NCBI GenBank assembly: GCA_903913865.1
Contig: CAIWMU010000160.1
Coordinates: 1-59,516 of the forward strand
Length of the DNA stretch: 59,516 bases
Direction: 5' to 3'
Source of the DNA: an uncultured Verrucomicrobia subdivision 3 bacterium
GTDB taxonomy: Bacteria; Verrucomicrobiota; Verrucomicrobiia; Limisphaerales; UBA8199
In this document: in pieces, positions 1-59,516 of the stretch
Layout of the letters: each line of letters starts with the position of its first letter
Position numbering within the stretch: the first letter of the stretch is position 1
The notes under the pieces: generated by a model
The model's database searches: none
The model's input: the letters and a program-made list of their open reading frames with translations, nothing else
Told to the model about the DNA's origin: nothing
Program-made: the position numbers and the translations under genes

Positions 1-172
1 AAATTCAAGGCCCCGTTGTTGTCTCTGGGAAAACCCAACAAACGCAGACTAAAACGTATACGTAAACCTCTTACCTAAAACAATTTGCAAATGAAACCCT
101 CACCGGGATTATCGGCCTGTCAGGGGGGAACATCAGTCAGATGACGGGGATTAAGGGTTGGGGCCGGGGAAT

Positions 173-1294
173 TCAGCGGTTGTGGATGTGGGGGAATTGT
201 TCCTGGTGGCGGGCTAGGACGTGGAGGAGGGTGTCGAGCTGGGGGCGGGTGTGTTCGCTGGAGATGACGAAGCGGAAGTAGCCGCTGGCGGGGCCGCCGG
301 GGTATTTGATGAAGGGGGGGAGGATGCCTGCCTGCAGGAGTGCGCGGTTGAGGTGGGTGGCTTCGGAGGGGGACCGGGGGTGGATGGGGATGATGGGGCC
401 GGGTGTTTCCGGGACGGGAAATCCCGCGTTGCGGAGTCCGGTTTTCACCCGGGTTGCGTTGTTGTGGAGCCGGGTGAGGAATGACTTGCGGCGGCGGAGG
501 AGCCGGGAGGCGGCGAGGGCGCCGGCGAGGATGGGGAGGGGGGCGGGGGTGCTGCCGATGAAGAGGCGGCTTTTGCCCATGATCTGCCGCCGGAGGGCGC
601 GGGTGGCGAGGATGACACCGCCGCCTGCGCCGAACGATTTGCTGAGGGTGGCGGTCTGGATGATGCGTGTGCGGGGGACGCGGCAATGCTCCAGGGTTCC
701 GCGCCCGGTTTTCCCGAGAACACCGGCCCCGTGGGCATCATCGACGAGCAGGAGGGCGCTGGCGGGGAGGGCCTGCAGGTATTCCCGGAGGGGGGCCGCG
801 GCGCCATCGTTGGAGAACATGCCGTCCGTGAGGAGGATGAACCGGGCCGGGGCCGGAGTTTCCTGGATGATCCTGGCGACATCGGCGGGCTGGAGGTGTT
901 TGAAGGGGAGGATGGTGGCACCGAGCATTCCGGCGGCATCCTTGAGGGCCGGGTGGGCACTTTCATCGATGAGCGCGTGGGTGAAGGTGCCTGCGAGGGC
1001 CTGGGCGACGATCAGGTTTGTGAAGTAGCCCGCAGGGACGAGGAGGGCATCCGGCGCGCCGAAGAAGAGGCGAAGGGTCTGCTCGGTTTCCCCGAGGAGG
1101 GGGTGGTTCCCGGTGGTCATGCGGGAGGCGGAGACGGAGAGGCCGAACCGGGCGGCGGCGGTGCGGGCGGCCTCCACGATGGCAGGGTGGGAGGCCAGGC
1201 GGAAGTAATCGCAGCCGGAGAAGTAGGAAAGCTTTCGACCCTTGAGGAGCACATGGGTTTTATCGACCTGGCGCAGTTGCTCTGGTTCTTTCAT
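173..1294 (-). CDS. AONS-family PLP-dependent aminotransferase (8-amino-7-oxononanoate synthase-like)
   Basis: This is a fold-type I PLP enzyme of the alpha-oxoamine synthase group (BioF, KBL and related enzymes), which condense an amino acid with an acyl-CoA or acyl-ACP. The 373-residue protein shows the PLP-contacting segment V-D-D-A-H-G-A-G-V-L-G (D186, H188) and the Schiff-base lysine in T-L-S-K-S-F-G (K219). The frame stays open to 1525, but the extra 77 residues are low-complexity and unlike the family. I therefore start at the ATG at 1294, which gives the usual family N-terminus. No other biotin gene lies nearby, so a specific role in biotin synthesis cannot be claimed. The acyl substrate is unknown. 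The gene stands alone, divergent from the pyruvate phosphate dikinase gene, with about 290 bp between the two starts. Confidence 0.85.
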   Translation of the reverse strand: MKEPEQLRQVDKTHVLLKGRKLSYFSGCDYFRLASHPAIVEAARTAAARFGLSVSASRMTTGNHPLLGETEQTLRLFFGAPDALLVPAGYFTNLIVAQALAGTFTHALIDESAHPALKDAAGMLGATILPFKHLQPADVARIIQETPAPARFILLTDGMFSNDGAAAPLREYLQALPASALLLVDDAHGAGVLGKTGRGTLEHCRVPRTRIIQTATLSKSFGAGGGVILATRALRRQIMGKSRLFIGSTPAPLPILAGALAASRLLRRRKSFLTRLHNNATRVKTGLRNAGFPVPETPGPIIPIHPRSPSEATHLNRALLQAGILPPFIKYPGGPASGYFRFVISSEHTRPQLDTLLHVLARHQEQFPHIHNR

Positions 1295-1585
1295 CGGGGT
1301 GGAGGGTAGCTTGAGACGGGGTGTGGCGGCACCAAAAAAGAGGGCTTTGTGGAGGGCTTTTGGAGGGGGGAATGGCCGGGCGGGGCGGGTGGGTGGAAAA
1401 ATTCTGAATGACAGGGGTCGCCGGATTGTGTGGTGCAACAGATTGATGGTTAGTGGTTTGCGATGTAAACGGCAAGAAGGCGGGCTTTCAATAGTCCGTT
1501 GACAGATGTGGTCAGTTTGATACATTCGGTGTGCTGTTTCTTGGGAAATTCTCCATTGAAACCGTTTATTTGAATTGAATTAATT

Positions 1586-4564
1586 ATGGCTACGAACAAA
1601 CCCGAAAAATACGTTTATCTGTTTGGCAACAAAAAAGCCGACGGCAACGGCAGCATGAAGCCGCTGTTGGGTGGCAAAGGCGCGAACCTCGCGGAAATGA
1701 GCAGGATCGGTCTGCCGGTGCCCCCGGGATTCACCATCACGACCGAGGTCTGCACCTATTATTACGGCAACAAGAAGACCTACCCCAAGGTGCTGGATGC
1801 GCAGCTCCACGAGGGTGTTGCGTTCATTGAGAAGATCATGGGGACGAAGTTCGGCGACACGAAGGCGATGCCGCTGCTGGTCTCTGTACGTTCCGGTGCG
1901 CGGGATTCGATGCCCGGCATGATGGACACGATCCTGAACCTCGGTTTGAACGACAAGACTGTGCTGGCCCTCGTTGCGGCCACCAAGAATGAACGGTTTG
2001 CCTGGGATTGCTACCGCCGGTTCGTCCAGATGTATGGCGACGTGGTGATGGAAGTTCAAAAGGGCAAGGATGAGGATCATGAGCCGTTCGAAGTGGTGAT
2101 TCACGGGTTCAAGCATGAGAAATACCACGCCGATGTGGTAGATTCGAATCTGACCGCCGCGGACCAGCAGGAGCTGGTGAAGCGGTTCAAGGCGCTGATC
2201 AAGCAGCGCACCGGGAAGGAATTCCCGCAGGATCCGTGGAAGCAGCTTTTGGGTGCCGCCGGGGCGGTGTTCAGTTCCTGGATGAATGACCGGGCCAAAG
2301 TATATCGGCGGAAATACGGCATCCCCACTGAATGGGGAACTGCGGTGAACGTGCAGGCGATGGTTTATGGAAATACCGGTGACACCTCCGGATCCGGTGT
2401 GGCATTCACGCGGAATCCGGCGAATGGCGTCAACGAGTTTTATGGAGAATTCCTGATCAACGCCCAAGGAGAGGACGTTGTGGCCGGGGTGCGCACACCG
2501 GAGAAGGTTGCCGAATTGGCGAAGGTGATGCCGGCCGCCTACAAGGAGCTTGATGCGATCCGCAAGACGCTCGAGACGCACTTCAAGGATGTGCAGGATT
2601 TTGAGTTTACGATCCAGGAGGGGAAGGTGTTCATGCTCCAGACCCGGAATGGAAAGCGCACCGCTCTGGCGGCACTTAAAATTTCGATGGACATGGAGAA
2701 GGAGGGGATCATCGACTGGAAGACGGTGATCAAGCGGAATCCGGCGGACCAGATGGACCAGCTCCTTGCGCCGATTTTCGAGTCCAAGGCTGAATCGGCC
2801 GCCAGAGTGATCGCACGCGGGCTTCCCGCCGGTCCTGGAGCCGCCTCCGGGAAAATCTATTTGAACGCCGACCGTGCAGCTAGCGGTGCAGCCAAGAACG
2901 AGAAGGTTCTACTGGTTCGGGTAGAGACCACGCCTGAGGACCTTCGCGGCATGATCGCCTCGGAAGGCATTCTGACCGCCAAGGGGGGTGTCAGCTCACA
3001 CGCCGCGCTGGTTGCCCGCCAGATGGGCAAGGTCTGTGTGTGCGGTGCCGAAACGCTTCAGATTGATTACTCGGCCAAGACCCTGACGGTGGATGGACAG
3101 ACCTTCAAGGAAGGTGATTACCTTTCCATCAATGGTACTATTGGAACAGTATATGAAGGTCAGTTGCCGACCATGGACAGTGTTATTGTCCGGTCAGTCC
3201 TCGGGAAGTCGCCGGCTGACAAAAAGATCGAGGTCTGCGCCATGTATGCGACCCTGATGAACTGGTGCGCGAAGGTCACCAAACTCCAGGTCCGCACCAA
3301 CGCCGACACGCCGGAGCAGACACAGAACGCGATCGCGTTCGGTGCCACAGGCATCGGGCTCACGCGGACTGAGCACATGTTCTTTGAGGGCAACCGGATC
3401 GACGCCATGCGCGAAATGATCCTTGCCGAGGATAAAAAAGCTCGCGAGGTCGCCCTGGCGAAGTTGCTGCCCTTCCAGAGAAATGACTTCATCGGGATCT
3501 TCAAGGCCCTGAAGGGTTTCCCGGCCACCATCCGCTTCCTCGATCCACCGTTGCATGAGTTCCTCCCGCACGAGGCTGCCGCGCAGCAGGATCTGGCGAG
3601 GAAACTGGGCGTGCCTGTGGAGAACATCCAGAAGCGGGTTAAGGAACTCCATGAGCAGAACCCGATGTTGGGCTTTCGTGGCTGCCGCCTCGGGATTGTT
3701 TACAGCGAGATCTCGGAAATGCAGGCCCGGGCGGTGTTCGAAGCCGCTGCCGAGGTGCAGAAGGTCGGCATCAAGGTAAATCCGGAAGTGATGATCCCCC
3801 TCGTTGGCTTCAAGAGGGAACTGGATCTGCAGGTCGCCGTGGTGCATGCCGCCGCCAAGGCGGTCATGGCCGAGAAGAAGGTCAAGATCAGCTACATGGT
3901 GGGCACAATGATCGAAGTGCCCCGTGGCGCATTGACCGCCGACGAGATCGCCGAAACTGCCGAGTTCTTCAGCTTCGGCACGAACGACCTGACGCAGACC
4001 TGCATGGGCATGAGCCGTGACGATTCCGGCAGCTTCCTGCAACCCTACATCGAAGCGGATATCCTCAAGAAGAATCCGTTCGCCTCGATTGATCAGGCCG
4101 GCGTTGGCCAGCTCATCAAGATTGCTGTGGAGAAGGGGAACAAGACCCGGCCTGGCATCAAGCTTGGTATCTGCGGTGAACATGGTGGAGATCCTGAATC
4201 CGTCAAGTTCTGCCATCGCGCCGGTCTTACCTATGTGAGCTGCTCGCCGTTCCGCGTGCCGGTGGCCCGTCTGGCTGCCGCCCAAGCCGCCCTGGAAGAG
4301 GAGGCTGCGGCCGCCAAACCAGTGGCTGCCAAACCTGTGGCTGCCAAACCTGTGGCTGCCAAACCTGTGGCCACACAAGCCAAACTCGAAGCGGATACTG
4401 CGGATGCCAAGCCTGTGGATCGTCGGGCTTCCACACAACCCAAGCCCGAAAAGGAGGCTGTGGTCGCCAAGCCCGCAGCCCGACTTCGCCCGTCGGCTCG
4501 AATCCCTCTGCGGCTCGAAGACGAGAGGGCTGCGGCCGCGAGCCCGTTTGCCAGGAAGCGGTAA
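1586..4564 (+). CDS. ppdK: Pyruvate, phosphate dikinase with a repeat-rich C-terminal tail
   Basis: The enzyme interconverts pyruvate + ATP + Pi and phosphoenolpyruvate + AMP + PPi in the cytoplasm, linking glycolysis and gluconeogenesis. Domains run in the canonical order. The N-terminal ATP-grasp nucleotide-binding part begins [10 protein letters not shown]. The phosphohistidine domain has its swivelling histidine at about H472 in [12 protein letters not shown]. The PEP/pyruvate-binding barrel ends near residue 895 with [12 protein letters not shown], which carries the catalytic cysteine. The family is usually about 875-910 residues; this protein has 992. The excess is an Ala/Lys/Pro tail (about 900-992) containing four AAKPV repeats. 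All key residues are present, so the enzyme is probably active. The tail's role is unknown. Confidence 0.97.
4310..4369 (+). repeat. Four tandem 15-bp repeats inside ppdK
   Basis: Four consecutive 15-bp units with consensus GCTGCCAAACCTGTG encode AAKPV x4 (residues 909-928). The second, third and fourth units are identical and the first differs at two positions. More degenerate A-K-P copies follow in the same tail. Being a multiple of three, copy-number change would lengthen or shorten the tail without breaking the frame. Confidence 0.9.
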
Positions 4565-4605
4565 GCCGCACGCTGCAACACGGTCCATCGCATGGACCGG
4601 ATTTC

Positions 4606-4640
4606 AGGCCGCCCCGGGCAACCGGGGCGGCCTTTGTGTT
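4606..4640 (+). terminator. Rho-independent terminator after ppdK
   Basis: A perfect 12-bp GC-rich stem (4606-4617 with 4622-4633, loop GCAA) is followed by a T-rich tail TTGTGTT. A second, smaller perfect hairpin (CGGTCCAT with ATGGACCG, 4581-4599) lies just upstream. The tail runs directly into the promoter of the next gene. Confidence 0.8.
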
Positions 4641-4666
4641 GACAGGATTGAAATTTCTGTTATTAC
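4639..4666 (+). promoter_or_regulatory. Sigma70-like promoter of the GbsR/MarR-type regulator
   Basis: A perfect -35 box TTGACA (4639-4644) lies 16 bp upstream of TATTAC (4661-4666). Transcription would begin about 4672-4674, only a few bases before the ATG at 4677, so the message may be nearly leaderless. The -10 region lies inside the palindrome at 4654-4671, as expected for an autorepressed promoter. Confidence 0.5.
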
Positions 4667-4671
4667 AGAAA
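4654..4671. promoter_or_regulatory. Palindromic operator upstream of the regulator gene
   Basis: TTTCTGTTATTACAGAAA is a near-perfect 18-bp inverted repeat (8 of 9 half-site positions match). A related site occurs at 5210-5227 before the following gene. MarR/GbsR-type dimers usually bind such sites near their own promoter. Assigning it to this regulator is inference from position and symmetry. Confidence 0.6.
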
Positions 4672-4676
4672 GAAAG

Positions 4677-5192
4677 ATGGATGCGTTGGTGACAAAAATG
4701 GTCCTGCACTGGGGGGAGATGGGCGCCCGGTGGGGGATCAACCGGACTGCGGCCCAGATCCATGCCCTGCTGCACTTCACGGGCAGGGCCTGGCCTGCGG
4801 ATGAGATCTGCACAGAACTCGGGGTGGCCCGGTCCCACGTGAGCAACAGCCTCAAGGAGTTGCAGTCCTGGGGGGTTGTCCACCCGCTGCACATCATGGG
4901 GGAGCGCCGCGAGCATTTCCAGTCGATCAAGGGGATCTGGGAGCTGTTCGAACTGCTCCTGGATGAGCGGAAGCGGCGGGAGGTGGATCCCACGCTCAAG
5001 GCGTTGCGCGAGGCCACGGCCGCGATGGGCGGGGAGCAGGAGGTGGATCCGCAGTTCAAGACGGCCGTCGCCGAGATGTTGTCCTTCTTTGAAATGATGG
5101 ATGCCTGGTATGGGGACATCCGGCGCATGCCGCTGGAAACCCGGGTGAAGCTGGTGAAGTCGGGCGCGAAGCTGGCACGGTGGTTGCGATAA
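4677..5192 (+). CDS. GbsR/MarR-family winged-helix transcriptional regulator
   Basis: This is a 171-residue DNA-binding protein. A winged helix-turn-helix occupies roughly residues 20-80 (A-D-E-I-C-T-E-L-G-V-A-R-S-H-V-S-N-S-L-K-E-L), followed by the typical G-V-V wing and a helical C-terminal dimerisation half. Length and layout fit the GbsR/MarR family. The frame extends upstream into the ppdK terminator, so I start at the ATG at 4677, which follows GAAAGAAAG and gives a normal N-terminus. The gene sits 45 bp before an SDR-type gene, and both are preceded by the same palindrome. This suggests it represses itself and its neighbour. The ligand is unknown. GbsR proper senses choline, but no betaine genes are seen here. 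Confidence 0.85.
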   Translation: MDALVTKMVLHWGEMGARWGINRTAAQIHALLHFTGRAWPADEICTELGVARSHVSNSLKELQSWGVVHPLHIMGERREHFQSIKGIWELFELLLDERKRREVDPTLKALREATAAMGGEQEVDPQFKTAVAEMLSFFEMMDAWYGDIRRMPLETRVKLVKSGAKLARWLR

Positions 5193-5209
5193 TTTTTTTT
5201 GAGTTGAGA

Positions 5210-5227
5210 TTTCACTAATTACAGAAA
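5210..5227. promoter_or_regulatory. Second copy of the operator, upstream of the SDR gene
   Basis: TTTCACTAATTACAGAAA shares its complete right half-site with the palindrome at 4654-4671 and matches the symmetric left half at 7 of 9 positions. It ends 10 bp before the start codon at 5238, so a bound regulator would block transcription or initiation of that gene. Confidence 0.5.
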
Positions 5228-5237
5228 GAAAAGAAAT

Positions 5238-6170
5238 ATGATAAAAATCGTTACAGGCGGCTTCGGGTTCTCCGGCCAGATCATCGCCCGCAAATTACTG
5301 GAGGCGGGACTCAAAGTCAGGACCCTCACGAACTCCCCGGACCGGGAGAGCCTGCTCCGGGGGAGGATTGAGGTGGCTCCGCTCTGTTTTGAGGATCCGG
5401 AGCGGCTGGCGCGGAATCTGGCCGGGGCGGATGTGCTCTACAACACCTACTGGGTGCGGTTCAACCATGGGACGTTCAATCATTCGGGCGCGGTCGAGAA
5501 CACACGGATCCTCTTTGCGGCGGCCAGGAGGGCCGGGATCCGCAAGATCGTGCATGTGAGCATCACGAACCCGGACGAGCATTCCGATCTGGAGTATTTT
5601 GCGGGGAAGGGAAGGCTGGAACGGGAGTTGAGGGAGAGCGGGCTGGAGTATGGGATACTGAGGCCTGCGGTGCTGTTCGGTCCCGGGGATATCCTGATCA
5701 ACAACATCGCGTGGGCCTTGCGGCGGTTTCCCGCGTTTGCCCTGTTCGGGGATGCCCGGTACCGGTTGCAGCCGATCTTTGTTGAGGATTTCGCCGAGCT
5801 GGCGGTGCGGGAGGGGAGTGCTGCAGGGAGCCGGGTGGTGGAGGCGATCGGCCCGGAGAGTTTCACCTACGAGGAGCTGGTGCGGATGGTGGGGCGGAGG
5901 ATCGGGCGGGAGCGTCCGATGCTGCATGTGCCGCCCGGTTTGGGTCATGCCGCCGCCAGTCTCATCGGCTGGTGGATGAAGGACCGTTTCCTGACCCGGG
6001 AGGAGATCACCGGCCTGATGAGGGATCTGCTGCATGTGGATGCGCCCGCAGCAGGGTGGACGCGTCTCACAGAATGGGTTGGGGCCCATGCGGACGGGCT
6101 GGGTCGGACCTATGCGAGCGAGCTGGGGCGGAGGGGGAGGGGATGTCACGCGAAGACGCGAAGACGCTAA
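5238..6170 (+). CDS. NAD(P)-binding epimerase/dehydratase-like (atypical SDR) protein
   Basis: This is a Rossmann-fold protein of about 310 residues. The dinucleotide-binding loop is at the extreme N-terminus (V-T-G-G-F-G-F-S-G-Q-I). Later sections resemble NmrA/NDUFA9-type atypical SDRs: V-H-V-S-I-T-N-P, an L-R-P-A-V-L-F-G-P-G-D segment and a Q-P-I-F-V-E-D-F-A-E-L segment. A classical Y-x-x-x-K pair is not obvious, so it may bind nucleotide without being a normal dehydrogenase. It lies directly downstream of the GbsR/MarR-type regulator and shares its operator, so the two probably form a regulated pair. The last nine or so residues are encoded by a short repeat (6146-6171) found elsewhere in the window, so the C-terminus may have been altered by that element. 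Confidence 0.8.
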   Translation: MIKIVTGGFGFSGQIIARKLLEAGLKVRTLTNSPDRESLLRGRIEVAPLCFEDPERLARNLAGADVLYNTYWVRFNHGTFNHSGAVENTRILFAAARRAGIRKIVHVSITNPDEHSDLEYFAGKGRLERELRESGLEYGILRPAVLFGPGDILINNIAWALRRFPAFALFGDARYRLQPIFVEDFAELAVREGSAAGSRVVEAIGPESFTYEELVRMVGRRIGRERPMLHVPPGLGHAAASLIGWWMKDRFLTREEITGLMRDLLHVDAPAAGWTRLTEWVGAHADGLGRTYASELGRRGRGCHAKTRRR

Positions 6171-6171
6171 G
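6146..6171 (+). repeat. Short ACGCGAAGACGCGAAG dispersed repeat, copy 1
   Basis: The segment is built from CACGCGAAGACGCGAAGACG and resembles CACACGAAGACACGAAGAG at 30502-30520. It provides the 3' end and stop codon of the SDR gene. Its function is unknown. Calling it a dispersed family rests on only two copies in this window. Confidence 0.5.
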
Positions 6172-6418
6172 GGGGGGAAGGCGATCGCGGTTGGGCGTTG
6201 ACCGGTTTCCCGCGAGTTCGGTCACTGTTTAGGCCGGCTGGGGCCGGACTCAACAGATGAGAACTGACCCCATCGCTCCGGGGGGGATGGGTTGTCCGCA
6301 GATGACGTTGATGGGGATTGAACAGAAGCGAATGAAGGGAACAAAGACCTTTTCGGACTTCGTTTCCTTTGTGGGCTTCTGTGGAAAATCTGATGGCTGT
6401 TTTACAGCGAAGGGTGTC

Positions 6419-8392
6419 CTACGTTTCCCCTGAGACGTCGAGTTCGGCGAGGCGGGTGGCGGCCTGTTCCCATTCGGGATTCACCTCGTCGAGACGGTTT
6501 TGGATCTCAACGAGTTCACGGTTGAGATGGGAGGCGAGGCCCGGTTTTTCGTAGGTGGCGGCGCTTTCCAGTTCGGTGACGATTTTCGCCTGGCGCGCCT
6601 CGAGCTGGAGGATCTCCGTTTCGAGTTTCTGCACGACCAGCTGGCGGGTTTTGCGCTCCTTGGATTTCATCTGGCGCTCCTCGGCCTCCTGACGCTTCTG
6701 ATCCTTGCGCGAGGCTGGATTTGAGGCCATGGCAGAACGGGGATCCTGTGTGCCGGGCCGGCCGCCCGTCAGAGATCCGGCGGTGAGGGCCGCCCGCTCG
6801 GAGAGGGCTTTGTTTTTGTCGAGGTAGTATTGGTATCCGCCGGGATAATGGGTCAGTTTTCCGGCGTTGACGTGGATGACGTGGTTTGCGAGGGCGCGGA
6901 TGAAATAGACGTCGTGGCTGATGAAAATGAGGGTGCCTTCGAACTGATCCAGGGCGAAAGCGAGGGCGTCGATGCTGGACATGTCCAGGTGGGTGGTCGG
7001 CTCATCCATGAGGAGGAGGTTGGGCGGGTCGAGCAGGATTTTGACGAGGGCGAGGCGGCTTTTTTCGCCACCGCTCAGGACGCTCACCCGTTTGAAGACA
7101 TCATCGCCCCGGAAGAGGAAGCAGCCGAGAAGGGTGCGGACAAATTGTTCCGTGAGTCGTTGCGGGGTGTCGAACGCCTCCTCGAGCACGGTGTTCTGCG
7201 GGTTCAGCATGTCCACCCGGTATTGGGAATAATACCCGGCCTTGACGTTGTGGCCGAGGATGCGCTCCCCGGTGCCCGGGGTGAGGACTCCGGCGAGGAT
7301 TTTGAGCAGGGTGGATTTTCCGGCGCCGTTTGGCCCGACCAGCACCGTCCGTTGGCCCCGTTCTGCCTTGAATTCGATGCCGCGATAGACCACGTTTTCC
7401 CCGTAGGCGTGGTGGATGTTCTCGAGCGTGATGACTTTCAGCCCGCTGCGCTGGGGTTGTGGAAACTGGAAATCGAGTTTGCGGTTGTCATCCTCCGGTG
7501 CCTCGATCTTCTCCATGCGATCGATCTGCTTGAGCTTGGACTGAGCCTGGGCGGCCTTGGTGTTCTTGGCCCGGAACCGGTTGACGAAATCCATGAGGCG
7601 GCCGATCTCCCGCTCCTGATGCTTATAGGCGGCCGCAAGCTGCTGCTCCTGGGCCTCCCGCTGGACCAGATACTCGTCGTAATTCCCACGGTAGCGGATC
7701 AGCTTGGACTGGCGGATCTCGATGATGCTTCCCACCAGCTCGTTCAGGAATTCGCGGTCGTGGGAGATGAGGACGATGGCCCCGGGATAGGACTTGAGAT
7801 ACCCCTGAAACCAGAGGAGGGCCTCAAGGTCCAGATGGTTCGTTGGTTCATCCAGCAGCAGAAGATCCGGCTCCATGGTGAGGAGCCGGGCCAGATGCGC
7901 GCGCATGACCCAGCCGCCGCTCATTTCACGGGCGGGGCGGTCCATGTCGCGATCCCGGAAGCTCAATCCGGCCAGAATCTGCCTGGCCTTGGCTTCAAGG
8001 CGGTATCCCCCCAATTCGTTGAATCGGTCGTGCACGTTGTCGTGAACGGTCTCCGGGTGGAGCGCTTCGACCGGGTGGTCGGCGTCCCACGCCTTGAGGA
8101 TGCGCCTCAGCTGGGTGAATTCCGGGCTGACGGAGGCGGCCAGTTCGATGACTGTTTCATCCCCGACGGGGGCACTTTCCTGCGGGAGATATCCGAATTT
8201 GACGCCCCGCTCGAGGGTGATCAGACCTTCATCGGCCTGTTCCTCGCCGAGGATGATGGAAAAGAGGGTCGATTTCCCGGCACCGTTCGGGCCGACCAGA
8301 CCGATGCGGTCCCCGCGATTTGCCTGCAGAGTGGCATCTGCAAACAGCACCCGATCGCCATAGGATTTGGATATGCCTGAAAGTGTTAACAT
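6419..8392 (-). CDS. ABC-F family ATPase (ribosome-associated type)
   Basis: This 657-residue protein has two ABC nucleotide-binding domains and no membrane segments, the layout of ABC-F translation factors (Uup, EttA, YheS and antibiotic-resistance relatives). Each half has a Walker A motif G-P-N-G-A-G-K-S-T (near residues 35 and 350). Signature and Walker B sequences are M-S-G-G...L-L-L-D-E-P-T-N-H-L-D and L-S-G-G-E-K-S-R-L-A...L-L-M-D-E-P-T-T-H-L-D. A charged linker separates the halves, and a C-terminal coiled-coil-like charged stretch (about 565-640) resembles Uup-type tails. By family knowledge it acts on ribosomes with ATP hydrolysis. Whether it is housekeeping or resistance-type cannot be told from sequence alone. 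It is a single gene with a divergent upstream region. Confidence 0.92.
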   Translation of the reverse strand: MLTLSGISKSYGDRVLFADATLQANRGDRIGLVGPNGAGKSTLFSIILGEEQADEGLITLERGVKFGYLPQESAPVGDETVIELAASVSPEFTQLRRILKAWDADHPVEALHPETVHDNVHDRFNELGGYRLEAKARQILAGLSFRDRDMDRPAREMSGGWVMRAHLARLLTMEPDLLLLDEPTNHLDLEALLWFQGYLKSYPGAIVLISHDREFLNELVGSIIEIRQSKLIRYRGNYDEYLVQREAQEQQLAAAYKHQEREIGRLMDFVNRFRAKNTKAAQAQSKLKQIDRMEKIEAPEDDNRKLDFQFPQPQRSGLKVITLENIHHAYGENVVYRGIEFKAERGQRTVLVGPNGAGKSTLLKILAGVLTPGTGERILGHNVKAGYYSQYRVDMLNPQNTVLEEAFDTPQRLTEQFVRTLLGCFLFRGDDVFKRVSVLSGGEKSRLALVKILLDPPNLLLMDEPTTHLDMSSIDALAFALDQFEGTLIFISHDVYFIRALANHVIHVNAGKLTHYPGGYQYYLDKNKALSERAALTAGSLTGGRPGTQDPRSAMASNPASRKDQKRQEAEERQMKSKERKTRQLVVQKLETEILQLEARQAKIVTELESAATYEKPGLASHLNRELVEIQNRLDEVNPEWEQAATRLAELDVSGET

Positions 8393-8534
8393 CGAACGTC
8401 AAGTATAAGCAGAATCGGGGCATCAATACAAGCACGGTGAGGAGAGGGAAAAGCGGGGATGGCAGGGTCCATCCCGGGCGCGAAGCCGGACTGCCTGAGG
8501 GCGGCACCACATGGGGCGCCGGGGAAGGGGCTCG

Positions 8535-8684
8535 TCAACGGGGCGTGGAGTTGGTTGCCGGGGTTGGGCTACCGGGCTGTGTGGCGGTGGCGGGCTGGCC
8601 CATGAATGCGAGGATCGCAAACACGAAGGTGCCGAGGGAGAGGCCCAGCATGAGCCAGATTGCCAGCTTGTGGGAGAACTTCAT
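8535..8684 (-). CDS. 49-residue single-pass membrane protein behind the rhomboid gene
   Basis: A short open frame begins 6 bp after the stop codon of the rhomboid gene on the same strand. It encodes M-K-F-S-H-K-L followed by one strongly hydrophobic segment (A-I-W-L-M-L-G-L-S-L-G-T-F-V-F-A-I-L-A-F) and a short Pro/Thr/Ala tail ending in R. The positive-inside start, the single transmembrane helix and the coupling to the upstream gene support a real gene. No family is recognised. It could be a small subunit or regulator of the rhomboid protease, but that is inference from position alone. Confidence 0.55.
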   Translation of the reverse strand: MKFSHKLAIWLMLGLSLGTFVFAILAFMGQPATATQPGSPTPATNSTPR

Positions 8685-8690
8685 GGGGAT

Positions 8691-9581
8691 TCAACGATAG
8701 CGTTGGCTTGCGATGTAGCCCCAGGCGCACCCTGCGACCAGGCCTCCCAGGTGGGCCATGTTTGCCACGGAGCCGAGCAACCCGGTGAAGCAGGCGAAAA
8801 ACCAGATCAGCATCATGACCACCGTGCTCTGCTGGACGAAGAGTCCGGAGGCGGGATCGTATCTGCCCCGAATCCAAATGTAGCCCAGCAGGCCATAAAC
8901 GACGCCGGACATTCCGCCAAAGCTAGGGCCGGAGGTGAGGTATTGGAGGGAGTTGGAAATGATGGCCAGCACCGCAACGAGCAGCGCGAGTTTTGCCGTG
9001 CTTTGGCGGGCCTCGATCATGCTGCCCAGGTCGCGAAGCCAGAGCATGTTGAAGAATACGTGCATAATGCCGTAGTGAATGAAAATGGGGGTGAAGAGGC
9101 GCCAGACCTGGCCCTTGAGCACCTCGCTGAACGGTCCGGGGCCTGATACATATTCGGAGATGAAGAGCCACCGGATGGACTCACTATCCCTTCCCCCCTT
9201 CGAGATGAGGAAGACCAGAGCGCTGATCGCGATGAGGGAGAACGTGAGGCGGCCGAAGCCGTAGCCGGTGACGGGGCGGAAGAGGTGACGCCGCGAGATC
9301 ATTTTCTTGCGGTAAGCCTCCTGCTCCTGCTCCTTGCTGGCGCGGATGGAAGCGGCACCATGGGCTTCCTTCTGGTAGCGTGGGTCGTTCGGGTTCCTCC
9401 TGAATTCCTCCAGCAGCCTGGAGGCTTCCCCGAGCCTGTCCTCATCCATGACCCAGACCGACCAGGGCCCGGCAGCATCGGCGGTGTCGTGCTCGACCTG
9501 GTTTTCCATTCCCTGGACCAGGAGGTAATCGCCAAAGATGCGGGCGGGGGATTCCTCCTGCAGGTGCCCTATGATTCGCAT
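8691..9581 (-). CDS. Rhomboid-family intramembrane serine protease, GlpG-like
   Basis: This 296-residue protein cleaves transmembrane substrates within the membrane. The N-terminal cytoplasmic domain (1-100) resembles that of GlpG, and a charged linker follows. Six or so hydrophobic segments start at residue 112. The catalytic serine is S225 in G-G-M-S-G-V-V-Y-G. The partner histidine is H277 in M-A-H-L-G-G-L-V-A-G. The H-x-x-x-N motif of the second helix is H174-N178. All catalytic features are therefore intact. A 49-residue membrane protein follows 6 bp downstream on the same strand. Confidence 0.92.
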   Translation of the reverse strand: MRIIGHLQEESPARIFGDYLLVQGMENQVEHDTADAAGPWSVWVMDEDRLGEASRLLEEFRRNPNDPRYQKEAHGAASIRASKEQEQEAYRKKMISRRHLFRPVTGYGFGRLTFSLIAISALVFLISKGGRDSESIRWLFISEYVSGPGPFSEVLKGQVWRLFTPIFIHYGIMHVFFNMLWLRDLGSMIEARQSTAKLALLVAVLAIISNSLQYLTSGPSFGGMSGVVYGLLGYIWIRGRYDPASGLFVQQSTVVMMLIWFFACFTGLLGSVANMAHLGGLVAGCAWGYIASQRYR

Positions 9582-9638
9582 GGTGGTGAAACGGTTGTTT
9601 TACGATTGGATCTGTGGAGGCTAAATGGGGCCGCCAAA

Positions 9639-10547
9639 TCAGGCTCTCCAGGGGAGATCCAGTTTTTTGCCGTGGGCCGGGTGGCTGGGGTTCAGGCTGT
9701 GGAGCGCCAGATTCATGCCATCCGGGCGGAGCGTTGCTAGCACCCAGCCGCTTGGGTCCTGGTCCCGGAACGGGTAGGCCACCGGTGGAAGATTAATGAG
9801 GTGCAATCCCTGGGCATCCTGCTCGGTGCTCCACTTGTGGGTGTGGCCGAAGATGTAGGCCTTGACCCGGCGGCGCGGGTGGATCACGGCGAGCAGGGCG
9901 TCGGAATCCTTCAGCCCCGAGATGGTTCCCGAGATGCCAGGGTTGTGGTGGATCAGCACGATGGCCGGCTTTGCCGGGTCGGCATCGAGGGATCGTGCGA
10001 GCCAGTCCAGTTGTTCTGTTCCGAGCAGCCCCGGTGTGGAGAGGGTTGTCTCAAGGGAATCCAGGATGAACCAATCGACCTTCGGGGTGCGGACGAGGGC
10101 CACCTGGTGGTCATGCACCGGTCTGCGGGCGGACTTCAAAGATTGGAAGGCCTCCCAGAAACGGTCGCGGTTGTCGTGGTTGCCCAGGGCCAGGTGGATC
10201 GGGATGCCAGCCTCCCGCAGCGGGGTGGAGAGGCGGGACAGGGTGGCATAATCGCCCGACTGACCGCTGTTGTGCGCGAGATCGCCCGTGATGAAGAGCT
10301 GTTCCGGCAGGCGGGGCAGGGCGGTCACCTGGGCTGCCGCCTGCTCAAAGTTGCGTGCCATGTTCACATTCCGCTGGAGAACCTCGGGATTGGCATCCAG
10401 ATGAATATCGGAGAAAAGGGCGAATGTATCCTTGTCACGGCGTTTGCCGGAGGAAAGAGTGGCGCAGCCGGTGAGCAGCCCGGCCCCCGCCAGGATGGCC
10501 TGGCCAAGAAACCGCCGCCTTGGAATTCTCGAAAGATGAATTGGCAT
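9639..10547 (-). CDS. Tat-exported calcineurin-like metallophosphoesterase
   Basis: This 302-residue secreted or membrane-anchored phosphoesterase has a twin-arginine signal (R-R-R-F-L-G-Q-A-I-L-A-G-A-G-L-L) ending in a lipobox-like T-G-C. All five metal-binding blocks of the calcineurin-like fold are visible: S-D-I-H-L-D, G-D-L-A-H-N-S-G, G-N-H-D-N-R, V-L-I-H-H-N-P-G and F-G-H-T-H-K-W. These coordinate a dinuclear metal centre. The substrate (phosphodiester, nucleotide or protein phosphate) cannot be deduced. The gene follows the rhomboid gene's upstream end at a short distance on the same strand. Confidence 0.9.
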   Translation of the reverse strand: MPIHLSRIPRRRFLGQAILAGAGLLTGCATLSSGKRRDKDTFALFSDIHLDANPEVLQRNVNMARNFEQAAAQVTALPRLPEQLFITGDLAHNSGQSGDYATLSRLSTPLREAGIPIHLALGNHDNRDRFWEAFQSLKSARRPVHDHQVALVRTPKVDWFILDSLETTLSTPGLLGTEQLDWLARSLDADPAKPAIVLIHHNPGISGTISGLKDSDALLAVIHPRRRVKAYIFGHTHKWSTEQDAQGLHLINLPPVAYPFRDQDPSGWVLATLRPDGMNLALHSLNPSHPAHGKKLDLPWRA

Positions 10548-10744
10548 AACGTGGGGAGCTAATCTGTTCCAGCATCAAACGACAAGTAAAATGGCACGGA
10601 GATCGGCGGAAGCATGGATGGTCTGTGGCTGAATCTGTTCCATCCCCGGCACACGGTGACAGGGAATGGAAGTTGGTTCAGGCTCCCGTAGCCTCCTGAA
10701 AAGGCTTTGAACGGGCCGCCCCGGGAGTTCAAATCGAGAGGGGA

Positions 10745-11635
10745 CTACACCCTCCTGACCCGTGCAGCGAAGTCCTCGATTTCCTCTGATTTCTCGAAGC
10801 CAACGTTCAAGATATCGGCCCTGGCCTCCTGAAGGGCGAACCGGACTGAGGCACTGCGCTTTTCGTCGTCATCCCTGAGCTTGCCCTCGCCAATGATCTT
10901 CATGGCGACGATCGCCTTTCCCTTGTCGCGAAGCTTCTTGATGACCGGGAGAACCTTCTCCGGTGGGCCATCCATGGAGAGGCCATAAGGGTTGATGCGG
11001 GTGTGGACCGACTCGACCCAGGGCTCATCGGCTGCGGCTTCCAGGGCCTCAAGGGAATGGCAGGAGACGCCAAGGGCGCGGATGATTCCCTTTTCCCGGA
11101 ACTTGTAAAGCTGATCCATCTGCTTGCGCAGTTCCTCAGGCCATTTTCCCGAGGTCACACAATGGAGGAGCATCAAATCGATATGGTCGGTGCCGATTTC
11201 CTTGAGGAACCGGGGAACAACGACATCGGCATCGGGCCGCTCTGTCTCGGGAAGGCCGCCGGGGCGGAACCAGAGTTTTGTGAAAATCGTGTATTTGTCC
11301 CGGGGGATTTCCTTGAGGGCCGGGATGACGTAGGGGTGTGTGCCGTAAAGATCGGCCAGATCGAAGCATTTGACGCCGCGATCAAAGGCGCCGCGAATGA
11401 GTGCGGTCAGCTTTTCCTTGCCCATCCGGGTGTGGTTTGACTCGCGGTTGCCGCCCCGCACTCCTGTGCCCATGCAAAGCCTGCTGGTGCGGATCTTTGT
11501 CTTGCCGAGAGGCACCGTGGCAAAGGGGTCGTAGTGGGTTGCGGCGGATTCGGCCTGCAGGAGGGGAGCCCCGGCAAGAAGTCCTGTCACTCCAAGGGCG
11601 GAGGCCTTCAAAAAGTCCCGGCGTTTCATGTGCAT
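10745..11635 (-). CDS. Tat-exported aldo/keto reductase
   Basis: This 296-residue aldo/keto reductase-type TIM barrel carries a twin-arginine signal (K-R-R-D-F-L-K-A-S-A-L-G-V-T). Family features include D-L-A-D-L-Y-G-T-H (catalytic Asp and Tyr region), the Lys in T-K-L-W-F, and a catalytic-His-like block D-L-M-L-L-H-C-V. Exported members are common in Verrucomicrobiota and Planctomycetes and are often linked to sugar degradation. The natural substrate is unknown. The start is the first ATG at 11635; a second one two codons later is equally possible. Confidence 0.88.
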   Translation of the reverse strand: MHMKRRDFLKASALGVTGLLAGAPLLQAESAATHYDPFATVPLGKTKIRTSRLCMGTGVRGGNRESNHTRMGKEKLTALIRGAFDRGVKCFDLADLYGTHPYVIPALKEIPRDKYTIFTKLWFRPGGLPETERPDADVVVPRFLKEIGTDHIDLMLLHCVTSGKWPEELRKQMDQLYKFREKGIIRALGVSCHSLEALEAAADEPWVESVHTRINPYGLSMDGPPEKVLPVIKKLRDKGKAIVAMKIIGEGKLRDDDEKRSASVRFALQEARADILNVGFEKSEEIEDFAARVRRV

Positions 11636-11762
11636 AAAGTCAATTGAGCGGCTGAGCAGTCATATAACCTGACTCGGTGGATTACGCAAGCATGGGTGTG
11701 GAAATTGCTTTTCCGGACACAAACGGGTAAAGAAGTGGCATGCAACTGGAACAGGCGTCGTG

Positions 11763-13556
11763 ATGAATCGTTTTGAAACGGGCAAATCGTTGGCTTTCCT
11801 GCGTGTGTGCGGCCTTCTGGCGGCTGCCTGCGTGTCTGGCAGGCTGGGGGCGGCTGATCCCGGGACGGGTTCCGCAGGTTGCGGGATCACCTGGGGAGAC
11901 AAGGTGAATGTGGCCCGGGGCGGGTGGGGGCGGATGATCCATCTCTCGGGTGGGGACTGGCTGTGCGTCAGCACCACCTTCAATAAGACGAACAGCACAC
12001 TGCAACTGCAGTTGGCAGGAAATTCCGCCAGGGTCTGGACGCCGATTTCGGAGGTTCGGGAGGGGGTGCGATTCATGGACAACGGGGAATTGATCCAACT
12101 GGCGGATGGGTCGATCCTGCTGACCTGCCGCTCGCTGGTTGAAGGGGAATCGTATCGGTTTCCAGTCTTCAGCAGCAAGGATGGGGGGCGGAGTTGGGCT
12201 TATTTGAGCACCATTGATTCAAACGAAGGCGCGCCCGGGACGCTGAAAAAGCGGGGATTGTGGGAACCACACTTCTACCATCTGGCGGACGGGCGGCTGG
12301 CGGTGGCCTACGCGAATGAGAAGCATGCTTCAGAGACCCCGTCGTTCAGCCAGACCTGCTCGCTGAAAATCTCCGCTTCGCAGGGGGCTGATTGGGGGGC
12401 GGAGATCATTCTGGCGGATCAACCCGGCGGGGGTGCGTTGCGGCCGGGAATGCCGGTGGTTGCAAGGATGGGCAATGGCCATTACATCGCCGTTTACGAG
12501 GTGGTGGGTCTCGGGGATGCGGATGTTTGTTTCAAGATTTCTAAGGACGGGGAGCACTGGGCTCCGGGGCTTGGGGAGCGGATCGATGGGCACCATGCCG
12601 GCCCATGGGTCACGACTCTTTCCGATGGTCGGTTGCTTTTGACATCCTGTGCCAACACGGTTTCGTGCAGCGATGACGAAGGCCGCACGTGGCATGGTGC
12701 GGGAGTGCCGCCATGGTCGGTTGGGGGCGGAAAAAAATTCACATGGCCGGCGATCTACCAGACTGCGGAGAACGAGGTGGCGGTCATGGTTTCGTGGCAC
12801 GGAGTCGGGTTGCGGTTTGGCGATCCCGGCAGGAAGGGGGGGGCCAAACGGGAGACTTTCAGACCGGAGTCCCACACCACCCGAACCATCGAAGGCTGGA
12901 ATGTGCGGGTGGATGGACGGTTGCTTGCACCGCCGTGGGATGGGTTGGGCAGCCGCGCCCTGCGTTTTTTGGAATCGAAGCTGAGTGACATCCGGGCCGT
13001 GGTCGATGCCGGGCCGCTGGAGAAACTGCAGCGCACAACGATCGTGCTCGACCTGAACAATGGAGATCTGCGACCGATGCAATATCATCCCAACGGGAAG
13101 TGGCTGGTGGACCATGGTTACGCGGCCGATCTCGAGAAGTGCGTTCACATCCCTGTGGCGGCAGATTTGGCGACTCCGCGCAACATCATCGAGCAACCCT
13201 GGGTGGTGCTCCATGAACTGGCCCATGCCTACCATGATCAGGTGCTCGGATTTGAGGATCCCCGGATCATCCGGGCCTATCAAGCCTACAAGCAAAGCGG
13301 TCATGGGGATGCGGCGCTGCTTTATGATGGCACGCGGGTCCGGCACTACGGATTGACGGATGAGAAGGAATTTTTTGCCGAGATGACGGAATCCTATTTC
13401 GGCGTGGACGATTTCTTCCCGTTCAACCGTGCGGAGTTGTTGGCGGCCGAGCCGCAGATCCATGAGTTGATGCAGGAGATTTGGGGGTCGGTGGCAGGGA
13501 GAAGGCTCAAGCCTGTCGGGGCGGTGGGATCAAAAGCGACCTCCGACAAACCATGA
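11763..13556 (+). CDS. Secreted sialidase-like beta-propeller fused to a zinc metallopeptidase-like domain
   Basis: This is a 597-residue exported protein with a signal peptide (L-A-F-L-R-V-C-G-L-L-A-A-A-C-V-S). The N-terminal 350 residues carry repeated Asp-box motifs of the BNR/sialidase fold: S-K-D-G-G-R-S-W, S-K-D-G-E-H-W and S-D-D-E-G-R-T-W. The C-terminal 200 residues contain a gluzincin-type signature, H-E-L-A-H-A-Y-H, followed about 55 residues later by a third-ligand glutamate in E-F-F-A-E-M-T-E. So a carbohydrate-recognition or hydrolase module seems joined to a protease-like one. Classical sialidase catalytic residues could not be assigned. I start at ATG 11763; a GTG directly before it is also possible. 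The substrate is unknown. Confidence 0.75.
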   Translation: MNRFETGKSLAFLRVCGLLAAACVSGRLGAADPGTGSAGCGITWGDKVNVARGGWGRMIHLSGGDWLCVSTTFNKTNSTLQLQLAGNSARVWTPISEVREGVRFMDNGELIQLADGSILLTCRSLVEGESYRFPVFSSKDGGRSWAYLSTIDSNEGAPGTLKKRGLWEPHFYHLADGRLAVAYANEKHASETPSFSQTCSLKISASQGADWGAEIILADQPGGGALRPGMPVVARMGNGHYIAVYEVVGLGDADVCFKISKDGEHWAPGLGERIDGHHAGPWVTTLSDGRLLLTSCANTVSCSDDEGRTWHGAGVPPWSVGGGKKFTWPAIYQTAENEVAVMVSWHGVGLRFGDPGRKGGAKRETFRPESHTTRTIEGWNVRVDGRLLAPPWDGLGSRALRFLESKLSDIRAVVDAGPLEKLQRTTIVLDLNNGDLRPMQYHPNGKWLVDHGYAADLEKCVHIPVAADLATPRNIIEQPWVVLHELAHAYHDQVLGFEDPRIIRAYQAYKQSGHGDAALLYDGTRVRHYGLTDEKEFFAEMTESYFGVDDFFPFNRAELLAAEPQIHELMQEIWGSVAGRRLKPVGAVGSKATSDKP

Positions 13557-13660
13557 TTCGATTCCGGTTCATCCCGCCAAACGGCCGATTCATCACAGAA
13601 TCTCCCCGTCTCATCACAAACTGCCCGACAGTTGCCCCCATGATCCACTAGCTTACAGGC

Positions 13661-15082
13661 ATGCGAAGAAATCGAGAAGCTGGCTGGGAGAAGCAGGTTG
13701 AAAACCTTGCGGGGCGGAGAGGCTTTGGGTCTGGCGCTGCTGTGGGTGTGCAGCCGACGTGGAGAGCCGGGCTTGCAAACCTCATCATTGTTCTGCTTTT
13801 GGCGTTCCCTGGGACGGGGTTGCTGGGTGCTGCTGACTGGAGCCGGTTTCGTGGCCCGAATGGCAGTGGCATTGCTGTTGATGCGGAACCTCCAACCAGT
13901 TGGAGCGATTCGGAGAATCTGAAGTGGAAGCTGGCCCTGCCCGGGCCCGGTTCCTCCTGCCCGATCGTTTCCGGGGACCGGGTCTTTGTGACCTGCTACT
14001 CCGGCTATGGGGATGGTAAGGGGGGCGATGAGATGGAAAAGCTCCAGAGGCACCTTGTGTGTGTGGACCGGGGAAGCGGGAAAGTGCTCTGGGATCGTGC
14101 TGTGCCGGCGGAGATGCCGGAAGACTCCTACAGTGGGAATCTGAGGGAGCACGGCTACGCCAGCAACACGCCTGTGACGGATGGGGAGCGCGTTTATGTG
14201 TTTTTTGGGAAGACGGGGGTGCTGGCATTTGATCTGGAGGGGAAACAGCTTTGGAAGGTCGGTGTGGGGAAACAATCCAGCAACCGCCGCTGGGGTTCAG
14301 GTTCGAGCCTGATTTTGCATGGGAACATGGTGATCGTGAATGCTGCGGAGGAGAGCCGATCCATCCGGGCACTTGAGAAGGGGACCGGCAGGGAAGTCTG
14401 GAAGACGGAAGTGGGTTCCCTGGAACTGAGCTTTGTCACGCCGGCCCTTGTGGAGTGCGAGGGTGGCCGGGTGGACATGGTGGTTGCAGTTCCAGGGGAG
14501 ATCTGGGGGGTGAACCCCGACACAGGCAAGCTGCGCTGGTTCGTGCAAAGCGGCATTGACGGGAACGTGTCACCGAGCATCATCGCTGCGGACGGGATTG
14601 TTTATGCCACCGGTGGTTATCCCCGGCAGGGCACGGTTGCTGTGCGGGCGGGCGGGAAGGGGGATGTGACCCAGAGCAACCTGCTGTGGACAAGCCAGAG
14701 CGCCTCCTATGTTCCCTCCCCGGTTCTGGCGCAGGGACATTTGTTTGTTGTGAGTGACCAGGGGTTTGCCATGTGTCTGGATGCGAAGAGCGGCAAAACC
14801 GTCTATCGCGAGCGTCTGCCCGGGGTGGGTGGAGGGAAGCCTTTTTACGCTTCCGCAGTGCTTGCCAACGGCCGCTGGTATGCGGTAAGTCGTCGAAACG
14901 GAACATTTGTCCTCGAAGCAAAACCTGAATTCAAACTGGCCGCCCAGAACAGGATTGCAGGGGACGACTCTGATTTTAACGCCACGCCCGCCATTGCGGG
15001 AAGGCAGCTCTTTCTGCGCTCCAACCGGGCACTTTATTGCATCGAGGCGGTGCAAACGGCGGGTGCGGAGAAAACAAAATAG
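13661..15082 (+). CDS. PQQ-like (BamB-type) beta-propeller protein
   Basis: This 473-residue exported protein has a hydrophobic signal near residues 38-55. The mature part opens with W-S-R-F-R-G-P-N-G-S-G-I, typical of a large family of periplasmic outer-membrane-assembly/PQQ-like propellers in Planctomycetes and Verrucomicrobia. Repeated blade motifs follow (V-C-V-D-R-G-S-G-K-V-L-W, A-F-D-L-E-G-K-Q-L-W-K). PQQ itself need not be bound. It begins a co-directional run of ten genes with very short gaps and is followed by an EF-hand gene 12 bp downstream. Whether it belongs functionally with the PqqD/ATP-grasp genes or is only co-transcribed is open. Confidence 0.85.
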   Translation: MRRNREAGWEKQVENLAGRRGFGSGAAVGVQPTWRAGLANLIIVLLLAFPGTGLLGAADWSRFRGPNGSGIAVDAEPPTSWSDSENLKWKLALPGPGSSCPIVSGDRVFVTCYSGYGDGKGGDEMEKLQRHLVCVDRGSGKVLWDRAVPAEMPEDSYSGNLREHGYASNTPVTDGERVYVFFGKTGVLAFDLEGKQLWKVGVGKQSSNRRWGSGSSLILHGNMVIVNAAEESRSIRALEKGTGREVWKTEVGSLELSFVTPALVECEGGRVDMVVAVPGEIWGVNPDTGKLRWFVQSGIDGNVSPSIIAADGIVYATGGYPRQGTVAVRAGGKGDVTQSNLLWTSQSASYVPSPVLAQGHLFVVSDQGFAMCLDAKSGKTVYRERLPGVGGGKPFYASAVLANGRWYAVSRRNGTFVLEAKPEFKLAAQNRIAGDDSDFNATPAIAGRQLFLRSNRALYCIEAVQTAGAEKTK

Positions 15083-15094
15083 AAAGAAACGATC

Positions 15095-15841
15095 ATGAGA
15101 ACAAAAACCAAGCTGGTTGCTTTGATATTGGGAGCTTCAACATGCCTCCTGACGGCTCAGGATGGCAATCCCCGGCCCGAGGGGCAACGCCCACCCGGAC
15201 GTCAGGGCGGGCAGGAGGGGTTTCACATGCTGCCGCCTCCGGTTGTGGAGCAATTGAAGTTGACCGGCGAGCAACTCAAGCAGGTTGCCGATCTGGAAAC
15301 AGAGGTGAAGGCGAAGGTTGAGAAGATTCTCACCCCGGCACAACTGGAACAGTTGAAGCAGTTAGGGCCGCCCCGGTTTCAGGGGAATCGGAACATGGGA
15401 GGCCCCGAAGGTGGTGGTGGCCCCGGGGGGAATGCGGGGATGCGCCCGATGCAGAACGGAGGTAACGATCCTTTTGATCAGGGGCCTGGTCCGCGTGGGC
15501 CCGGCATGCAAGGGGGTGGACAGCGTGGCGTGATGCCGTTGATTGAGGCCCTGGATTTGAACAAAGACGGCACCATTGATGCCGAAGAACTGGGCAAGGC
15601 GGTCGAATCCTTGAAGAAGCTCGATAAGAACGGCGATGGGAAGTTGACGAGTGAGGAGTATCGCATGCCGCGAATGGGAGGTGGCGGCGGGCAGGGGATG
15701 CAGCGGCAGGGCCAGGGTGGCGGGTTTCCCGGAGGTGAAGGTCGTCCCGGTGGTCAGGGGCAGGGGTTCAGGCCCGGTGCGGGAGCCGGCGGTCCTGGAG
15801 CTTCAGGGGGTCCGTCCCGTCCCCGGCCTGACCAGGAGTAG
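15095..15841 (+). CDS. Secreted EF-hand protein with Gly/Pro/Gln-rich segments
   Basis: This 248-residue protein has a signal peptide (L-V-A-L-I-L-G-A-S-T-C-L-L-T-A). A helical section at about 45-90 resembles periplasmic Spy/CpxP-type helices (L-T-G-E-Q-L-K-Q...L-T-P-A-Q-L-E-Q). Two EF-hand calcium loops follow: D-L-N-K-D-G-T-I-D-A-E-E and D-K-N-G-D-G-K-L-T-S-E-E. Flanking stretches are extremely rich in Gly, Pro and Gln. Such proteins are frequent in this phylum and have no assigned function beyond probable calcium binding. It lies 12 bp after the propeller gene and 19 bp before the PqqD-like gene. Confidence 0.85.
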   Translation: MRTKTKLVALILGASTCLLTAQDGNPRPEGQRPPGRQGGQEGFHMLPPPVVEQLKLTGEQLKQVADLETEVKAKVEKILTPAQLEQLKQLGPPRFQGNRNMGGPEGGGGPGGNAGMRPMQNGGNDPFDQGPGPRGPGMQGGGQRGVMPLIEALDLNKDGTIDAEELGKAVESLKKLDKNGDGKLTSEEYRMPRMGGGGGQGMQRQGQGGGFPGGEGRPGGQGQGFRPGAGAGGPGASGGPSRPRPDQE

Positions 15842-15860
15842 CCCCTCTTCAGGTGATTTT

Positions 15861-16097
15861 ATGCAAAAGCTTTCACAATTGGCGATCAGCTCGGAGGGGT
15901 TCATTTTTAATCCGGCCACCGGGGACAGTTTCCAGGTGAGCCAGACCGGATTGGATGTGATCAACGGAATGCGGGACGGCAGGGGTGATGAGGAGATCGT
16001 GGCAAAGTTGGCGGAGACCTACGAAGTGGCACCGGAGGATGCCCGGAGGGATGTTGCCGACTTCAGGGGAACCTTGCGGGCATTCGGGCTTGTTTGA
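15861..16097 (+). CDS. PqqD-family peptide-carrier (RRE-like) protein
   Basis: This 78-residue PqqD-like protein matches the family in size and pattern: an N-terminal beta part (F-I-F-N-P-A-T-G-D-S-F-Q-V-S-Q-T-G), then helices with I-V-A-K-L-A-E-T-Y-E-V and D-V-A-D-F. PqqD and related RiPP recognition elements bind leader peptides and present them to modifying enzymes. No pqqA, pqqB, pqqC or pqqE gene lies nearby, so PQQ synthesis is not implied. The next genes, 12 bp and then -4 bp away, encode an ATP-grasp ligase and a PLP decarboxylase-like enzyme. This suggests it serves a different, uncharacterised modification. The longer in-frame region upstream overlaps the EF-hand gene and is not used. 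Confidence 0.85.
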   Translation: MQKLSQLAISSEGFIFNPATGDSFQVSQTGLDVINGMRDGRGDEEIVAKLAETYEVAPEDARRDVADFRGTLRAFGLV

Positions 16098-16109
16098 TCT
16101 GCGCACATC

Positions 16110-17147
16110 ATGAAAGAACTCATCATTGGTGTGTCGGGGATCAACGCGATCGACAACCCGGGGCCGGGCATTGGGGTCGCGCGGAGCCTGAAGGAGGATG
16201 GGGAACTCAAGGTTAAGATTGTGGGACTTGCCTATGACGCCATGGAGCCGGGGATCTTCATGGATTGGGTTGTGGACAAGTCCTACATCATGCCCTACCC
16301 ATCCGGATGTGGAGATGCCTTCATTGAGCGGCTTCTCTACATCAAGGAATCCCATGGCCTTGATTGCGTGATCCCGAACCTGGATGCGGAGCTGCCGCTC
16401 TACATCAAGAATGCGGAGGTCCTGGCCGGGCACGGCATTCACACCTTCCTGCCGGGGATGGAGCAGTTCAAGCTGCGGAGCAAGGATCGACTTGCGGAGA
16501 TCGCCGGGAGGATGGGCATCTCACTCCCCCGCACGAAGGTGGTCCATAGCGTGGATACACTTATGGAGGCCATTGAGGAACTTGAGCTGCCTGTGATGGT
16601 GAAAGGCAGTTTCTACAAGGCCTACAAATGCCATACGGTTGGGGAGGCTGTGGCGCACTACCATCAGCTGGTGGCGGAGTGGGGCTACCCGATCATCGTG
16701 CAGCAGGTCGTCTCGGGCGACGAGATGAACGTGGTGGGACTTGGGGACGGGGAAGGGAATTCACTTGGAAGTGTGGGGATCAAAAAGCTCTCTGTCACGG
16801 CCCTGGGCAAGATCTGGACGGGGGTGACGGTGAAGCATCGCAAGATGATGGCGGCGGTGGATGATTTTGTGCGGGAGTTCAAGTGGCGCGGGCCGTTTGA
16901 ACTGGAGTGCATGGTGTCGGGGGATGAGGTTTATCTCATTGAGATCAACCCGCGCTTTCCGGCCTGGTCCTACTTTGCAACCGGGGTGGGGGTTAATCTG
17001 CCCTCGCGGCTGGTCCGGCGTTCCTTTGGACTGCCTGTGGCGCCTGTGCCCGATTATGCGGCGGGGAAACTCTTCATTCGATACACCGATGAGATGGTCA
17101 CGGACATGGACAAATTTCAGAAGGCAATCACACGGGGGGAGACATGA
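16110..17147 (+). CDS. ATP-grasp ligase
   Basis: This 345-residue ATP-grasp enzyme resembles the carbamoyl-phosphate-synthase large-subunit type. The N-terminal third is a pre-ATP-grasp Rossmann-like domain (I-I-G-V-S-G-I-N-A-I). The central part carries the nucleotide-binding lysine strand (P-V-M-V-K-G-S-F-Y-K-A). The C-terminal part has the metal-binding motif F-E-L-E-C-M...Y-L-I-E-I-N-P-R-F-P-A-W. By family it would activate a carboxylate as acyl phosphate and join it to an amine. The partner genes (PqqD-like before, PLP enzyme overlapping by 4 bp after) suggest the acceptor could be a peptide or carrier. Substrates are unknown. The ATGA overlap implies translational coupling with the next gene. 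Confidence 0.9.
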   Translation: MKELIIGVSGINAIDNPGPGIGVARSLKEDGELKVKIVGLAYDAMEPGIFMDWVVDKSYIMPYPSGCGDAFIERLLYIKESHGLDCVIPNLDAELPLYIKNAEVLAGHGIHTFLPGMEQFKLRSKDRLAEIAGRMGISLPRTKVVHSVDTLMEAIEELELPVMVKGSFYKAYKCHTVGEAVAHYHQLVAEWGYPIIVQQVVSGDEMNVVGLGDGEGNSLGSVGIKKLSVTALGKIWTGVTVKHRKMMAAVDDFVREFKWRGPFELECMVSGDEVYLIEINPRFPAWSYFATGVGVNLPSRLVRRSFGLPVAPVPDYAAGKLFIRYTDEMVTDMDKFQKAITRGET

Positions 17148-18547
17148 TGAAGCAGAACTATGAAAAGCCGGTGATCAAGAAATTGCACACCGGATCAATG
17201 AACAAATTTGGCCGCAGCCCGGCCTACGCCCGGAAGGTCCGGACGGAAATCGACGGGGTGCCGATCGATGATCTGGTCGCGAGGCATGGATCGCCACTGT
17301 TCGTGTATAGCGAGCGGAGTGTGCGCCAGAAGCATCGCCAGATGCAGACGGCATTCTCAACCCGTTATCCGAACGTGGTGATGGGGTGGTCCTACAAGAC
17401 GAACTATCTCGGGGCGATCTGCGCACTGATGCACAATCTGGGCTCGATCGCGGAGGTGGTCTCCGAGATGGAATACCAGAAGGCGCGTGATCTGGGGATT
17501 CCCGGGGAGAAGATCATATTCAACGGTCCACACAAGCCGATGTCAGCCCTCGAGCGGGCGGTGAGGGAGGGGGCCATCATCAATGTTGACCATCTGGACG
17601 AGGTGTATGATCTGGAGCAGATCGCGCAGAGGTTGAACATCCAGATCCGGGTGGGCATCCGGTTGAACCTGGATTGTGGGATACACCCGCAGTGGTCGCG
17701 GTTTGGTTTCAATCTGGAAAGCGGGCAGGCCCTGGAGGCGGTCAAGCGGATCAAGCATGGCCGAAAGCTGATCCTGAATGGACTGCACTGCCATATAGGC
17801 ACGTTCATCATGGAGGCATCCGCCTATTCCAAGCAGGTCGAAAAGATGGTTGCCTTTGGCTATGAGGTGGAGGATTCCTACGGATTTTCGATGGAATACA
17901 TTGATATCGGTGGAGGGTTTCCATCCAGGAGCCGACTCAAGGGAGTCTATCTCCCGCCGGAGGTGGCACTTCCCTCGATGGATGAGTTTGCGGAAGCCAT
18001 CACAGGAACGCTGCTGAAGTCACTGCGCCCCGGGGATTTTCCCAAATTGATTCTGGAGTCGGGCAGGGCGCTCATCGACGAGGCGGGGCACCTTATCACA
18101 ACGGTGGTTGCATCGAAGCGGCTTGCGGATGGCACGAGGGCCTACGTTGCGGATGCGGGGGTCAATCTGCTGTTCACCGCGTATTGGTACCAGTTCAACA
18201 TTGAAATGGACCGGGAGGTCGGCGGGATCAACGAAAAGAGCGTCGTGTATGGGCCGCTCTGCATGAACATTGATTCCATTGCGGAGGAGGTATTGTTGCC
18301 GAGGCTCACCCGTGGGACTCGACTGGTGTTTTCACCGGTGGGTGCCTACAACCAGACACAGTCCCTCCAATTTATCGAATACCGTCCCGCCTCGGTGCTG
18401 ATCTCCAATTCGGGGGAGGTGGAACTTATCCGTGAGGCTGAGGACTTGTCGGACATCACGCACCGGGAAAAGATTCCTGCCCGGCTTGTGGACAAGGGGG
18501 GGCTTGAAAACCAACCTGTGGCTTCCGATGATAGACGGAAGCAGTAG
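17144..18547 (+). CDS. Fold-type III PLP decarboxylase-like enzyme with a leader-peptide-like N-terminus
   Basis: This 467-residue protein of the diaminopimelate/ornithine decarboxylase and alanine racemase superfamily has its PLP lysine at K85 (W-S-Y-K-T-N-Y). Other family blocks are L-H-C-H-I-G-T (PLP stacking), I-D-I-G-G-G-F-P (phosphate-binding glycines), L-E-S-G-R-A-L, and a G-P-L-C-M-N-I-D block in place of the usual G-P-x-C-E/D-S-x-D. Before the barrel lie about 25 residues (Y6-E-K-P9-V-I11...M-N-K-F-G) that the family does not need. They fit the Y-x-x-P-x-[LI] pattern of lasso-peptide leaders bound by PqqD-like domains. The gene overlaps the ATP-grasp gene by 4 bp. Decarboxylation of a ligated amino acid, as BtrK does in butirosin synthesis, is a reasonable analogy but unproven. 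Confidence 0.88.
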   Translation: MMKQNYEKPVIKKLHTGSMNKFGRSPAYARKVRTEIDGVPIDDLVARHGSPLFVYSERSVRQKHRQMQTAFSTRYPNVVMGWSYKTNYLGAICALMHNLGSIAEVVSEMEYQKARDLGIPGEKIIFNGPHKPMSALERAVREGAIINVDHLDEVYDLEQIAQRLNIQIRVGIRLNLDCGIHPQWSRFGFNLESGQALEAVKRIKHGRKLILNGLHCHIGTFIMEASAYSKQVEKMVAFGYEVEDSYGFSMEYIDIGGGFPSRSRLKGVYLPPEVALPSMDEFAEAITGTLLKSLRPGDFPKLILESGRALIDEAGHLITTVVASKRLADGTRAYVADAGVNLLFTAYWYQFNIEMDREVGGINEKSVVYGPLCMNIDSIAEEVLLPRLTRGTRLVFSPVGAYNQTQSLQFIEYRPASVLISNSGEVELIREAEDLSDITHREKIPARLVDKGGLENQPVASDDRRKQ

Positions 18548-18561
18548 CGACACTGAGGGTC

Positions 18562-20628
18562 ATGAGGGATACGCTCAAGGCAGTTTTCAGCAGTTACGCG
18601 GAGATTTTTTTCCTGCCCGGCGGATGGGTGGCATCCGTCATCTTTTTGGTGACGTTCACCAACCCGAACGTCGGGCTGGCGGGAATCATCTCCGTTGTGG
18701 CCGCCTATTGCTTTGCCCGGTTTGTCCGGATGGAGAAGCAGTTTCTGCAATCGGGATATTACACCTACAACCCGCTGCTGGTGGGGCTTTCCCTTGGCAG
18801 CCTCTTCCAACTGAGCGGGTTGACCCTCTTTTTCATCGTTTCCTCGGGAGTGTTCACGTTCCTGGTGACTGTTTTTGCGGCGAACGTCTTCAGCACATTT
18901 TTCAGGCTCCCGATTCTGAGCATACCGTTCGTGGTGGTCAGTTCCGTGACGAGTCTGGCATCCCTCCGGTATTCGAATCTTCTGGTGACGATGCATCACG
19001 CATCGGTGCTTTCCAGCGCTGATCTGGGTCTTCCATATTGGGCGGCAGGGTTTTTCAAGGCATTTGGTGCGGTGATGTTCGCGCCATATGTGCTGGCGGG
19101 GCTGCTGCTGACGCTGGTGGTGTTGAGGAGTTCGCGCATCCTGTTCTTTCTCGCCATTTTTGGCTATTATTCAGGGGTGGGGATCCGGAGCCTCATGCTG
19201 GGTTCAACGGTTCAGGCCTTTGCGGATCTCAACAACTTCAATTTCATTTTCATCTCGATGGCATTGGGGGGAGTGTTTCTGATCCCATCAGTGGAGAGCT
19301 ATCTGCTAGCCTTCATGGGGGTGGCCATCTCGACGGTTTGCATGGATGCGATCGGCGGATTTTGGAGCGCCTACGGCATACCGATGTACACGCTGCCGTT
19401 CAATATTGTCACGCTGGGGTTTGTTTACGTCCTTGGGTTGCTGCGGCATCCCATGGTGGCGGCGGTGGTGGGAAGGACTCCGGAGGAAACGCTGGCGAAC
19501 CATCTTGCCAACCGGCAGCGCTACCGCGGCCGTGACTTCACGCTGTTCCTGCCGTTCTCAGGCAGGTGGACCGTGTGGCAGGGGTGGGATGGTCAATGGA
19601 CCCACAAGGGGAGCTGGCGCTACGGCTATGATTTTGTCATCACGGATGAAAAGGGGGCCACGCACGCGGGAGATGGGACCAAATTGGAGAACTACCTTTG
19701 CCACGCCAAACCGGTGCTCTCCCCTGTCCGGGGCAGGGTGGTTCAGGTGGTGAATGACCGACCCGACAGCGGGATTGGCTGTGTGGATGAGACGAATAAC
19801 TGGGGGAACCTCGTCATCATTCAGGATGCGCGCGGGCTTTTTGTTGAGATCTCACACTTTGCCGAGAAGTCGGTGCGGGTAAAGAAGGGGGACTGGGTGG
19901 AGCGCGGGGCGGTGCTGGGCTTGTGCGGGAACAGCGGGTATTCCCCGCAGCCACACATCCATCTGCAGGTTCAGGAAAGTGACACCATTGGTGCAGCTTC
20001 GGTCCCGTTCAGTTTTGTTAGCTATTTGGACGAGGGAGTGTATCAGGCAAATCTTCTGCCGCCGGAAGGTCATGCGGTGGAGCCGCTCTATCCCGACAAG
20101 CGGCTGGATAACCTGACAAACTTCGTCCTTGATGAGGAACACCACTACGAGATTCATCGGGGAGGTGTGAAGGTGGGTGATCTCAAGCTCAAGGTGCGCA
20201 TGGCACCCGATGGCACCTTTTATCTGGAATCGGACTGCGGGCAACTTTACTACGGGAAGCATGAAGGAACGTTCTATGTCTACAGGGTATCAGGAAGCGA
20301 CCCCTGGCTGCGGCTTCTGTTTCTGGCGCTCCCAAGGCTGCCTCTGGCCTACCGGGAGAAGATGATGTGGGAGGACCACGTGCCGGTGGGGCTGGTCATG
20401 ACCGGGCTTTGGGAGGGGATCATCGGCCTGATTGGCTCAGTTTATCCGAAGGTGGCCACAGTCAAAGTCTCCCAGGTCTTCACCAGTGAGAGTCGGGTCG
20501 ATTCGACCATCGAAGCAGGCTTTCTCAGTCCCCGAAGGAAGGCCTCGGTGGAGTTGGACCGGCAAAAGGGATTTGCTGTCGTGACGGTGGATGACATCAC
20601 ACTCAGGAGAGTCAAGCATGAGGAGTGA
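18562..20628 (+). CDS. Urea-transporter-like membrane domain fused to an M23-type peptidase domain
   Basis: This is a 688-residue fusion. Residues 1-305 form about ten membrane segments resembling the SLC14/UT urea channel family, including G-Y-Y-T-Y-N-P-L-L-V-G-L-S-L-G and the second-half signature G-I-P-M-Y-T-L-P-F-N. Residues 330-480 resemble an LytM/M23 endopeptidase with H432 and the H-x-H pair H465/H467 (P-H-I-H-L-Q-V). The first zinc motif, normally H-x-G-x-D, reads R353-Y-G-Y-D357. The histidine is replaced, so activity is doubtful. A beta-rich region and a final hydrophobic stretch follow (about 580-625). It lies 14 bp after the PLP enzyme and overlaps the next gene. The channel may pass a small product rather than urea; no urease is present. 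Confidence 0.85.
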   Translation: MRDTLKAVFSSYAEIFFLPGGWVASVIFLVTFTNPNVGLAGIISVVAAYCFARFVRMEKQFLQSGYYTYNPLLVGLSLGSLFQLSGLTLFFIVSSGVFTFLVTVFAANVFSTFFRLPILSIPFVVVSSVTSLASLRYSNLLVTMHHASVLSSADLGLPYWAAGFFKAFGAVMFAPYVLAGLLLTLVVLRSSRILFFLAIFGYYSGVGIRSLMLGSTVQAFADLNNFNFIFISMALGGVFLIPSVESYLLAFMGVAISTVCMDAIGGFWSAYGIPMYTLPFNIVTLGFVYVLGLLRHPMVAAVVGRTPEETLANHLANRQRYRGRDFTLFLPFSGRWTVWQGWDGQWTHKGSWRYGYDFVITDEKGATHAGDGTKLENYLCHAKPVLSPVRGRVVQVVNDRPDSGIGCVDETNNWGNLVIIQDARGLFVEISHFAEKSVRVKKGDWVERGAVLGLCGNSGYSPQPHIHLQVQESDTIGAASVPFSFVSYLDEGVYQANLLPPEGHAVEPLYPDKRLDNLTNFVLDEEHHYEIHRGGVKVGDLKLKVRMAPDGTFYLESDCGQLYYGKHEGTFYVYRVSGSDPWLRLLFLALPRLPLAYREKMMWEDHVPVGLVMTGLWEGIIGLIGSVYPKVATVKVSQVFTSESRVDSTIEAGFLSPRRKASVELDRQKGFAVVTVDDITLRRVKHEE

Positions 20629-22045
20629 CGGGATTCCTTGCATTACAGGGGGTGGGGTCGCTTCGGTGGCGCTTTTGCTGCTGTTTTTTGGGCGAGCCTC
20701 AGTGTGGGCCGGGGGGGATGGAGGGGGAAGGGAATCCGTTGCCGCCTCCAACGGGGTGGCGAGTGTGGCGCGGGAACTAACCCTGGGCTGGCAGTGCCAC
20801 ACCAATGCAGACTACGCCGGGGCGTTAACCCATTATCGGGCGGCGGCGCAAACCTCCCCGAAATCGTTGGATGCCTTGATGGGATCCTTGCTGGAGTTGC
20901 TGGCGCTGGGGAGGTTCGAGGAAGCGGAGAAGGTGGCCCGCGGAGTGCTGAAGGAACACCCGGCGAATTATTATGCGAACCTCCGTCTGGCATACTCGCT
21001 CCGGATGCAGGGGAAGTATGGCCCGGCCCGGGAGATTGCTGGCAGGATGCTGGAGCTTTACCCTGCGGATGTGCTTTTTCTGTTGGAGACCGGCCTTTTG
21101 CAGCGTGCGTGCCGGCAGGAGATTCCAGCCAGGGACACTTTTCTCAAGGTGCAACTGCTCGACCCCGGGAACCCGATAGCCGGGCAGGAACTGGAGTCCC
21201 TGCAGAAAGGCAGTCCCAGTCCCAATATTCCGAGTCTGGCTCCATCCGGGCCGGTTTCCAAATTCGGGGCAACAGCGATTGGCTACTGCGGATTTCTTGA
21301 TTACCACGGCACCGCCTCCAAGGATCATGCGAATTCGGCTGGAGTTTACGCCGCGCTGGGGCAGGGGTTGACCCACCTTCTCGAGGTGGAGGGAGATTTG
21401 ATCCACAAATTTTATCGTGGATATGACTCCCTACGCCAATGGGATGCCACGGCGGCTTACGCGAATTATTCGATTCCCGGGATCAAGCTCCGGATGGGTG
21501 GGCACCTGGTGTCGAGTGACGATCCCTACACAGATGGGGGGTATGTCCTTTTTGGGGGTGTTGATTATCAGGACCCGGGTTCATGGTCTGCAGGGATGGA
21601 TGGATTCTTCACGAAGTATCCCAACTTACAAATACCGCTTGAGGTGGGGCAGCTGACTCCCCATTTTGGCATCACCCTCTGGCGTGCTCCGGGTCTGGCC
21701 TGGGAGAACGACGTGCGTGGTTACTGGATCCACCTGGGTCGTGAGTTTGACGGGCGTCAGAACTATTATTCCGTGGAGGAGCGATTGTCGTTGAAGTGGC
21801 ATCGGTGGACCCTTTCGGGGATGGGTTGGGTGGGGCAGCAGATGTTTGCCGTCCGCAACCAGGGTTTCGCACTTTACAATATGGCTGAGGATCACCGGGG
21901 AGGTTACGGTGCCGAGATTCGGCATGCGTTCGGTCGGCATCTCGAGATTGGCTTTCGCTTCAGCCGTGAGCATTTTCGGGATCTCGCGATCACCCCCAAC
22001 GCCACATCTGAATCCTACATGGCCTTGCTGGCATGGAACTTTTAG
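20618..22045 (+). CDS. TPR protein with C-terminal outer-membrane barrel-like domain
   Basis: This 475-residue protein has an N-terminal signal (V-A-S-V-A-L-L-L-L-F-F-G-R-A-S-V-W-A). Residues 45-190 form about four TPR units, including N-Y-Y-A-N-L-R-L-A-Y-S-L-R-M-Q. A spacer leads to about 260 residues of alternating aromatic/polar strands, and the chain ends in ...L-L-A-W-N-F. A terminal phenylalanine preceded by amphipathic strands is the usual beta-barrel insertion signal, so it is probably an outer-membrane protein with periplasmic TPRs. It starts inside the upstream fusion gene (11 bp overlap). The following gene carries a near-identical TPR motif, so the two may act together. Confidence 0.8.
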   Translation: MRSDGIPCITGGGVASVALLLLFFGRASVWAGGDGGGRESVAASNGVASVARELTLGWQCHTNADYAGALTHYRAAAQTSPKSLDALMGSLLELLALGRFEEAEKVARGVLKEHPANYYANLRLAYSLRMQGKYGPAREIAGRMLELYPADVLFLLETGLLQRACRQEIPARDTFLKVQLLDPGNPIAGQELESLQKGSPSPNIPSLAPSGPVSKFGATAIGYCGFLDYHGTASKDHANSAGVYAALGQGLTHLLEVEGDLIHKFYRGYDSLRQWDATAAYANYSIPGIKLRMGGHLVSSDDPYTDGGYVLFGGVDYQDPGSWSAGMDGFFTKYPNLQIPLEVGQLTPHFGITLWRAPGLAWENDVRGYWIHLGREFDGRQNYYSVEERLSLKWHRWTLSGMGWVGQQMFAVRNQGFALYNMAEDHRGGYGAEIRHAFGRHLEIGFRFSREHFRDLAITPNATSESYMALLAWNF

Positions 22046-22062
22046 TCTTTTATAAATCAATC

Positions 22063-22806
22063 ATGAACACAACCGGCAACAAATTGCACGCTGGCCTTGC
22101 AACTGCAGGCGGGTCCCCACTGCTCAGATTCACGAGGATGTTGATCCCGGGAGTTGCGGTCCTTGGGTTCGTCCTGACCACCGCCCTGCTGATGGCCGGG
22201 GGAGCATCCGGGGACACCCCGGTGCCAGGCGATGTCGAAATTCGGGATGCCTATTACAAGTCCTACGGCTATGAGAAAGGGCAAAACTATGCGGATGCGA
22301 TCAAGGCCATCGCCCCGGTAGTCTCGGCCTATCCGCAGGGATATACGGTGAACCTCCGGCTGGGGTGGCTCTATTATCTGAGTGGAAATCAGGCCAATTC
22401 GAAGGTTCACTATCTGGCTGCGATCAAATCCGCCCCGGCTTCGATTGAGGCGAAGTTGGGCTACATGCTGCCCCTTCTGGCACAGGAACGGTATGAGGAG
22501 GTCGAGTCGGTGGCCAAACAGGTCATCCGGGTCGATGCTTCGAATTATTATGCGAACCTCCGGCTGGCCTATGCCTTGCGGATGCAAAAAAAGTATGACG
22601 CCAGCAGTGAACTGCTGATCCAGCTCCTCACTTACTACCCGACAGATGTGAAGTTCCTTACAGAGCTTGCGCTGGTCAGGGTTGCGCAGGACCAGCGGGA
22701 AAGTGCCAGACGCATCTTCTTCGACGTGCTGACCCTCGATCCGGAAAATGTCGTCGCCAAAGAGGAGATTTCACGTCATAATAAGACGGTTGAACAATCA
22801 AAATGA
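22063..22806 (+). CDS. Membrane-anchored or secreted TPR protein
   Basis: This 247-residue protein has one N-terminal hydrophobic segment (I-P-G-V-A-V-L-G-F-V-L-T-T-A-L-L-M-A). It is followed by about five TPR-like units covering residues 60-240. One unit, N-Y-Y-A-N-L-R-L-A-Y-A-L-R-M-Q-K, is almost the same as one in the preceding barrel protein, so the two TPR regions are paralogous. I start at ATG 22063, 17 bp after the previous stop; the frame also extends 30 bp upstream without a better start. Its stop codon overlaps an ATG of the next frame. It probably mediates protein contacts in the periplasm. Confidence 0.8.
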   Translation: MNTTGNKLHAGLATAGGSPLLRFTRMLIPGVAVLGFVLTTALLMAGGASGDTPVPGDVEIRDAYYKSYGYEKGQNYADAIKAIAPVVSAYPQGYTVNLRLGWLYYLSGNQANSKVHYLAAIKSAPASIEAKLGYMLPLLAQERYEEVESVAKQVIRVDASNYYANLRLAYALRMQKKYDASSELLIQLLTYYPTDVKFLTELALVRVAQDQRESARRIFFDVLTLDPENVVAKEEISRHNKTVEQSK

Positions 22807-22862
22807 GGAGTGATATTGGGAGTGGTGCTTTTAATGGAAGTGCCAGACAGTTCAAGCCATTT

Positions 22863-24284
22863 ATGAACCAGAGAATTGTAATCGCAATCGCAGCCCTTTT
22901 GCTGGGCGCCCTGCCGCTCCGGGCCCAGGTTCCACACCTGCTGAACTACCAGGGCAGGGTAACGGTTGGCGGGACCAACTTCGAAGGAACAGGGCAGTTT
23001 AAGTTCGCCCTCGTGAATTCGACCGGCAGCACCAACTATTGGAGCAATGATGGAAGCGTGGCGGGGCAACCCGTTTCGGGTGTCTCACTGGCTGTGACCA
23101 GGGGGCTCTATTCCGTTTTGCTCGGGGACACCACGCTTGCAGGGATGCCGACTTCCGTTCCGCCGCTGGCGTTTATCAACCCGGACGTCCGCCTGCGGGT
23201 CTGGTTCAATGACGGTGCCAGTGGTTTTCAGCTGCTGCTCCCGGATCAGCGAATTGCAGCGGTTGGCTATGCCCTTGTGGCGGCGAACGTGGATCCGGCT
23301 GCCGATGTACAGGGGCAGCGGCTTGTCATTGGAACAAACCATCTTGTCAGTGGTGCCAACTCCACGATTGCCGGAGGGTATTTGAACGCCGCGACAAACA
23401 GTGCTGCGAGCGTTGGCGGAGGGATCGCGAACATCGCAGGTGGCAGTGGATCCGTTGTTGGGGGTGGGTTGACAAACACTTCAACGGGGCTCGCAGCAAC
23501 CACCGCCGGAGGGCAGTGGAACTGGGCGAGTGGACAGGCTTCAACAGTGGGTGGCGGGTATGGAAATGTAGCCAGCGGTGTGGAGGCCACCATCGCAGGA
23601 GGGGAGTTCAATGGGGCGACCGGGATTGTATCAACAGTAGGCGGGGGTTATGGAAACCTGGCCACCGGATACGCATCCACGATCCCTGGGGGCTACGCGA
23701 ATCTTGCTGGGGGGCAGTTTTCCTTTGCGGCGGGGGCCGGGGCCGTGGCGACCAATGACGGGGCTTTTGTCTGGGCGGATGCCTCGAACACGAATGCTGT
23801 TCGATCGACGGTGAACAACCAGTTTGTTGCCCGTGCTGCCGGCGGCGTGCGGTTTCTTGCGAATCCGGCGGGCACGGTGGGGGTGCAACTTGCTGCCGGA
23901 GCCAACGCATGGAGCGCCACAAGCGACCGCAATCTGAAGGAGAACTTCAAACCGGTGGATTCCCGTGCGGTCCTTGCCCGGCTTGTAGCCACCCCGGTTA
24001 CCGAATGGAATCTGGTTTCGCAGGATCCGTCGATCCGGCATGTTGGACCAATGGCGCAGGACTTCAAAGCTGCTTTCGGGGTCGGTGAGGATGACCGCCA
24101 TATCAGCAGCACCGACGCTGACGGGGTCGCCTTTGCGGCGATTCAGGGATTGCATGAAATGGTGAGGGAGAAGGATGCGAGGATTGCGGACCTGGAAGCC
24201 CGGCTTGGCAGCCTAGAGGCCAGCATGCGGAAGCTGAGCCAGATGCAGCTTCAGGGGGGGGATGCCATTCCCCGGAGCAAGTAA
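22863..24284 (+). CDS. Surface protein with trimeric-adhesin head-like repeats and an S74 intramolecular chaperone domain
   Basis: This 473-residue exported protein has the signal R-I-V-I-A-I-A-A-L-L-L-G-A-L-P-L-R-A-Q. Residues 170-290 contain short repeats of the kind S-T-V-G-G-G-Y-G-N-V-A-S-G, which resemble the left-handed coil of YadA/Hep_Hag heads. About residues 360-440 form a peptidase S74-type chaperone domain (S-D-R-N-L-K-E-N-F...G-P-M-A-Q-D-F...G-V-A-F-A-A-I-Q-G), followed by a coiled coil. S74 domains trimerise fibres and then cut themselves off at the Ser of S-D. An ATG at 22803 overlapping the previous stop is an alternative start, but the signal peptide begins at 22863. Confidence 0.8.
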   Translation: MNQRIVIAIAALLLGALPLRAQVPHLLNYQGRVTVGGTNFEGTGQFKFALVNSTGSTNYWSNDGSVAGQPVSGVSLAVTRGLYSVLLGDTTLAGMPTSVPPLAFINPDVRLRVWFNDGASGFQLLLPDQRIAAVGYALVAANVDPAADVQGQRLVIGTNHLVSGANSTIAGGYLNAATNSAASVGGGIANIAGGSGSVVGGGLTNTSTGLAATTAGGQWNWASGQASTVGGGYGNVASGVEATIAGGEFNGATGIVSTVGGGYGNLATGYASTIPGGYANLAGGQFSFAAGAGAVATNDGAFVWADASNTNAVRSTVNNQFVARAAGGVRFLANPAGTVGVQLAAGANAWSATSDRNLKENFKPVDSRAVLARLVATPVTEWNLVSQDPSIRHVGPMAQDFKAAFGVGEDDRHISSTDADGVAFAAIQGLHEMVREKDARIADLEARLGSLEASMRKLSQMQLQGGDAIPRSK

Positions 24285-24285
24285 C

Positions 24286-25164
24286 ATGAACCTCCGAACA
24301 GGGTCATTGATTTGGGCGGGGATGTGGGTGGTTTCTGCCCTGCAGGCTGGCACGGTCACTTCCGTTCTGGATTCCGGGGGCAGGCGTGTCTCCAGCAGCA
24401 GTTATGCAATAGACGGGAGTCTTGGCAGCCTGGGTGGTGTCGGGACATCGGCCGCTCCATATGTTGCAAGGCATGGCTATTCCGGGCAAATCACAGATGT
24501 GAGATCCCTATCCCTCAGTGCCACCCCCTCCACAATCAATGAATCAGGCACCCGGCAACTCGGGGCCAGGGCAACCCTCGATGACGGGACACTCCTGTCC
24601 CTTTCCAACACGAGTGTGGTGTGGAGCTTGGTTGCCGGTCCTCTTGCCTCGGTCAATGCAACCGGTTTGGCAACAGCCTCGGTGGTCTATCAGGATACCA
24701 CTGGAACCGTTCGGGGAGATTACCTGGGCAAGTCAGGCACGCTTTCAATGACGGTTTTGAACGTTGCGGGGGATGATTTCGGGACTTATGCAGGGGACGG
24801 CATGGATGATGCCTGGCAGGTTAGACACTTCGGTTTGGGGAACCCCAACGCCGCCCCCGGGGCCGATCCGGACCATGATGGGGTGGTCAACTCTCTGGAG
24901 TTTGTGGCGGATACGATTCCGACCAACGCCCTCTCAAGATTTGTCATCGAAAGGGCCACAAACAGGGCAGGTATCAACGTCCTGTTCCAGTCCTCAGCAA
25001 GCCGGAAATATACGCTCTACTATCGCACGAATCTGGTTTCGGGAACATGGACCAACATCCCGACCCAGACGGATGTTACTGGCAGCGGGGGAGTGAGTTC
25101 CCTTTCAGATCCAGCAACTCCAACCACGCGCCGGTTTTACCGTGTCGGTGTGCGGTTGCCTTGA
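24286..25164 (+). CDS. Secreted Ig-like (BIG_2-type) protein
   Basis: This 292-residue protein has a signal peptide ending near A-L-Q-A-G-T. Residues 75-165 resemble a bacterial Ig-like group 2 domain (L-S-L-S-A-T-P-S-T-I-N...G-T-L-S-M-T-V-L-N). Next comes a thrombospondin-3-like acidic segment (A-D-P-D-H-D-G-V-V-N-S-L-E-F) and a C-terminal beta module typical of exported Verrucomicrobiota proteins (Y-T-L-Y-Y-R-T-N-L-V...R-R-F-Y-R-V). It starts one base after the S74 protein's stop, so both are surely co-transcribed. It is probably cell-surface or extracellular; no enzyme motif is seen. It ends the ten-gene run. Confidence 0.75.
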   Translation: MNLRTGSLIWAGMWVVSALQAGTVTSVLDSGGRRVSSSSYAIDGSLGSLGGVGTSAAPYVARHGYSGQITDVRSLSLSATPSTINESGTRQLGARATLDDGTLLSLSNTSVVWSLVAGPLASVNATGLATASVVYQDTTGTVRGDYLGKSGTLSMTVLNVAGDDFGTYAGDGMDDAWQVRHFGLGNPNAAPGADPDHDGVVNSLEFVADTIPTNALSRFVIERATNRAGINVLFQSSASRKYTLYYRTNLVSGTWTNIPTQTDVTGSGGVSSLSDPATPTTRRFYRVGVRLP

Positions 25165-25185
25165 GGGACTGTCCCCCGGCACCGT

Positions 25186-26349
25186 TTACACGTAGAACCC
25201 GTTCTCGTAGGCGGTGTCGTAGAGGGCAAGGATGTTCTCTGCGGGGACCTCGCCCTGGATGTTGTGGACATTGTTGAACACATAGCCGCCGCCCGGCATG
25301 AAAGCCTTGAGATTCTGGCGGACATTTTCAGCCACTTCCTGCGGAGTGCCCCGGGGGAGGACCTGCTGTGCGTTGACGCCCCCTCCCCAGAATACGAGAT
25401 TCTCCCCAAACCGCTGTTTGAGGGCGGATGGATCCATGTTTTTGGCGCTCACCTGCACCGGGTTTAGGATGTCAGCCCCGTTGTCGATGATCTCAGGAAT
25501 CAGATCGGTGCAGGCACCGCAGGTGTGATACCAGATTTTGGCCTTCGTTCGGGACCGGATGTATTGAACCAGACGCCTGTGGCGCGGCTTCACAATCCGC
25601 CGGTAGACATCAGGGCTGAACAGGGGGCCGTTTTGTCCTGCCAGATCGTCCCCGATCATGATTACATCCACCAGATCGCCGACTTCATCCAGAAAGAGCC
25701 GGAACCAATCCATCCAGAACTTGAGGGTCTGGTCCAGCATCGCCTCACAGAATTCCGTGTTGTCCATCAGATCGCAAAACCACTGCTCCAAGCCGCGCAT
25801 ATACCAGCAAATCTCATAAACGACGCCGGAAATGCCACTGACAACGGCGTAAGGGGTTTCCTTTCTCAGGAGCAGTGCCCTTTCCCTCAATCCGGCGAAG
25901 CGGCTCGGATCATCCCCCCTGGGCCATGGATGGGCTTTGACATCAACAAGGGTGGCTTTGGCGAGGGGATGCAGCGTGATGTCCATGTAGTAGGGGGCGT
26001 CCCCGGGCATGGACCAGCGGATGCCGAACTCGTCTGTGAGGTCCTCCCAGAACTGACCGTCGCGCTGGGTCCTGATGATCCCGCCCTTCCAGCTGTCCGG
26101 TGCCCCGGCCCGGATGTAGCGGGTATCAACCCTCAGGCGCTGGAGAACAGCTTCGCTTGGAACCGCGAGTTGCTGGACGGCGTCCATGATCACCACGTCC
26201 TCCTTGAGGTCCAGGTGGTTGATTAGGGAGCGATAGGCGTTTTTGTGGATGCCGGTCTGGTTGCCCCCGAGGTCGATCGGGATGCGATCCGGAATCTCGT
26301 GGTTGAGCGCCTTGATCATGCGCTCGCGCGGAGTCATGGTTTCCTTCAT
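25186..26349 (-). CDS. Uroporphyrinogen decarboxylase-like protein (methyltransferase-type superfamily member)
   Basis: This 387-residue TIM-barrel protein of the uroporphyrinogen-III decarboxylase/corrinoid-methyltransferase superfamily shows the N-terminal block T-P-R-E-R-M-I-K-A-L-N-H, the W-Y-H-T-C-G-A-C section and W-G-G-G-V-N-A-Q at the end of the barrel. The canonical HemE arginine loop is absent, so it is not the heme-pathway enzyme. Relatives in Verrucomicrobiota and Planctomycetes are many and uncharacterised, and some act in methyl transfer or demethylation of sugars. It converges with the Ig-like gene with only 21 bp between stops. No corrinoid partner gene is nearby. Confidence 0.8.
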   Translation of the reverse strand: MKETMTPRERMIKALNHEIPDRIPIDLGGNQTGIHKNAYRSLINHLDLKEDVVIMDAVQQLAVPSEAVLQRLRVDTRYIRAGAPDSWKGGIIRTQRDGQFWEDLTDEFGIRWSMPGDAPYYMDITLHPLAKATLVDVKAHPWPRGDDPSRFAGLRERALLLRKETPYAVVSGISGVVYEICWYMRGLEQWFCDLMDNTEFCEAMLDQTLKFWMDWFRLFLDEVGDLVDVIMIGDDLAGQNGPLFSPDVYRRIVKPRHRRLVQYIRSRTKAKIWYHTCGACTDLIPEIIDNGADILNPVQVSAKNMDPSALKQRFGENLVFWGGGVNAQQVLPRGTPQEVAENVRQNLKAFMPGGGYVFNNVHNIQGEVPAENILALYDTAYENGFYV

Positions 26350-26537
26350 GCGAAGGAATAGTTGTCATTGTGGCCGGGAATTTCAAGGGCAACTGCGGAT
26401 CCCGCTGCGGTTCTGATAAAGCACCCAATCTGCGCATTGCATAAAGAAGGGTCTCCTCCAGCAACGAAAAACGGACTGCTCCAGGCAGTGCCATGGACAG
26501 GGGGAAAGCCTCGCCGCCCCAGTTCGGCGGGGCATGC

Positions 26538-26990
26538 CAGACCGTTGAGTCCGTTCCTTATGTTGGCGAGGGTTGCGAGTTCGGTTTTGCGGCAGATTGT
26601 AGGCGCTCAAGTCTCCCGGGAAGGATGTGGGGTGATGGGGGGCGTTGATGGGTTCAGGCAATCGGGTGTGGCGTCCGTTTCATGTGCGAGGTTCTTCACA
26701 TCAATGCTGCAGATTTCACCGGTGGCTGGCATAGGATGATGAATTCCCCCGCCCGCAACTTCCGTTCAGAAGCGAAATGAAGGAGGAGGAACTGCCCTGC
26801 ACCTGCCGCGAGGGATCGGAAATTCCAATCCATGTCCGGACGGAGAGCCTGGAACAGCCCTGAATTTCCATCAGGCTTGTCCCGGTCTGCACGAGGCGAA
26901 GTTGCTCATCGAGGCAGGATGGAACGGGAAGGCTGCCACGAACTGTGCCGTGCGCAGTTCGATTTGGAAGAAATTGTCATCGAAACTCAT
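26538..26990 (-). pseudogene. Decayed H-NOX partner: HNOBA domain plus histidine-kinase remnant
   Basis: The ATG at 26990 overlaps the H-NOX stop as ATGA and opens M-S-F-D-D-N-F-F...F-P-F-H-P. The family's next residues, L-D-E-Q-L-R-L-V-Q-T-G-T-S-L, appear only in another frame (from 26913), one missing base away. The following block, L-F-Q-A-L-R-P-D-M-D-W-N-F-R and L-R-A-G-E-F-I-I-L, lies in a third frame (26875-26696). Further on, R-L-E-R-L-Q-S-A-A and K-T-E-L-A-T-L-A-N-I-R-N-G-L-N-G-L (26588-26538) resemble a degraded H-box (K-T-E-F-L-A-T-M-S-H-E-I-R-T-P-L-N-G). The order matches H-NOX-associated HNOBA-kinases. The kinase histidine and ATP domain are gone. This was read by eye in three frames, so exact breakpoints are approximate. 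Confidence 0.7.
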
Positions 26991-27547
26991 GCAGCCGAAG
27001 GCTTTGACCAGTCGGCACGAAAGACATCGTGGTCAGCCCCCATGGCTTTGGATTGAAGAACTTGAACCTGGACGGGTGATCCAAACATTTTCCCGAGGCC
27101 CCTGAGCAGACCGACGACGAAGGATGTCAGGCCGGGCCTGTCGGAGAAGTAGTGAAGGCTGAGGGAATGCTCGGTGACTTCCGAAATAGTGAATCTGGGT
27201 GGCTGGAGTTTGGGGAAGATGATGCACACCCGGTCATGGAAATTAGGCAGGTTCCTGAGGAATTCCGGCAGGGTTTTTCCCGCCGCCCGCATTAAACCCT
27301 CAAACCCACCGTTCGCCGTGTGAACCACCCAGTGTTCGCCGAAGGCTTCCAAAACCTTCTCCTGGGGCAGGTGCAGCACCTGGCTGCCCGCGGTGACAAG
27401 CCGGTAGGTCATGTCATCCGGGTAGGATTCATTCCCAAAGAAGAGTTCCACATCCACGCCGGCTCGGGCCTTGATCTCCTCCCAAACCGGTTCCCCATAG
27501 TGCATGCAGACCATTTCCTGCACCGCCTTGTTTACCATGCCATACAT
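26987..27547 (-). CDS. H-NOX heme-based gas sensor (HNOB domain)
   Basis: This is a complete 186-residue stand-alone H-NOX domain. It starts M-Y-G-M-V-N-K-A-V, the family's usual opening, so I place the start at 27547 even though the frame extends further. The proximal heme ligand is H104 in N-F-H-D-R-V. The heme-propionate triad Y-x-S-x-R is Y133-F-S-D-R137. H-NOX proteins bind NO (some bind O2) and signal through a neighbouring kinase, cyclase or receptor. Here the downstream coupled partner is frameshifted (26538-26990), so the sensor may now be an orphan or act on a distant partner. It is divergent from the FAD oxidoreductase gene. Confidence 0.92.
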   Translation of the reverse strand: MYGMVNKAVQEMVCMHYGEPVWEEIKARAGVDVELFFGNESYPDDMTYRLVTAGSQVLHLPQEKVLEAFGEHWVVHTANGGFEGLMRAAGKTLPEFLRNLPNFHDRVCIIFPKLQPPRFTISEVTEHSLSLHYFSDRPGLTSFVVGLLRGLGKMFGSPVQVQVLQSKAMGADHDVFRADWSKPSAA

Positions 27548-27677
27548 AAATAAAAATGCTGTGGGGAGGATCCATAAATCCCGGCTGAACAGCAACCCAA
27601 ACGATTCAACAGGAATTGGATTCTCCGGCATGCCTGAAGGTGGGGGGCGCGATGAGATTGAAAGTGTGGGAGGAGCG

Positions 27678-30485
27678 ATGTGGAAGTCATGTTCGTTAGT
27701 GCTTGACGCGTTCGGCGGGAAGTCTTCTGCTCAAGGGGTGACGATTCGAATTTCATTTTGGGCTGCGTGCGCTGTGGCGCTGTTGTCCGCTTTGCGTCCG
27801 GTCTCAGCGTCAGTGGTGGATGCGGATGTGTGTGTTTACGGCGCCACATCCGGCGGGGTGGCGGCATCTGTGGCTGCGGCGCGGCTGGGCAAGAGGGTGG
27901 TGCTGATCTCCCTGAACAACCATGTGGGAGGAATGACCGCCAGTGGTCTGGGGGTGACGGATATCGGTCCGGGGAACGACACCTCCTATGTCTCCGGGAT
28001 TTCCCGGGAGTTTTACAAGCGGGTGGGTCAGAAGTATGGGAGCAGCGGCCTTGTGATCTGGTTTGAGCCGCACGTTGCGGAGCAGGTTTTTCGGGAAATG
28101 CTCTCCGAATCGGGGGTGGTGGTCTGCACGAATCAGCATCTGGCAACGGTCAGTCTATCCGGCAAACGCATCACGGAGTTGCGGACGGAGGAGGGGAACC
28201 TGTTCCGGGCCCGGATGTATTTGGATACGACCTACGAGGGGGACCTGATCGCGGGGGCGGGGGTAACCTTCACGGTGGGGCGGGAGGGAACGAACACCTA
28301 CGGTGAATCGCTCGCCGGGATACGTTCGTTGGGCGGGTCCTACACCTACGATCCTTACGTCATTCCCGGGGTCCCCGGGAGTGGCTTGCTGCCCTTTGTG
28401 CAGCCGGGCCCCGCCGGGAGGGCGGGGGATGGGGATTCCCTGCTGCAGGCCTACAACTTCCGGCTCTGCCTGACACAGAATGCCACCAACAGGATTCCGA
28501 TCACTCCTCCCCCGGGGTATGCGGAGGCGGACTACGAGTTGTTCCGCCGCTATGTCAATGCGCGGATCGCCTCGGATGGAGCCGTTTCCCTGGGCCAGTT
28601 GATCCATATCCAGACGATCATTCCCAATGGCAAGACCGATATCAACGCGAATGGGGAACTTTCGACCGATTTGGTGGGCTACAGCCACACCTGGGCGACC
28701 AACAGCCATGCCGGGAGGGAACTCCTGCGCCAGCAGCATGAGGATTACATGCGCGGCCTGTTGTGGTTTTACGCCACCAGCACAAACGTGCCCGCGAGTC
28801 TGCGCGCCGAGGCGCAGTCCTGGGGCCTGGCCAAAGATGAGTTTCAGGACAACGGGGGGTGGCCCTGGCAGATTTATGTGAGGGAGGCGAGGCGGATGGT
28901 GGGGGACTATGTGATGACCCAGCAGAATGCGGAGGGGCGCCGCACGGTTTCCGATCCCATCGCCCTGGCCCGCTACAACATTGATTCGCACGGGGTCGAG
29001 CGGCTGGCCCAGGGGAATGCGGCGCGGTGGGAGGGGAGCATCGGGGGAACTCCCCCCTATCCCTACGGCATCAGCTACCGGTCACTTGTTCCCGGAGTGG
29101 GGGAGTGTGAGAATGTTTTCGCCACGTTTGCGCTTTCGGCCAGTCATGTGGCGTTTGCCTCGGTGCGGATGGAGCCGGTGTTCATGATGACCAGCCAGGC
29201 GGCCGCCACCGCCGCTGCCTTCGCAATGGATGATGGTATCCCCGCCCAGCAGGTGAGCTATGCCAAGCTCTCCGCCCAGTTGCGTGGCGATGGCCAGCTT
29301 CTATCGTGGGAGGCGGCGACCTATTCGACCAACGGGATCATTTTGGATGAGGACGAGCCCGGCACCGCCTCTAGCACTGGATGGTCCTTCGGTGCGAATG
29401 CAGGGGGGTGGCAGGGGGATTACAAGCTGGATGGGGCCACGGGGAAGGGGACACGGTGGGTCTCCTACACGCCGACCCTGCCCACAAACGGGTTGTATGA
29501 GGTTTACCTGTGGTGGGTGGAATCGAGCAACCGGGCCACCAACACACCTGTGGATATTGTGCACGCCGCCGGGACCAACCGGGTGCTGGTGAACCAGACC
29601 AAAAGCAGCGGCGGATGGTTCAAGCTGATGACCACGAATTTCAATGCGGGAAGCGGATCAAGTGTGGTCATCCGGAACAACAACACCGCCGAGGGACAGT
29701 ATGTGGTTGCTGACGGCGTCCGATTCCTGCCGGTGGGGAACATCGCCCCGGTGCCCATCCCCGTGGTTGAACTCGTTGCGAGTGATGCGGCGGCCGGAGA
29801 GTTTGGAAACAACCGTGGAGTGTTCACCTTTGTCCGGAGCGGTGCCACCAATGCGGCGGTGACGATCAATTACTCCATCTCCGGTTCGGCGATCAACGGG
29901 GTGGATTATCAGACGGTGGCTCAGAGTGTGACCCTCCGCGGCGGGATGGTGGCGACCAACATTCAGATCGTGCCGATTCCTGACCAATTTCCCGAGGGGC
30001 CTGAGACCGTGACGATCACGCTGGGGCCATCGACCAGCTACAGCCGGACGACCCTGACCAACGCCACTGTGGTCATACAGGATCGCCCGCTCGACGGGTG
30101 GAGATTTACCCGCTTCACGACCGGGGAACTGGGAGATCCACTGGTAAGCGGGGATATGGCGGATCCGGATGGGGATGGGCTCTCGAACCTGCTGGAATAC
30201 GGGCTTGGGCTGCCCCCAAAGGAACCGACCCTCCAGGACCGGCCCCGGGCACGGATCGAAGCCGGACGGATGTTGATGACCTACACCCTGGCGGTGGACG
30301 CCCCCGACGTGGACGTCAGGCTGGAGTTCTCTGAGAACCTGGTCGCCTGGGGGGATGCCCAGCCCTGGACTGAACTTCGGGAACAGCTGGAAGAGCCAGG
30401 CAGGCAGCGGATGACCGTCGCGCTGAAGCAGTCCCTGCTGGATCGGGGGGCTGCCTATCTGCGAATCCGGGTGCAAAGGCGGTGA
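27678..30485 (+). CDS. Secreted FAD-dependent oxidoreductase with golvesin-like and Calx-beta modules
   Basis: This 935-residue exported protein starts at ATG 27678, which follows a good ribosome-binding site (GGGAGGAG). A signal peptide (A-A-C-A-V-A-L-L-S-A-L-R-P-V-S-A) precedes a Rossmann FAD-binding motif (V-Y-G-A-T-S-G-G-V-A-A-S-V-A-A-A-R-L-G) of the FAD_oxidored family, up to about residue 540. Residues 560-700 resemble the golvesin/xanthan-lyase C-terminal domain (W-V-S-Y-T-P...G-L-Y-E-V-Y-L-W-W). Residues 705-805 form a Calx-beta domain (F-T-F-V-R-S-G...N-G-V-D-Y-Q-T-V). An acidic A-D-P-D-G-D-G segment and a beta module end the chain. The substrate is unknown; relatives sit in polysaccharide-use loci. 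Confidence 0.85.
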   Translation: MWKSCSLVLDAFGGKSSAQGVTIRISFWAACAVALLSALRPVSASVVDADVCVYGATSGGVAASVAAARLGKRVVLISLNNHVGGMTASGLGVTDIGPGNDTSYVSGISREFYKRVGQKYGSSGLVIWFEPHVAEQVFREMLSESGVVVCTNQHLATVSLSGKRITELRTEEGNLFRARMYLDTTYEGDLIAGAGVTFTVGREGTNTYGESLAGIRSLGGSYTYDPYVIPGVPGSGLLPFVQPGPAGRAGDGDSLLQAYNFRLCLTQNATNRIPITPPPGYAEADYELFRRYVNARIASDGAVSLGQLIHIQTIIPNGKTDINANGELSTDLVGYSHTWATNSHAGRELLRQQHEDYMRGLLWFYATSTNVPASLRAEAQSWGLAKDEFQDNGGWPWQIYVREARRMVGDYVMTQQNAEGRRTVSDPIALARYNIDSHGVERLAQGNAARWEGSIGGTPPYPYGISYRSLVPGVGECENVFATFALSASHVAFASVRMEPVFMMTSQAAATAAAFAMDDGIPAQQVSYAKLSAQLRGDGQLLSWEAATYSTNGIILDEDEPGTASSTGWSFGANAGGWQGDYKLDGATGKGTRWVSYTPTLPTNGLYEVYLWWVESSNRATNTPVDIVHAAGTNRVLVNQTKSSGGWFKLMTTNFNAGSGSSVVIRNNNTAEGQYVVADGVRFLPVGNIAPVPIPVVELVASDAAAGEFGNNRGVFTFVRSGATNAAVTINYSISGSAINGVDYQTVAQSVTLRGGMVATNIQIVPIPDQFPEGPETVTITLGPSTSYSRTTLTNATVVIQDRPLDGWRFTRFTTGELGDPLVSGDMADPDGDGLSNLLEYGLGLPPKEPTLQDRPRARIEAGRMLMTYTLAVDAPDVDVRLEFSENLVAWGDAQPWTELREQLEEPGRQRMTVALKQSLLDRGAAYLRIRVQRR

Positions 30486-30500
30486 GACTGCGGGGCGGTC

Positions 30501-30520
30501 TCACACGAAGACACGAAGAG
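30501..30520 (+). repeat. Short ACACGAAGACACGAAG dispersed repeat, copy 2
   Basis: TCACACGAAGACACGAAGAG matches the element at 6146-6171 with A in place of G/C at a few positions. It lies 15 bp after the stop of the FAD oxidoreductase gene. Both copies sit at the 3' ends of genes. Confidence 0.5.
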
Positions 30521-30764
30521 AGGAAGAAAAAGAGGGGACCCGCCGAGATCCCTGCGAGCTTCGTGACTTATAGTCGTTCTGAAGTGGTTCTCCGGTGGCC
30601 AGGATGACTCGATCCAGCAGGTTTCCCGACTCTTTGAAACCCTTTGTGGGACCGACCTGAAGGGTTGGGGAATGATAAAGGAATTGACTGCGAAGCGGGT
30701 GGTCGCATTAAGTTACTTGACGGCTGGCTCAAAACCATGCACATAGTTCCAAGTTGTTGTGGCT

Positions 30765-30793
30765 TTGACAGATCAGCTTGATGGATGTAGAAG
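30765..30793 (+). promoter_or_regulatory. Sigma70-like promoter upstream of the propeller-like gene
   Basis: The -35 box TTGACA (30765-30770) is perfect. It is 17 bp from TAGAAG (30788-30793), which matches 4 of 6 positions of the -10 consensus. It would give a leader of about 60 nt before the ATG at 30862. Confidence 0.5.
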
Positions 30794-30861
30794 ATTCAAT
30801 GATACGCTGGGTTCTGCAAGTAGCAGATGGACCCGGGTGGACGTCTGAAAAAATCAAAAAT

Positions 30862-33345
30862 ATGAAAAACTCAATAACAGTTAGCTTGAAAAAACGGGGT
30901 GTTGGCTTGTTTACAGGGCTGATGCTTGGATTGTGCACCTTTGTTCTCCTGCCGGGAGCCCAGGCGCAGGTTGCGGTGTTCAGCAATTTATGGAGTGTGG
31001 CAGCGGGAACCTATCCCGACCTGCCGACCGCGGGCAACAACGTGCGCGGGGTGGCGATCAGCCCGATCACCACAAACGTCCTTTTTGGGAGCACCACGCA
31101 GGGAACCAATAATGGTGGCAACCATGTCACAGTTCTCGACGGGGCGAACAACGGGGCGCTGATTGGGCAGCTGAGCGGCTCCGGCGTGGGTGGCGGGACG
31201 TTGAACCTGATTGCTGTGCGGGTTTCGGATGACGGATCGGTTTACGCGTGCAACCTGTCGGGCGCACCCGCCAGCAACTTGAAGATCTACCGTTGGGCCT
31301 CGGAGACAAACCTCACCGATGCACCGCTGGTTGTGTTCGAGAGCGGCGCGGGCACATCGTTCCAATACCGGGTGGGAGACTGGATGGACGTGCGGGGTAG
31401 CGGGACGAACACGGAGCTTCTGCTCTGCGGATCCACCACCAGCGGTGTCAACATCAGCACCAACTTTTTAATCTTCAGGCCGACGGATGAGACGCTGGGC
31501 GCCTTCACGAACATTTCGATCAGCTTCCCCAATCTCGTTGCCCGCGGTTCCCACGGGATTGCATTCGAAGGCACCAACAACGCTCTCTACGCAAAGCTAT
31601 CCGGTTCGCAGACGGTGACCCGCATCGCCTACAACCCGGACACGCTGACCGCACAGGTGACGGCGAGCTTCAATCTGGATCAGTCTGCCTCCCCCGGTTT
31701 GGACTATGCGGAGATCAACGGTGTGAAACTGCTCTCGGCTGTTTGCGCCGCCACCACATCGGTCACAAACGGGCTTCAGCACAAGGTGAAGGTGTTCCAA
31801 CTGACCAGCGCCTCGAATTATGTGATCGTCCTGGACAACTACCTGCCATTCCCGAATTTTGCGAATGGCAACGGCATCGGGATGACGGACATCAAAAACG
31901 GCCGGCTGGTGGCCAGCGAGCCGAATAATGGCATCAACTGCTATGCCATCCACTTTGTCACCAACACACCTCCGAACATTTCAGGGGGTGGGCAACCCTC
32001 CGGCGGGACGATCATTGAGGGTTACAACTACACATTCCGGGTGACTCCCAGCGGCACGGCCCCGCTTTCCTATCAGTGGTATTTTAATGACACTAACCTG
32101 ATCGCTGGTGCGAACGGAAGCAGTTACACGGTGAGCGGCGCCGGGTTGTCTGCTGCCGGTGGTTATCGTGTCGTGGTGACGAACCTTTATGGCAGCGCCA
32201 CGAGTTCCGTGGCCAACTTGAATCTGCTTCCGGGCAGGTATTCCGGGCTTGCCACCACCCGCTGGAGCCTGGCTCCGGGGAGTCGCGACTATGTGACGAG
32301 CGACAACACCCAGCGCGGGATGGCCCTGGATCCCGTTTCGGGAAATCTGGTCGTGGTAAGCCGTGCCCCCACGAATGGGGTGCACCTTCTGAATTCCGCC
32401 ACCGGGGCTGATATTGGGGATCTTGACCAGTCCAGCATGGGCAGCATCGGAACTCCGGGAACCTTCGCCATGAACATTCCCGCAGTGGCGGATGACGGGG
32501 TTTTGTTCGTCTGCAATCTCATTACCAGCGGTGCCAGCGACAGTTTCGCGATCTACCGCTGGGATACAGCGACTCTGGGTGCCTATCAGGGCATCGCCTA
32601 CTACGGGAATCCGGCGATCGGTCGCCTGGGCGACACCTTCATAGCGCGCGGTTCAGCCATGAACACGGAACTGCTCGGCTCATTCCGCACCGGGACCAAT
32701 GTGGCCTTGTTCACGACTGCTGATGGTTACAACTATCTGCCGAGCGTCATCGCCATCACCAACCTTCCCGCTGATGCTGTCGCAAACGGTTTTGCCGGTC
32801 TGGGGATTGCCTGGGGCCCGGGCAAGAGCTTCTGGGCAAAATCCAGCGGCTTCAAGCTGCGCCGCGTGGAGTATGATCTGGCCAGCCTGACCGGTTGGGT
32901 GGTCGCGGAGTATGACGCAGCGAATGACACCATGTATCCGATCGCCGTGGACAATGCCAACGGTTTGCTGATGGGTATTGGCGCCGGCGAAACGCCCCAG
33001 AACCTCGAGTTCTTCGACTTGCTGGCTGCAGGCGGGCCTTTGCTGATTGATCGCGAGGTGTTCCCCACCACGATTGCAAACGGCAACGGCACAGGCAGCG
33101 TGGTGGTGGATGTTCCGGGTGGGCGTTTCTTCGCCCTGGATACGAACAACGGCCTGGTGGCCGGTGACTACATCCCGTTGCTGCGCTACTCTGTGGTGGC
33201 CGGCAAGCTGGTGGTCAGTTGGGCGGGCCCTGCCAAGCTCTACAGTTCCAGCACCGTCAACGGCACCTATACCGAAGTGACGGGTGCAACCAGCCCCTAC
33301 ACAAGCGTGGTCAACGGTGCGGTCTATTACCGGTTGAAGCGCTGA
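30862..33345 (+). CDS. Secreted protein with two propeller-like halves around an Ig-like domain
   Basis: This 827-residue exported protein begins M-K-N-S-I-T-V at 30862 and has a signal peptide (L-M-L-G-L-C-T-F-V-L-L-P-G-A-Q-A-Q). An N-terminal half (30-380) and a C-terminal half (480-790) are related. Both show R-G-(V/M)-A, then Y-R-W, then R-(V/L)-G-D, then N-T-E-L-L blocks, as in DUF4623-type proteins. An Ig-like domain sits between them (about 385-470; P-L-S-Y-Q-W-Y-F-N). The same half occurs once in the PEP-CTERM protein at 34406. No catalytic motif is visible. It is probably a surface or extracellular binding protein. The C-terminal Y-Y-R-L-K-R end is a common exported-protein tail in this phylum, not PEP-CTERM. 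Confidence 0.75.
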   Translation: MKNSITVSLKKRGVGLFTGLMLGLCTFVLLPGAQAQVAVFSNLWSVAAGTYPDLPTAGNNVRGVAISPITTNVLFGSTTQGTNNGGNHVTVLDGANNGALIGQLSGSGVGGGTLNLIAVRVSDDGSVYACNLSGAPASNLKIYRWASETNLTDAPLVVFESGAGTSFQYRVGDWMDVRGSGTNTELLLCGSTTSGVNISTNFLIFRPTDETLGAFTNISISFPNLVARGSHGIAFEGTNNALYAKLSGSQTVTRIAYNPDTLTAQVTASFNLDQSASPGLDYAEINGVKLLSAVCAATTSVTNGLQHKVKVFQLTSASNYVIVLDNYLPFPNFANGNGIGMTDIKNGRLVASEPNNGINCYAIHFVTNTPPNISGGGQPSGGTIIEGYNYTFRVTPSGTAPLSYQWYFNDTNLIAGANGSSYTVSGAGLSAAGGYRVVVTNLYGSATSSVANLNLLPGRYSGLATTRWSLAPGSRDYVTSDNTQRGMALDPVSGNLVVVSRAPTNGVHLLNSATGADIGDLDQSSMGSIGTPGTFAMNIPAVADDGVLFVCNLITSGASDSFAIYRWDTATLGAYQGIAYYGNPAIGRLGDTFIARGSAMNTELLGSFRTGTNVALFTTADGYNYLPSVIAITNLPADAVANGFAGLGIAWGPGKSFWAKSSGFKLRRVEYDLASLTGWVVAEYDAANDTMYPIAVDNANGLLMGIGAGETPQNLEFFDLLAAGGPLLIDREVFPTTIANGNGTGSVVVDVPGGRFFALDTNNGLVAGDYIPLLRYSVVAGKLVVSWAGPAKLYSSSTVNGTYTEVTGATSPYTSVVNGAVYYRLKR

Positions 33346-33445
33346 TCCGGACGGTTGTTTCGGGGGCATCCGGGACTCGCGGTTTCCCGGGTGCTCCCTG
33401 CTTTCAGGCAGAAATGACGGGGCCGCGCTCGATTAGGATTGTAAC

Positions 33446-34300
33446 ATGAGGGCATCAACAACTCGGAGTCTGCCCATCGGAATGGCGCAGCGGTCGGTGC
33501 CGGTGCGAAACGGGAGGTCCCGTGGCAGGGGATTCACCCTCATCGAGTTGCTCGTGGTGATAGCCATTATCGCGATCCTCGCTGCGATGCTCCTGCCTGC
33601 GCTCGGGAAAGCCAAAGAGCGGGCCGCCACAACCCAATGCCTCAACAACCAGCGCCAACTCACGGTCTGCTGGACGATGTACACGGGGGACAACGAGGAC
33701 CAGCTGATCCGGAACTGGACAGATGGTGTGAAGTCCGCCAACTGCGCCTGGGTGGTGGGGGATGCCGCCAGGGACTCCACAGCCATCCAGACCAACAATA
33801 TCCGCAACGGACTTCTTTTCGCCTACAACACATCGATGGGCATCTACAAATGCCCGGCTGACAAGACCCGGATCGTTGCCACCCAGACTCCCCGCGTTCG
33901 CAGTTATTCGATGAGCACGGCCATGAACTGGACAAACAGCGGGCCGAACTGTCTCCAGACCCCGCAAGGCGGAGTCCCCATCTGGCGCGGGGTGCAGATC
34001 ATCAACCCCGGCCCTTCCCGGGCCTCCCTTTATCTGGACGAAAAAGCGGATGACGATCTTACAAAAAACAGCATCGATAACGGCGCCATCGGCATCTGGC
34101 CCTTGGCTGTGAACACCGGCTATTGGAACGTGCCATCGACGCGCCACAACAACGGCTGCGTGATCTCGTTTGCCGATGGGCATGTCGAGGTCTGGCATTG
34201 GCGTGGGCAGTATATCGGGGCGGCCCAGCCGTTTCAGTCCACCCCTCCTGCGGATCCCGATGCCAGGCGGTTGCAGGAAACGGTGCCCTACTCCTACTGA
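33446..34300 (+). CDS. Type II secretion/type IV pilin-like protein with H-x9-DG motif
   Basis: This is a 284-residue prepilin-like protein. The prepilin peptidase site is R-G-F-T-L-I-E-L-L at residues 29-36, followed by the hydrophobic helix [17 protein letters not shown]. The C-terminal part contains [12 protein letters not shown], the H-x9-DG motif of pseudopilins greatly expanded in Verrucomicrobiota, Lentisphaerae and Planctomycetes. About 28 residues precede the cleavage site, a rather long leader. It lies between two related secreted proteins. It could be part of a secretion pseudopilus or a surface fibre. Confidence 0.92.
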
Positions 34301-34346
34301 ATTTGGGTGGGGTGTCAAAAAGTGCAAAAAAAGATGTTCAAAACTC

Positions 34347-34376
34347 TTGACGTTCCCACGAGGGTTGCCTGATAAT
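34347..34376 (+). promoter_or_regulatory. Sigma70-like promoter of the PEP-CTERM gene
   Basis: A TTGACG -35 box (34347-34352) and a GATAAT -10 box (34371-34376) are separated by 18 bp. Both match the consensus at 5 of 6 positions. The leader would be about 25 nt to the ATG at 34406. Confidence 0.6.
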
Positions 34377-34405
34377 TCCGAGAATTCACGGTTAGGAATG
34401 ATCTT

Positions 34406-35524
34406 ATGAAAAACCAGCTCGCTTTAGTTTGTGGCATTTCCCTGCTTGCCGGAGTTTCCGCGCAAGCTCAGTTCAGCATCTCGGCGCTCACCGGTTTTGG
34501 TGGCGGGGATGGCTGGCTGACCTCTGCGGAATACGCCCAGTTTACCACTGACAACAACCGTGGCATGGGCTTCGGCAACGGGCACATCTATCTTCAGGCT
34601 GGCACCGGAGCCGCACCGACCGTGCGGGTGCTGGATGCCGGGACCGGTTCTGAGTTGAGCACGCTGAACGTCACCGGCATTACAGGGGGCGCGAGGTTGT
34701 TGACCGGCCTCGGCGTGGGATCAGACGGAGCGATTTATGGTGGGAATCTGGCGACGGCACTCTCCGCCAGTTCATTTTACAAAGTTTACAGATGGGACAC
34801 GGAAGCCTCTGCCCCGGTCGTTGCCTACAATGGCAACCCTCTCACGGGAGCCCGTTTGGGGGACAGCTTCGCTGTGACTGGCAGCGGGGCCAACACCCGG
34901 GTTGCTGCGGGATTTGCAGCCTCCCCGTCCATCGCGGGCAACAATGGCTATACGATCATTGATCCCACTGCAGGCACCGGAACACAGGTGGCTTTTACCG
35001 GAACACCGCCCGCCGCAGGGGACTTCCGGTTGGGGATCGCCTTCGGTTCCAGTGTCAACATGGTGCTCGGTGAGCAGGGAAACACGGCGACGGACACCCG
35101 CCTCACATCCTACTCGGGGGGCTCCGGCACGCTGGTTTCAACGCTGACGTTGACTGCCGCCGCTGAGCGGATGATGCAGTACAAGGTCATCAATGGACTT
35201 CCCGTGTTGGCCACGCTTGAGACGGGTGGCGCAGCGACCACCGGAACCGTCCGGATTTACGATGTCTCGAACCCGAATTCCCCCCAGTTGCTGGTGAGTG
35301 GAAAAAATCAGACAACCGTCACGGCCAACATCAACGGCACCGGGGCGATTGCGTGGGGTGACGTGACAGCAAATCCCGATGGCACGGCTTCAGCCAATCT
35401 TTACGCTCTGAACTGCAATAACGGGTTGCAGGGGTTTGTGGTTGTCATACCCGAGCCGAGCACCTTCGCTCTTGCGGGGCTTGGAATGGCGGCCATGCTG
35501 ATCTTCCGCCGCCGCCGGATTTGA
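34406..35524 (+). CDS. PEP-CTERM sorting-signal protein, propeller-like
   Basis: This 372-residue exported protein has the signal peptide L-L-A-G-V-S-A-Q-A-Q. The C-terminal sorting signal is P-E-P-S-T-F-A-L-A-G-L-G-M-A-A-M-L-I-F followed by R-R-R-R. PEP-CTERM tails are processed by exosortase, which is not in the window. The body resembles one half of the protein at 30862 (R-G-M-G-F-G-N-G-H-I-Y-L, Y-R-W-D-T-E, R-L-G-D-S-F, N-T-R-V), so it is a one-domain relative of that two-domain protein. The surface role is unknown. It has its own promoter and a strong terminator. Confidence 0.9.
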   Translation: MKNQLALVCGISLLAGVSAQAQFSISALTGFGGGDGWLTSAEYAQFTTDNNRGMGFGNGHIYLQAGTGAAPTVRVLDAGTGSELSTLNVTGITGGARLLTGLGVGSDGAIYGGNLATALSASSFYKVYRWDTEASAPVVAYNGNPLTGARLGDSFAVTGSGANTRVAAGFAASPSIAGNNGYTIIDPTAGTGTQVAFTGTPPAAGDFRLGIAFGSSVNMVLGEQGNTATDTRLTSYSGGSGTLVSTLTLTAAAERMMQYKVINGLPVLATLETGGAATTGTVRIYDVSNPNSPQLLVSGKNQTTVTANINGTGAIAWGDVTANPDGTASANLYALNCNNGLQGFVVVIPEPSTFALAGLGMAAMLIFRRRRI

Positions 35525-35555
35525 TCAACGAACCTCGCAGACTCTAATTTCGAAC

Positions 35556-35586
35556 AAAACGCCGACCTCCCAAGGGTCGGCGTTTT
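35556..35586. terminator. Bidirectional terminator between convergent genes
   Basis: A perfect 12-bp stem (AAAACGCCGACC with GGTCGGCGTTTT, loop 35568-35574) has A and T runs on its two sides. It would stop both the + strand PEP-CTERM transcript and the - strand aldo/keto reductase transcript. Confidence 0.85.
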
Positions 35587-35590
35587 GATT

Positions 35591-36772
35591 TCAGCTCTTG
35601 CTCAGGCGCTGGACGGGCTTTTCGAATAAGAGTGTGTGAGCCTCGGCCAGAATTTCCGGGATTCTTGCGGCAAACGGGCTTCGGGCAAGGGTCGCCTCAA
35701 GGTTCGTTTTCTCCAGGTTGGCCGCATTCTTGCCCGGGAACCAGTGGTCGGCCTGTCCCAGCAGGTTGTAACGCATTTTGGCCCAATCCACCAGGTCCAG
35801 CCCCTTCGCGTAGGTCCAGAGTCGCAGGATTTCGCTGATATTGATCTCACCCGGCACGTTCACATATTCGGGCAGGCCTTCAAACCAGCGTGCGCACCAA
35901 TCGGCACCCAGGGTGGAATCCAGCTCGGCCCGGAGACGTTTTTCGATGGGAGCGATGGTCCCGGGAATTGAATCATAGTGCTTTAGTGCCGCGACATGCT
36001 CATCAAAATCGGTGGGGCGGCTTGCCCCGCAGCTCAGGGTGTGGATTTCCGGTCGCGCGAGGCAGTAAAGGGTGTTGAACTGCATCGGGGTGAGTGGCTG
36101 GCAGAGGTCCCGAAGCTTCTCCGGCGGGGTGTAGAGCTTCCCGCCCTTGTCGTTGGGGCTGATGATGAAAACCCCCATGTCCCGGGCGCGGGCGGCTGGA
36201 ATGGCGGACCAGTTCAGGTGGTTGACGAAATACCAATGCAGGTTGACGTAGTCGAAGGCGTCGGTTTCGATCGCCTTCAGGATGACGTCGGTCGTTGCAT
36301 GGGTGGAGAATCCGATGTGCCGGACCCGGCCCTCCCGCTGGAGTTGGCGAGCGGCATCCAGGCATCCGCCGGGGCGGATGGTTTGTTCAAGCAGTTCGGC
36401 GGTGTTGATGCCGTGAATGCTGAACAGATCGACATGATCAAGGCGCAGGTAGCGCATCGAGGTTTCAAACGTCTTCAGAAACTGCTTCGGGTCCGGATGG
36501 GGGGCGACCTTCGTCTGGACGATGAGCTTTTCCCGGGGCAGGGTGGGCAGGATGGCGCCCAGTTGCATCTCCGAGCTGCCGTAGCCCCGGGCGGTTTCGA
36601 TATGGTTGATGCCCAGCTCCAGGGCCCTGTGAATGCATGCCTCCAAGTTGGTCTGGTTGGCGGCAGGAATATCCTCCGGTTTTACATCATCCCACTTGAA
36701 TTGGTAGCGCATGCCCCCGCAGGAGATCACGGGCATTTGCAATCCGGTCCGGCCAAAACGGCGATAGTTCAT
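35591..36772 (-). CDS. Long aldo/keto reductase
   Basis: This is a 393-residue aldo/keto reductase. It begins [11 protein letters not shown] at 36772; the ten codons upstream look like leader and not protein. Family features are the [10 protein letters not shown] block (Tyr), the lysine in V-Q-T-K-V and H-G-I-N in the catalytic-His position. The sequence is longer than ordinary ~320-residue members and matches the long-tail subgroup that often carries a C-terminal iron-sulfur motif. No C-x-x-C-x-x-C cluster is visible here, so that cofactor is probably absent. It has no export signal, unlike the reductase at 10745-11635. Confidence 0.88.
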
Positions 36773-36854
36773 CGGGCATGAAAATAGGCGCGTTGATGCC
36801 AAGTGGCAAGCCGCCGCCCGAGGGAACGGGGCCGGGCTGATGGATGCGCCCGGG

Positions 36855-37334
36855 TTATCGAAGCGGACGAATGGGGGGCAGGGCGAGGTTGCTGACGCTG
36901 AACCGGCTATCGAGCTTTTTGAGGAGTTGCCCCTCCTGCCGTTTCATGGTCCGGCGCTTTGCGGGGTCGTGGTCATCGTGGCCGCAGAGGTGGAGAATAC
37001 CGTGGACGACGTAGCGGGTCAGTTCCGACTGCCAAGTGGTCTTGAACCGGGCGGCCTGCAGCACGGCATCATCCAGGCAGATAAACAACTCCCCTGAGAG
37101 GGTGGGAACGTTGGGATCGTTGTAATCGAAGGTGATCACATCGGTAGAACCCTCATGTTGCAGAAACGTCTCGTTTATCACCGTCATTCGCCGGGCGTTG
37201 ACGATGTGGATGGCCAGGTCAAACTCATTCCTGTTGAGGAGGTTTTCGACCAGGGTCAGAGTCATGCGGCGCAGGAGGCGGGAATCAATCCGCTGGCGGC
37301 GCTGGTGGTTTTTGATGATGAGGCTGCTGATCAC
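36855..37334 (-). CDS. ybeY: Endoribonuclease YbeY (rRNA maturation)
   Basis: This is a 159-residue single-strand endoribonuclease that takes part in 16S rRNA maturation and ribosome quality control. The zinc motif H-G-x-L-H-L-x-G-H-D is intact as [12 protein letters not shown]. The preceding S-T-D-V-I-T-F-D-Y block is family-typical. The gene overlaps the phoH-like gene by 4 bp, as in many bacteria where the two lie together. It is the last gene of a three-gene unit with the HIT protein. Confidence 0.95.
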
Positions 37335-38314
37335 GCGTCCTTGGGCTCGGTGTTGCTGGCGCCCTTGCCCCGGTGCTCCTCGTAGGCGGCAATGATCCGC
37401 TGAACCAGCTGGTGGCGGACCACATCGCGCCGGGAAAATTCGACGATGGCAATCCCCTCGATATGCCTCAAGGCACGATGCGCTTCGAGCAACCCGGATG
37501 GACGGTGGTGTGGCAGATCGATCTGGGTTTCATCCCCGGTGATGACCGCTTTTGAGCTGGCCCCAAGCCGCGTGAGGAACATGAACATCTGCTCCGTGGT
37601 GGCGTTCTGGGCTTCGTCCAGAATGATGAAGGCGTTGTTCAGCGTGCGGCCCCGCATGTAGGCCAGTGGTGCGATTTCGATCACCCCGCGCTCCGTCTGC
37701 TTCTGCACATCATCGGCGGGGAGCATGTCGTGCAACGCGTCGTGCAACGGTCGGAGGTAGGGCATGATCTTCTCATAAAGATCGCCGGGCAGGAAACCCA
37801 GCGCCTCACCGGCCTCCACTGCGGGTCGGGTGAGTATGATGCGGGAGACTTTGCCTTCGCGCAGGGCGGCCAGCGCCATCGCCACCGCCAGATAGGTCTT
37901 CCCGGTGCCTGCGGGTCCTATGCCGAAGGTTACGTCGTGTTTGCGGATGGCATCCAGATACTTTTTCTGGCCGACGGTTTTGGCGGTGACGGCGGGCTTT
38001 TTGTCGGAGGTTTGGATGCGGTCGGACATGATGTCCTTGAGGGTGGAAACACCCTCCTCGCGGACGATTCCCAGTGCATGGGTGAATTCCCTGTTCCGGA
38101 TGGGGGTGCCGGATTGGAGGCTGGATTGGAGCATGAGGAACAGTTGCTTGGCCCGTTCGATGGCCTCCGGTGTGCCGTCGAGCTTGATCCACCCCTCCCG
38201 GGAGGTGGCCTTGACGCCCAGTTGCTGGTGAATCGCCTGCAGGTTCTGTGGTTCGCTGTTGTAAAGTTGCTGCGCCAGGCGGGGGTTCTCAAAATGCAGA
38301 GTTTCGGTGGCCAT
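37331..38314 (-). CDS. PhoH-family ATPase (YbeZ-like)
   Basis: This 327-residue P-loop protein of the PhoH/YbeZ group is thought to work with YbeY in RNA metabolism. Walker A is G-P-A-G-T-G-K-T near residue 135. Walker B is I-I-L-D-E-A-Q-N. A G-D-E-T-Q-I-D-L-P sensor block and the R-x-x-R-x-R-T-L-N-N stretch follow. The N-terminal 100 residues form the KH-like region common in this family. ybeY overlaps its 3' end by 4 bp, and a HIT gene starts 6 bp upstream of its start on the same strand. Function beyond ATP binding is inferred from the family. Confidence 0.93.
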   Translation of the reverse strand: MATETLHFENPRLAQQLYNSEPQNLQAIHQQLGVKATSREGWIKLDGTPEAIERAKQLFLMLQSSLQSGTPIRNREFTHALGIVREEGVSTLKDIMSDRIQTSDKKPAVTAKTVGQKKYLDAIRKHDVTFGIGPAGTGKTYLAVAMALAALREGKVSRIILTRPAVEAGEALGFLPGDLYEKIMPYLRPLHDALHDMLPADDVQKQTERGVIEIAPLAYMRGRTLNNAFIILDEAQNATTEQMFMFLTRLGASSKAVITGDETQIDLPHHRPSGLLEAHRALRHIEGIAIVEFSRRDVVRHQLVQRIIAAYEEHRGKGASNTEPKDA

Positions 38315-38320
38315 GAGGAT

Positions 38321-38815
38321 TTAAGCGGGTGTTTCGATCAGCGCAGCCCGGATTTGAGCCGCGAGGTCTGTCAGGGCCTGGGGGACGACGGTCGCCCCGG
38401 CGATGACGGGCATAAAGTTGGTGTCGCCGTTCCATCGTGGAACGATGTGGACGTGCAGATGATCCAGAATGCCAGCTCCGGCCACCTTGCCGATGTTCAT
38501 GCCGATGTTGAATCCATCCGGCTTCATCAGGCGTGAGAGGGCGTTCTGGCAGCGGCGGGTCAGGGACATCAGGTCCCCCATTTCCTGGATCGTCAACCCG
38601 TTGAGGTCGGTGACCTGCTTGTAGGGAACGACCATGAGATGGCCACCGGTGTAGGGGTAGGCATTCAGCAGGGCGTAGCAGGAGCGCTCACGGGCCACAA
38701 CGTAATTGGCCACGTCATCATTGGACTGGCCGATGGTCGTAAACAGGCTCTGCTCCTGGACCTTTTTGGGTGCCAGAATGTATTCGATGCGCCAGGGGGC
38801 ATGGAGCGTTTCCAT
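38321..38815 (-). CDS. HIT-family nucleotide hydrolase/transferase
   Basis: This 164-residue HIT-domain protein has the H-x-H-x-H motif intact as H-L-H-V-H-I-V-P. The N-terminal half is the usual HIT fold (G-G-H-L-M-V-V-P-Y-K). The family hydrolyses or transfers nucleotidyl groups, for example Ap4A- or AMP-lysine-type compounds. The frame continues upstream, but those 46 residues are low-complexity. I start at the ATG at 38815, where the sequence becomes HIT-like. It is the first gene of the unit with phoH-like and ybeY. Confidence 0.9.
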   Translation of the reverse strand: METLHAPWRIEYILAPKKVQEQSLFTTIGQSNDDVANYVVARERSCYALLNAYPYTGGHLMVVPYKQVTDLNGLTIQEMGDLMSLTRRCQNALSRLMKPDGFNIGMNIGKVAGAGILDHLHVHIVPRWNGDTNFMPVIAGATVVPQALTDLAAQIRAALIETPA

Positions 38816-38985
38816 TGGGGAACAGTAAAGAGTTCGTTCCGGGATGTCAAAAGGCGGTTGGCTGCCTGATGCCGGGGGGGAGGATGGGGCGAAGATAGCG
38901 TCAAGAGACGATATTCCCTGCTTGACCTCAGGGGCTTCCCGGTCAAGGTTCACTGGAAGGTAACAACAGGTTCCTGATCACATTT

Positions 38986-39942
38986 ATGTATAAAATCATC
39001 GGTGGAGACCAAAAGCCGTATGGGCCGGTTCCGGCGGGGACATTGCGTCAGTGGTTTGCCGAGGGGCGGGTCAATGGCCAGACTCAGGTTCAGGCGGAGG
39101 GTGCGCAAGACTGGCAGCCCCTCGAAACAGTGGCGGAATTCAGTGATCTGTTTGCCCCTGCCGAGCAGTATGCCCAGGCCGATTGCGGCCCGAAGGGGGC
39201 ATCTGGCGAGCCCTCCGATTCCGGCTACGAACTGGATGTGGCCGGGTGTGTGGGGCGTGGATGGGAGTTGCTGAAGCGCAATTTCGGCCTGATGGTCGGG
39301 GCGACCCTGCTGTTTGTGCTCGGGCAGGTGGTGTTGATGCTTCTGGCCCAAAACCGCAGCATCGGATGGCTGGTATCGCTGGCAAGCATCGTCATCGCCG
39401 GACCGCTGGCGGGGGGGCTTTACTACTTTCTCCTCAGGCTTATCCGGAATGAGGATGCGGGGATCGGGGATATTTTTGCGGGATTTCAAAGACAGTGCGG
39501 GCAGCTGATTCTCACCTACTTCGTCATGATGCTGCTGACCTTCCTGGTTCTCATTCCCGGAGGCGTGATGCTCGGTGTTCCGTTTGCCATGATAGTCGCC
39601 GGAAAGCAGCTTGTGGCATGGATGATAATGCTGATCATTGCCGGGGCGTTGCTCGTCATAGTGCCCATGACCTATCTCACCGTTGCCTGGAGTTATGCGT
39701 TCCCTCTGGTGATCGACAAGGGGATGGATTTCTGGCCCGCCCTCACCCACAGCCGGAGGATGGTCACGAAGCAATGGTGGTCCGTTTTCGGGTTGATCCT
39801 GCTTGCCGGGCTGATCAATCTGGCCGGGCTGCTCCTGTGCGGGGTGGGACTGCTGGCCAGTTATCCATTGGGTATGGCCGCCCTGGCTTATGGCTACGAG
39901 AGGATTTTCAATGGGGGCAACTCCACCACGCCTGCCTCTTAG
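38986..39942 (+). CDS. GYF_2-domain membrane protein
   Basis: This is a 318-residue protein. The N-terminal ~55 residues are a GYF_2-type module (Y-K-I-I-G-G-D-Q-K-P-Y-G-P-V-P...A-Q-D-W-Q-P-L), common in Planctomycetes and Verrucomicrobia proteins and possibly binding proline-rich peptides. From residue 100 there are about five or six hydrophobic segments, including V-L-I-P-G-G-V-M-L-G-V-P-F. This arrangement resembles DUF975/YciC-type membrane proteins. It overlaps a small membrane-protein gene by 32 bp at its 3' end. Its function is unknown. Confidence 0.8.
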   Translation: MYKIIGGDQKPYGPVPAGTLRQWFAEGRVNGQTQVQAEGAQDWQPLETVAEFSDLFAPAEQYAQADCGPKGASGEPSDSGYELDVAGCVGRGWELLKRNFGLMVGATLLFVLGQVVLMLLAQNRSIGWLVSLASIVIAGPLAGGLYYFLLRLIRNEDAGIGDIFAGFQRQCGQLILTYFVMMLLTFLVLIPGGVMLGVPFAMIVAGKQLVAWMIMLIIAGALLVIVPMTYLTVAWSYAFPLVIDKGMDFWPALTHSRRMVTKQWWSVFGLILLAGLINLAGLLLCGVGLLASYPLGMAALAYGYERIFNGGNSTTPAS

Positions 39943-40249
39943 TCGCACCAAGGCCCGCACCTGCGCCGTCCTGAACCTGCTCGCGACACCCGGGCTGGGC
40001 TCATTGCTCGGGCGCAAGAGGGTTGAAGGGGTCTTTCAGCTGCTGCTGGCAGTTGCCGGGTTCCTGCTGATTGTCGCGTGGTTCCTGACCACCCTGTTCC
40101 GCTTCTACCAGTTGATGGACCTGCACGCGAATGTGCCTCCCAATTCACCAGCCTGGCTTGGGCTTTGGGGCGCCGCCTTGTTCCTTGTGGCCTGGGTCTG
40201 GTCGTTGTTCACCAGCATCTCAATCTGGCGGGCTGCCGGGCCTGCCTGA
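39911..40249 (+). CDS. Small membrane protein
   Basis: This 112-residue protein has two clear hydrophobic segments (F-Q-L-L-L-A-V-A-G-F-L-L-I-V-A-W-F-L and W-L-G-L-W-G-A-A-L-F-L-V-A-W-V-W). They flank a short loop, and the N-terminus is basic. It begins within the GYF_2 gene, 32 bp before that gene's stop, so it is probably translated together with it. No family is recognised. ATG 39911 is chosen; an earlier frame start at 39890 has no better support. Confidence 0.6.
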   Translation: MGATPPRLPLSRTKARTCAVLNLLATPGLGSLLGRKRVEGVFQLLLAVAGFLLIVAWFLTTLFRFYQLMDLHANVPPNSPAWLGLWGAALFLVAWVWSLFTSISIWRAAGPA

Positions 40250-40290
40250 TGCGTGATGGACAATCCCCGGCGACTGGGAGAAGGTGTTAC

Positions 40291-40596
40291 ATGACTGGAA
40301 GATTGTCCGTGAAAGTTCCAAACCAAAGCACCAGGGAGGCTGCGGAGGTGGACGCGCCGGTTGCGCTCCTTCTGCTTGAGCGACGTCGCGCCACTGTTCA
40401 TCGGCGTTGGTCCTCGTCCCGCAGAACCGCAGCCTTTCTTTCTTTACTTTGCTTGCTCCTAATTAGCGGCGCAGTCACTTCTGGTTGCTCCACTTGCGGA
40501 CGAAGTTCAGCGCAGGCCAGAGAGAAGAAGGGCGGGGATATTTGGTCTGATCGGTCAGTGTGGGGAGGGCTGCTGGACGCGTATGGGACGCGTTGA
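40291..40596 (+). CDS. Possible small lipoprotein (weak)
   Basis: This 101-residue frame contains R-R-T-A-A-F-L-S-L-L-C-L-L-L-I-S-G followed by T-S-G-C, which could be a lipoprotein signal and lipobox, but it begins 60 residues into the frame. The local base composition differs from neighbours and no family is recognised. It may be a decayed gene or a chance frame. Confidence 0.2.
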   Translation: MTGRLSVKVPNQSTREAAEVDAPVALLLLERRRATVHRRWSSSRRTAAFLSLLCLLLISGAVTSGCSTCGRSSAQAREKKGGDIWSDRSVWGGLLDAYGTR

Positions 40597-40645
40597 GATG
40601 GCTTCGTTCATTTGTCGGCGCACCGCTGTGGGCGGTTCGGTGGGA

Positions 40646-41131
40646 TCAATCGCTGGTGTTGGCGAATTTGACGAAGGCGGCCAGCTGATCCGGGTGTTTT
40701 TCCCAGTAATGGACGAGGCGGGCGAATTGGGCGAGGGTGCGGGGCTTGAGGTGGTGCTCGATGCCCTCGACTTCTGCCTGGATGGTTTCGGCATCGAGTC
40801 CCATCAAATCCAAAAGCCGGGTGAGGGTCTGATGCCGGGCTTTGATATGATCTGCCACCTGGCGGCCTGACGGGGTGAGGGTGAAGCCGCGGTAGCGCTC
40901 GTAGTTCACATAACCCCGGGCGGCGAGGCGGCGAACCATGTTGGAGACGGTGGACCGGCTCAGGTTCAGGGCGAGGGCGATGTCGGTGACGCGCGCGTAG
41001 CCCTTGCTGTCGAGCAACTCCTGAATGCGCTCCAGATGATCCTCCGTGGACTCAGAGCGGTCCTCAAGCAAATCAGCGCCCCTGTCTGCCATTGCCTGCT
41101 GAGAGGGTGCAGACGGCGGACCTTTGCCCAT
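40646..41131 (-). CDS. mntR: Manganese-responsive DtxR/MntR-family repressor
   Basis: This is a metal-dependent repressor of about 161 residues, of the Bacillus-type MntR group. The helix-turn-helix is in A-R-V-T-D-I-A-L-A-L-N-L-S-R-S-T-V-S-N. All metal ligands known from B. subtilis MntR are present: E-D and E in S-T-E-D-H-L-E, H in A-R-H-Q-T-L, and the E, E and H of V-E-G-I-E-H-H-L. It should bind Mn(II) and repress manganese uptake. It is divergent from the Nramp transporter gene at 42001, its obvious target. Starts at 41164 (GTG), 41131 (ATG) and 41092 (ATG) are all possible; the family length fits the last two best. Confidence 0.9.
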   Translation of the reverse strand: MGKGPPSAPSQQAMADRGADLLEDRSESTEDHLERIQELLDSKGYARVTDIALALNLSRSTVSNMVRRLAARGYVNYERYRGFTLTPSGRQVADHIKARHQTLTRLLDLMGLDAETIQAEVEGIEHHLKPRTLAQFARLVHYWEKHPDQLAAFVKFANTSD

Positions 41132-41164
41132 TTTTTGTCGCTTTTGCGGCTGATTCACCGGCAC

Positions 41165-42000
41165 GGTTTTTACCAGCGGGATCGCCCCAAGGGAAGTCCA
41201 TTCTACCAGCAGTTCTCAGTTTGATTGGATGGGCAACGGGGTTGAAAGGGCACAGTGCTGAAAAGTTTGCATCCACGGGTCCTTCATTGGCGGTTCCGAG
41301 GGGGGCTTCCCGGGTGCCGGAATGCATGAAGGAGGGGTTGTGGAAAAGGCATGATTTGGCAACAGGCACTGTTCCATCCCGGCAGCTGGGACCACCTCCG
41401 GGGGCCCGGATCCATTTTGGGACGCATTCCCGGGGTGTCGCTCTCGCTCAACCCCGGGCTAATTGCTGGCACGCCCTCCGGGGTGCCGGAATGACGTGGT
41501 GTTGGCGGAGGGGATGGTTATATTGGGGGAGGGGTGACCCGTTGTTGTGCGTGGTGGGTCGCTGTTGCCACGTTCTGCGGATATTGCGAGTTGTGGGAAC
41601 CGGAATTGATCCCGCTGAGAGTTCTGAGGCGCAGAGGATGGGGATTCGAATCTCTGCGGCTCCCCGGCTCTGCGCGAGACATTTTCTTTTCGGAATAGTG
41701 ACATGGCGAACTCTGGTAAATGGATGGATGCACGGTTTCGTTATTCCGCAATGCAGAGGTTCTGATCTGGAAGGCTCTCAAATCCTCTCCGGACCGGCCT
41801 CCACGATGGTTCCCGGTTCCTGATTGTCCCCCTGACCCTCATGCGGGGAAGGTTGGAATTTGTTTTTACCCTAAAACATTTTATTTGCCACAACAACCAA
41901 TCTGGGGTATGGATTACAGCGATTGGATTTGTGGGTGGGATCTGTTGGACTGTGTGCCCGGCGGATTGTCCGGGGGGCTTGGTGCCAGTTGATCTGGTGA
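41165..42000. other. Long intergenic region between mntR and mntH (836 bp)
   Basis: No credible gene is seen; the open frames here are shadows or short and arginine-rich. It contains two copies of the sequence GGGTGCCGGAATG (about 41319 and 41484), the second in an imperfect GC-rich hairpin GGCACGCC...GGGGTGCC (about 41469-41488). There is also an AT-rich patch with a possible MntR site (41862-41877). It resembles remnants of dispersed intergenic elements. Confidence 0.5.
41862..41877. promoter_or_regulatory. Possible MntR operator upstream of mntH
   Basis: GTTTTTACCCTAAAAC is an imperfect 16-bp palindrome in an AT-rich stretch about 125 bp before the mntH start. No experimentally known consensus matches it exactly, so the assignment rests on its position between the repressor and transporter genes. 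Confidence 0.3.
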
Positions 42001-43401
42001 ATGAACAAAGATTGCCGCGTGCAAAGTGAGTCTTTCGGGCCGGTGGAGGCCCGTGCGGACGCTATTCCGGGGGGCGGTTGGAAGCGGACGACGGCCCGGC
42101 CTTCCCTTGCAGAATCGTTCCGTTCGGTGCCGGTGCCTGCACATTCGGCCTCCTTCTGGCGCAAGTTCATCGCGTTTTCCGGTCCGGGTTACCTGGTGGC
42201 TGTGGGATACATGGATCCCGGCAACTGGGCCACCAGTCTTGCTGGCGGTTCCGCCTTTGGTTACACGCTTTTGAGCGTGATCCTGCTGTCGAACCTGATG
42301 GCGATCCTTTTCCAGCGTCTGGCGCTCAAGCTGGGCATAGCTGCGGAGAGGGATCTTGCGCAGGCCTGCCGCGATCATTTCAGCCCGCCGGTGGCGTTCG
42401 GGTTGTGGGTCGCCTGTGAGATTGCGATAGCCGCCTGCGATCTGGCTGAGGTGATTGGCTCGGCCATCGCGATCAACCTGCTGTTTGGGATTCCACTGCT
42501 GGCGGGTGTGTGCCTTACCGCGCTGGACGTGCTCGTGATCATGCTGCTCCAAAACAGGGGGTTTCGTTACCTTGAGGCGGTGGTTGTCACGTTGATTGGC
42601 ACCATTGCCGGGTGCTTCCTTCTCGAGATCATTTTTTCCCGGCCCGACCTGCGCCAGCTGTTTGGCGGGTTGGTTCCCTCGGCTCAGGTGGTTCAGAATC
42701 CGGGGATGCTGTTCATCGCGATCGGGATTCTCGGCGCAACGGTGATGCCCCACAACCTCTACCTTCATTCGGCGGTGGTGCAGACCCGCAACTACCCGCG
42801 CACATCGGAAGGGAAGAGGGATGCCATCCGGTTCGGCACACTGGACTCCACTGTGGCCCTGATGGGGGCGCTGTTCATCAACGCGGCGATATTGATCGTG
42901 GCCGCCTCTGTCTTTCACACCGGTGGACGGACCGATGTGGCTGAGATTCAGGAGGCGCACAAACTGCTCTCCCCGATGCTCGGGGTGGGGGCTGCGGGAA
43001 CCCTCTTCGCCCTGGCGCTTCTTGCGTCCGGCCAGAACTCCACTCTTACCGGAACACTCGCCGGCCAGATTGTGATGGAGGGGTTTCTGGATCTGAAGCT
43101 ATCGCCCTGGTTGCGGAGGGCCATCACCCGGGGGATCGCGATTCTCCCGGCGGTGATCATCACCGCCATATATGGGGAGAGCGGCACCGCCAAGTTGCTG
43201 GTCTGGAGCCAGGTCATCCTGAGCCTTCAGCTTCCCTTTGCCGTCATTCCGCTCGTCCTGTTCACCAGCAGCAAAGCCCGGATGGGTGAATTTGTGAACA
43301 GCCGCCTGATACAGGTGATCGCATGGGGCGGGGCGGCCCTGATTTGCATTTTGAACGCCAAGCTGCTCTGGGATCTTGCCCATGGCAGCCTGGGGCATTG
43401 A
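42001..43401 (+). CDS. mntH: Nramp-type Mn(II)/divalent metal transporter
   Basis: This 466-residue, roughly eleven-segment membrane transporter uses the proton gradient to import Mn(II). The Nramp metal-binding motif D-P-G-N is at M-D-P-G-N-W-A-T-S (segment 1). Segment 6 carries [12 protein letters not shown]. Both are fully conserved. An extra 45 hydrophilic residues precede the first segment. It is divergent from mntR and is probably repressed by it when manganese is plentiful. The upstream gap is long, so the start at 42001 may be too far upstream. Confidence 0.94.
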
Positions 43402-43437
43402 AGATCCACACAGGCCCGGGGAGGGGACCGGGTTCTC

Positions 43438-46400
43438 TCAACGTGCCTTCACCCGGTAGTAGGAGGCGGGGCGGCCGGGCGTGAAGGGGGCCGTGCCCAG
43501 GGCTGTTCCCTCGTCCGTCCAACTGCCTGCCGTGCCGGTGGGGCTGACCGTGGCGACCTCCCGCCAGGGGCCGCCCACGCTGGTGGCGTATTCGATAACG
43601 TAGGATTTACCGGGTTGCGTCATCCATGCCACGGTGATTCTGCCTGTGTCCTTTTTGGCATAGAGATCGAGAAGCTGCGGGCTGGCAGTGCTGACTCCGC
43701 CGACGTCGATGGTGATGTTGTCGAGGGCCATATTCCGATCCTCGGGCGGGGCGTAAAAATCGTTGATGAAGGAGATCTGGACACTGTGCACGCCGGCCGG
43801 AACCGTGGTCTCGAGCGTGAACAGGGCTGGGCTGGCGGAGGCCAGTTCGACGCTGCCACGGGAGACGCTGTCGATCAGGAGTTCCGCCCGGGGGTAAACT
43901 CCGAGGGCGGGCGATCCACCGCCGGTGATTCCGAACGTGTAAAGGTTGGTTTCGGTGAACCGCACAATGGTCTGGAGCTTGCCGGAACTGTTGAGCCAAA
44001 CGACGCCACTGTTGGTGTAGGCGGATGCCGCACCGATCAGGATCATGGCTTCGGCCTCGATTTTAACTCCTGTGCCGGTGCTGCGGACAAGGGCGTTGCA
44101 TTCAGTAAGGAGGGCGTTCATGTAGCGTCCGGCCCGCTCCGCGTGGCGCCCGGGGGTTTCCCAGTTGATCTCATCAAACAGGATGCGTCCAGCCCCCCTG
44201 CGGACTTCAACCAGCGCGCCGGGTTTGGTGAGAAAGTTCGGGTCATTGGGGGTGGGATCGAGTCCGTAGCGGACCTGGTCGAGGAGGAGGTTGCGGTCCT
44301 CGGGCGGGGAGTAGGAATCGTTGTCGAAGGCGATGGCCAGTTCATGAGAGCCGGCCGTGAGGTTCGCACTGAGGGGCCAGGTCTGCCAATCGGCGCTGGT
44401 GACGGTGATGGCGTCTGCGATTGCGCCATCGATGCGGAGGACCATGTGCGGCCAGCCGCCTCCCTGGGGAGTGCCCCGGGCGACGATGCCGAACTGGTAT
44501 TGGCCGGGCTGCGTGATGCTGATTGTCTGCGCGACGTAGCCGTTGGCCCACAGGATCCATCCCCCGGATGTGGGTCCGCCCACCGTCTTGATGGGCATCT
44601 GCTCCGCCTGCAGGGTGGTGTAGGTGGAGAGGTTGAAGGCCTTGCGGTAAACGCGGCTGGCGATGTTTGTGGCGAGAATTTCTGACACGTTCCATGTGCC
44701 GGAGGCATCCGCCCAGTGGAGATCGTGATTGGTGATGCGGGTGGGGGCGGGATTGGCATCGCCCCGGACGATGGGCAGGGTGACTTCCGCCGACCAACCG
44801 GCTCCTGGCATGAGCAGCGGCGCTGCGGTGCCCAGGAAAGCTTCGGTGGGGCGATGGATCAGGAGAGTGCCCCCGGCCTGGACGTAGGACAGGAGCCGTG
44901 ACGTGTTTTGCCCGGCTTCGACCCATGGTGCATTGGTTCCCGCGAGGATGAGGAGGGGGAACCGGTTCAGGTCCGTGGTGGCGAGCCTGCCGGTGAGGTT
45001 TTCGGAGATCAGCCCGGCCCGGTTCAACTGGAGGGCGGTGGCGGAATCCGGCTCGGCAAGAATCGCCGCGCAGGCGGGGAACGGGTGAGATTGGGGGCTG
45101 GATGCAGGAGCTGAGCCGGGGGGTGGAATGTGGTTCAGGAGCCGCTGAAGCAGCGTGCCCGCCATCGGCTCGCGATTGAGTTTCTCGATGAGCAGCAGCT
45201 GGGAACAGATCAGGCCACCCCGGCCGATGGGGGCTTCAAGCAGGGCGGCCTTGTCCAGGCCCGCCTGCGAGCCAGTGTGGATGATGGGCCGGACGCTGCC
45301 CCGGGAAGGGATTTGGATGGAGGAAGCGCAGAGGGTGTGCCCATCCCGCCACCAGCGCAGTTGTTCCGGTTGCAGATCCACCGTGATGGGGTGGCCCGCA
45401 ACGGGGAAGCCAAAGGAGGCAGGCTCCTTTGAAAGGGTGAGGCTCAGGGGGATCCAGGCCGGGTAATTGGTCTGCTCCAGCAGGAGGATCCAGCCGCCGC
45501 GCTGCATGAACGACTGCCACTGGGACCCGGTGCTGCCGGAGCCGACCGAGGGGACCGGTTCGCCCTTGAGGGCGTGCCTGCCGATGATCAGGCAGTCGAA
45601 AGGGGAGTAGTCGGCAGTGGCCAAATTCGTGAGGGTTGCATGGGGGATGGAGGCGAAGGCGGCGGAGGTGCTGCCTGCGGGGTCGTAGAGGGCAACGCGC
45701 CGCTGGGAGGGCGGGGTGAGCGGGGTTGGGGCGGAGGCTTTCGCCGCGAGGGAGTTGCTGAAGACCAAGGCACTCCCACGCCAGAGCAGGAGATCCCAGG
45801 TGAACGCCCCCGGGGATGCAGGGGCTGCGAACGTGATGGTCTCGGTCCGTTGTTCTGCCGGGGGGAGGGCAAAATTGCGGCTGCCTGCCAGGGAACTGTT
45901 GACCCGCCATTCCAGGATGAAGGTGCCATTGGTGCTGGTGTCGTTGTAGATGGAGAGGGTGCGGGAGACGGTTTCGCCGGAGAAGAAGCGGCTGTCGTAT
46001 TCCCGGGGGGTGACGGCATAGGGGTGGTAGGCAGCCTTCTGGAGCTGATACAACCCGTTATTGGCCGGGTTGAGGTTCTGGATGCCGGCTGCGGCGGGAT
46101 CCTCGACCATTGTCCAGGGGCAGTGCGCACTCACTCCATAACTGCGATAGGCCTCGATCTGCATCTGCCAGGTCCAGGCCTTCGCGAGGGTGCGGTAGCG
46201 GAACCGGTCGAAATAGGCGGCATCCCCAAAGAGGATGCTCAAGCCCTCCGGGGCCGTGTCCGGCACCCAGAGGTATTCGCCGATGTAAAGGGGCTTCGTG
46301 CGATCCCATTTCCAGCTACCGCCGGGCCAGTAGGATTTGCGCAGAGGCTGGTCGAGCCAGTAGGCGGTATCGGGCCAGAGCTGGAAATCGGGGAACTCAT

Positions 46401-47838
46401 GGGGATAGTGGAGCCCGAGGACATCGGCCACACCGCCGGGATCGAGATCGGCCTCAAAGGTGATGGGGCGGGTGGGATCGAGGGATTTCACGAGCAGCCC
46501 CATCCGCGCCAGATTCGTGATGGCGCTGCTCGAAAGGGTGTCTCCGCCGCAGTGCAGAATCTCATTTTCGAGGCTCCACATGATGATCGAGGGGTGGTTG
46601 GCGTCCCGCTGGACAGCTGCACTGAGGTGGTTGGCGTAGTTGGTCCAGAAGACCGGATCGCCCAGCCTGTAGGCACGCGGATCGCACCAGACAGCGGCCT
46701 CCTCCACGATCAGGAGGCCCACTTCATCGGCGATTCGATACCAGGCGGAGGGCCATGGCTGGGTGTGGAGCCGGAGCGCCTTGTTGTTCCCTGCCTTCAC
46801 GTCGAGCAGCGATTGGCGGATCACGGAATCGGCGACCGGTCCCGTGGGGGGCCAGCAGGCGGCTGCGAGGAGGTGGGTTTTGGTGCCGTTGAGGTAAAAG
46901 CTGTCCCCGGAGGTCCAGAATTCGCGAAATCCGAAGCGGTTGGTTGCAAGGTCCGTGGTCTGGCCCGGGGAACTGATGCTGGATTCCAGATAGTAAAGAA
47001 ACGGATCTTCGGGCGACCAGAGCCGCGGAGTGGTCCAGGGGATGGAAGCATCCACGTCTGCGACCTGTCCCGGCGCGAGGGTGACCGGTTGATCCGGCAG
47101 GGAGAGGATGATGTTGGTGCCATCGGTGACGCGATGGTGGAGGACCGCGTTGACACTGGAGGTTGATTCGTTGCGCAGGCGTGTTTTAGGGGACAGTTTC
47201 TGGTTCCGCACCGATGTGGCAATCCGGACATTGGCAATCGCCACCTGGGGTGCATACTCGACACTCACAGGCTCCCAGATGCCGAACAGGTTGAAATGCC
47301 CGCCGATGGGGGCGAGGACCACGTTGACCGCCTGATCCCGCACCGATTCGCCGGAGGACATGTTTGTGAAGGTGACAGGTGAGCTGAAATAGGTCGTCCA
47401 ATCCCCGACAGCGATCAGGAGTTCGTTGGGAACGCCGGTCAGGGCAAACGCAGTGGCATCCAGCTCGAACGAGTCATATCCGTTGTAACACCCGCCGATG
47501 GCGTGGCCGTTGATGTAAACGGTTGAGTTGTATTTCACGCCACCGAACTTGAGTTTGACGCGGTGGTTGGCGGGCAGGGCGGGTAGTGTGAACTCTTTCC
47601 GGAACCATGCGCGGGCGTAGTTTGTCGAGGAGAGGTATCCCGGCACCGCGGTGCCGGACCAATTTGTGGAGGGGGGATAGGTCAGACTGCTGGAGATCTG
47701 GTATTGCCAGGGGCCGGAGAGATCGATGGATGTGCGGGCCCCGACCTGTTGTGCGCACAGCATCAGGCCCAACATCAGGGTCGATATGAACCAACGATCC
47801 AGGGGGATTCTACAGACGGAACCACGACGAGTGATCAT
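43438..47838 (-). CDS. Large secreted GH2-family glycoside hydrolase with duplicated C-terminal carbohydrate-binding-like modules
   Basis: This 1466-residue exported enzyme has a signal at residues 15-35. The N-terminal GH2 sugar-binding and Ig-like domains (D-L-S-G-P-W-Q-Y...F-R-K-E-F) lead to the catalytic TIM barrel (about 330-620). The acid/base Glu is in M-W-S-L-E-N-E-I and the likely nucleophile is in Y-I-G-E-Y. GH2 enzymes are beta-galactosidases, glucuronidases, mannosidases and relatives; the exact sugar is unclear. Two related beta-sandwich modules near the C-terminus each end with F-x-N-D-x-Y-x-P-P-E-D-R-N-x-x-L-D, like CBM60-type Ca-dependent xylan-binding domains. A long middle section (about 690-1060) is beta-rich and unassigned. 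Confidence 0.88.
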   Translation of the reverse strand: MITRRGSVCRIPLDRWFISTLMLGLMLCAQQVGARTSIDLSGPWQYQISSSLTYPPSTNWSGTAVPGYLSSTNYARAWFRKEFTLPALPANHRVKLKFGGVKYNSTVYINGHAIGGCYNGYDSFELDATAFALTGVPNELLIAVGDWTTYFSSPVTFTNMSSGESVRDQAVNVVLAPIGGHFNLFGIWEPVSVEYAPQVAIANVRIATSVRNQKLSPKTRLRNESTSSVNAVLHHRVTDGTNIILSLPDQPVTLAPGQVADVDASIPWTTPRLWSPEDPFLYYLESSISSPGQTTDLATNRFGFREFWTSGDSFYLNGTKTHLLAAACWPPTGPVADSVIRQSLLDVKAGNNKALRLHTQPWPSAWYRIADEVGLLIVEEAAVWCDPRAYRLGDPVFWTNYANHLSAAVQRDANHPSIIMWSLENEILHCGGDTLSSSAITNLARMGLLVKSLDPTRPITFEADLDPGGVADVLGLHYPHEFPDFQLWPDTAYWLDQPLRKSYWPGGSWKWDRTKPLYIGEYLWVPDTAPEGLSILFGDAAYFDRFRYRTLAKAWTWQMQIEAYRSYGVSAHCPWTMVEDPAAAGIQNLNPANNGLYQLQKAAYHPYAVTPREYDSRFFSGETVSRTLSIYNDTSTNGTFILEWRVNSSLAGSRNFALPPAEQRTETITFAAPASPGAFTWDLLLWRGSALVFSNSLAAKASAPTPLTPPSQRRVALYDPAGSTSAAFASIPHATLTNLATADYSPFDCLIIGRHALKGEPVPSVGSGSTGSQWQSFMQRGGWILLLEQTNYPAWIPLSLTLSKEPASFGFPVAGHPITVDLQPEQLRWWRDGHTLCASSIQIPSRGSVRPIIHTGSQAGLDKAALLEAPIGRGGLICSQLLLIEKLNREPMAGTLLQRLLNHIPPPGSAPASSPQSHPFPACAAILAEPDSATALQLNRAGLISENLTGRLATTDLNRFPLLILAGTNAPWVEAGQNTSRLLSYVQAGGTLLIHRPTEAFLGTAAPLLMPGAGWSAEVTLPIVRGDANPAPTRITNHDLHWADASGTWNVSEILATNIASRVYRKAFNLSTYTTLQAEQMPIKTVGGPTSGGWILWANGYVAQTISITQPGQYQFGIVARGTPQGGGWPHMVLRIDGAIADAITVTSADWQTWPLSANLTAGSHELAIAFDNDSYSPPEDRNLLLDQVRYGLDPTPNDPNFLTKPGALVEVRRGAGRILFDEINWETPGRHAERAGRYMNALLTECNALVRSTGTGVKIEAEAMILIGAASAYTNSGVVWLNSSGKLQTIVRFTETNLYTFGITGGGSPALGVYPRAELLIDSVSRGSVELASASPALFTLETTVPAGVHSVQISFINDFYAPPEDRNMALDNITIDVGGVSTASPQLLDLYAKKDTGRITVAWMTQPGKSYVIEYATSVGGPWREVATVSPTGTAGSWTDEGTALGTAPFTPGRPASYYRVKAR

Positions 47839-48016
47839 TCGCGAAGTGTCCCCTGTTCGGCACAGTTTTCAAGAGGAATCACCCGTGTTGTTTTGATGCA
47901 AAGGATGCCAGGGAGAGGGTGGAGCGTTGGTCATGCACGAATTTTCCTGACCTGTGACGTCCTGATTTTTGCGGCGACCTTTACACTGCCACGAGGAATG
48001 GTTTACGCTTCGGGGC

Positions 48017-48739
48017 ATGATCTCAAAATACAGGACCGTATCGATGACCTTCCGAAGAAACATCGCGATGATGTCGGCAACGCTGTGCCTCGTGGCAGCC
48101 TGTGCCGCAACGAGGCTCAATGCAGCAGACCAACCGGGGGAGACCCCCAGCGCGCTGGAATCCCAGTCGGCGGGCTGGAGCAACATCATGCCCCCGGCCA
48201 GCCTGAAGGGGTGGTACCGGGTCGCCATTCCCCCTACGGGAACACTGGGCCGGGAACAGTGGCATGTGGATGATGCCGCCGGTGTGCTGGTGTGCGATGG
48301 GGATGGCGGTCATGACATGATCATGCTGGAGGAGGAACTGGGGGATGTGATTTTCCACTTCGATTTCCGTTACACCCGTGTTGAGGGAAAGACGGGCTAC
48401 AACAGCGGAGCGTATGTCCGCAACTCGAAGGATGGCGGGCTCTGGCACCAGGCGCAGTTCGGGGATGCTTCTGCGGGATACCTGTTCGGAGCGACCCTTG
48501 ATGCTGAGGGCAAGACGAAGTCGTTCGGCCTCTCCAAAGAGCTGAAAGGCTGCCGCGTGAAGCCTGCGGGGGAATGGAACACGATGGAAATCACCGCCAA
48601 AGGCAAGGTGCTCACCCTCTGGGTAAACGGTGCCGTGACCTGCCAGTTCACCGAATGCAACGCCCTCAAAGGCAGGCTGGGGCTTGAGGCTGAAGGTTAC
48701 CGGATCGAGTTCCGCAACCTGAAGCTCAAAAAGCTGTAA
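48017..48739 (+). CDS. DUF1080 (3-keto-disaccharide hydrolase-like) secreted protein
   Basis: This protein of about 240 residues has a signal peptide (M-M-S-A-T-L-C-L-V-A-A-C-A-A). The single DUF1080 domain is a concanavalin-like beta sandwich with W-H-V-D-D-A-A-G-V-L-V, F-H-F-D-F-R-Y and a G-Y-N-S-G-A-Y-V segment. Family members described as 3-keto-glucoside or disaccharide hydrolases act after sugar 3-oxidation. Whether this one is catalytic is unknown. ATG 48017 is used, and ATG 48044 is an alternative. It lies between two glycosidase genes on the opposite strand. Confidence 0.82.
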   Translation: MISKYRTVSMTFRRNIAMMSATLCLVAACAATRLNAADQPGETPSALESQSAGWSNIMPPASLKGWYRVAIPPTGTLGREQWHVDDAAGVLVCDGDGGHDMIMLEEELGDVIFHFDFRYTRVEGKTGYNSGAYVRNSKDGGLWHQAQFGDASAGYLFGATLDAEGKTKSFGLSKELKGCRVKPAGEWNTMEITAKGKVLTLWVNGAVTCQFTECNALKGRLGLEAEGYRIEFRNLKLKKL

Positions 48740-48767
48740 GCGGCGAAAAGGTTGGTGTTGGTTTTTA

Positions 48768-48815
48768 CGGGCAGGTCTGCTTTCAAGAAAGCAAGCGGAC
48801 CTGCCCGAATTGTTT
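48768..48815 (+). terminator. Terminator after the DUF1080 gene
   Basis: A 10-bp stem CGGGCAGGTC/GACCTGCCCG with an inner GCTTTC/GAAAGC stem (48768-48807) is followed by TTGTTTTT on the + strand. The opposite strand has no T run, so it probably acts in one direction only. Confidence 0.7.
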
Positions 48816-48869
48816 TTCCCGAGGGGGGCGCTACAGCACGGGATCGGGCCTTTCCTTGTGGAGGCTGCG

Positions 48870-51170
48870 CTATTCCTTCAGCACGGTGCGTTTGCCCGCA
48901 GTGAGCGGGACGCTCTTGCCGGAGGGGAGGATGGCGCGGGCTTCCACACCTTTCGGGACTTCCGCCTCGAGAATGAACTTCCCGCCCTTGCGATGCCAGC
49001 GGCTGACAATCTTCCCATGCGGGGTCTGGCAGGAACCCTCGGCGCTGGTGAGATCGCCCGGATTGGGGCCGATGATGACCCTGTCCCAGCCGGTTGAACC
49101 GAAATCCTGACGGATCCCTGCCACATAGCCATAATACCACTCCTGCACATGGCCCAGCATGCAGTGGTTCAGGGACTGGTAGCCGTCCATCATGGCGTCC
49201 CAGGTTTCAGGCAGGGATGTGAGGCCCTTTTTCAGGATGCCGCCATAGCTGCCCAGGCCATCCCTCGAGTAAACCTTGTGAAGGATATCCGAGCGGCCCC
49301 CCTGCGCCAGGGCGCGGATGAGGTAAACGTGGCCGACATCCCCCGGGGTCTGCTGCCAATCCCGCTTTTCCAGATCGGCGATGATTCCGGTGATGAGCTT
49401 GTGGCGGTCGGCAGCTGGAACGACATCAGCACACAGGGCCATGGCGTTTGCACATTGCGGGCTGCCGGTGTTCTTGAGTGTTCGGGTGGCGGGATCCTGA
49501 AAGTGCCTCTGGAAATCGCGGGCGATGCGGGAGTGCAACTCACGGTAGGTCTTTGCATCTTCGGTGCGTCCCAGGACGGCAGCGGCATCGGCCACCCTGA
49601 GGGCGCACAAGGCCCAGGTGGCGGTGGCGGAAAGCTCCGTGGGGGTGAAACGGGAAGGCCCGGGCGGCTGGCCGTGGCCATAGTCATACCAGTCCCCAAG
49701 ACCTGAGGGGGCGACACCATCCTTCGATTCCTGCCCGATGTAGTCCACGAAGCGGCGCATCATGTCGAAGTTCTCGCTCAGGATTTTCTTGTCCCCATAC
49801 CATTCGTAGTGGGTCCAGGGACTCAGCACGGCGGCTGCGCCCCATTCCACAGTCCACGTGAAGGCACCGGGGAACCGTCCTGCCGGATAGGAGGGTGCGA
49901 CGGTGGTGACGCGGCCGGAGGGTTCCTGCGCATCGCGCAGATCCCCGGCGATCTTGGAGAACCACTCGTTTCCATCGTAACGGTAGAGGAAGGTTGGCTG
50001 GAGGAGGTATGCGCATTCCAACCATCCCAGCTTCTCACGGTGGGGGCAGTCGGTCATCACCCAATTCATGTTGGCGCGGACTGCCTGGTCGATGATCTTC
50101 TGGGTGTCGTTGTAGAGCGCGCTGGAGCAGGTGAACCGGCCCGTTTCCGGCAGGGCTGCCCGCACGGAGACCATTGTCAGCCGCTTGATCACCGGGAGTC
50201 CGGCCGGGTTCGGAGTTCCCTCCGGCACGGCGCCGGTCACTTCCACAAATTGCATGCCGAAATAGAAAAAGATCCACTGGTGGGTGAAAGAACGGCCATC
50301 TGTGACCAGTTCCCCGCCCGCAGTGTAGGCACCGAAGAGGCGCCCATCCCGTTTGTGTTCACCACAGCGGAACTGCACTGCGGATCCCGGCTTGCCTCCG
50401 GTGATCTGGACATTGAGCTGGCCGGCTGTATTCCGGGGGAAGGTGTAAACAAACACGCCTGGGGCCGATTCCTTGACTTCGACCGGGGCATCCCGCTCAA
50501 ACGGCTCGATGCCGGGGAAGGTGACAGGGGCGATCCTGCCCGGGGGGGCGCTCGCAAGGCGGGCATGGGCCCAGGGTTCCGAAAATCCGGCACGATCCCA
50601 GCCTGCGGGCTGTTTGCGGGCGTCATAGTCCTCCCCCGCGTAGATGTGCGAAAAGGTCACAGGTCCGGGGGCTGTGGTCCATGAGTCATCGGTGCCGATG
50701 ACGATCTGTTTACCCCCGGCGAATTCGAGCCGGAGTTCAGCCCTGAGCAGCAGCGGTTGTTCGGCGATCCGTTGAGGGCCATCCTTGTTGTAGCGGCCCT
50801 TGGGCGGGGGCGGGTTATGCCAGAATGAGTTGCCAAGCAGCACTCCGAGGCAGTTGGTCCCTTTGGAAAGCAGGGATCCCACGTTGAACTCACGGTAGAA
50901 GAGGGTCTTTTCGTATTGGGACCACGGCTGGTTGATGCCGAGAGGGGCGATGCGCGCACCGTTGATGCGGGCATCGAAATCACCGAGGCCGATGATCCTG
51001 AGTGTGGCCCGGACGGGAGCCTTGGGGATCACGAACTCCTTCCGGAAAAGGGGCAGGGGAGTGCCGGAGGGGGCATCCGCCGGGGGGGCGATCCACACCG
51101 CCTGATCAAATTCGGCGGCCGCTGCGAGTAGCGTGGCCCCGACCAGTCCAATCAACACCATGAATTTCAT
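48870..51170 (-). CDS. Alpha-L-rhamnosidase, GH78-like
   Basis: This 766-residue exported enzyme has a signal (L-I-G-L-V-G-A-T-L-L-A-A-A-A). N-terminal beta domains (F-R-K-E-F-V-I-P, D-A-R-I-N-G-A-R-I) are followed by the (alpha/alpha)6 catalytic part with D-C-P-H-R-E-K-L-G-W (about residue 375) and G-L-G-D-W-Y-D-Y-G-H, both hallmarks of GH78. The latter holds the conserved acidic residues. It should release terminal rhamnose from plant or microbial polysaccharides. Together with the GH2 enzyme and DUF1080 protein it suggests growth on complex carbohydrates. Confidence 0.92.
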   Translation of the reverse strand: MKFMVLIGLVGATLLAAAAEFDQAVWIAPPADAPSGTPLPLFRKEFVIPKAPVRATLRIIGLGDFDARINGARIAPLGINQPWSQYEKTLFYREFNVGSLLSKGTNCLGVLLGNSFWHNPPPPKGRYNKDGPQRIAEQPLLLRAELRLEFAGGKQIVIGTDDSWTTAPGPVTFSHIYAGEDYDARKQPAGWDRAGFSEPWAHARLASAPPGRIAPVTFPGIEPFERDAPVEVKESAPGVFVYTFPRNTAGQLNVQITGGKPGSAVQFRCGEHKRDGRLFGAYTAGGELVTDGRSFTHQWIFFYFGMQFVEVTGAVPEGTPNPAGLPVIKRLTMVSVRAALPETGRFTCSSALYNDTQKIIDQAVRANMNWVMTDCPHREKLGWLECAYLLQPTFLYRYDGNEWFSKIAGDLRDAQEPSGRVTTVAPSYPAGRFPGAFTWTVEWGAAAVLSPWTHYEWYGDKKILSENFDMMRRFVDYIGQESKDGVAPSGLGDWYDYGHGQPPGPSRFTPTELSATATWALCALRVADAAAVLGRTEDAKTYRELHSRIARDFQRHFQDPATRTLKNTGSPQCANAMALCADVVPAADRHKLITGIIADLEKRDWQQTPGDVGHVYLIRALAQGGRSDILHKVYSRDGLGSYGGILKKGLTSLPETWDAMMDGYQSLNHCMLGHVQEWYYGYVAGIRQDFGSTGWDRVIIGPNPGDLTSAEGSCQTPHGKIVSRWHRKGGKFILEAEVPKGVEARAILPSGKSVPLTAGKRTVLKE

Positions 51171-51216
51171 AGATAAACAATTTCAACCGAAAATTTTCCA
51201 GGCACACGGGTGCGGT

Positions 51217-53949
51217 TCAAGTGAACAGATCCAGTTGCGGGGCGGGGGCCAGTTGCTTGAGTTTGTCCCGATCGCGCTGGCGACGGTTCACCTGCCGCAC
51301 GTTGCCCTCGGGGGTCAGTTCTGATTCCTCGAGATTGTGAAGGATCTCCCTGGCCCGATCGAGAACAGATTTGGGAACGCCCGCCAGCCGTGCCACCTGG
51401 ATGCCGTAGCTCTTGTCCGTCCCCCCCTCGACGATTTTCCTCAGGAACACCACCTGGTCGTTCCATTCCCGCACGGCGACGTTGTAATTTTTGACGCGGG
51501 CCAGCCGGCCTGCGAGTTCCGTGAGTTCGTGATAATGGGTGGCAAAGAGGGTTTTTGCCCCCACCTGGTTGTGCAAAAACTCAAGGATTGACCAGGCCAG
51601 ACTCAATCCATCGAAGGTGCTCGTGCCACGGCCGATCTCATCCAGAATTATCAGGCTGCGCGGTGTGGCGTTGTTCAGGATGTTGGCCGTCTCGCACATC
51701 TCGACCATGAACGTGGACTGGCCCCGTGCGAGGTCGTCACTGGCGCCGATTCGCGTGAAGATCCTGTCCAGCAAATCGATGCGGGCGCGTGCTGCGGGAA
51801 GGAAGGAGCCTGTATGCGCCAGCAGCGCCAGAAGGGCAGTCTGGCGGATGTAGGTGCTTTTCCCGGCCATGTTCGGTCCGGTGATCAGGGCGATCTGCGT
51901 CGCGGCATCCAGATGTGTGTCGTTCGGCACGAACGGCTCCTCGCCCAGGTTCTGTTCCAGCACAGGGTGCCTGCCATCCACGATGTGCAGCACCCCTTCG
52001 TCGCCGATCTCGGGTCGGCAATAGTTGAACAGCCGGGCCGTTTGTGCGAAGGAGGCCAGCACATCCACCTGAGCGAGGGCACCTGCAGTTTCCAGGATGT
52101 CCCGGAGCCTTCCCACGACGGATTCGCGCACCTTTTGAAAAAGCTCGTATTCCAGCTTCATGGAGCGCTCTTCCGCCCCGAGAATCTTCCCTTCCATCTC
52201 CTTCAATTCAGGGGTGATGAACCGCTCCCCGTTGGCGATGGTCTGCTTGCGGATGTAGTGCGGAGGAACCTTGTCCAGATTGGAGCGGGTGACCTCCACA
52301 TAGTAGCCAAACACCGAGTTGAAACGGATCTTGAGCGAGCCAATGCCGGTGCGCTCGATCTCCTCCTGCTGCAGCCTGGCGATCCAGTCCTTGCCCCCGC
52401 GGCTCGCCTCCCGCAACTCATCCAGTGCGGCGTCGAACCCATCCCGGATGATACCTCCCTCCTTCAGAGCCAGAGGAGGCTCATCCACGATCGATCTGGC
52501 GATCAAATCGGCGATTTCAGGGCAGGGGATGATTCCATGGGCCAGTTGTGCGAGAATCAATGGATGGCTGTGCGGATCGATGGGATCTCCTGATTTCCAT
52601 GGCTCGTGTGCTGCCGGTTCGCTGGTGTCGGAACCGGTTGACCGGGGCTGATCCTTTGGCCCCCAAGGCAATGCGGGAGGCTCACTGGCTTTGGAAGGGC
52701 CTTTCCATGCCTGGACCGCTTCTACGAGGCGATGCTTCAGGGCCGGGAGTTGTTCCAGCGCGGCCCGGAGTGCGGCAAGGTCGCGCCCGTTTCCGCCTCC
52801 ACCGCCGATCCGGCTGATGGTGCGCTCCAGATCCCGCACTTGTTGCAGGGCGGTGCGGGTGGATTCCAGCAGTTCGACGTTTTCAAGAAACAGGGAGACT
52901 GTCTCCTGCCGCCGCTGGATGGCGCTCCGGGTTGAAAGCGGCTGCGATAGCCAATCCCTCAACCGCCGTGCACCCATGGGGGTGACGGTCCTGTTCAAGG
53001 CCCCCTGCAGGGTGGCTTTCTGCGATGCGTCCTGCCTCAGGGGTTCGAGAATCTCCAGATGGCGCAGTGTTGTGTGGTCCAGCGCCAGAAAATCGGTGCG
53101 CTGATAGAAGGAGATCCGTGTGAGTCCGGAGACATCCCTCCGTAGTTGCTGGGTCACGTAGTGCAGCAGGGCACCCGCAGCCCCGATGGCGGCGGGTCGG
53201 TCTTTGAGCCCGAATCCATCCAGGGCCGCGACTTTGAATTGGTCCCGGATTGTGAAGATCGCCGTCTCTGGCGCAAAGGTCCAATCCTCGTAGCCGTTGA
53301 TGATCCAGCCAAAACTGGTCTGGGTCGGCATGTCCGGGGGAGTCTCCGGCGAGGATTTTGCCCGGGAACCGGGGGTGGCGGCCCCGCTCTGGAGCAGGTC
53401 ACGGAGGCGGCCCGCACCTGTGGGGAAAAGGATCTCGGCCGGGTGGACCCGTTGCAGTTCCGTCCAAAGAGCCGCCTCATCCGGCAGTTCGGTGGAGCGG
53501 AAGTCGCCTGTCGTCAGGTCCGCAAAGGCCAGTCCGAATGCGCCCCCGGCCTCGTGGATTGCAGCTAGAAAATTATTACGCTCGGAAACGAGCAGGCGCT
53601 CATCGAAATGGGTTCCCGGGCTGAGCACCTGGGTGACCTCCCGCCGGACGAGTTGTCCCTTGCGCGCATCTTCCACCTGGTCGCAGATGGCCACCTTGCG
53701 GCCGGATTTGAGGAGCCGCCCGATGTAGCCATTGGCCGCGTGGTAGGGAATGCCGCACATGGGCACCGAACCACGCCGGGTGAGCGCCACGTTCAGCAAC
53801 TGGGCACCCGCCTGGGCGTCCTCAAAGAACATCTCATAAAAATCCCCGAGCCGGAACAGCAGCAGAGTGCCCGGCGGCAGTTCGCCTTTGATTCTGCGAT
53901 ACTGCGCCATCATGGGCGACAATTGTGCTTCGGTGGACATTTGATTCAA
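51217..53949 (-). CDS. mutS: DNA mismatch repair protein MutS
   Basis: This is a complete 910-residue MutS1. The mismatch-reading F-x-E motif is F37-Y-E39 in G-D-F-Y-E-M-F-F. The connector, lever and clamp regions follow. The ATPase domain has Walker A G-P-N-M-A-G-K-S-T, Walker B I-L-D-E-I-G-R-G-T-S-T and the H-Y-H-E-L-T-E switch. About 45 residues between the lever and clamp (about 430-475, Ser/Pro-rich) are longer than in common MutS proteins. No mutL lies nearby. The enzyme is presumably functional. Confidence 0.97.
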   Translation of the reverse strand: MNQMSTEAQLSPMMAQYRRIKGELPPGTLLLFRLGDFYEMFFEDAQAGAQLLNVALTRRGSVPMCGIPYHAANGYIGRLLKSGRKVAICDQVEDARKGQLVRREVTQVLSPGTHFDERLLVSERNNFLAAIHEAGGAFGLAFADLTTGDFRSTELPDEAALWTELQRVHPAEILFPTGAGRLRDLLQSGAATPGSRAKSSPETPPDMPTQTSFGWIINGYEDWTFAPETAIFTIRDQFKVAALDGFGLKDRPAAIGAAGALLHYVTQQLRRDVSGLTRISFYQRTDFLALDHTTLRHLEILEPLRQDASQKATLQGALNRTVTPMGARRLRDWLSQPLSTRSAIQRRQETVSLFLENVELLESTRTALQQVRDLERTISRIGGGGGNGRDLAALRAALEQLPALKHRLVEAVQAWKGPSKASEPPALPWGPKDQPRSTGSDTSEPAAHEPWKSGDPIDPHSHPLILAQLAHGIIPCPEIADLIARSIVDEPPLALKEGGIIRDGFDAALDELREASRGGKDWIARLQQEEIERTGIGSLKIRFNSVFGYYVEVTRSNLDKVPPHYIRKQTIANGERFITPELKEMEGKILGAEERSMKLEYELFQKVRESVVGRLRDILETAGALAQVDVLASFAQTARLFNYCRPEIGDEGVLHIVDGRHPVLEQNLGEEPFVPNDTHLDAATQIALITGPNMAGKSTYIRQTALLALLAHTGSFLPAARARIDLLDRIFTRIGASDDLARGQSTFMVEMCETANILNNATPRSLIILDEIGRGTSTFDGLSLAWSILEFLHNQVGAKTLFATHYHELTELAGRLARVKNYNVAVREWNDQVVFLRKIVEGGTDKSYGIQVARLAGVPKSVLDRAREILHNLEESELTPEGNVRQVNRRQRDRDKLKQLAPAPQLDLFT

Positions 53950-54304
53950 CCGGGGCAGGGTAGGGGGAACCGTCGATTAGGTCATGCTTTTTTGATGAGC
54001 ACAGCCAAAGCGGGGAAGCCGCCGCAGTTCGGCGGACCCGGGGGGCATGGCCGTTCAACGGGGCGTAAAGGGCAGCTGATGTGGTGTGGTGTTCATGCTA
54101 CATCCTAAACTATCGATAAAATATGCAAATTAAATGCTTGCCATTCCTATTGAGGTGTGGGATTTTACACTTGTCTGATACATAGCTTGTCACTTCCAGG
54201 ACATGGTGAATCTTCAGTGAACCCAGTTCAGTGATGATTTGAAACCCGACAGTCGGGAACAGTTTGGACAGAACAGGGTAATTAAGGACGTTAGATCCAA
54301 GTTA
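53950..54304. other. Intergenic region upstream of the RNA-binding protein gene (355 bp)
   Basis: No gene is seen. It has an AT-rich section around 54090-54200 and a small perfect hairpin CCCGA-CAG-TCGGG (54245-54257) in the presumed leader of the RRM gene. A GC-rich patch at 54010-54055 resembles one at 26497-26530. No promoter could be fixed with confidence. Confidence 0.5.
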
Positions 54305-54679
54305 ATGAATACGAAGTTATTTGTAGGAAATCTTTCCTTCAACACCACGGAGAATGATCTCCAAGACGCGTTTGCAAGTCATGGCACTGTCGTGGAAGCG
54401 AACCTGATGACTGATCGCGCAACCGGCCGCCCCCGCGGTTTCGGTTTTGTGACCATGAGCACCCCGGAAGAAGCACAGAAGGCCATCCAGGCGCTGAATG
54501 GCGCCCAGCTGGACGGTCGCGCACTGACTGTCAATGAAGCACGTCCTCGCGAAGAGCGCAGTGGCGGCGGCGGCGGTGGTGGCGGCGGTTACCGTGGCGG
54601 CAGCGGCGGTGGCAGCGGCGGCGGTGGCGGCGGCGGTGGACGCGATCGCGGTCCTCGCTCGAGCTACGGCCGGCGTTAA
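54305..54679 (+). CDS. RRM RNA-binding protein with Gly-rich tail
   Basis: This 124-residue single RRM protein shows RNP2 as L-F-V-G-N-L and RNP1 as R-G-F-G-F-V. The last ~40 residues are almost all Gly, Ser and Arg, and end R-S-S-Y-G-R-R. Such Rbp proteins are often cold-induced RNA chaperones in cyanobacteria and PVC bacteria. I start at ATG 54305, 12 codons or more inside the frame, because M-N-T-K-L-F-V-G is the family start. A strong terminator follows. The long leader with a hairpin may carry temperature regulation, which is inference. Confidence 0.93.
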
Positions 54680-54710
54680 GATCGGTAACGGAATTTTATT
54701 TCCATTTCAC

Positions 54711-54743
54711 ACGGGCGCGGAAGTTTCTTCCGCGCCCGTTTTG
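54711..54743 (+). terminator. Terminator after the RRM gene
   Basis: A perfect 12-bp stem (ACGGGCGCGGAA with TTCCGCGCCCGT, loop GTTTC) is followed by TTTTG. It lies 32 bp after the stop codon. Confidence 0.85.
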
Positions 54744-54801
54744 TATTCCGGGATAAAGAGGCCGTGGTCCTGCCGGGTGCCAATAGCTCGTTTCAGGCCA
54801 A

Positions 54802-55737
54802 TCAACCGGCCCGGGCCAGATCTGAGATTTTCATGCCCTCCCGGCGCAGCAGGACTGCCTCGAAGCGGGGGACATACATTTGGGTTTCAGCGGGCAGCCT
54901 GGTGGCGATTTCGTCGTAGGAATGAGCCTGTCTGGCCTTGAGGAGCCGGGATACGGTGCCCTCACCGGCGTTATAGGCGGCGATCGCGAGACGCCAATCC
55001 TTGAACCGCTTGTGGAGTCCATTGAGATAGTGGGCCGCCGCAGCGGCGCTGCGTTCGGGATCCCGCCTCTGGTCCAGCGGCCAGGTGCGCAGGCCCTGAT
55101 CCTTGGCAGTGGCGGACATCAATTGGAACATCCCCACCGCCCCCACGGGGCTGCGGGCATGCGGGTTGAAGCCGGATTCCACCTCGGCGAGCCAGACCAG
55201 TTCTCCCGGGACCTTCTGACCCTCAAATATGGGCTTCAGCCGGGTGACCTGCTGTTTCGCTCCAGGGGGCCACGGTTCGTGGGAAAGCTTGGTGATCCAG
55301 ATGTCCCGCTCCGCTTTGGGGGTCGGTTTCGGCAGGGCAGGGAGCGGCTTCCCCGGAATGGGCTTAGGGGGGATTGCCTTTGCATGGAGCTGGTCTGCGA
55401 CGTCCAGACAGTCAATCTGCGCCGCAAGCCAGGCACCGTAGGGGGCGGTTTCCTCGGAGCGGTTCAGGATGGGGATCACCGCCTGGGCGGCCTCCTTCAA
55501 CCCGGCGAGGTCCAGAACGGAATCAGCCTCGAAGCGGCGCTGCAATTCCTGCAGCAGCTTCATGACCTGCTGGCGGTCCACGCTGTTCAGGACCTTCAGC
55601 GCCTCTTCATCCAGATTATCCTTCGCCCATGCTTCCGCCTGCTGGACCATCTCGTCCAGCGTCATGTATTCGTCCGGTTCCGCCGGGCATGAGAGGCATG
55701 CCCCGGCCACGAGACAGACTGCCAGCAGACGTTTCAT
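54802..55737 (-). CDS. Lytic transglycosylase (SLT domain) lipoprotein-like
   Basis: This 311-residue exported protein has the signal L-L-A-V-C-L-V-A-G-A-C-L-S-C; the final L-S-C could be a lipobox. The C-terminal 140 residues are a soluble-lytic-transglycosylase domain. The catalytic Glu is in W-L-A-E-V-E-S-G-F-N-P, with G-A-V-G-M-F-Q-L-M and I-A-A-Y-N-A-G-E-G further on. It cleaves peptidoglycan between MurNAc and GlcNAc, giving 1,6-anhydro ends. The N-terminal helical part (25-110) and a Pro-rich linker are not recognised. Confidence 0.92.
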   Translation of the reverse strand: MKRLLAVCLVAGACLSCPAEPDEYMTLDEMVQQAEAWAKDNLDEEALKVLNSVDRQQVMKLLQELQRRFEADSVLDLAGLKEAAQAVIPILNRSEETAPYGAWLAAQIDCLDVADQLHAKAIPPKPIPGKPLPALPKPTPKAERDIWITKLSHEPWPPGAKQQVTRLKPIFEGQKVPGELVWLAEVESGFNPHARSPVGAVGMFQLMSATAKDQGLRTWPLDQRRDPERSAAAAAHYLNGLHKRFKDWRLAIAAYNAGEGTVSRLLKARQAHSYDEIATRLPAETQMYVPRFEAVLLRREGMKISDLARAG

Positions 55738-55773
55738 TCATAACCTCCCGGCGTCCTCAGGGACTCCGCCGGA

Positions 55774-56703
55774 TCACATGGCGATGATCTTGCCGAGGCG
55801 CGTGGCGAGGTCTGTCAGCCCCTCCTGGGTGTCCCCGCCGCCCTGTTCGGTTATCAGCCAGCCGCCCCTGTAGCCGATGTCATCCACGGCCTTCATCACA
55901 GCCGGCCAGTCGTTGTCCCCTTCCAGCAGACTGACGGCAAAGCCGCTCCAGAGCCCCTCCTTGTCCCGCTTTTTGTTGCTGAACTCCTTGATGTGGATCA
56001 TGTTGACCCGGCTGCCCAGAGTCCGAAGCCACTGCTCGGGAAATCCGAAGTTGATGATGTTCCCCACGTCAAAGTGCCAACCCACCATGGGACTCTTGAA
56101 TTCATCCACAAACCGGGCCGCCTCCATGGGGCTGAGCAGAAAACGGTTCCATACATTCTCAAGCGAAATTTTCACGCCCAGTTCCTCGGCCAGGGGAATG
56201 GCCTTGCTGATCTCCGCATGCGCCCGCTCGTAGGCTTCGGCGTAGCTGGTCTGTTTCGAGACCACGGCAGGAACCTGCAGGATGGATTTCGCCCCATAGC
56301 GCTTTGCATCGCGCAACGTCTGGTTCAGCGCCTCCAAACCTTCAGCACGCACGGCCGGGTTCGGGTCGGAAAGGGGTTTGGCCCAATGTCTGTCATTGCA
56401 AACGCTTGGGATGGTGATTCCCACTTCGTCGCGCGCCTTCACAACCTCATCCTGATTCATGTGGCTGTTCATTTCGGCGCCATCGAATCCGGCGGCCTTC
56501 ACGGCCTTCATCTTTTCCAGCACGGAGCCCTTCACCCCGACTGTTCCCCACATGATACCCTTCTTGAGGGCCCGCTTGGGTCCATCTTCGGCGGCGGCCA
56601 GGGGATTGAGCCCGGCGGCGGAAATCAGCCCGGCGGCGCTGGTCCAGATTGCGGTTTGCCGGAGAAACTCGCGGCGTTTCAGTCCAAAGCTAGAGTTTTG
56701 CAT
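55774..56703 (-). CDS. Tat-exported sugar phosphate isomerase/epimerase-like protein
   Basis: This 309-residue xylose-isomerase-like TIM barrel has a twin-arginine signal (K-R-R-E-F-L-R-Q-T-A). Metal-binding and catalytic features resemble the AP-endonuclease-2/sugar-isomerase superfamily (L-E-N-V-W-N-R-F, H-F-D-V-G-N, H-I-K-E-F). Related exported proteins are very numerous in Planctomycetes and Verrucomicrobia and are mostly uncharacterised. The frame runs open to 56955, but the first 84 residues are not family-like, so ATG 56703 is used. Confidence 0.88.
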   Translation of the reverse strand: MQNSSFGLKRREFLRQTAIWTSAAGLISAAGLNPLAAAEDGPKRALKKGIMWGTVGVKGSVLEKMKAVKAAGFDGAEMNSHMNQDEVVKARDEVGITIPSVCNDRHWAKPLSDPNPAVRAEGLEALNQTLRDAKRYGAKSILQVPAVVSKQTSYAEAYERAHAEISKAIPLAEELGVKISLENVWNRFLLSPMEAARFVDEFKSPMVGWHFDVGNIINFGFPEQWLRTLGSRVNMIHIKEFSNKKRDKEGLWSGFAVSLLEGDNDWPAVMKAVDDIGYRGGWLITEQGGGDTQEGLTDLATRLGKIIAM

Positions 56704-57056
56704 AAAGCGTATGCCTGCTTGGTACTGCCGGAAGGAGTGCGGGTCAAGGAAACTCCTGCAATCCGGTTTGATTTGGGAAGGCGGGGCGGGTGAGGGTGGC
56801 ACACGCCCACAGGGGGGCGGAGATGCAACCAGATGTGGAGGGGCGCACGGATCGATCCCCGGGGGGCTTCTTTTGACGTCTTGCAGATTCCTGGGACACA
56901 CGCCCCGTCCGAGGACCTCAACGGCCTCGATTTCCGGGCACTCCGAGGGATCCACTCCTCCGCGTGAGACATTTATCCCAGACAGGGATGACGAATTCCG
57001 AATTTTACCTGTTGCAACCTCTGCGGCTGTCTGTTAGGAATAGAGCACTGTGGAGC
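56704..57056. other. Intergenic region upstream of the tRNA-Gly gene (353 bp)
   Basis: No gene is seen. A weak promoter-like pair, TTGCAA (57012) and TAGGAA (57035) with 17 bp between, lies just before the tRNA. The rest is GC-rich without recognisable structure. Confidence 0.5.
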
Positions 57057-57130
57057 GCGGGTGTGGTTCAGTGGTAGAATGCGGGCTTCCCAAGCCTGAG
57101 ATGAGGGTTCGATTCCCTTCACCCGCTCCA
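57057..57130 (+). tRNA. tRNA-Gly(CCC)
   Basis: The acceptor stem GCGGGTG pairs with CACCCGC. The anticodon arm CGGGC-TTCCCAA-GCCTG places CCC in the anticodon position. The T-arm GGGTTCGATTCCC is standard, and the 3' TCCA shows an encoded CCA end. An integrase gene begins 141 bp later in the same orientation, so its 3' part is a probable attachment site. Confidence 0.93.
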
Positions 57131-57271
57131 AATTTCATTTGTAGCAACCCCTACAGCCACAACGGTTTACGAATACTTCCCGAATCTAAATTCTCTTCAG
57201 GAAGCCCCGTGTGACAAAAATGTGACAGATAGTTACTGGGGAAGTCACAAAAATCCAGTTCTGGAGTGCGT

Positions 57272-58543
57272 ATGACAAATCATGCGACATCAGAACCAAC
57301 GGAGTTCCCGGTACGTGTTACCGGTGAACCCACGAACATCACCATCTACAAGGAAACCCACGGCGGGGAAACCCGATTCGTTGTTTCCTATTACAACGCA
57401 GCGTGTGCCCGGCAGCGGCGACGTTGCTCAAACTACCAGAAAGCCGATGCCCTCGCCGCCAAGCTGAGCAAAGAGATTAAAAAGGGCGGATGGGACTTGC
57501 TGACACTTCGAGGATCGGAAAAACACAGCTATGAACGAGCCATCGAGTCGTTGCGCTCGTGCCAGATCCCTTTGGATATCGCCGTCTACGAATACGTTGA
57601 GTCCAGAAAGGTGCTCAATGGATCAGGTCTGCTGGAAGCGGCGCGGGCCTTTGTTCAAAAGCAGGATGAAAAAATAGTGCCCAAGCAGGTTAGCGAAGTC
57701 GCCTCAGAGCTACTTGAAGAACTTACGTGCAAGATGAAGTCACGTTGGTATCTGCGGGACATCAGAACCCGGCTGTCACGATTTGCGGCGGTGTTTAAAT
57801 GTCCGCTTCAATCGGTGGCATCTGCGGAAATTGAGCGCTACATCCGGGATTTGGATGGGAAGGAACGTTACAAGAACAACGTGCTCCAAGCGATCAACAC
57901 GCTGTTTGTGTACGGGAAAAAGCGGAAATACGTCTCGCGTGACCACCGGGGAACCTCTGAGGTTTCCCGCTACGAAGTCGTATCAAAAGAAATCGAAGTT
58001 TACACCCCGGCTGAACTCCAGACCATGCTTGGCATGGCGAATCCGCAAGTTCAGCTTGCTTTGGCACTGACCAGCTTCGCTGGCATCCGTGGCGGCGAGC
58101 TGGGGCGATTGGACTGGCAGGACATCAAGTTTGAGGCTGGATTCATCCGCGTCAAAGCGTCCGTTGCAAAAACGAAGATGCGCCGGGTGCCCCCGATACC
58201 GGACAACCTCAAAGCTTGGCTCCTGCTCTACCGACAGGAATCCGGGCCGGTGGTCCCTTATAAGAATGTTTACAACCAGTACTTGAAGGTCGCAAAGAAG
58301 GCCGGGATAGATTGGAAGCGCAACGCCCCACGCCATAGTTTCGCGTCCTACCGTACAGCCCTCATCAAGAACCATGATCAAGTGGCAATGGAAGCGGGGC
58401 ACAGCAAGCAAATGCTCCTGTCAAACTACTTTCAAGTTGTTTCGGAGCAGGATGCAAAAGCATGGTTTGCAATATTCCCGCCAGCAGACCTGAAGGCAGG
58501 CACGACCACCTGCACCGACCGCAGTTCGGAGTCCAAAGCATAG
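57272..58543 (+). CDS. Tyrosine recombinase/integrase
   Basis: This is a phage- or island-type integrase of about 423 residues. An N-terminal SAM-like DNA-binding part (about 150-250) precedes the catalytic domain. It contains the first catalytic Arg in A-G-I-R-G-G-E-L, a box II block N-A-P-R-H-S-F-A-S-Y-R (the usual H of H-x-x-R is N), A-G-H-S, and the nucleophilic Tyr in S-N-Y-F. The sequence is AT-richer and has different codon use from its neighbours. It directly follows tRNA-Gly, the usual place for island integrases. A GTG six bases upstream (57266) is an alternative start. Confidence 0.9.
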   Translation: MTNHATSEPTEFPVRVTGEPTNITIYKETHGGETRFVVSYYNAACARQRRRCSNYQKADALAAKLSKEIKKGGWDLLTLRGSEKHSYERAIESLRSCQIPLDIAVYEYVESRKVLNGSGLLEAARAFVQKQDEKIVPKQVSEVASELLEELTCKMKSRWYLRDIRTRLSRFAAVFKCPLQSVASAEIERYIRDLDGKERYKNNVLQAINTLFVYGKKRKYVSRDHRGTSEVSRYEVVSKEIEVYTPAELQTMLGMANPQVQLALALTSFAGIRGGELGRLDWQDIKFEAGFIRVKASVAKTKMRRVPPIPDNLKAWLLLYRQESGPVVPYKNVYNQYLKVAKKAGIDWKRNAPRHSFASYRTALIKNHDQVAMEAGHSKQMLLSNYFQVVSEQDAKAWFAIFPPADLKAGTTTCTDRSSESKA

Positions 58544-58574
58544 TATTCAGTCCGGCTAAAACGTAGACGTAACC

Positions 58575-58608
58575 ATCCAGCTGCCGATACGGCAGCTGGA
58601 TTTTCCAT
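58575..58608 (+). terminator. Terminator-like hairpin after the integrase gene
   Basis: A perfect stem ATCCAGCTGCCG/CGGCAGCTGGAT with loop ATA (58575-58601) is followed by TTTCC. A similar hairpin built around AAATCCAGCC/GGCTGGATTT lies at 59199-59231, so the island seems to reuse the motif. Confidence 0.65.
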
Positions 58609-58639
58609 CTCAGACCTCCATGAATCGGTTCTACAACGC

Positions 58640-59125
58640 ATGGAACAAGAACATGCGTCACAACACTCCGGAACCGTGGTCTCCGATGGGGGGCAAATTC
58701 TGCCGCCGCTGCACACGTGGATGGAGGCCCGATTGAAAACACGCGATGAAGCCGCCGCCTTCCTAAAGGTCAGCCGACAGACGGTTGATCGCCTAAGGTA
58801 CAACCGCCGACTCGCCTATTACCAGATTGGTGGTTCGGTTAGATTTGGACCGTGGGATTTGCATGAGCTTATTGGGGTTACTCCGGTCAGCCCGGAGTCA
58901 CTGGTTGGTGACGTTTGTTGCGTGCTGGATAAACGTGACCTCTCAAGATTTCTCAGTGTTTCGGAACGTACCATCGAGCATCTCACAGGCAACCACGGGC
59001 TTTGGCACCGGAAGGTGGGACGGTGCGTGCGGTTCCAGTTACGCGATGTGCTGGCTCAGTTGAAGCAAGTATTCCGCGTCACTGCTCGATCGGAGGCGAG
59101 GACGTCATCCTTAACGACCGCGTGA
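58640..59125 (+). CDS. Protein with two tandem MerR/excisionase-type HTH domains
   Basis: This 161-residue protein carries two helix-turn-helix units. The first is T-R-D-E-A-A-A-F-L-K-V-S-R-Q-T-V-D-R-L; the second is K-R-D-L-S-R-F-L-S-V-S-E-R-T-I-E-H-L. Each is followed by a wing-like strand, V-R-F-G-P-W-D-L or V-R-F-Q-L-R-D-V. The pair resembles HTH_17 excisionase folds repeated. It lies just after the integrase on the same strand and may act as an excisionase or regulator of the element. No known family has the exact double arrangement that I can name. Confidence 0.7.
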   Translation: MEQEHASQHSGTVVSDGGQILPPLHTWMEARLKTRDEAAAFLKVSRQTVDRLRYNRRLAYYQIGGSVRFGPWDLHELIGVTPVSPESLVGDVCCVLDKRDLSRFLSVSERTIEHLTGNHGLWHRKVGRCVRFQLRDVLAQLKQVFRVTARSEARTSSLTTA

Positions 59126-59516
59126 TCAGAATAACCCGATGCCAACCAAAGTCTGACACGGGCGAGTGACAGGCTCTCTGCCTCTCGAATTACGCATTAA
59201 ATCCAGCCGTCTTTCACAGGTGGCTGGATTTTTCATTTCAGGCGATATCTCGCCTGCAGATCCTCCCACGATGGATTCGCAAGATGCTTATGCAGGTGGT
59301 TACGTCGTCAGGAACAGCAAAAAACGGTGATTGAGAGGATCGATCGCCGGGGTATGACGCATCCCGGATCTTCACGGGAACATCTTCCTGCCCTTAATTT
59401 CCGCACCGCATCGTTTACAGCGTCCGCATTGGTTTTGGATTTTCGTTGTAAACACTTACACTCGTAACGCTGTGCAGATGTAAAACCTTCAACCATAATG
59501 AGTTTTGGTGTAAACA
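59126..59516. other. Right-end region without recognised genes
   Basis: It contains a hairpin of terminator type (AAATCCAGCC 59199-59208, GGCTGGATTT 59222-59231, then TTTCATTT). The rest is AT-richer, island-like DNA that runs out of the window. A 62-residue open frame on the - strand (59308-59496) has no supporting feature. Confidence 0.5.

Follow-up and report, generated by a model that had tools for sequence, protein, structure and literature searches.

The window analysed here, 59,516 nucleotides of DNA from an uncultured Verrucomicrobia subdivision 3 bacterium, carries six tightly packed genes between positions 15,861 and 22,806, all on the + strand. The gaps of 12, -4, 14, -11 and 17 bp reported for them in a first-pass annotation match the ORF coordinates; the start ATGs of genes 5 (20618) and 6 (22063) are internal to slightly longer ORFs. 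Among ORFs of at least 70 aa, no separate precursor was seen between the six genes, which are listed below together with a leader-like tail encoded at the beginning of the third.

15861..16097, + strand: PqqD-like protein, 78 aa (Pfam PqqD, 46 bits)
16110..17147, + strand: ATP-grasp ligase, 345 aa (Pfam ATP-grasp_3, 30.6 bits)
17144..18547, + strand: PLP decarboxylase of the DAPDC/FslC/BtrK kind, 467 aa, bearing the tail (Orn_Arg_deC_N, 116.2 bits; Orn_DAP_Arg_deC, 46.7 bits)
17147..17224, + strand: leader-like tail of the PLP enzyme, with YEKPVI (residues 6-11) followed by MNKFG
18562..20628, + strand: urea channel and M23-like protein (Pfam UT, 178.3 bits; Peptidase_M23, 45.9 bits)
20618..22045, + strand: TPR protein (TPR in Pfam) with a C-terminal candidate outer-membrane barrel
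22063..22806, + strand: second TPR protein (TPR in Pfam), with a hydrophobic N-terminus

The recurring core of this locus consists of the PqqD-like, ATP-grasp, PLP enzyme and urea channel genes. The first-pass annotation had proposed a six-gene system, a proposal that would fall if the genes were rarely found together elsewhere. The first four clearly do occur together, and their order is kept in 51 of the 58 loci that have an intact decarboxylase N-terminus, whereas the two TPR genes are accessories. Six of the seven loci without the full order end at a contig edge. According to the record titles, the 58 loci span about ten phyla, and carriers include the vent-dwelling Persephonella and Nautiliaceae, along with Thiomargarita, Verrucomicrobia and Planctomycetes. 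The recurrence of the order in such distant bacteria indicates that the gene set is not due to chance. Moreover, the distances of the four core proteins correlate (r 0.89-0.95), meaning that they diverge in step, and five genomes in which the enzyme trio is separated from the channel gene still have both. This main set of loci was found via the channel protein. Loci whose PLP N-terminus was missing, cut or out of frame (L046, L049, L077, L086 and L095) were dropped before the counts, as were duplicates (L113, L128, L131, L133, L135, L137-L141 and L162). L106 is a match to the M23 part only.

Two loci have a tail and no local PqqD gene, and in neither does the sequence simply end: L045, in whose genome PqqD and ATP-grasp genes lie elsewhere, and L171, whose genome has its PqqD in another cluster. 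In G486, the channel gene stands with TPR genes, and neither a PLP match (E <= 1e-55) nor a PqqD match was found. By tblastn, gene 5 has matches in many main loci, weaker and partly limited to the TPR part outside Verrucomicrobia. Gene 6 likewise has matches in many main loci and is often present; in L040, L041, L053 and L100 its position is upstream, not downstream. Gene 5 is the variable one of the two accessories. The outer-membrane barrel ascribed to it is plausible from the hydrophobic N-terminus and the terminal Phe, but this is a prediction that no library match confirms. No other neighbour family was as widely shared as the core, as judged with a crude ORF caller that may choose wrong frames in GC-rich DNA. 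A defence system was rejected, as no match to PADLOC defence families at E 0.001 was obtained with the proteins of the six genes or with one UT-sirtuin protein. A description of the module was not found in the literature searched, which lacked most subscription journals.

The 78-aa protein scores 46 bits against a PqqD cut-off of 23.4, and a profile of 29 of its relatives matches the lasso RREs TfuB1 (2.2e-12) and TbiB1 (5.6e-11) most closely. Solved RRE-leader complexes have a Tyr-binding Asp and a Pro-packing Phe (PMC13381572), to which its Asp64 and Phe68 correspond in the alignment. Among the systems with a Tyr motif whose PqqD was aligned, 71 in all, column 64 holds Asp in 70 and Asn in one, and the Pro-packing column holds Phe in 65. 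In three systems whose tails have F, F and L in place of the Tyr, column 64 is G, A and S; as all come from one taxonomic family, we count them as a single event. The PqqD protein of L178 is unaligned at column 64 and was read as Asp by eye; that of L049, also with Asp, was set aside with its unscorable PLP N-terminus. In L175 the tail motif is missing, and its genome, a single case, gave no PqqD match. The contact between PqqD and the PLP enzyme N-terminus that had been suggested at first pass is strongly supported by this sequence co-variation, and the PqqD-like protein very likely binds the PLP tail.

On the enzyme side, the motif Y..P.[LIVMFA] is present in 63/63 tails (58 from the main set and 5 from split-operon enzymes) and in 0/32 scorable LysA-like controls; shuffled tails show it at 4.9%. 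Two of the 34 controls were unscorable, as the window lies inside the protein in L183 and the frame is open only from inside the protein in L193. Since 19 of the 32 control windows have fewer than 30 residues and a flank of 1.5 kb was covered, much of the contrast reflects LysA having no such tail at all. Because the profile used to retrieve the PLP genes of split operons and of planctomycetes contains the tail, copies with a tail could be over-represented among them. The tail is predicted to be disordered, with a model pLDDT <50 at residues 1-4 and 6-27. Tails of the main set show strong conservation of the MNKFG element, and a conserved Lys-Phe/Tyr-Gly sits 15-17 residues past the tail Tyr. 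The residues after YxxPx[hydrophobic] differ between M23-type and sirtuin-type systems (see later in the text), and a Lys at the MNKFG-Lys place is found in 2 of 10 sirtuin-type tails (L169 and L178) and is absent from the M23-type L118-L120. This pattern disfavours the Lys as a universal acceptor.

The body of the PLP enzyme matches PDB 7kh2 (1.6e-62), with BtrK chains among its PDB matches, and K85 and C373 are invariant in 25 rows. It falls below the cut-off of both the FslC model (234.8 against 500 bits) and the lysA model (224.6 against 297.9 bits). In DAP decarboxylases the catalytic Cys is followed by Glu; here it is followed by Met, like in FslC. The closest named relative is FslC/FigC, the N-citrylornithine decarboxylase of rhizoferrin synthesis, whose substrate is an amino acid that a partner ligase has conjugated beforehand, and we propose a similar order of events here. 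The partner of FigC is a NIS synthetase and not an ATP-grasp enzyme, and the passages of PMC7857480 consulted mention neither an RRE nor a leader-like tail for FigC.

In the ATP-grasp protein, which matches PDB 2pn1 (1.5e-10), K125, K165, E264, E266, E278, N280 and R282 are invariant in 27 rows; we take these residues to be the expected ATP and Mg binding sites. In L216 of G489, where the PqqD and ATP-grasp genes are separated from the PLP gene, the two remain neighbours. In a sibling cluster, L121, a YEKPMV peptide is encoded as a separate ORF between two ATP-grasp genes. This is a single case: with the L121 PLP enzyme as query, only G302 was retrieved as a free-peptide sibling among 288 genomes of the phylum, G302 included (E 1e-45), the five other phylum matches being the UT module itself, and none beyond G302 among 193 genomes of the class (E 1e-70), a sample that overlaps the former. 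From a plasmid collection, 10 decarboxylases were retrieved at E 1e-30, all with less than 60% identity.

The channel protein is composed of a urea-channel domain (residues ~1-300), an M23-like domain (~325-490) and a beta-rich C-terminal region (~505-688), into which few structural-match rows reach. The first scores 178.3 bits against a UT cut-off of 25 and resembles urea transporters with VIA-align Z of 34.5-35.6, sharing the channel fold of dvUT (3k3f) over 304 aligned residues. Unlike dvUT, it is joined to a further domain, M23-like or sirtuin, and belongs with a module of ligase and decarboxylase. The M23-like domain scores 45.9 bits against a cut-off of 28.7 and aligns with M23/LytM domains with Z up to 13.6. 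In M23 peptidases, the first zinc ligand is the His of an HxxxD motif. At this column, His is found in 0 of the 67 rows that have a letter there and Asp357 in all 67; with the usual first ligand missing, the domain may be inactive or regulatory. In Planctomycetes, a sirtuin takes its place, with intact motifs in 9/9 examined. Given this swap, the domain fused to the channel is probably located on the cytosolic side, with amide bonds as its probable target, the cytosolic side being assumed from general channel topology as well. The envelope peptidase of the first-pass annotation is thus poorly compatible with a probably cytosolic domain devoid of the canonical metal ligand. No description of an M23-to-sirtuin exchange on one kind of channel was found in literature searches run without a sirtuin-fusion query; the exchange hints at the chemistry of the module's product.

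Taken together, we favour a cytosolic, RRE-guided small-molecule pathway that carries the recognition tag on one of its own enzymes, with a probability of roughly 45%. Its first step, strongly supported by the paired motif and pocket residues, is that the PqqD-like protein would bind the YxxPx[hydrophobic] tail as lasso RREs bind leaders. Tail-bound PqqD would thereby, and this is probable, bring the ATP-grasp ligase to the tail. More tentatively, and by analogy, the ligase would couple an amino acid, positioned on the tail or close to it, through an amide bond, a possible acceptor being the MNKFG Lys 15 residues past the Tyr, and the PLP enzyme would decarboxylate the conjugated amino acid, like FslC/FigC and BtrK. 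More tentative again are the last steps, in which the channel-fused domain (M23-like here, sirtuin in Planctomycetes) would cut the amide bond on the cytosolic side, the channel would pass the small product, and the TPR and barrel-like proteins would serve the periplasm and the outer membrane. In a specific form of this pathway, the tail would be a self-carrier: the RRE-delivered ATP-grasp enzyme joins the side-chain carboxylate of an amino acid to the tail Lys, the PLP enzyme that bears this tail decarboxylates the attached amino acid, and the channel-fused amide hydrolase (M23-like or sirtuin) frees a small amine into the channel. We consider that form unlikely.

Two other readings also give the tail a function. 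PqqD could simply clamp the ATP-grasp enzyme on the PLP tail, a free conjugate passing between the active sites and the tail staying unmodified. This docking, rather doubtful in our view, would account for YxxPx[hydrophobic] alone being kept across M23-type and sirtuin-type tails and for PqqD staying beside ATP-grasp away from the PLP gene, and FigC works on a free conjugate (PMC7857480); however, the separate YEKPMV peptide of L121 would be useless as a clamp, and the conservation of MNKFG in the main set exceeds the need of a plain linker. It is less probable, and indeed improbable, that the tail is a true RiPP precursor whose MNKFG core is modified, cut off and exported, the PLP body serving as its fusion partner and also as the modifying enzyme. 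Among the module's proteins, no leader peptidase typical of known RiPP classes was seen, one enzyme would be consumed per peptide, and the core differs in sirtuin-type tails. Such a reading can nevertheless draw on the presence of both leader motif and RRE, on the separate peptide of L121 and on the distance from Tyr to Lys-Phe/Tyr-Gly, which roughly matches the end point of lasso leaders (with YxxPxL at -17 to -12; PMC10368454).

The remaining explanations leave the tail aside. Uptake of urea or small amides for nitrogen, with unrelated neighbours, would fit a UT domain far above its cut-off and a fold near urea channels, but urease alpha is encoded in just 2 of the 20 host genomes searched, which include incomplete ones, a count on which urea nitrogen uptake was rejected. 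The four genes, moreover, are jointly present even in genomes where they are split, and they diverge in step, which makes this reading very improbable. Even less credible is ordinary diaminopimelate decarboxylation or cell-wall trimming by a LysA variant with a neighbouring M23 peptidase. The lysA and M23 scores speak for it; against it stand a lysA score below cut-off, the Cys-Met pair, the missing His ligand and the planctomycete sirtuin. Lysine synthesis was rejected because the source genome has a separate LysA (466 bits).

The favoured RRE-guided pathway shares elements with several known systems. Like the lasso RREs (TfuB1/FusB1 and TbiB1) and LppB, it combines a PqqD-type domain, with the Tyr-binding Asp and the Pro-packing Phe, and a partner motif [Y/W]xxPx[L/V/I/F/A]; in contrast to them, the motif lies on a metabolic enzyme and not on a precursor peptide, and no lasso or LPP enzyme is among the module's proteins. 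In butirosin synthesis, the ATP-grasp ligase BtrJ and the DAPDC-like decarboxylase BtrK act on a tethered amino acid. The same pair of enzyme types is found here, whereas no acyl carrier domain is present among the six and four flanking proteins, and an RRE with a leader-like tail is found instead. In borosins such as OphMA, the substrate peptide is fused to the modifying enzyme, a fusion comparable to ours, although the chemistry is different, borosins are not known to use an RRE and the OphMA substrate lies at the other end.

RREs are used to locate RiPPs, since what they bind is the leader of a precursor. Genome mining of this kind would pick up the present module, either as a false positive or as a new class. 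A leader motif inside a PLP enzyme in many phyla makes RRE recognition that organizes metabolism outside RiPPs directly testable. Should the self-carrier pathway be true, RiPP leader recognition would reach enzyme-borne substrates outside RiPPs.

The window corresponds to contig C160 in an assembly of 6.27 Mb and 267 contigs, and its six-gene operon (15861-22806, plus strand) encodes a PqqD-like protein, an ATP-grasp enzyme, a pyridoxal phosphate (PLP) decarboxylase, a urea channel fused to an M23-like domain (UT-M23) and two TPR proteins. The six ORFs and intergenic gaps of the first-pass annotation match the ORF listing of the window, and its family assignments were upheld by domain searches, apart from the outer-membrane barrel of gene 5, which no library confirmed. 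The surroundings comprise:

15095-15841, immediately upstream: an EF-hand, Gly/Pro-rich protein; by tblastn, similar pieces are confined to L041 and to L033/L048, which share one genome, and lie there at other positions.
22803-25164, directly 3' of the operon: a peptidase-S74 (endosialidase-chaperone) domain protein followed by another protein to which Pfam assigns no family; near the module, related ORFs group into clusters that cover 13 and 8 loci, in Verrucomicrobia-like copies.

Of 97 relatives, counting the window's genome, 7 encode full-length UT-M23, and the system is therefore patchy. A contig-level search that used seven aligned UT-M23 proteins as query gave 70 loci (L106 being an M23-only match). 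By record title, which may be wrong for assembled genomes, these belong to Verrucomicrobia, Lentisphaerae, Planctomycetes, Aquificota, Gemmatimonadetes, Wallbacteria, Kapaibacteria, Nitrospinia, Gamma- and Alphaproteobacteria, Lambdaproteobacteria, Thermodesulfobacteria, Desulfofervidaceae, Desulfurellales, Campylobacterota and Halobacteriovoraceae. L043, L084 and L054 come from assemblies that bear the title Akkermansia muciniphila or Klebsiella pneumoniae; their copies are close to Verrucomicrobia ones, and these titles look wrong. Binning by itself is not the explanation, since one match lies within CP037918.1, a complete chromosome of 2.7 Mb.

The PLP enzyme N-terminus is intact in 58 loci of the main set (the window and L037-L105). 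In 51 of these, PqqD, ATP-grasp, PLP and UT-M23 genes follow in this order on the same strand, and consecutive profile matches are no more than 365 bases apart. Median gaps, with gene starts picked by script, are 8 bases for PqqD/ATP-grasp (47 pairs), -4 for ATP-grasp/PLP (57 pairs) and 4 for PLP/UT (62 pairs). Pairwise distances of the four proteins across 46 loci correlate at r 0.89-0.95, to which host ancestry contributes, and for each of the six pairs 0 of 999 permutations were as high. The four-gene set is a conserved module diverging in step.

PqqD was not found in the other seven of these 58 loci; six are cut short where the contig ends, at the ATP-grasp gene or slightly upstream of it, and in the seventh (L045) PqqD adjoins ATP-grasp elsewhere in its own genome. 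UT-M23 stands without adjacent enzymes at five loci, either preceded by other genes (L061, L063, L079) or near a contig start (L071, L057). In each of these five genomes the PqqD, ATP-grasp and PLP genes sit together at another place, and UT-M23 is absent from the 1.2-1.5 kb 3' of the PLP gene. Among 16 genomes searched, two (G486 and G488) gave no PLP match at E 1e-55, and searches of both for ATP-grasp (E 1e-20) and PqqD were likewise negative. G488 is a 1.1-Mb assembly whose locus begins inside the channel gene; G486 is a Halobacteriovoraceae record, in which either the channel gene exists without the enzymes or the assembly misses them.

The N-terminal tail of the PLP enzyme carries the motif Y..P.[LIVMFA] in 58/58 main-set and 5/5 split-operon loci, compared with 807 of 16,400 shuffled main, split and planctomycete tails (4.9%). 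We also examined 34 LysA-like controls (30 of the matches of one search, two from the window's genome and two others): the motif occurs in 0 of the 32 scorable, and PqqD in 0 of 34 within roughly 1.5 kb of flanking sequence. The residue at Tyr+15 is Lys in 60 of the 63 main and split tails, and all 63 show the pattern Asn/Ser/Asp/Arg - Lys - Phe/Tyr/His/Lys. In the AlphaFold2 model (mean pLDDT 82.7), residues 1-4 and 6-27 fall below 50. Among lasso leaders, YxxP is a motif already characterised, and YxxP-to-LxxP variation is noted (PMC12710340). Judged from its sequence, the tail follows the logic of an RRE leader.

The motif extends to 16 of 19 planctomycete loci. Two of the exceptions, L179 and L181, have neither PqqD nor ATP-grasp; the third is L175. 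Two motif-bearing loci lack PqqD in the examined stretch, which for L173 stops at a contig edge; for L171, PqqD lies elsewhere in the genome, in the separate cluster L180 and at a further place.

In crystal structures, the leader Tyr is bonded to an RRE Asp and the leader Pro packs against Phe (PMC13381572). These Tyr-binding and Pro-packing residues correspond to columns 64 and 68 of PqqD, which the alignment pairs with a Gln and a Phe of 9x90_B that should be PbaB1 Gln79 and Phe83 by the numbering of that paper. Among 76 aligned PqqDs with duplicates removed (L178 not aligned at column 64, L049 set aside), 70 of the 71 scorable Tyr-motif systems, the separate peptide of L121 counted, have Asp at column 64, and the remaining one (L117) has Asn. 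L118, L119 and L120, whose tails start with F, F and L, have Ala, Gly and Ser; all belong to one family (f89), so this loss of Asp64 counts as one event. The joint loss of tail motif and PqqD in L175, with no PqqD before the ATP-grasp gene or genome-wide at E 0.01, is a second event. On this co-variation, PqqD is very likely to bind the PLP-enzyme tail.

Two further PqqD matches were noted: a strong one of 63.9 bits within a 509-aa open frame apart from that genome's module (L218, G520:C66:6782-6982), and one in the window's genome, barely above cut-off at 23.6 bits, within a 739-aa open frame (L185, G000:C150:5164-5352).

At L121 (genome G302) the motif is on a separate peptide. PqqD and ATP-grasp come first, followed by a 70-aa ORF that contains YEKPMV (flanking gaps 12 and 34 bases), a second ATP-grasp and a PLP enzyme without the motif; the peptide's YEKPMVKRH resembles YERPMVTRH of the fused tail at L169. 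No second case appeared among 288 and 193 genomes, two samples that overlap, and L121 stays single. Two proteins flanking this cluster (7456-8676 and 13600-15084) look radical-SAM-like by eye, the first without a Pfam match.

Structural comparison matches the UT domain to solved urea transporters over about 304 residues (Z 34.5-35.6), and the domain after it to those of the M23/LytM kind, with Z up to 13.6. The first His of HxxxD, the M23 metal-ligand motif, occurs in 0 of 67 rows; Asp357, His348 and His432 are present in 67/67, and His465 and His467 in 66/66. The M23-like domain may be inactive. In a second planctomycete type, Pfam identifies UT-SIR2 fusions in seven proteins (L170, L172, L173, L175, L176, L178, L180), and at L169 SIR2 is its own gene overlapping the UT gene by 4 bases. 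The searched sirtuin motifs are intact in 9/9 examined, including L177. Since sirtuins use NAD, this argues that the channel-fused domain is cytosolic, in agreement with UT channel topology. Sirtuin and M23 kinds of domain can both cleave amides on side-chain amines. Beside the L169 cluster lies an ORF of 1554 aa that begins with TPR-like sequence (11550-16214).

Among known enzymes, the PLP enzyme comes closest to FslC/FigC (234.8 bits; PDB 7kh2, 1.6e-62), and it retains the Lys and Cys that we take to be PLP-binding and catalytic; the ATP-grasp enzyme retains the expected metal and ATP residues. The substrate that FslC/FigC decarboxylates is N-citrylornithine, the product of its partner synthetase (PMC7857480). 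Given an FslC-like enzyme beside such a ligase, conjugation followed by decarboxylation is the simplest pathway. In the inferred scheme, the ATP-grasp ligase would be delivered and form a conjugate that the PLP enzyme then decarboxylates, and the product would be released and transported. The conjugate may or may not sit on the tail. The tail Lys is retained across the main set and in the six M23-type planctomycete tails shown; what speaks most against it as a universal carrier is its absence from L118-L120 and most sirtuin-type tails (present in 2 of 10). Urea assimilation as a general role is disfavoured, because urease alpha occurs in only 2 of 20 host genomes.

The module appears to work like RRE-guided biosynthesis, and on a stricter view it could be a variant of it. 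We see it as new in kind, since to our knowledge no known system unites an RRE partner motif borne on a metabolic enzyme with this channel fusion.
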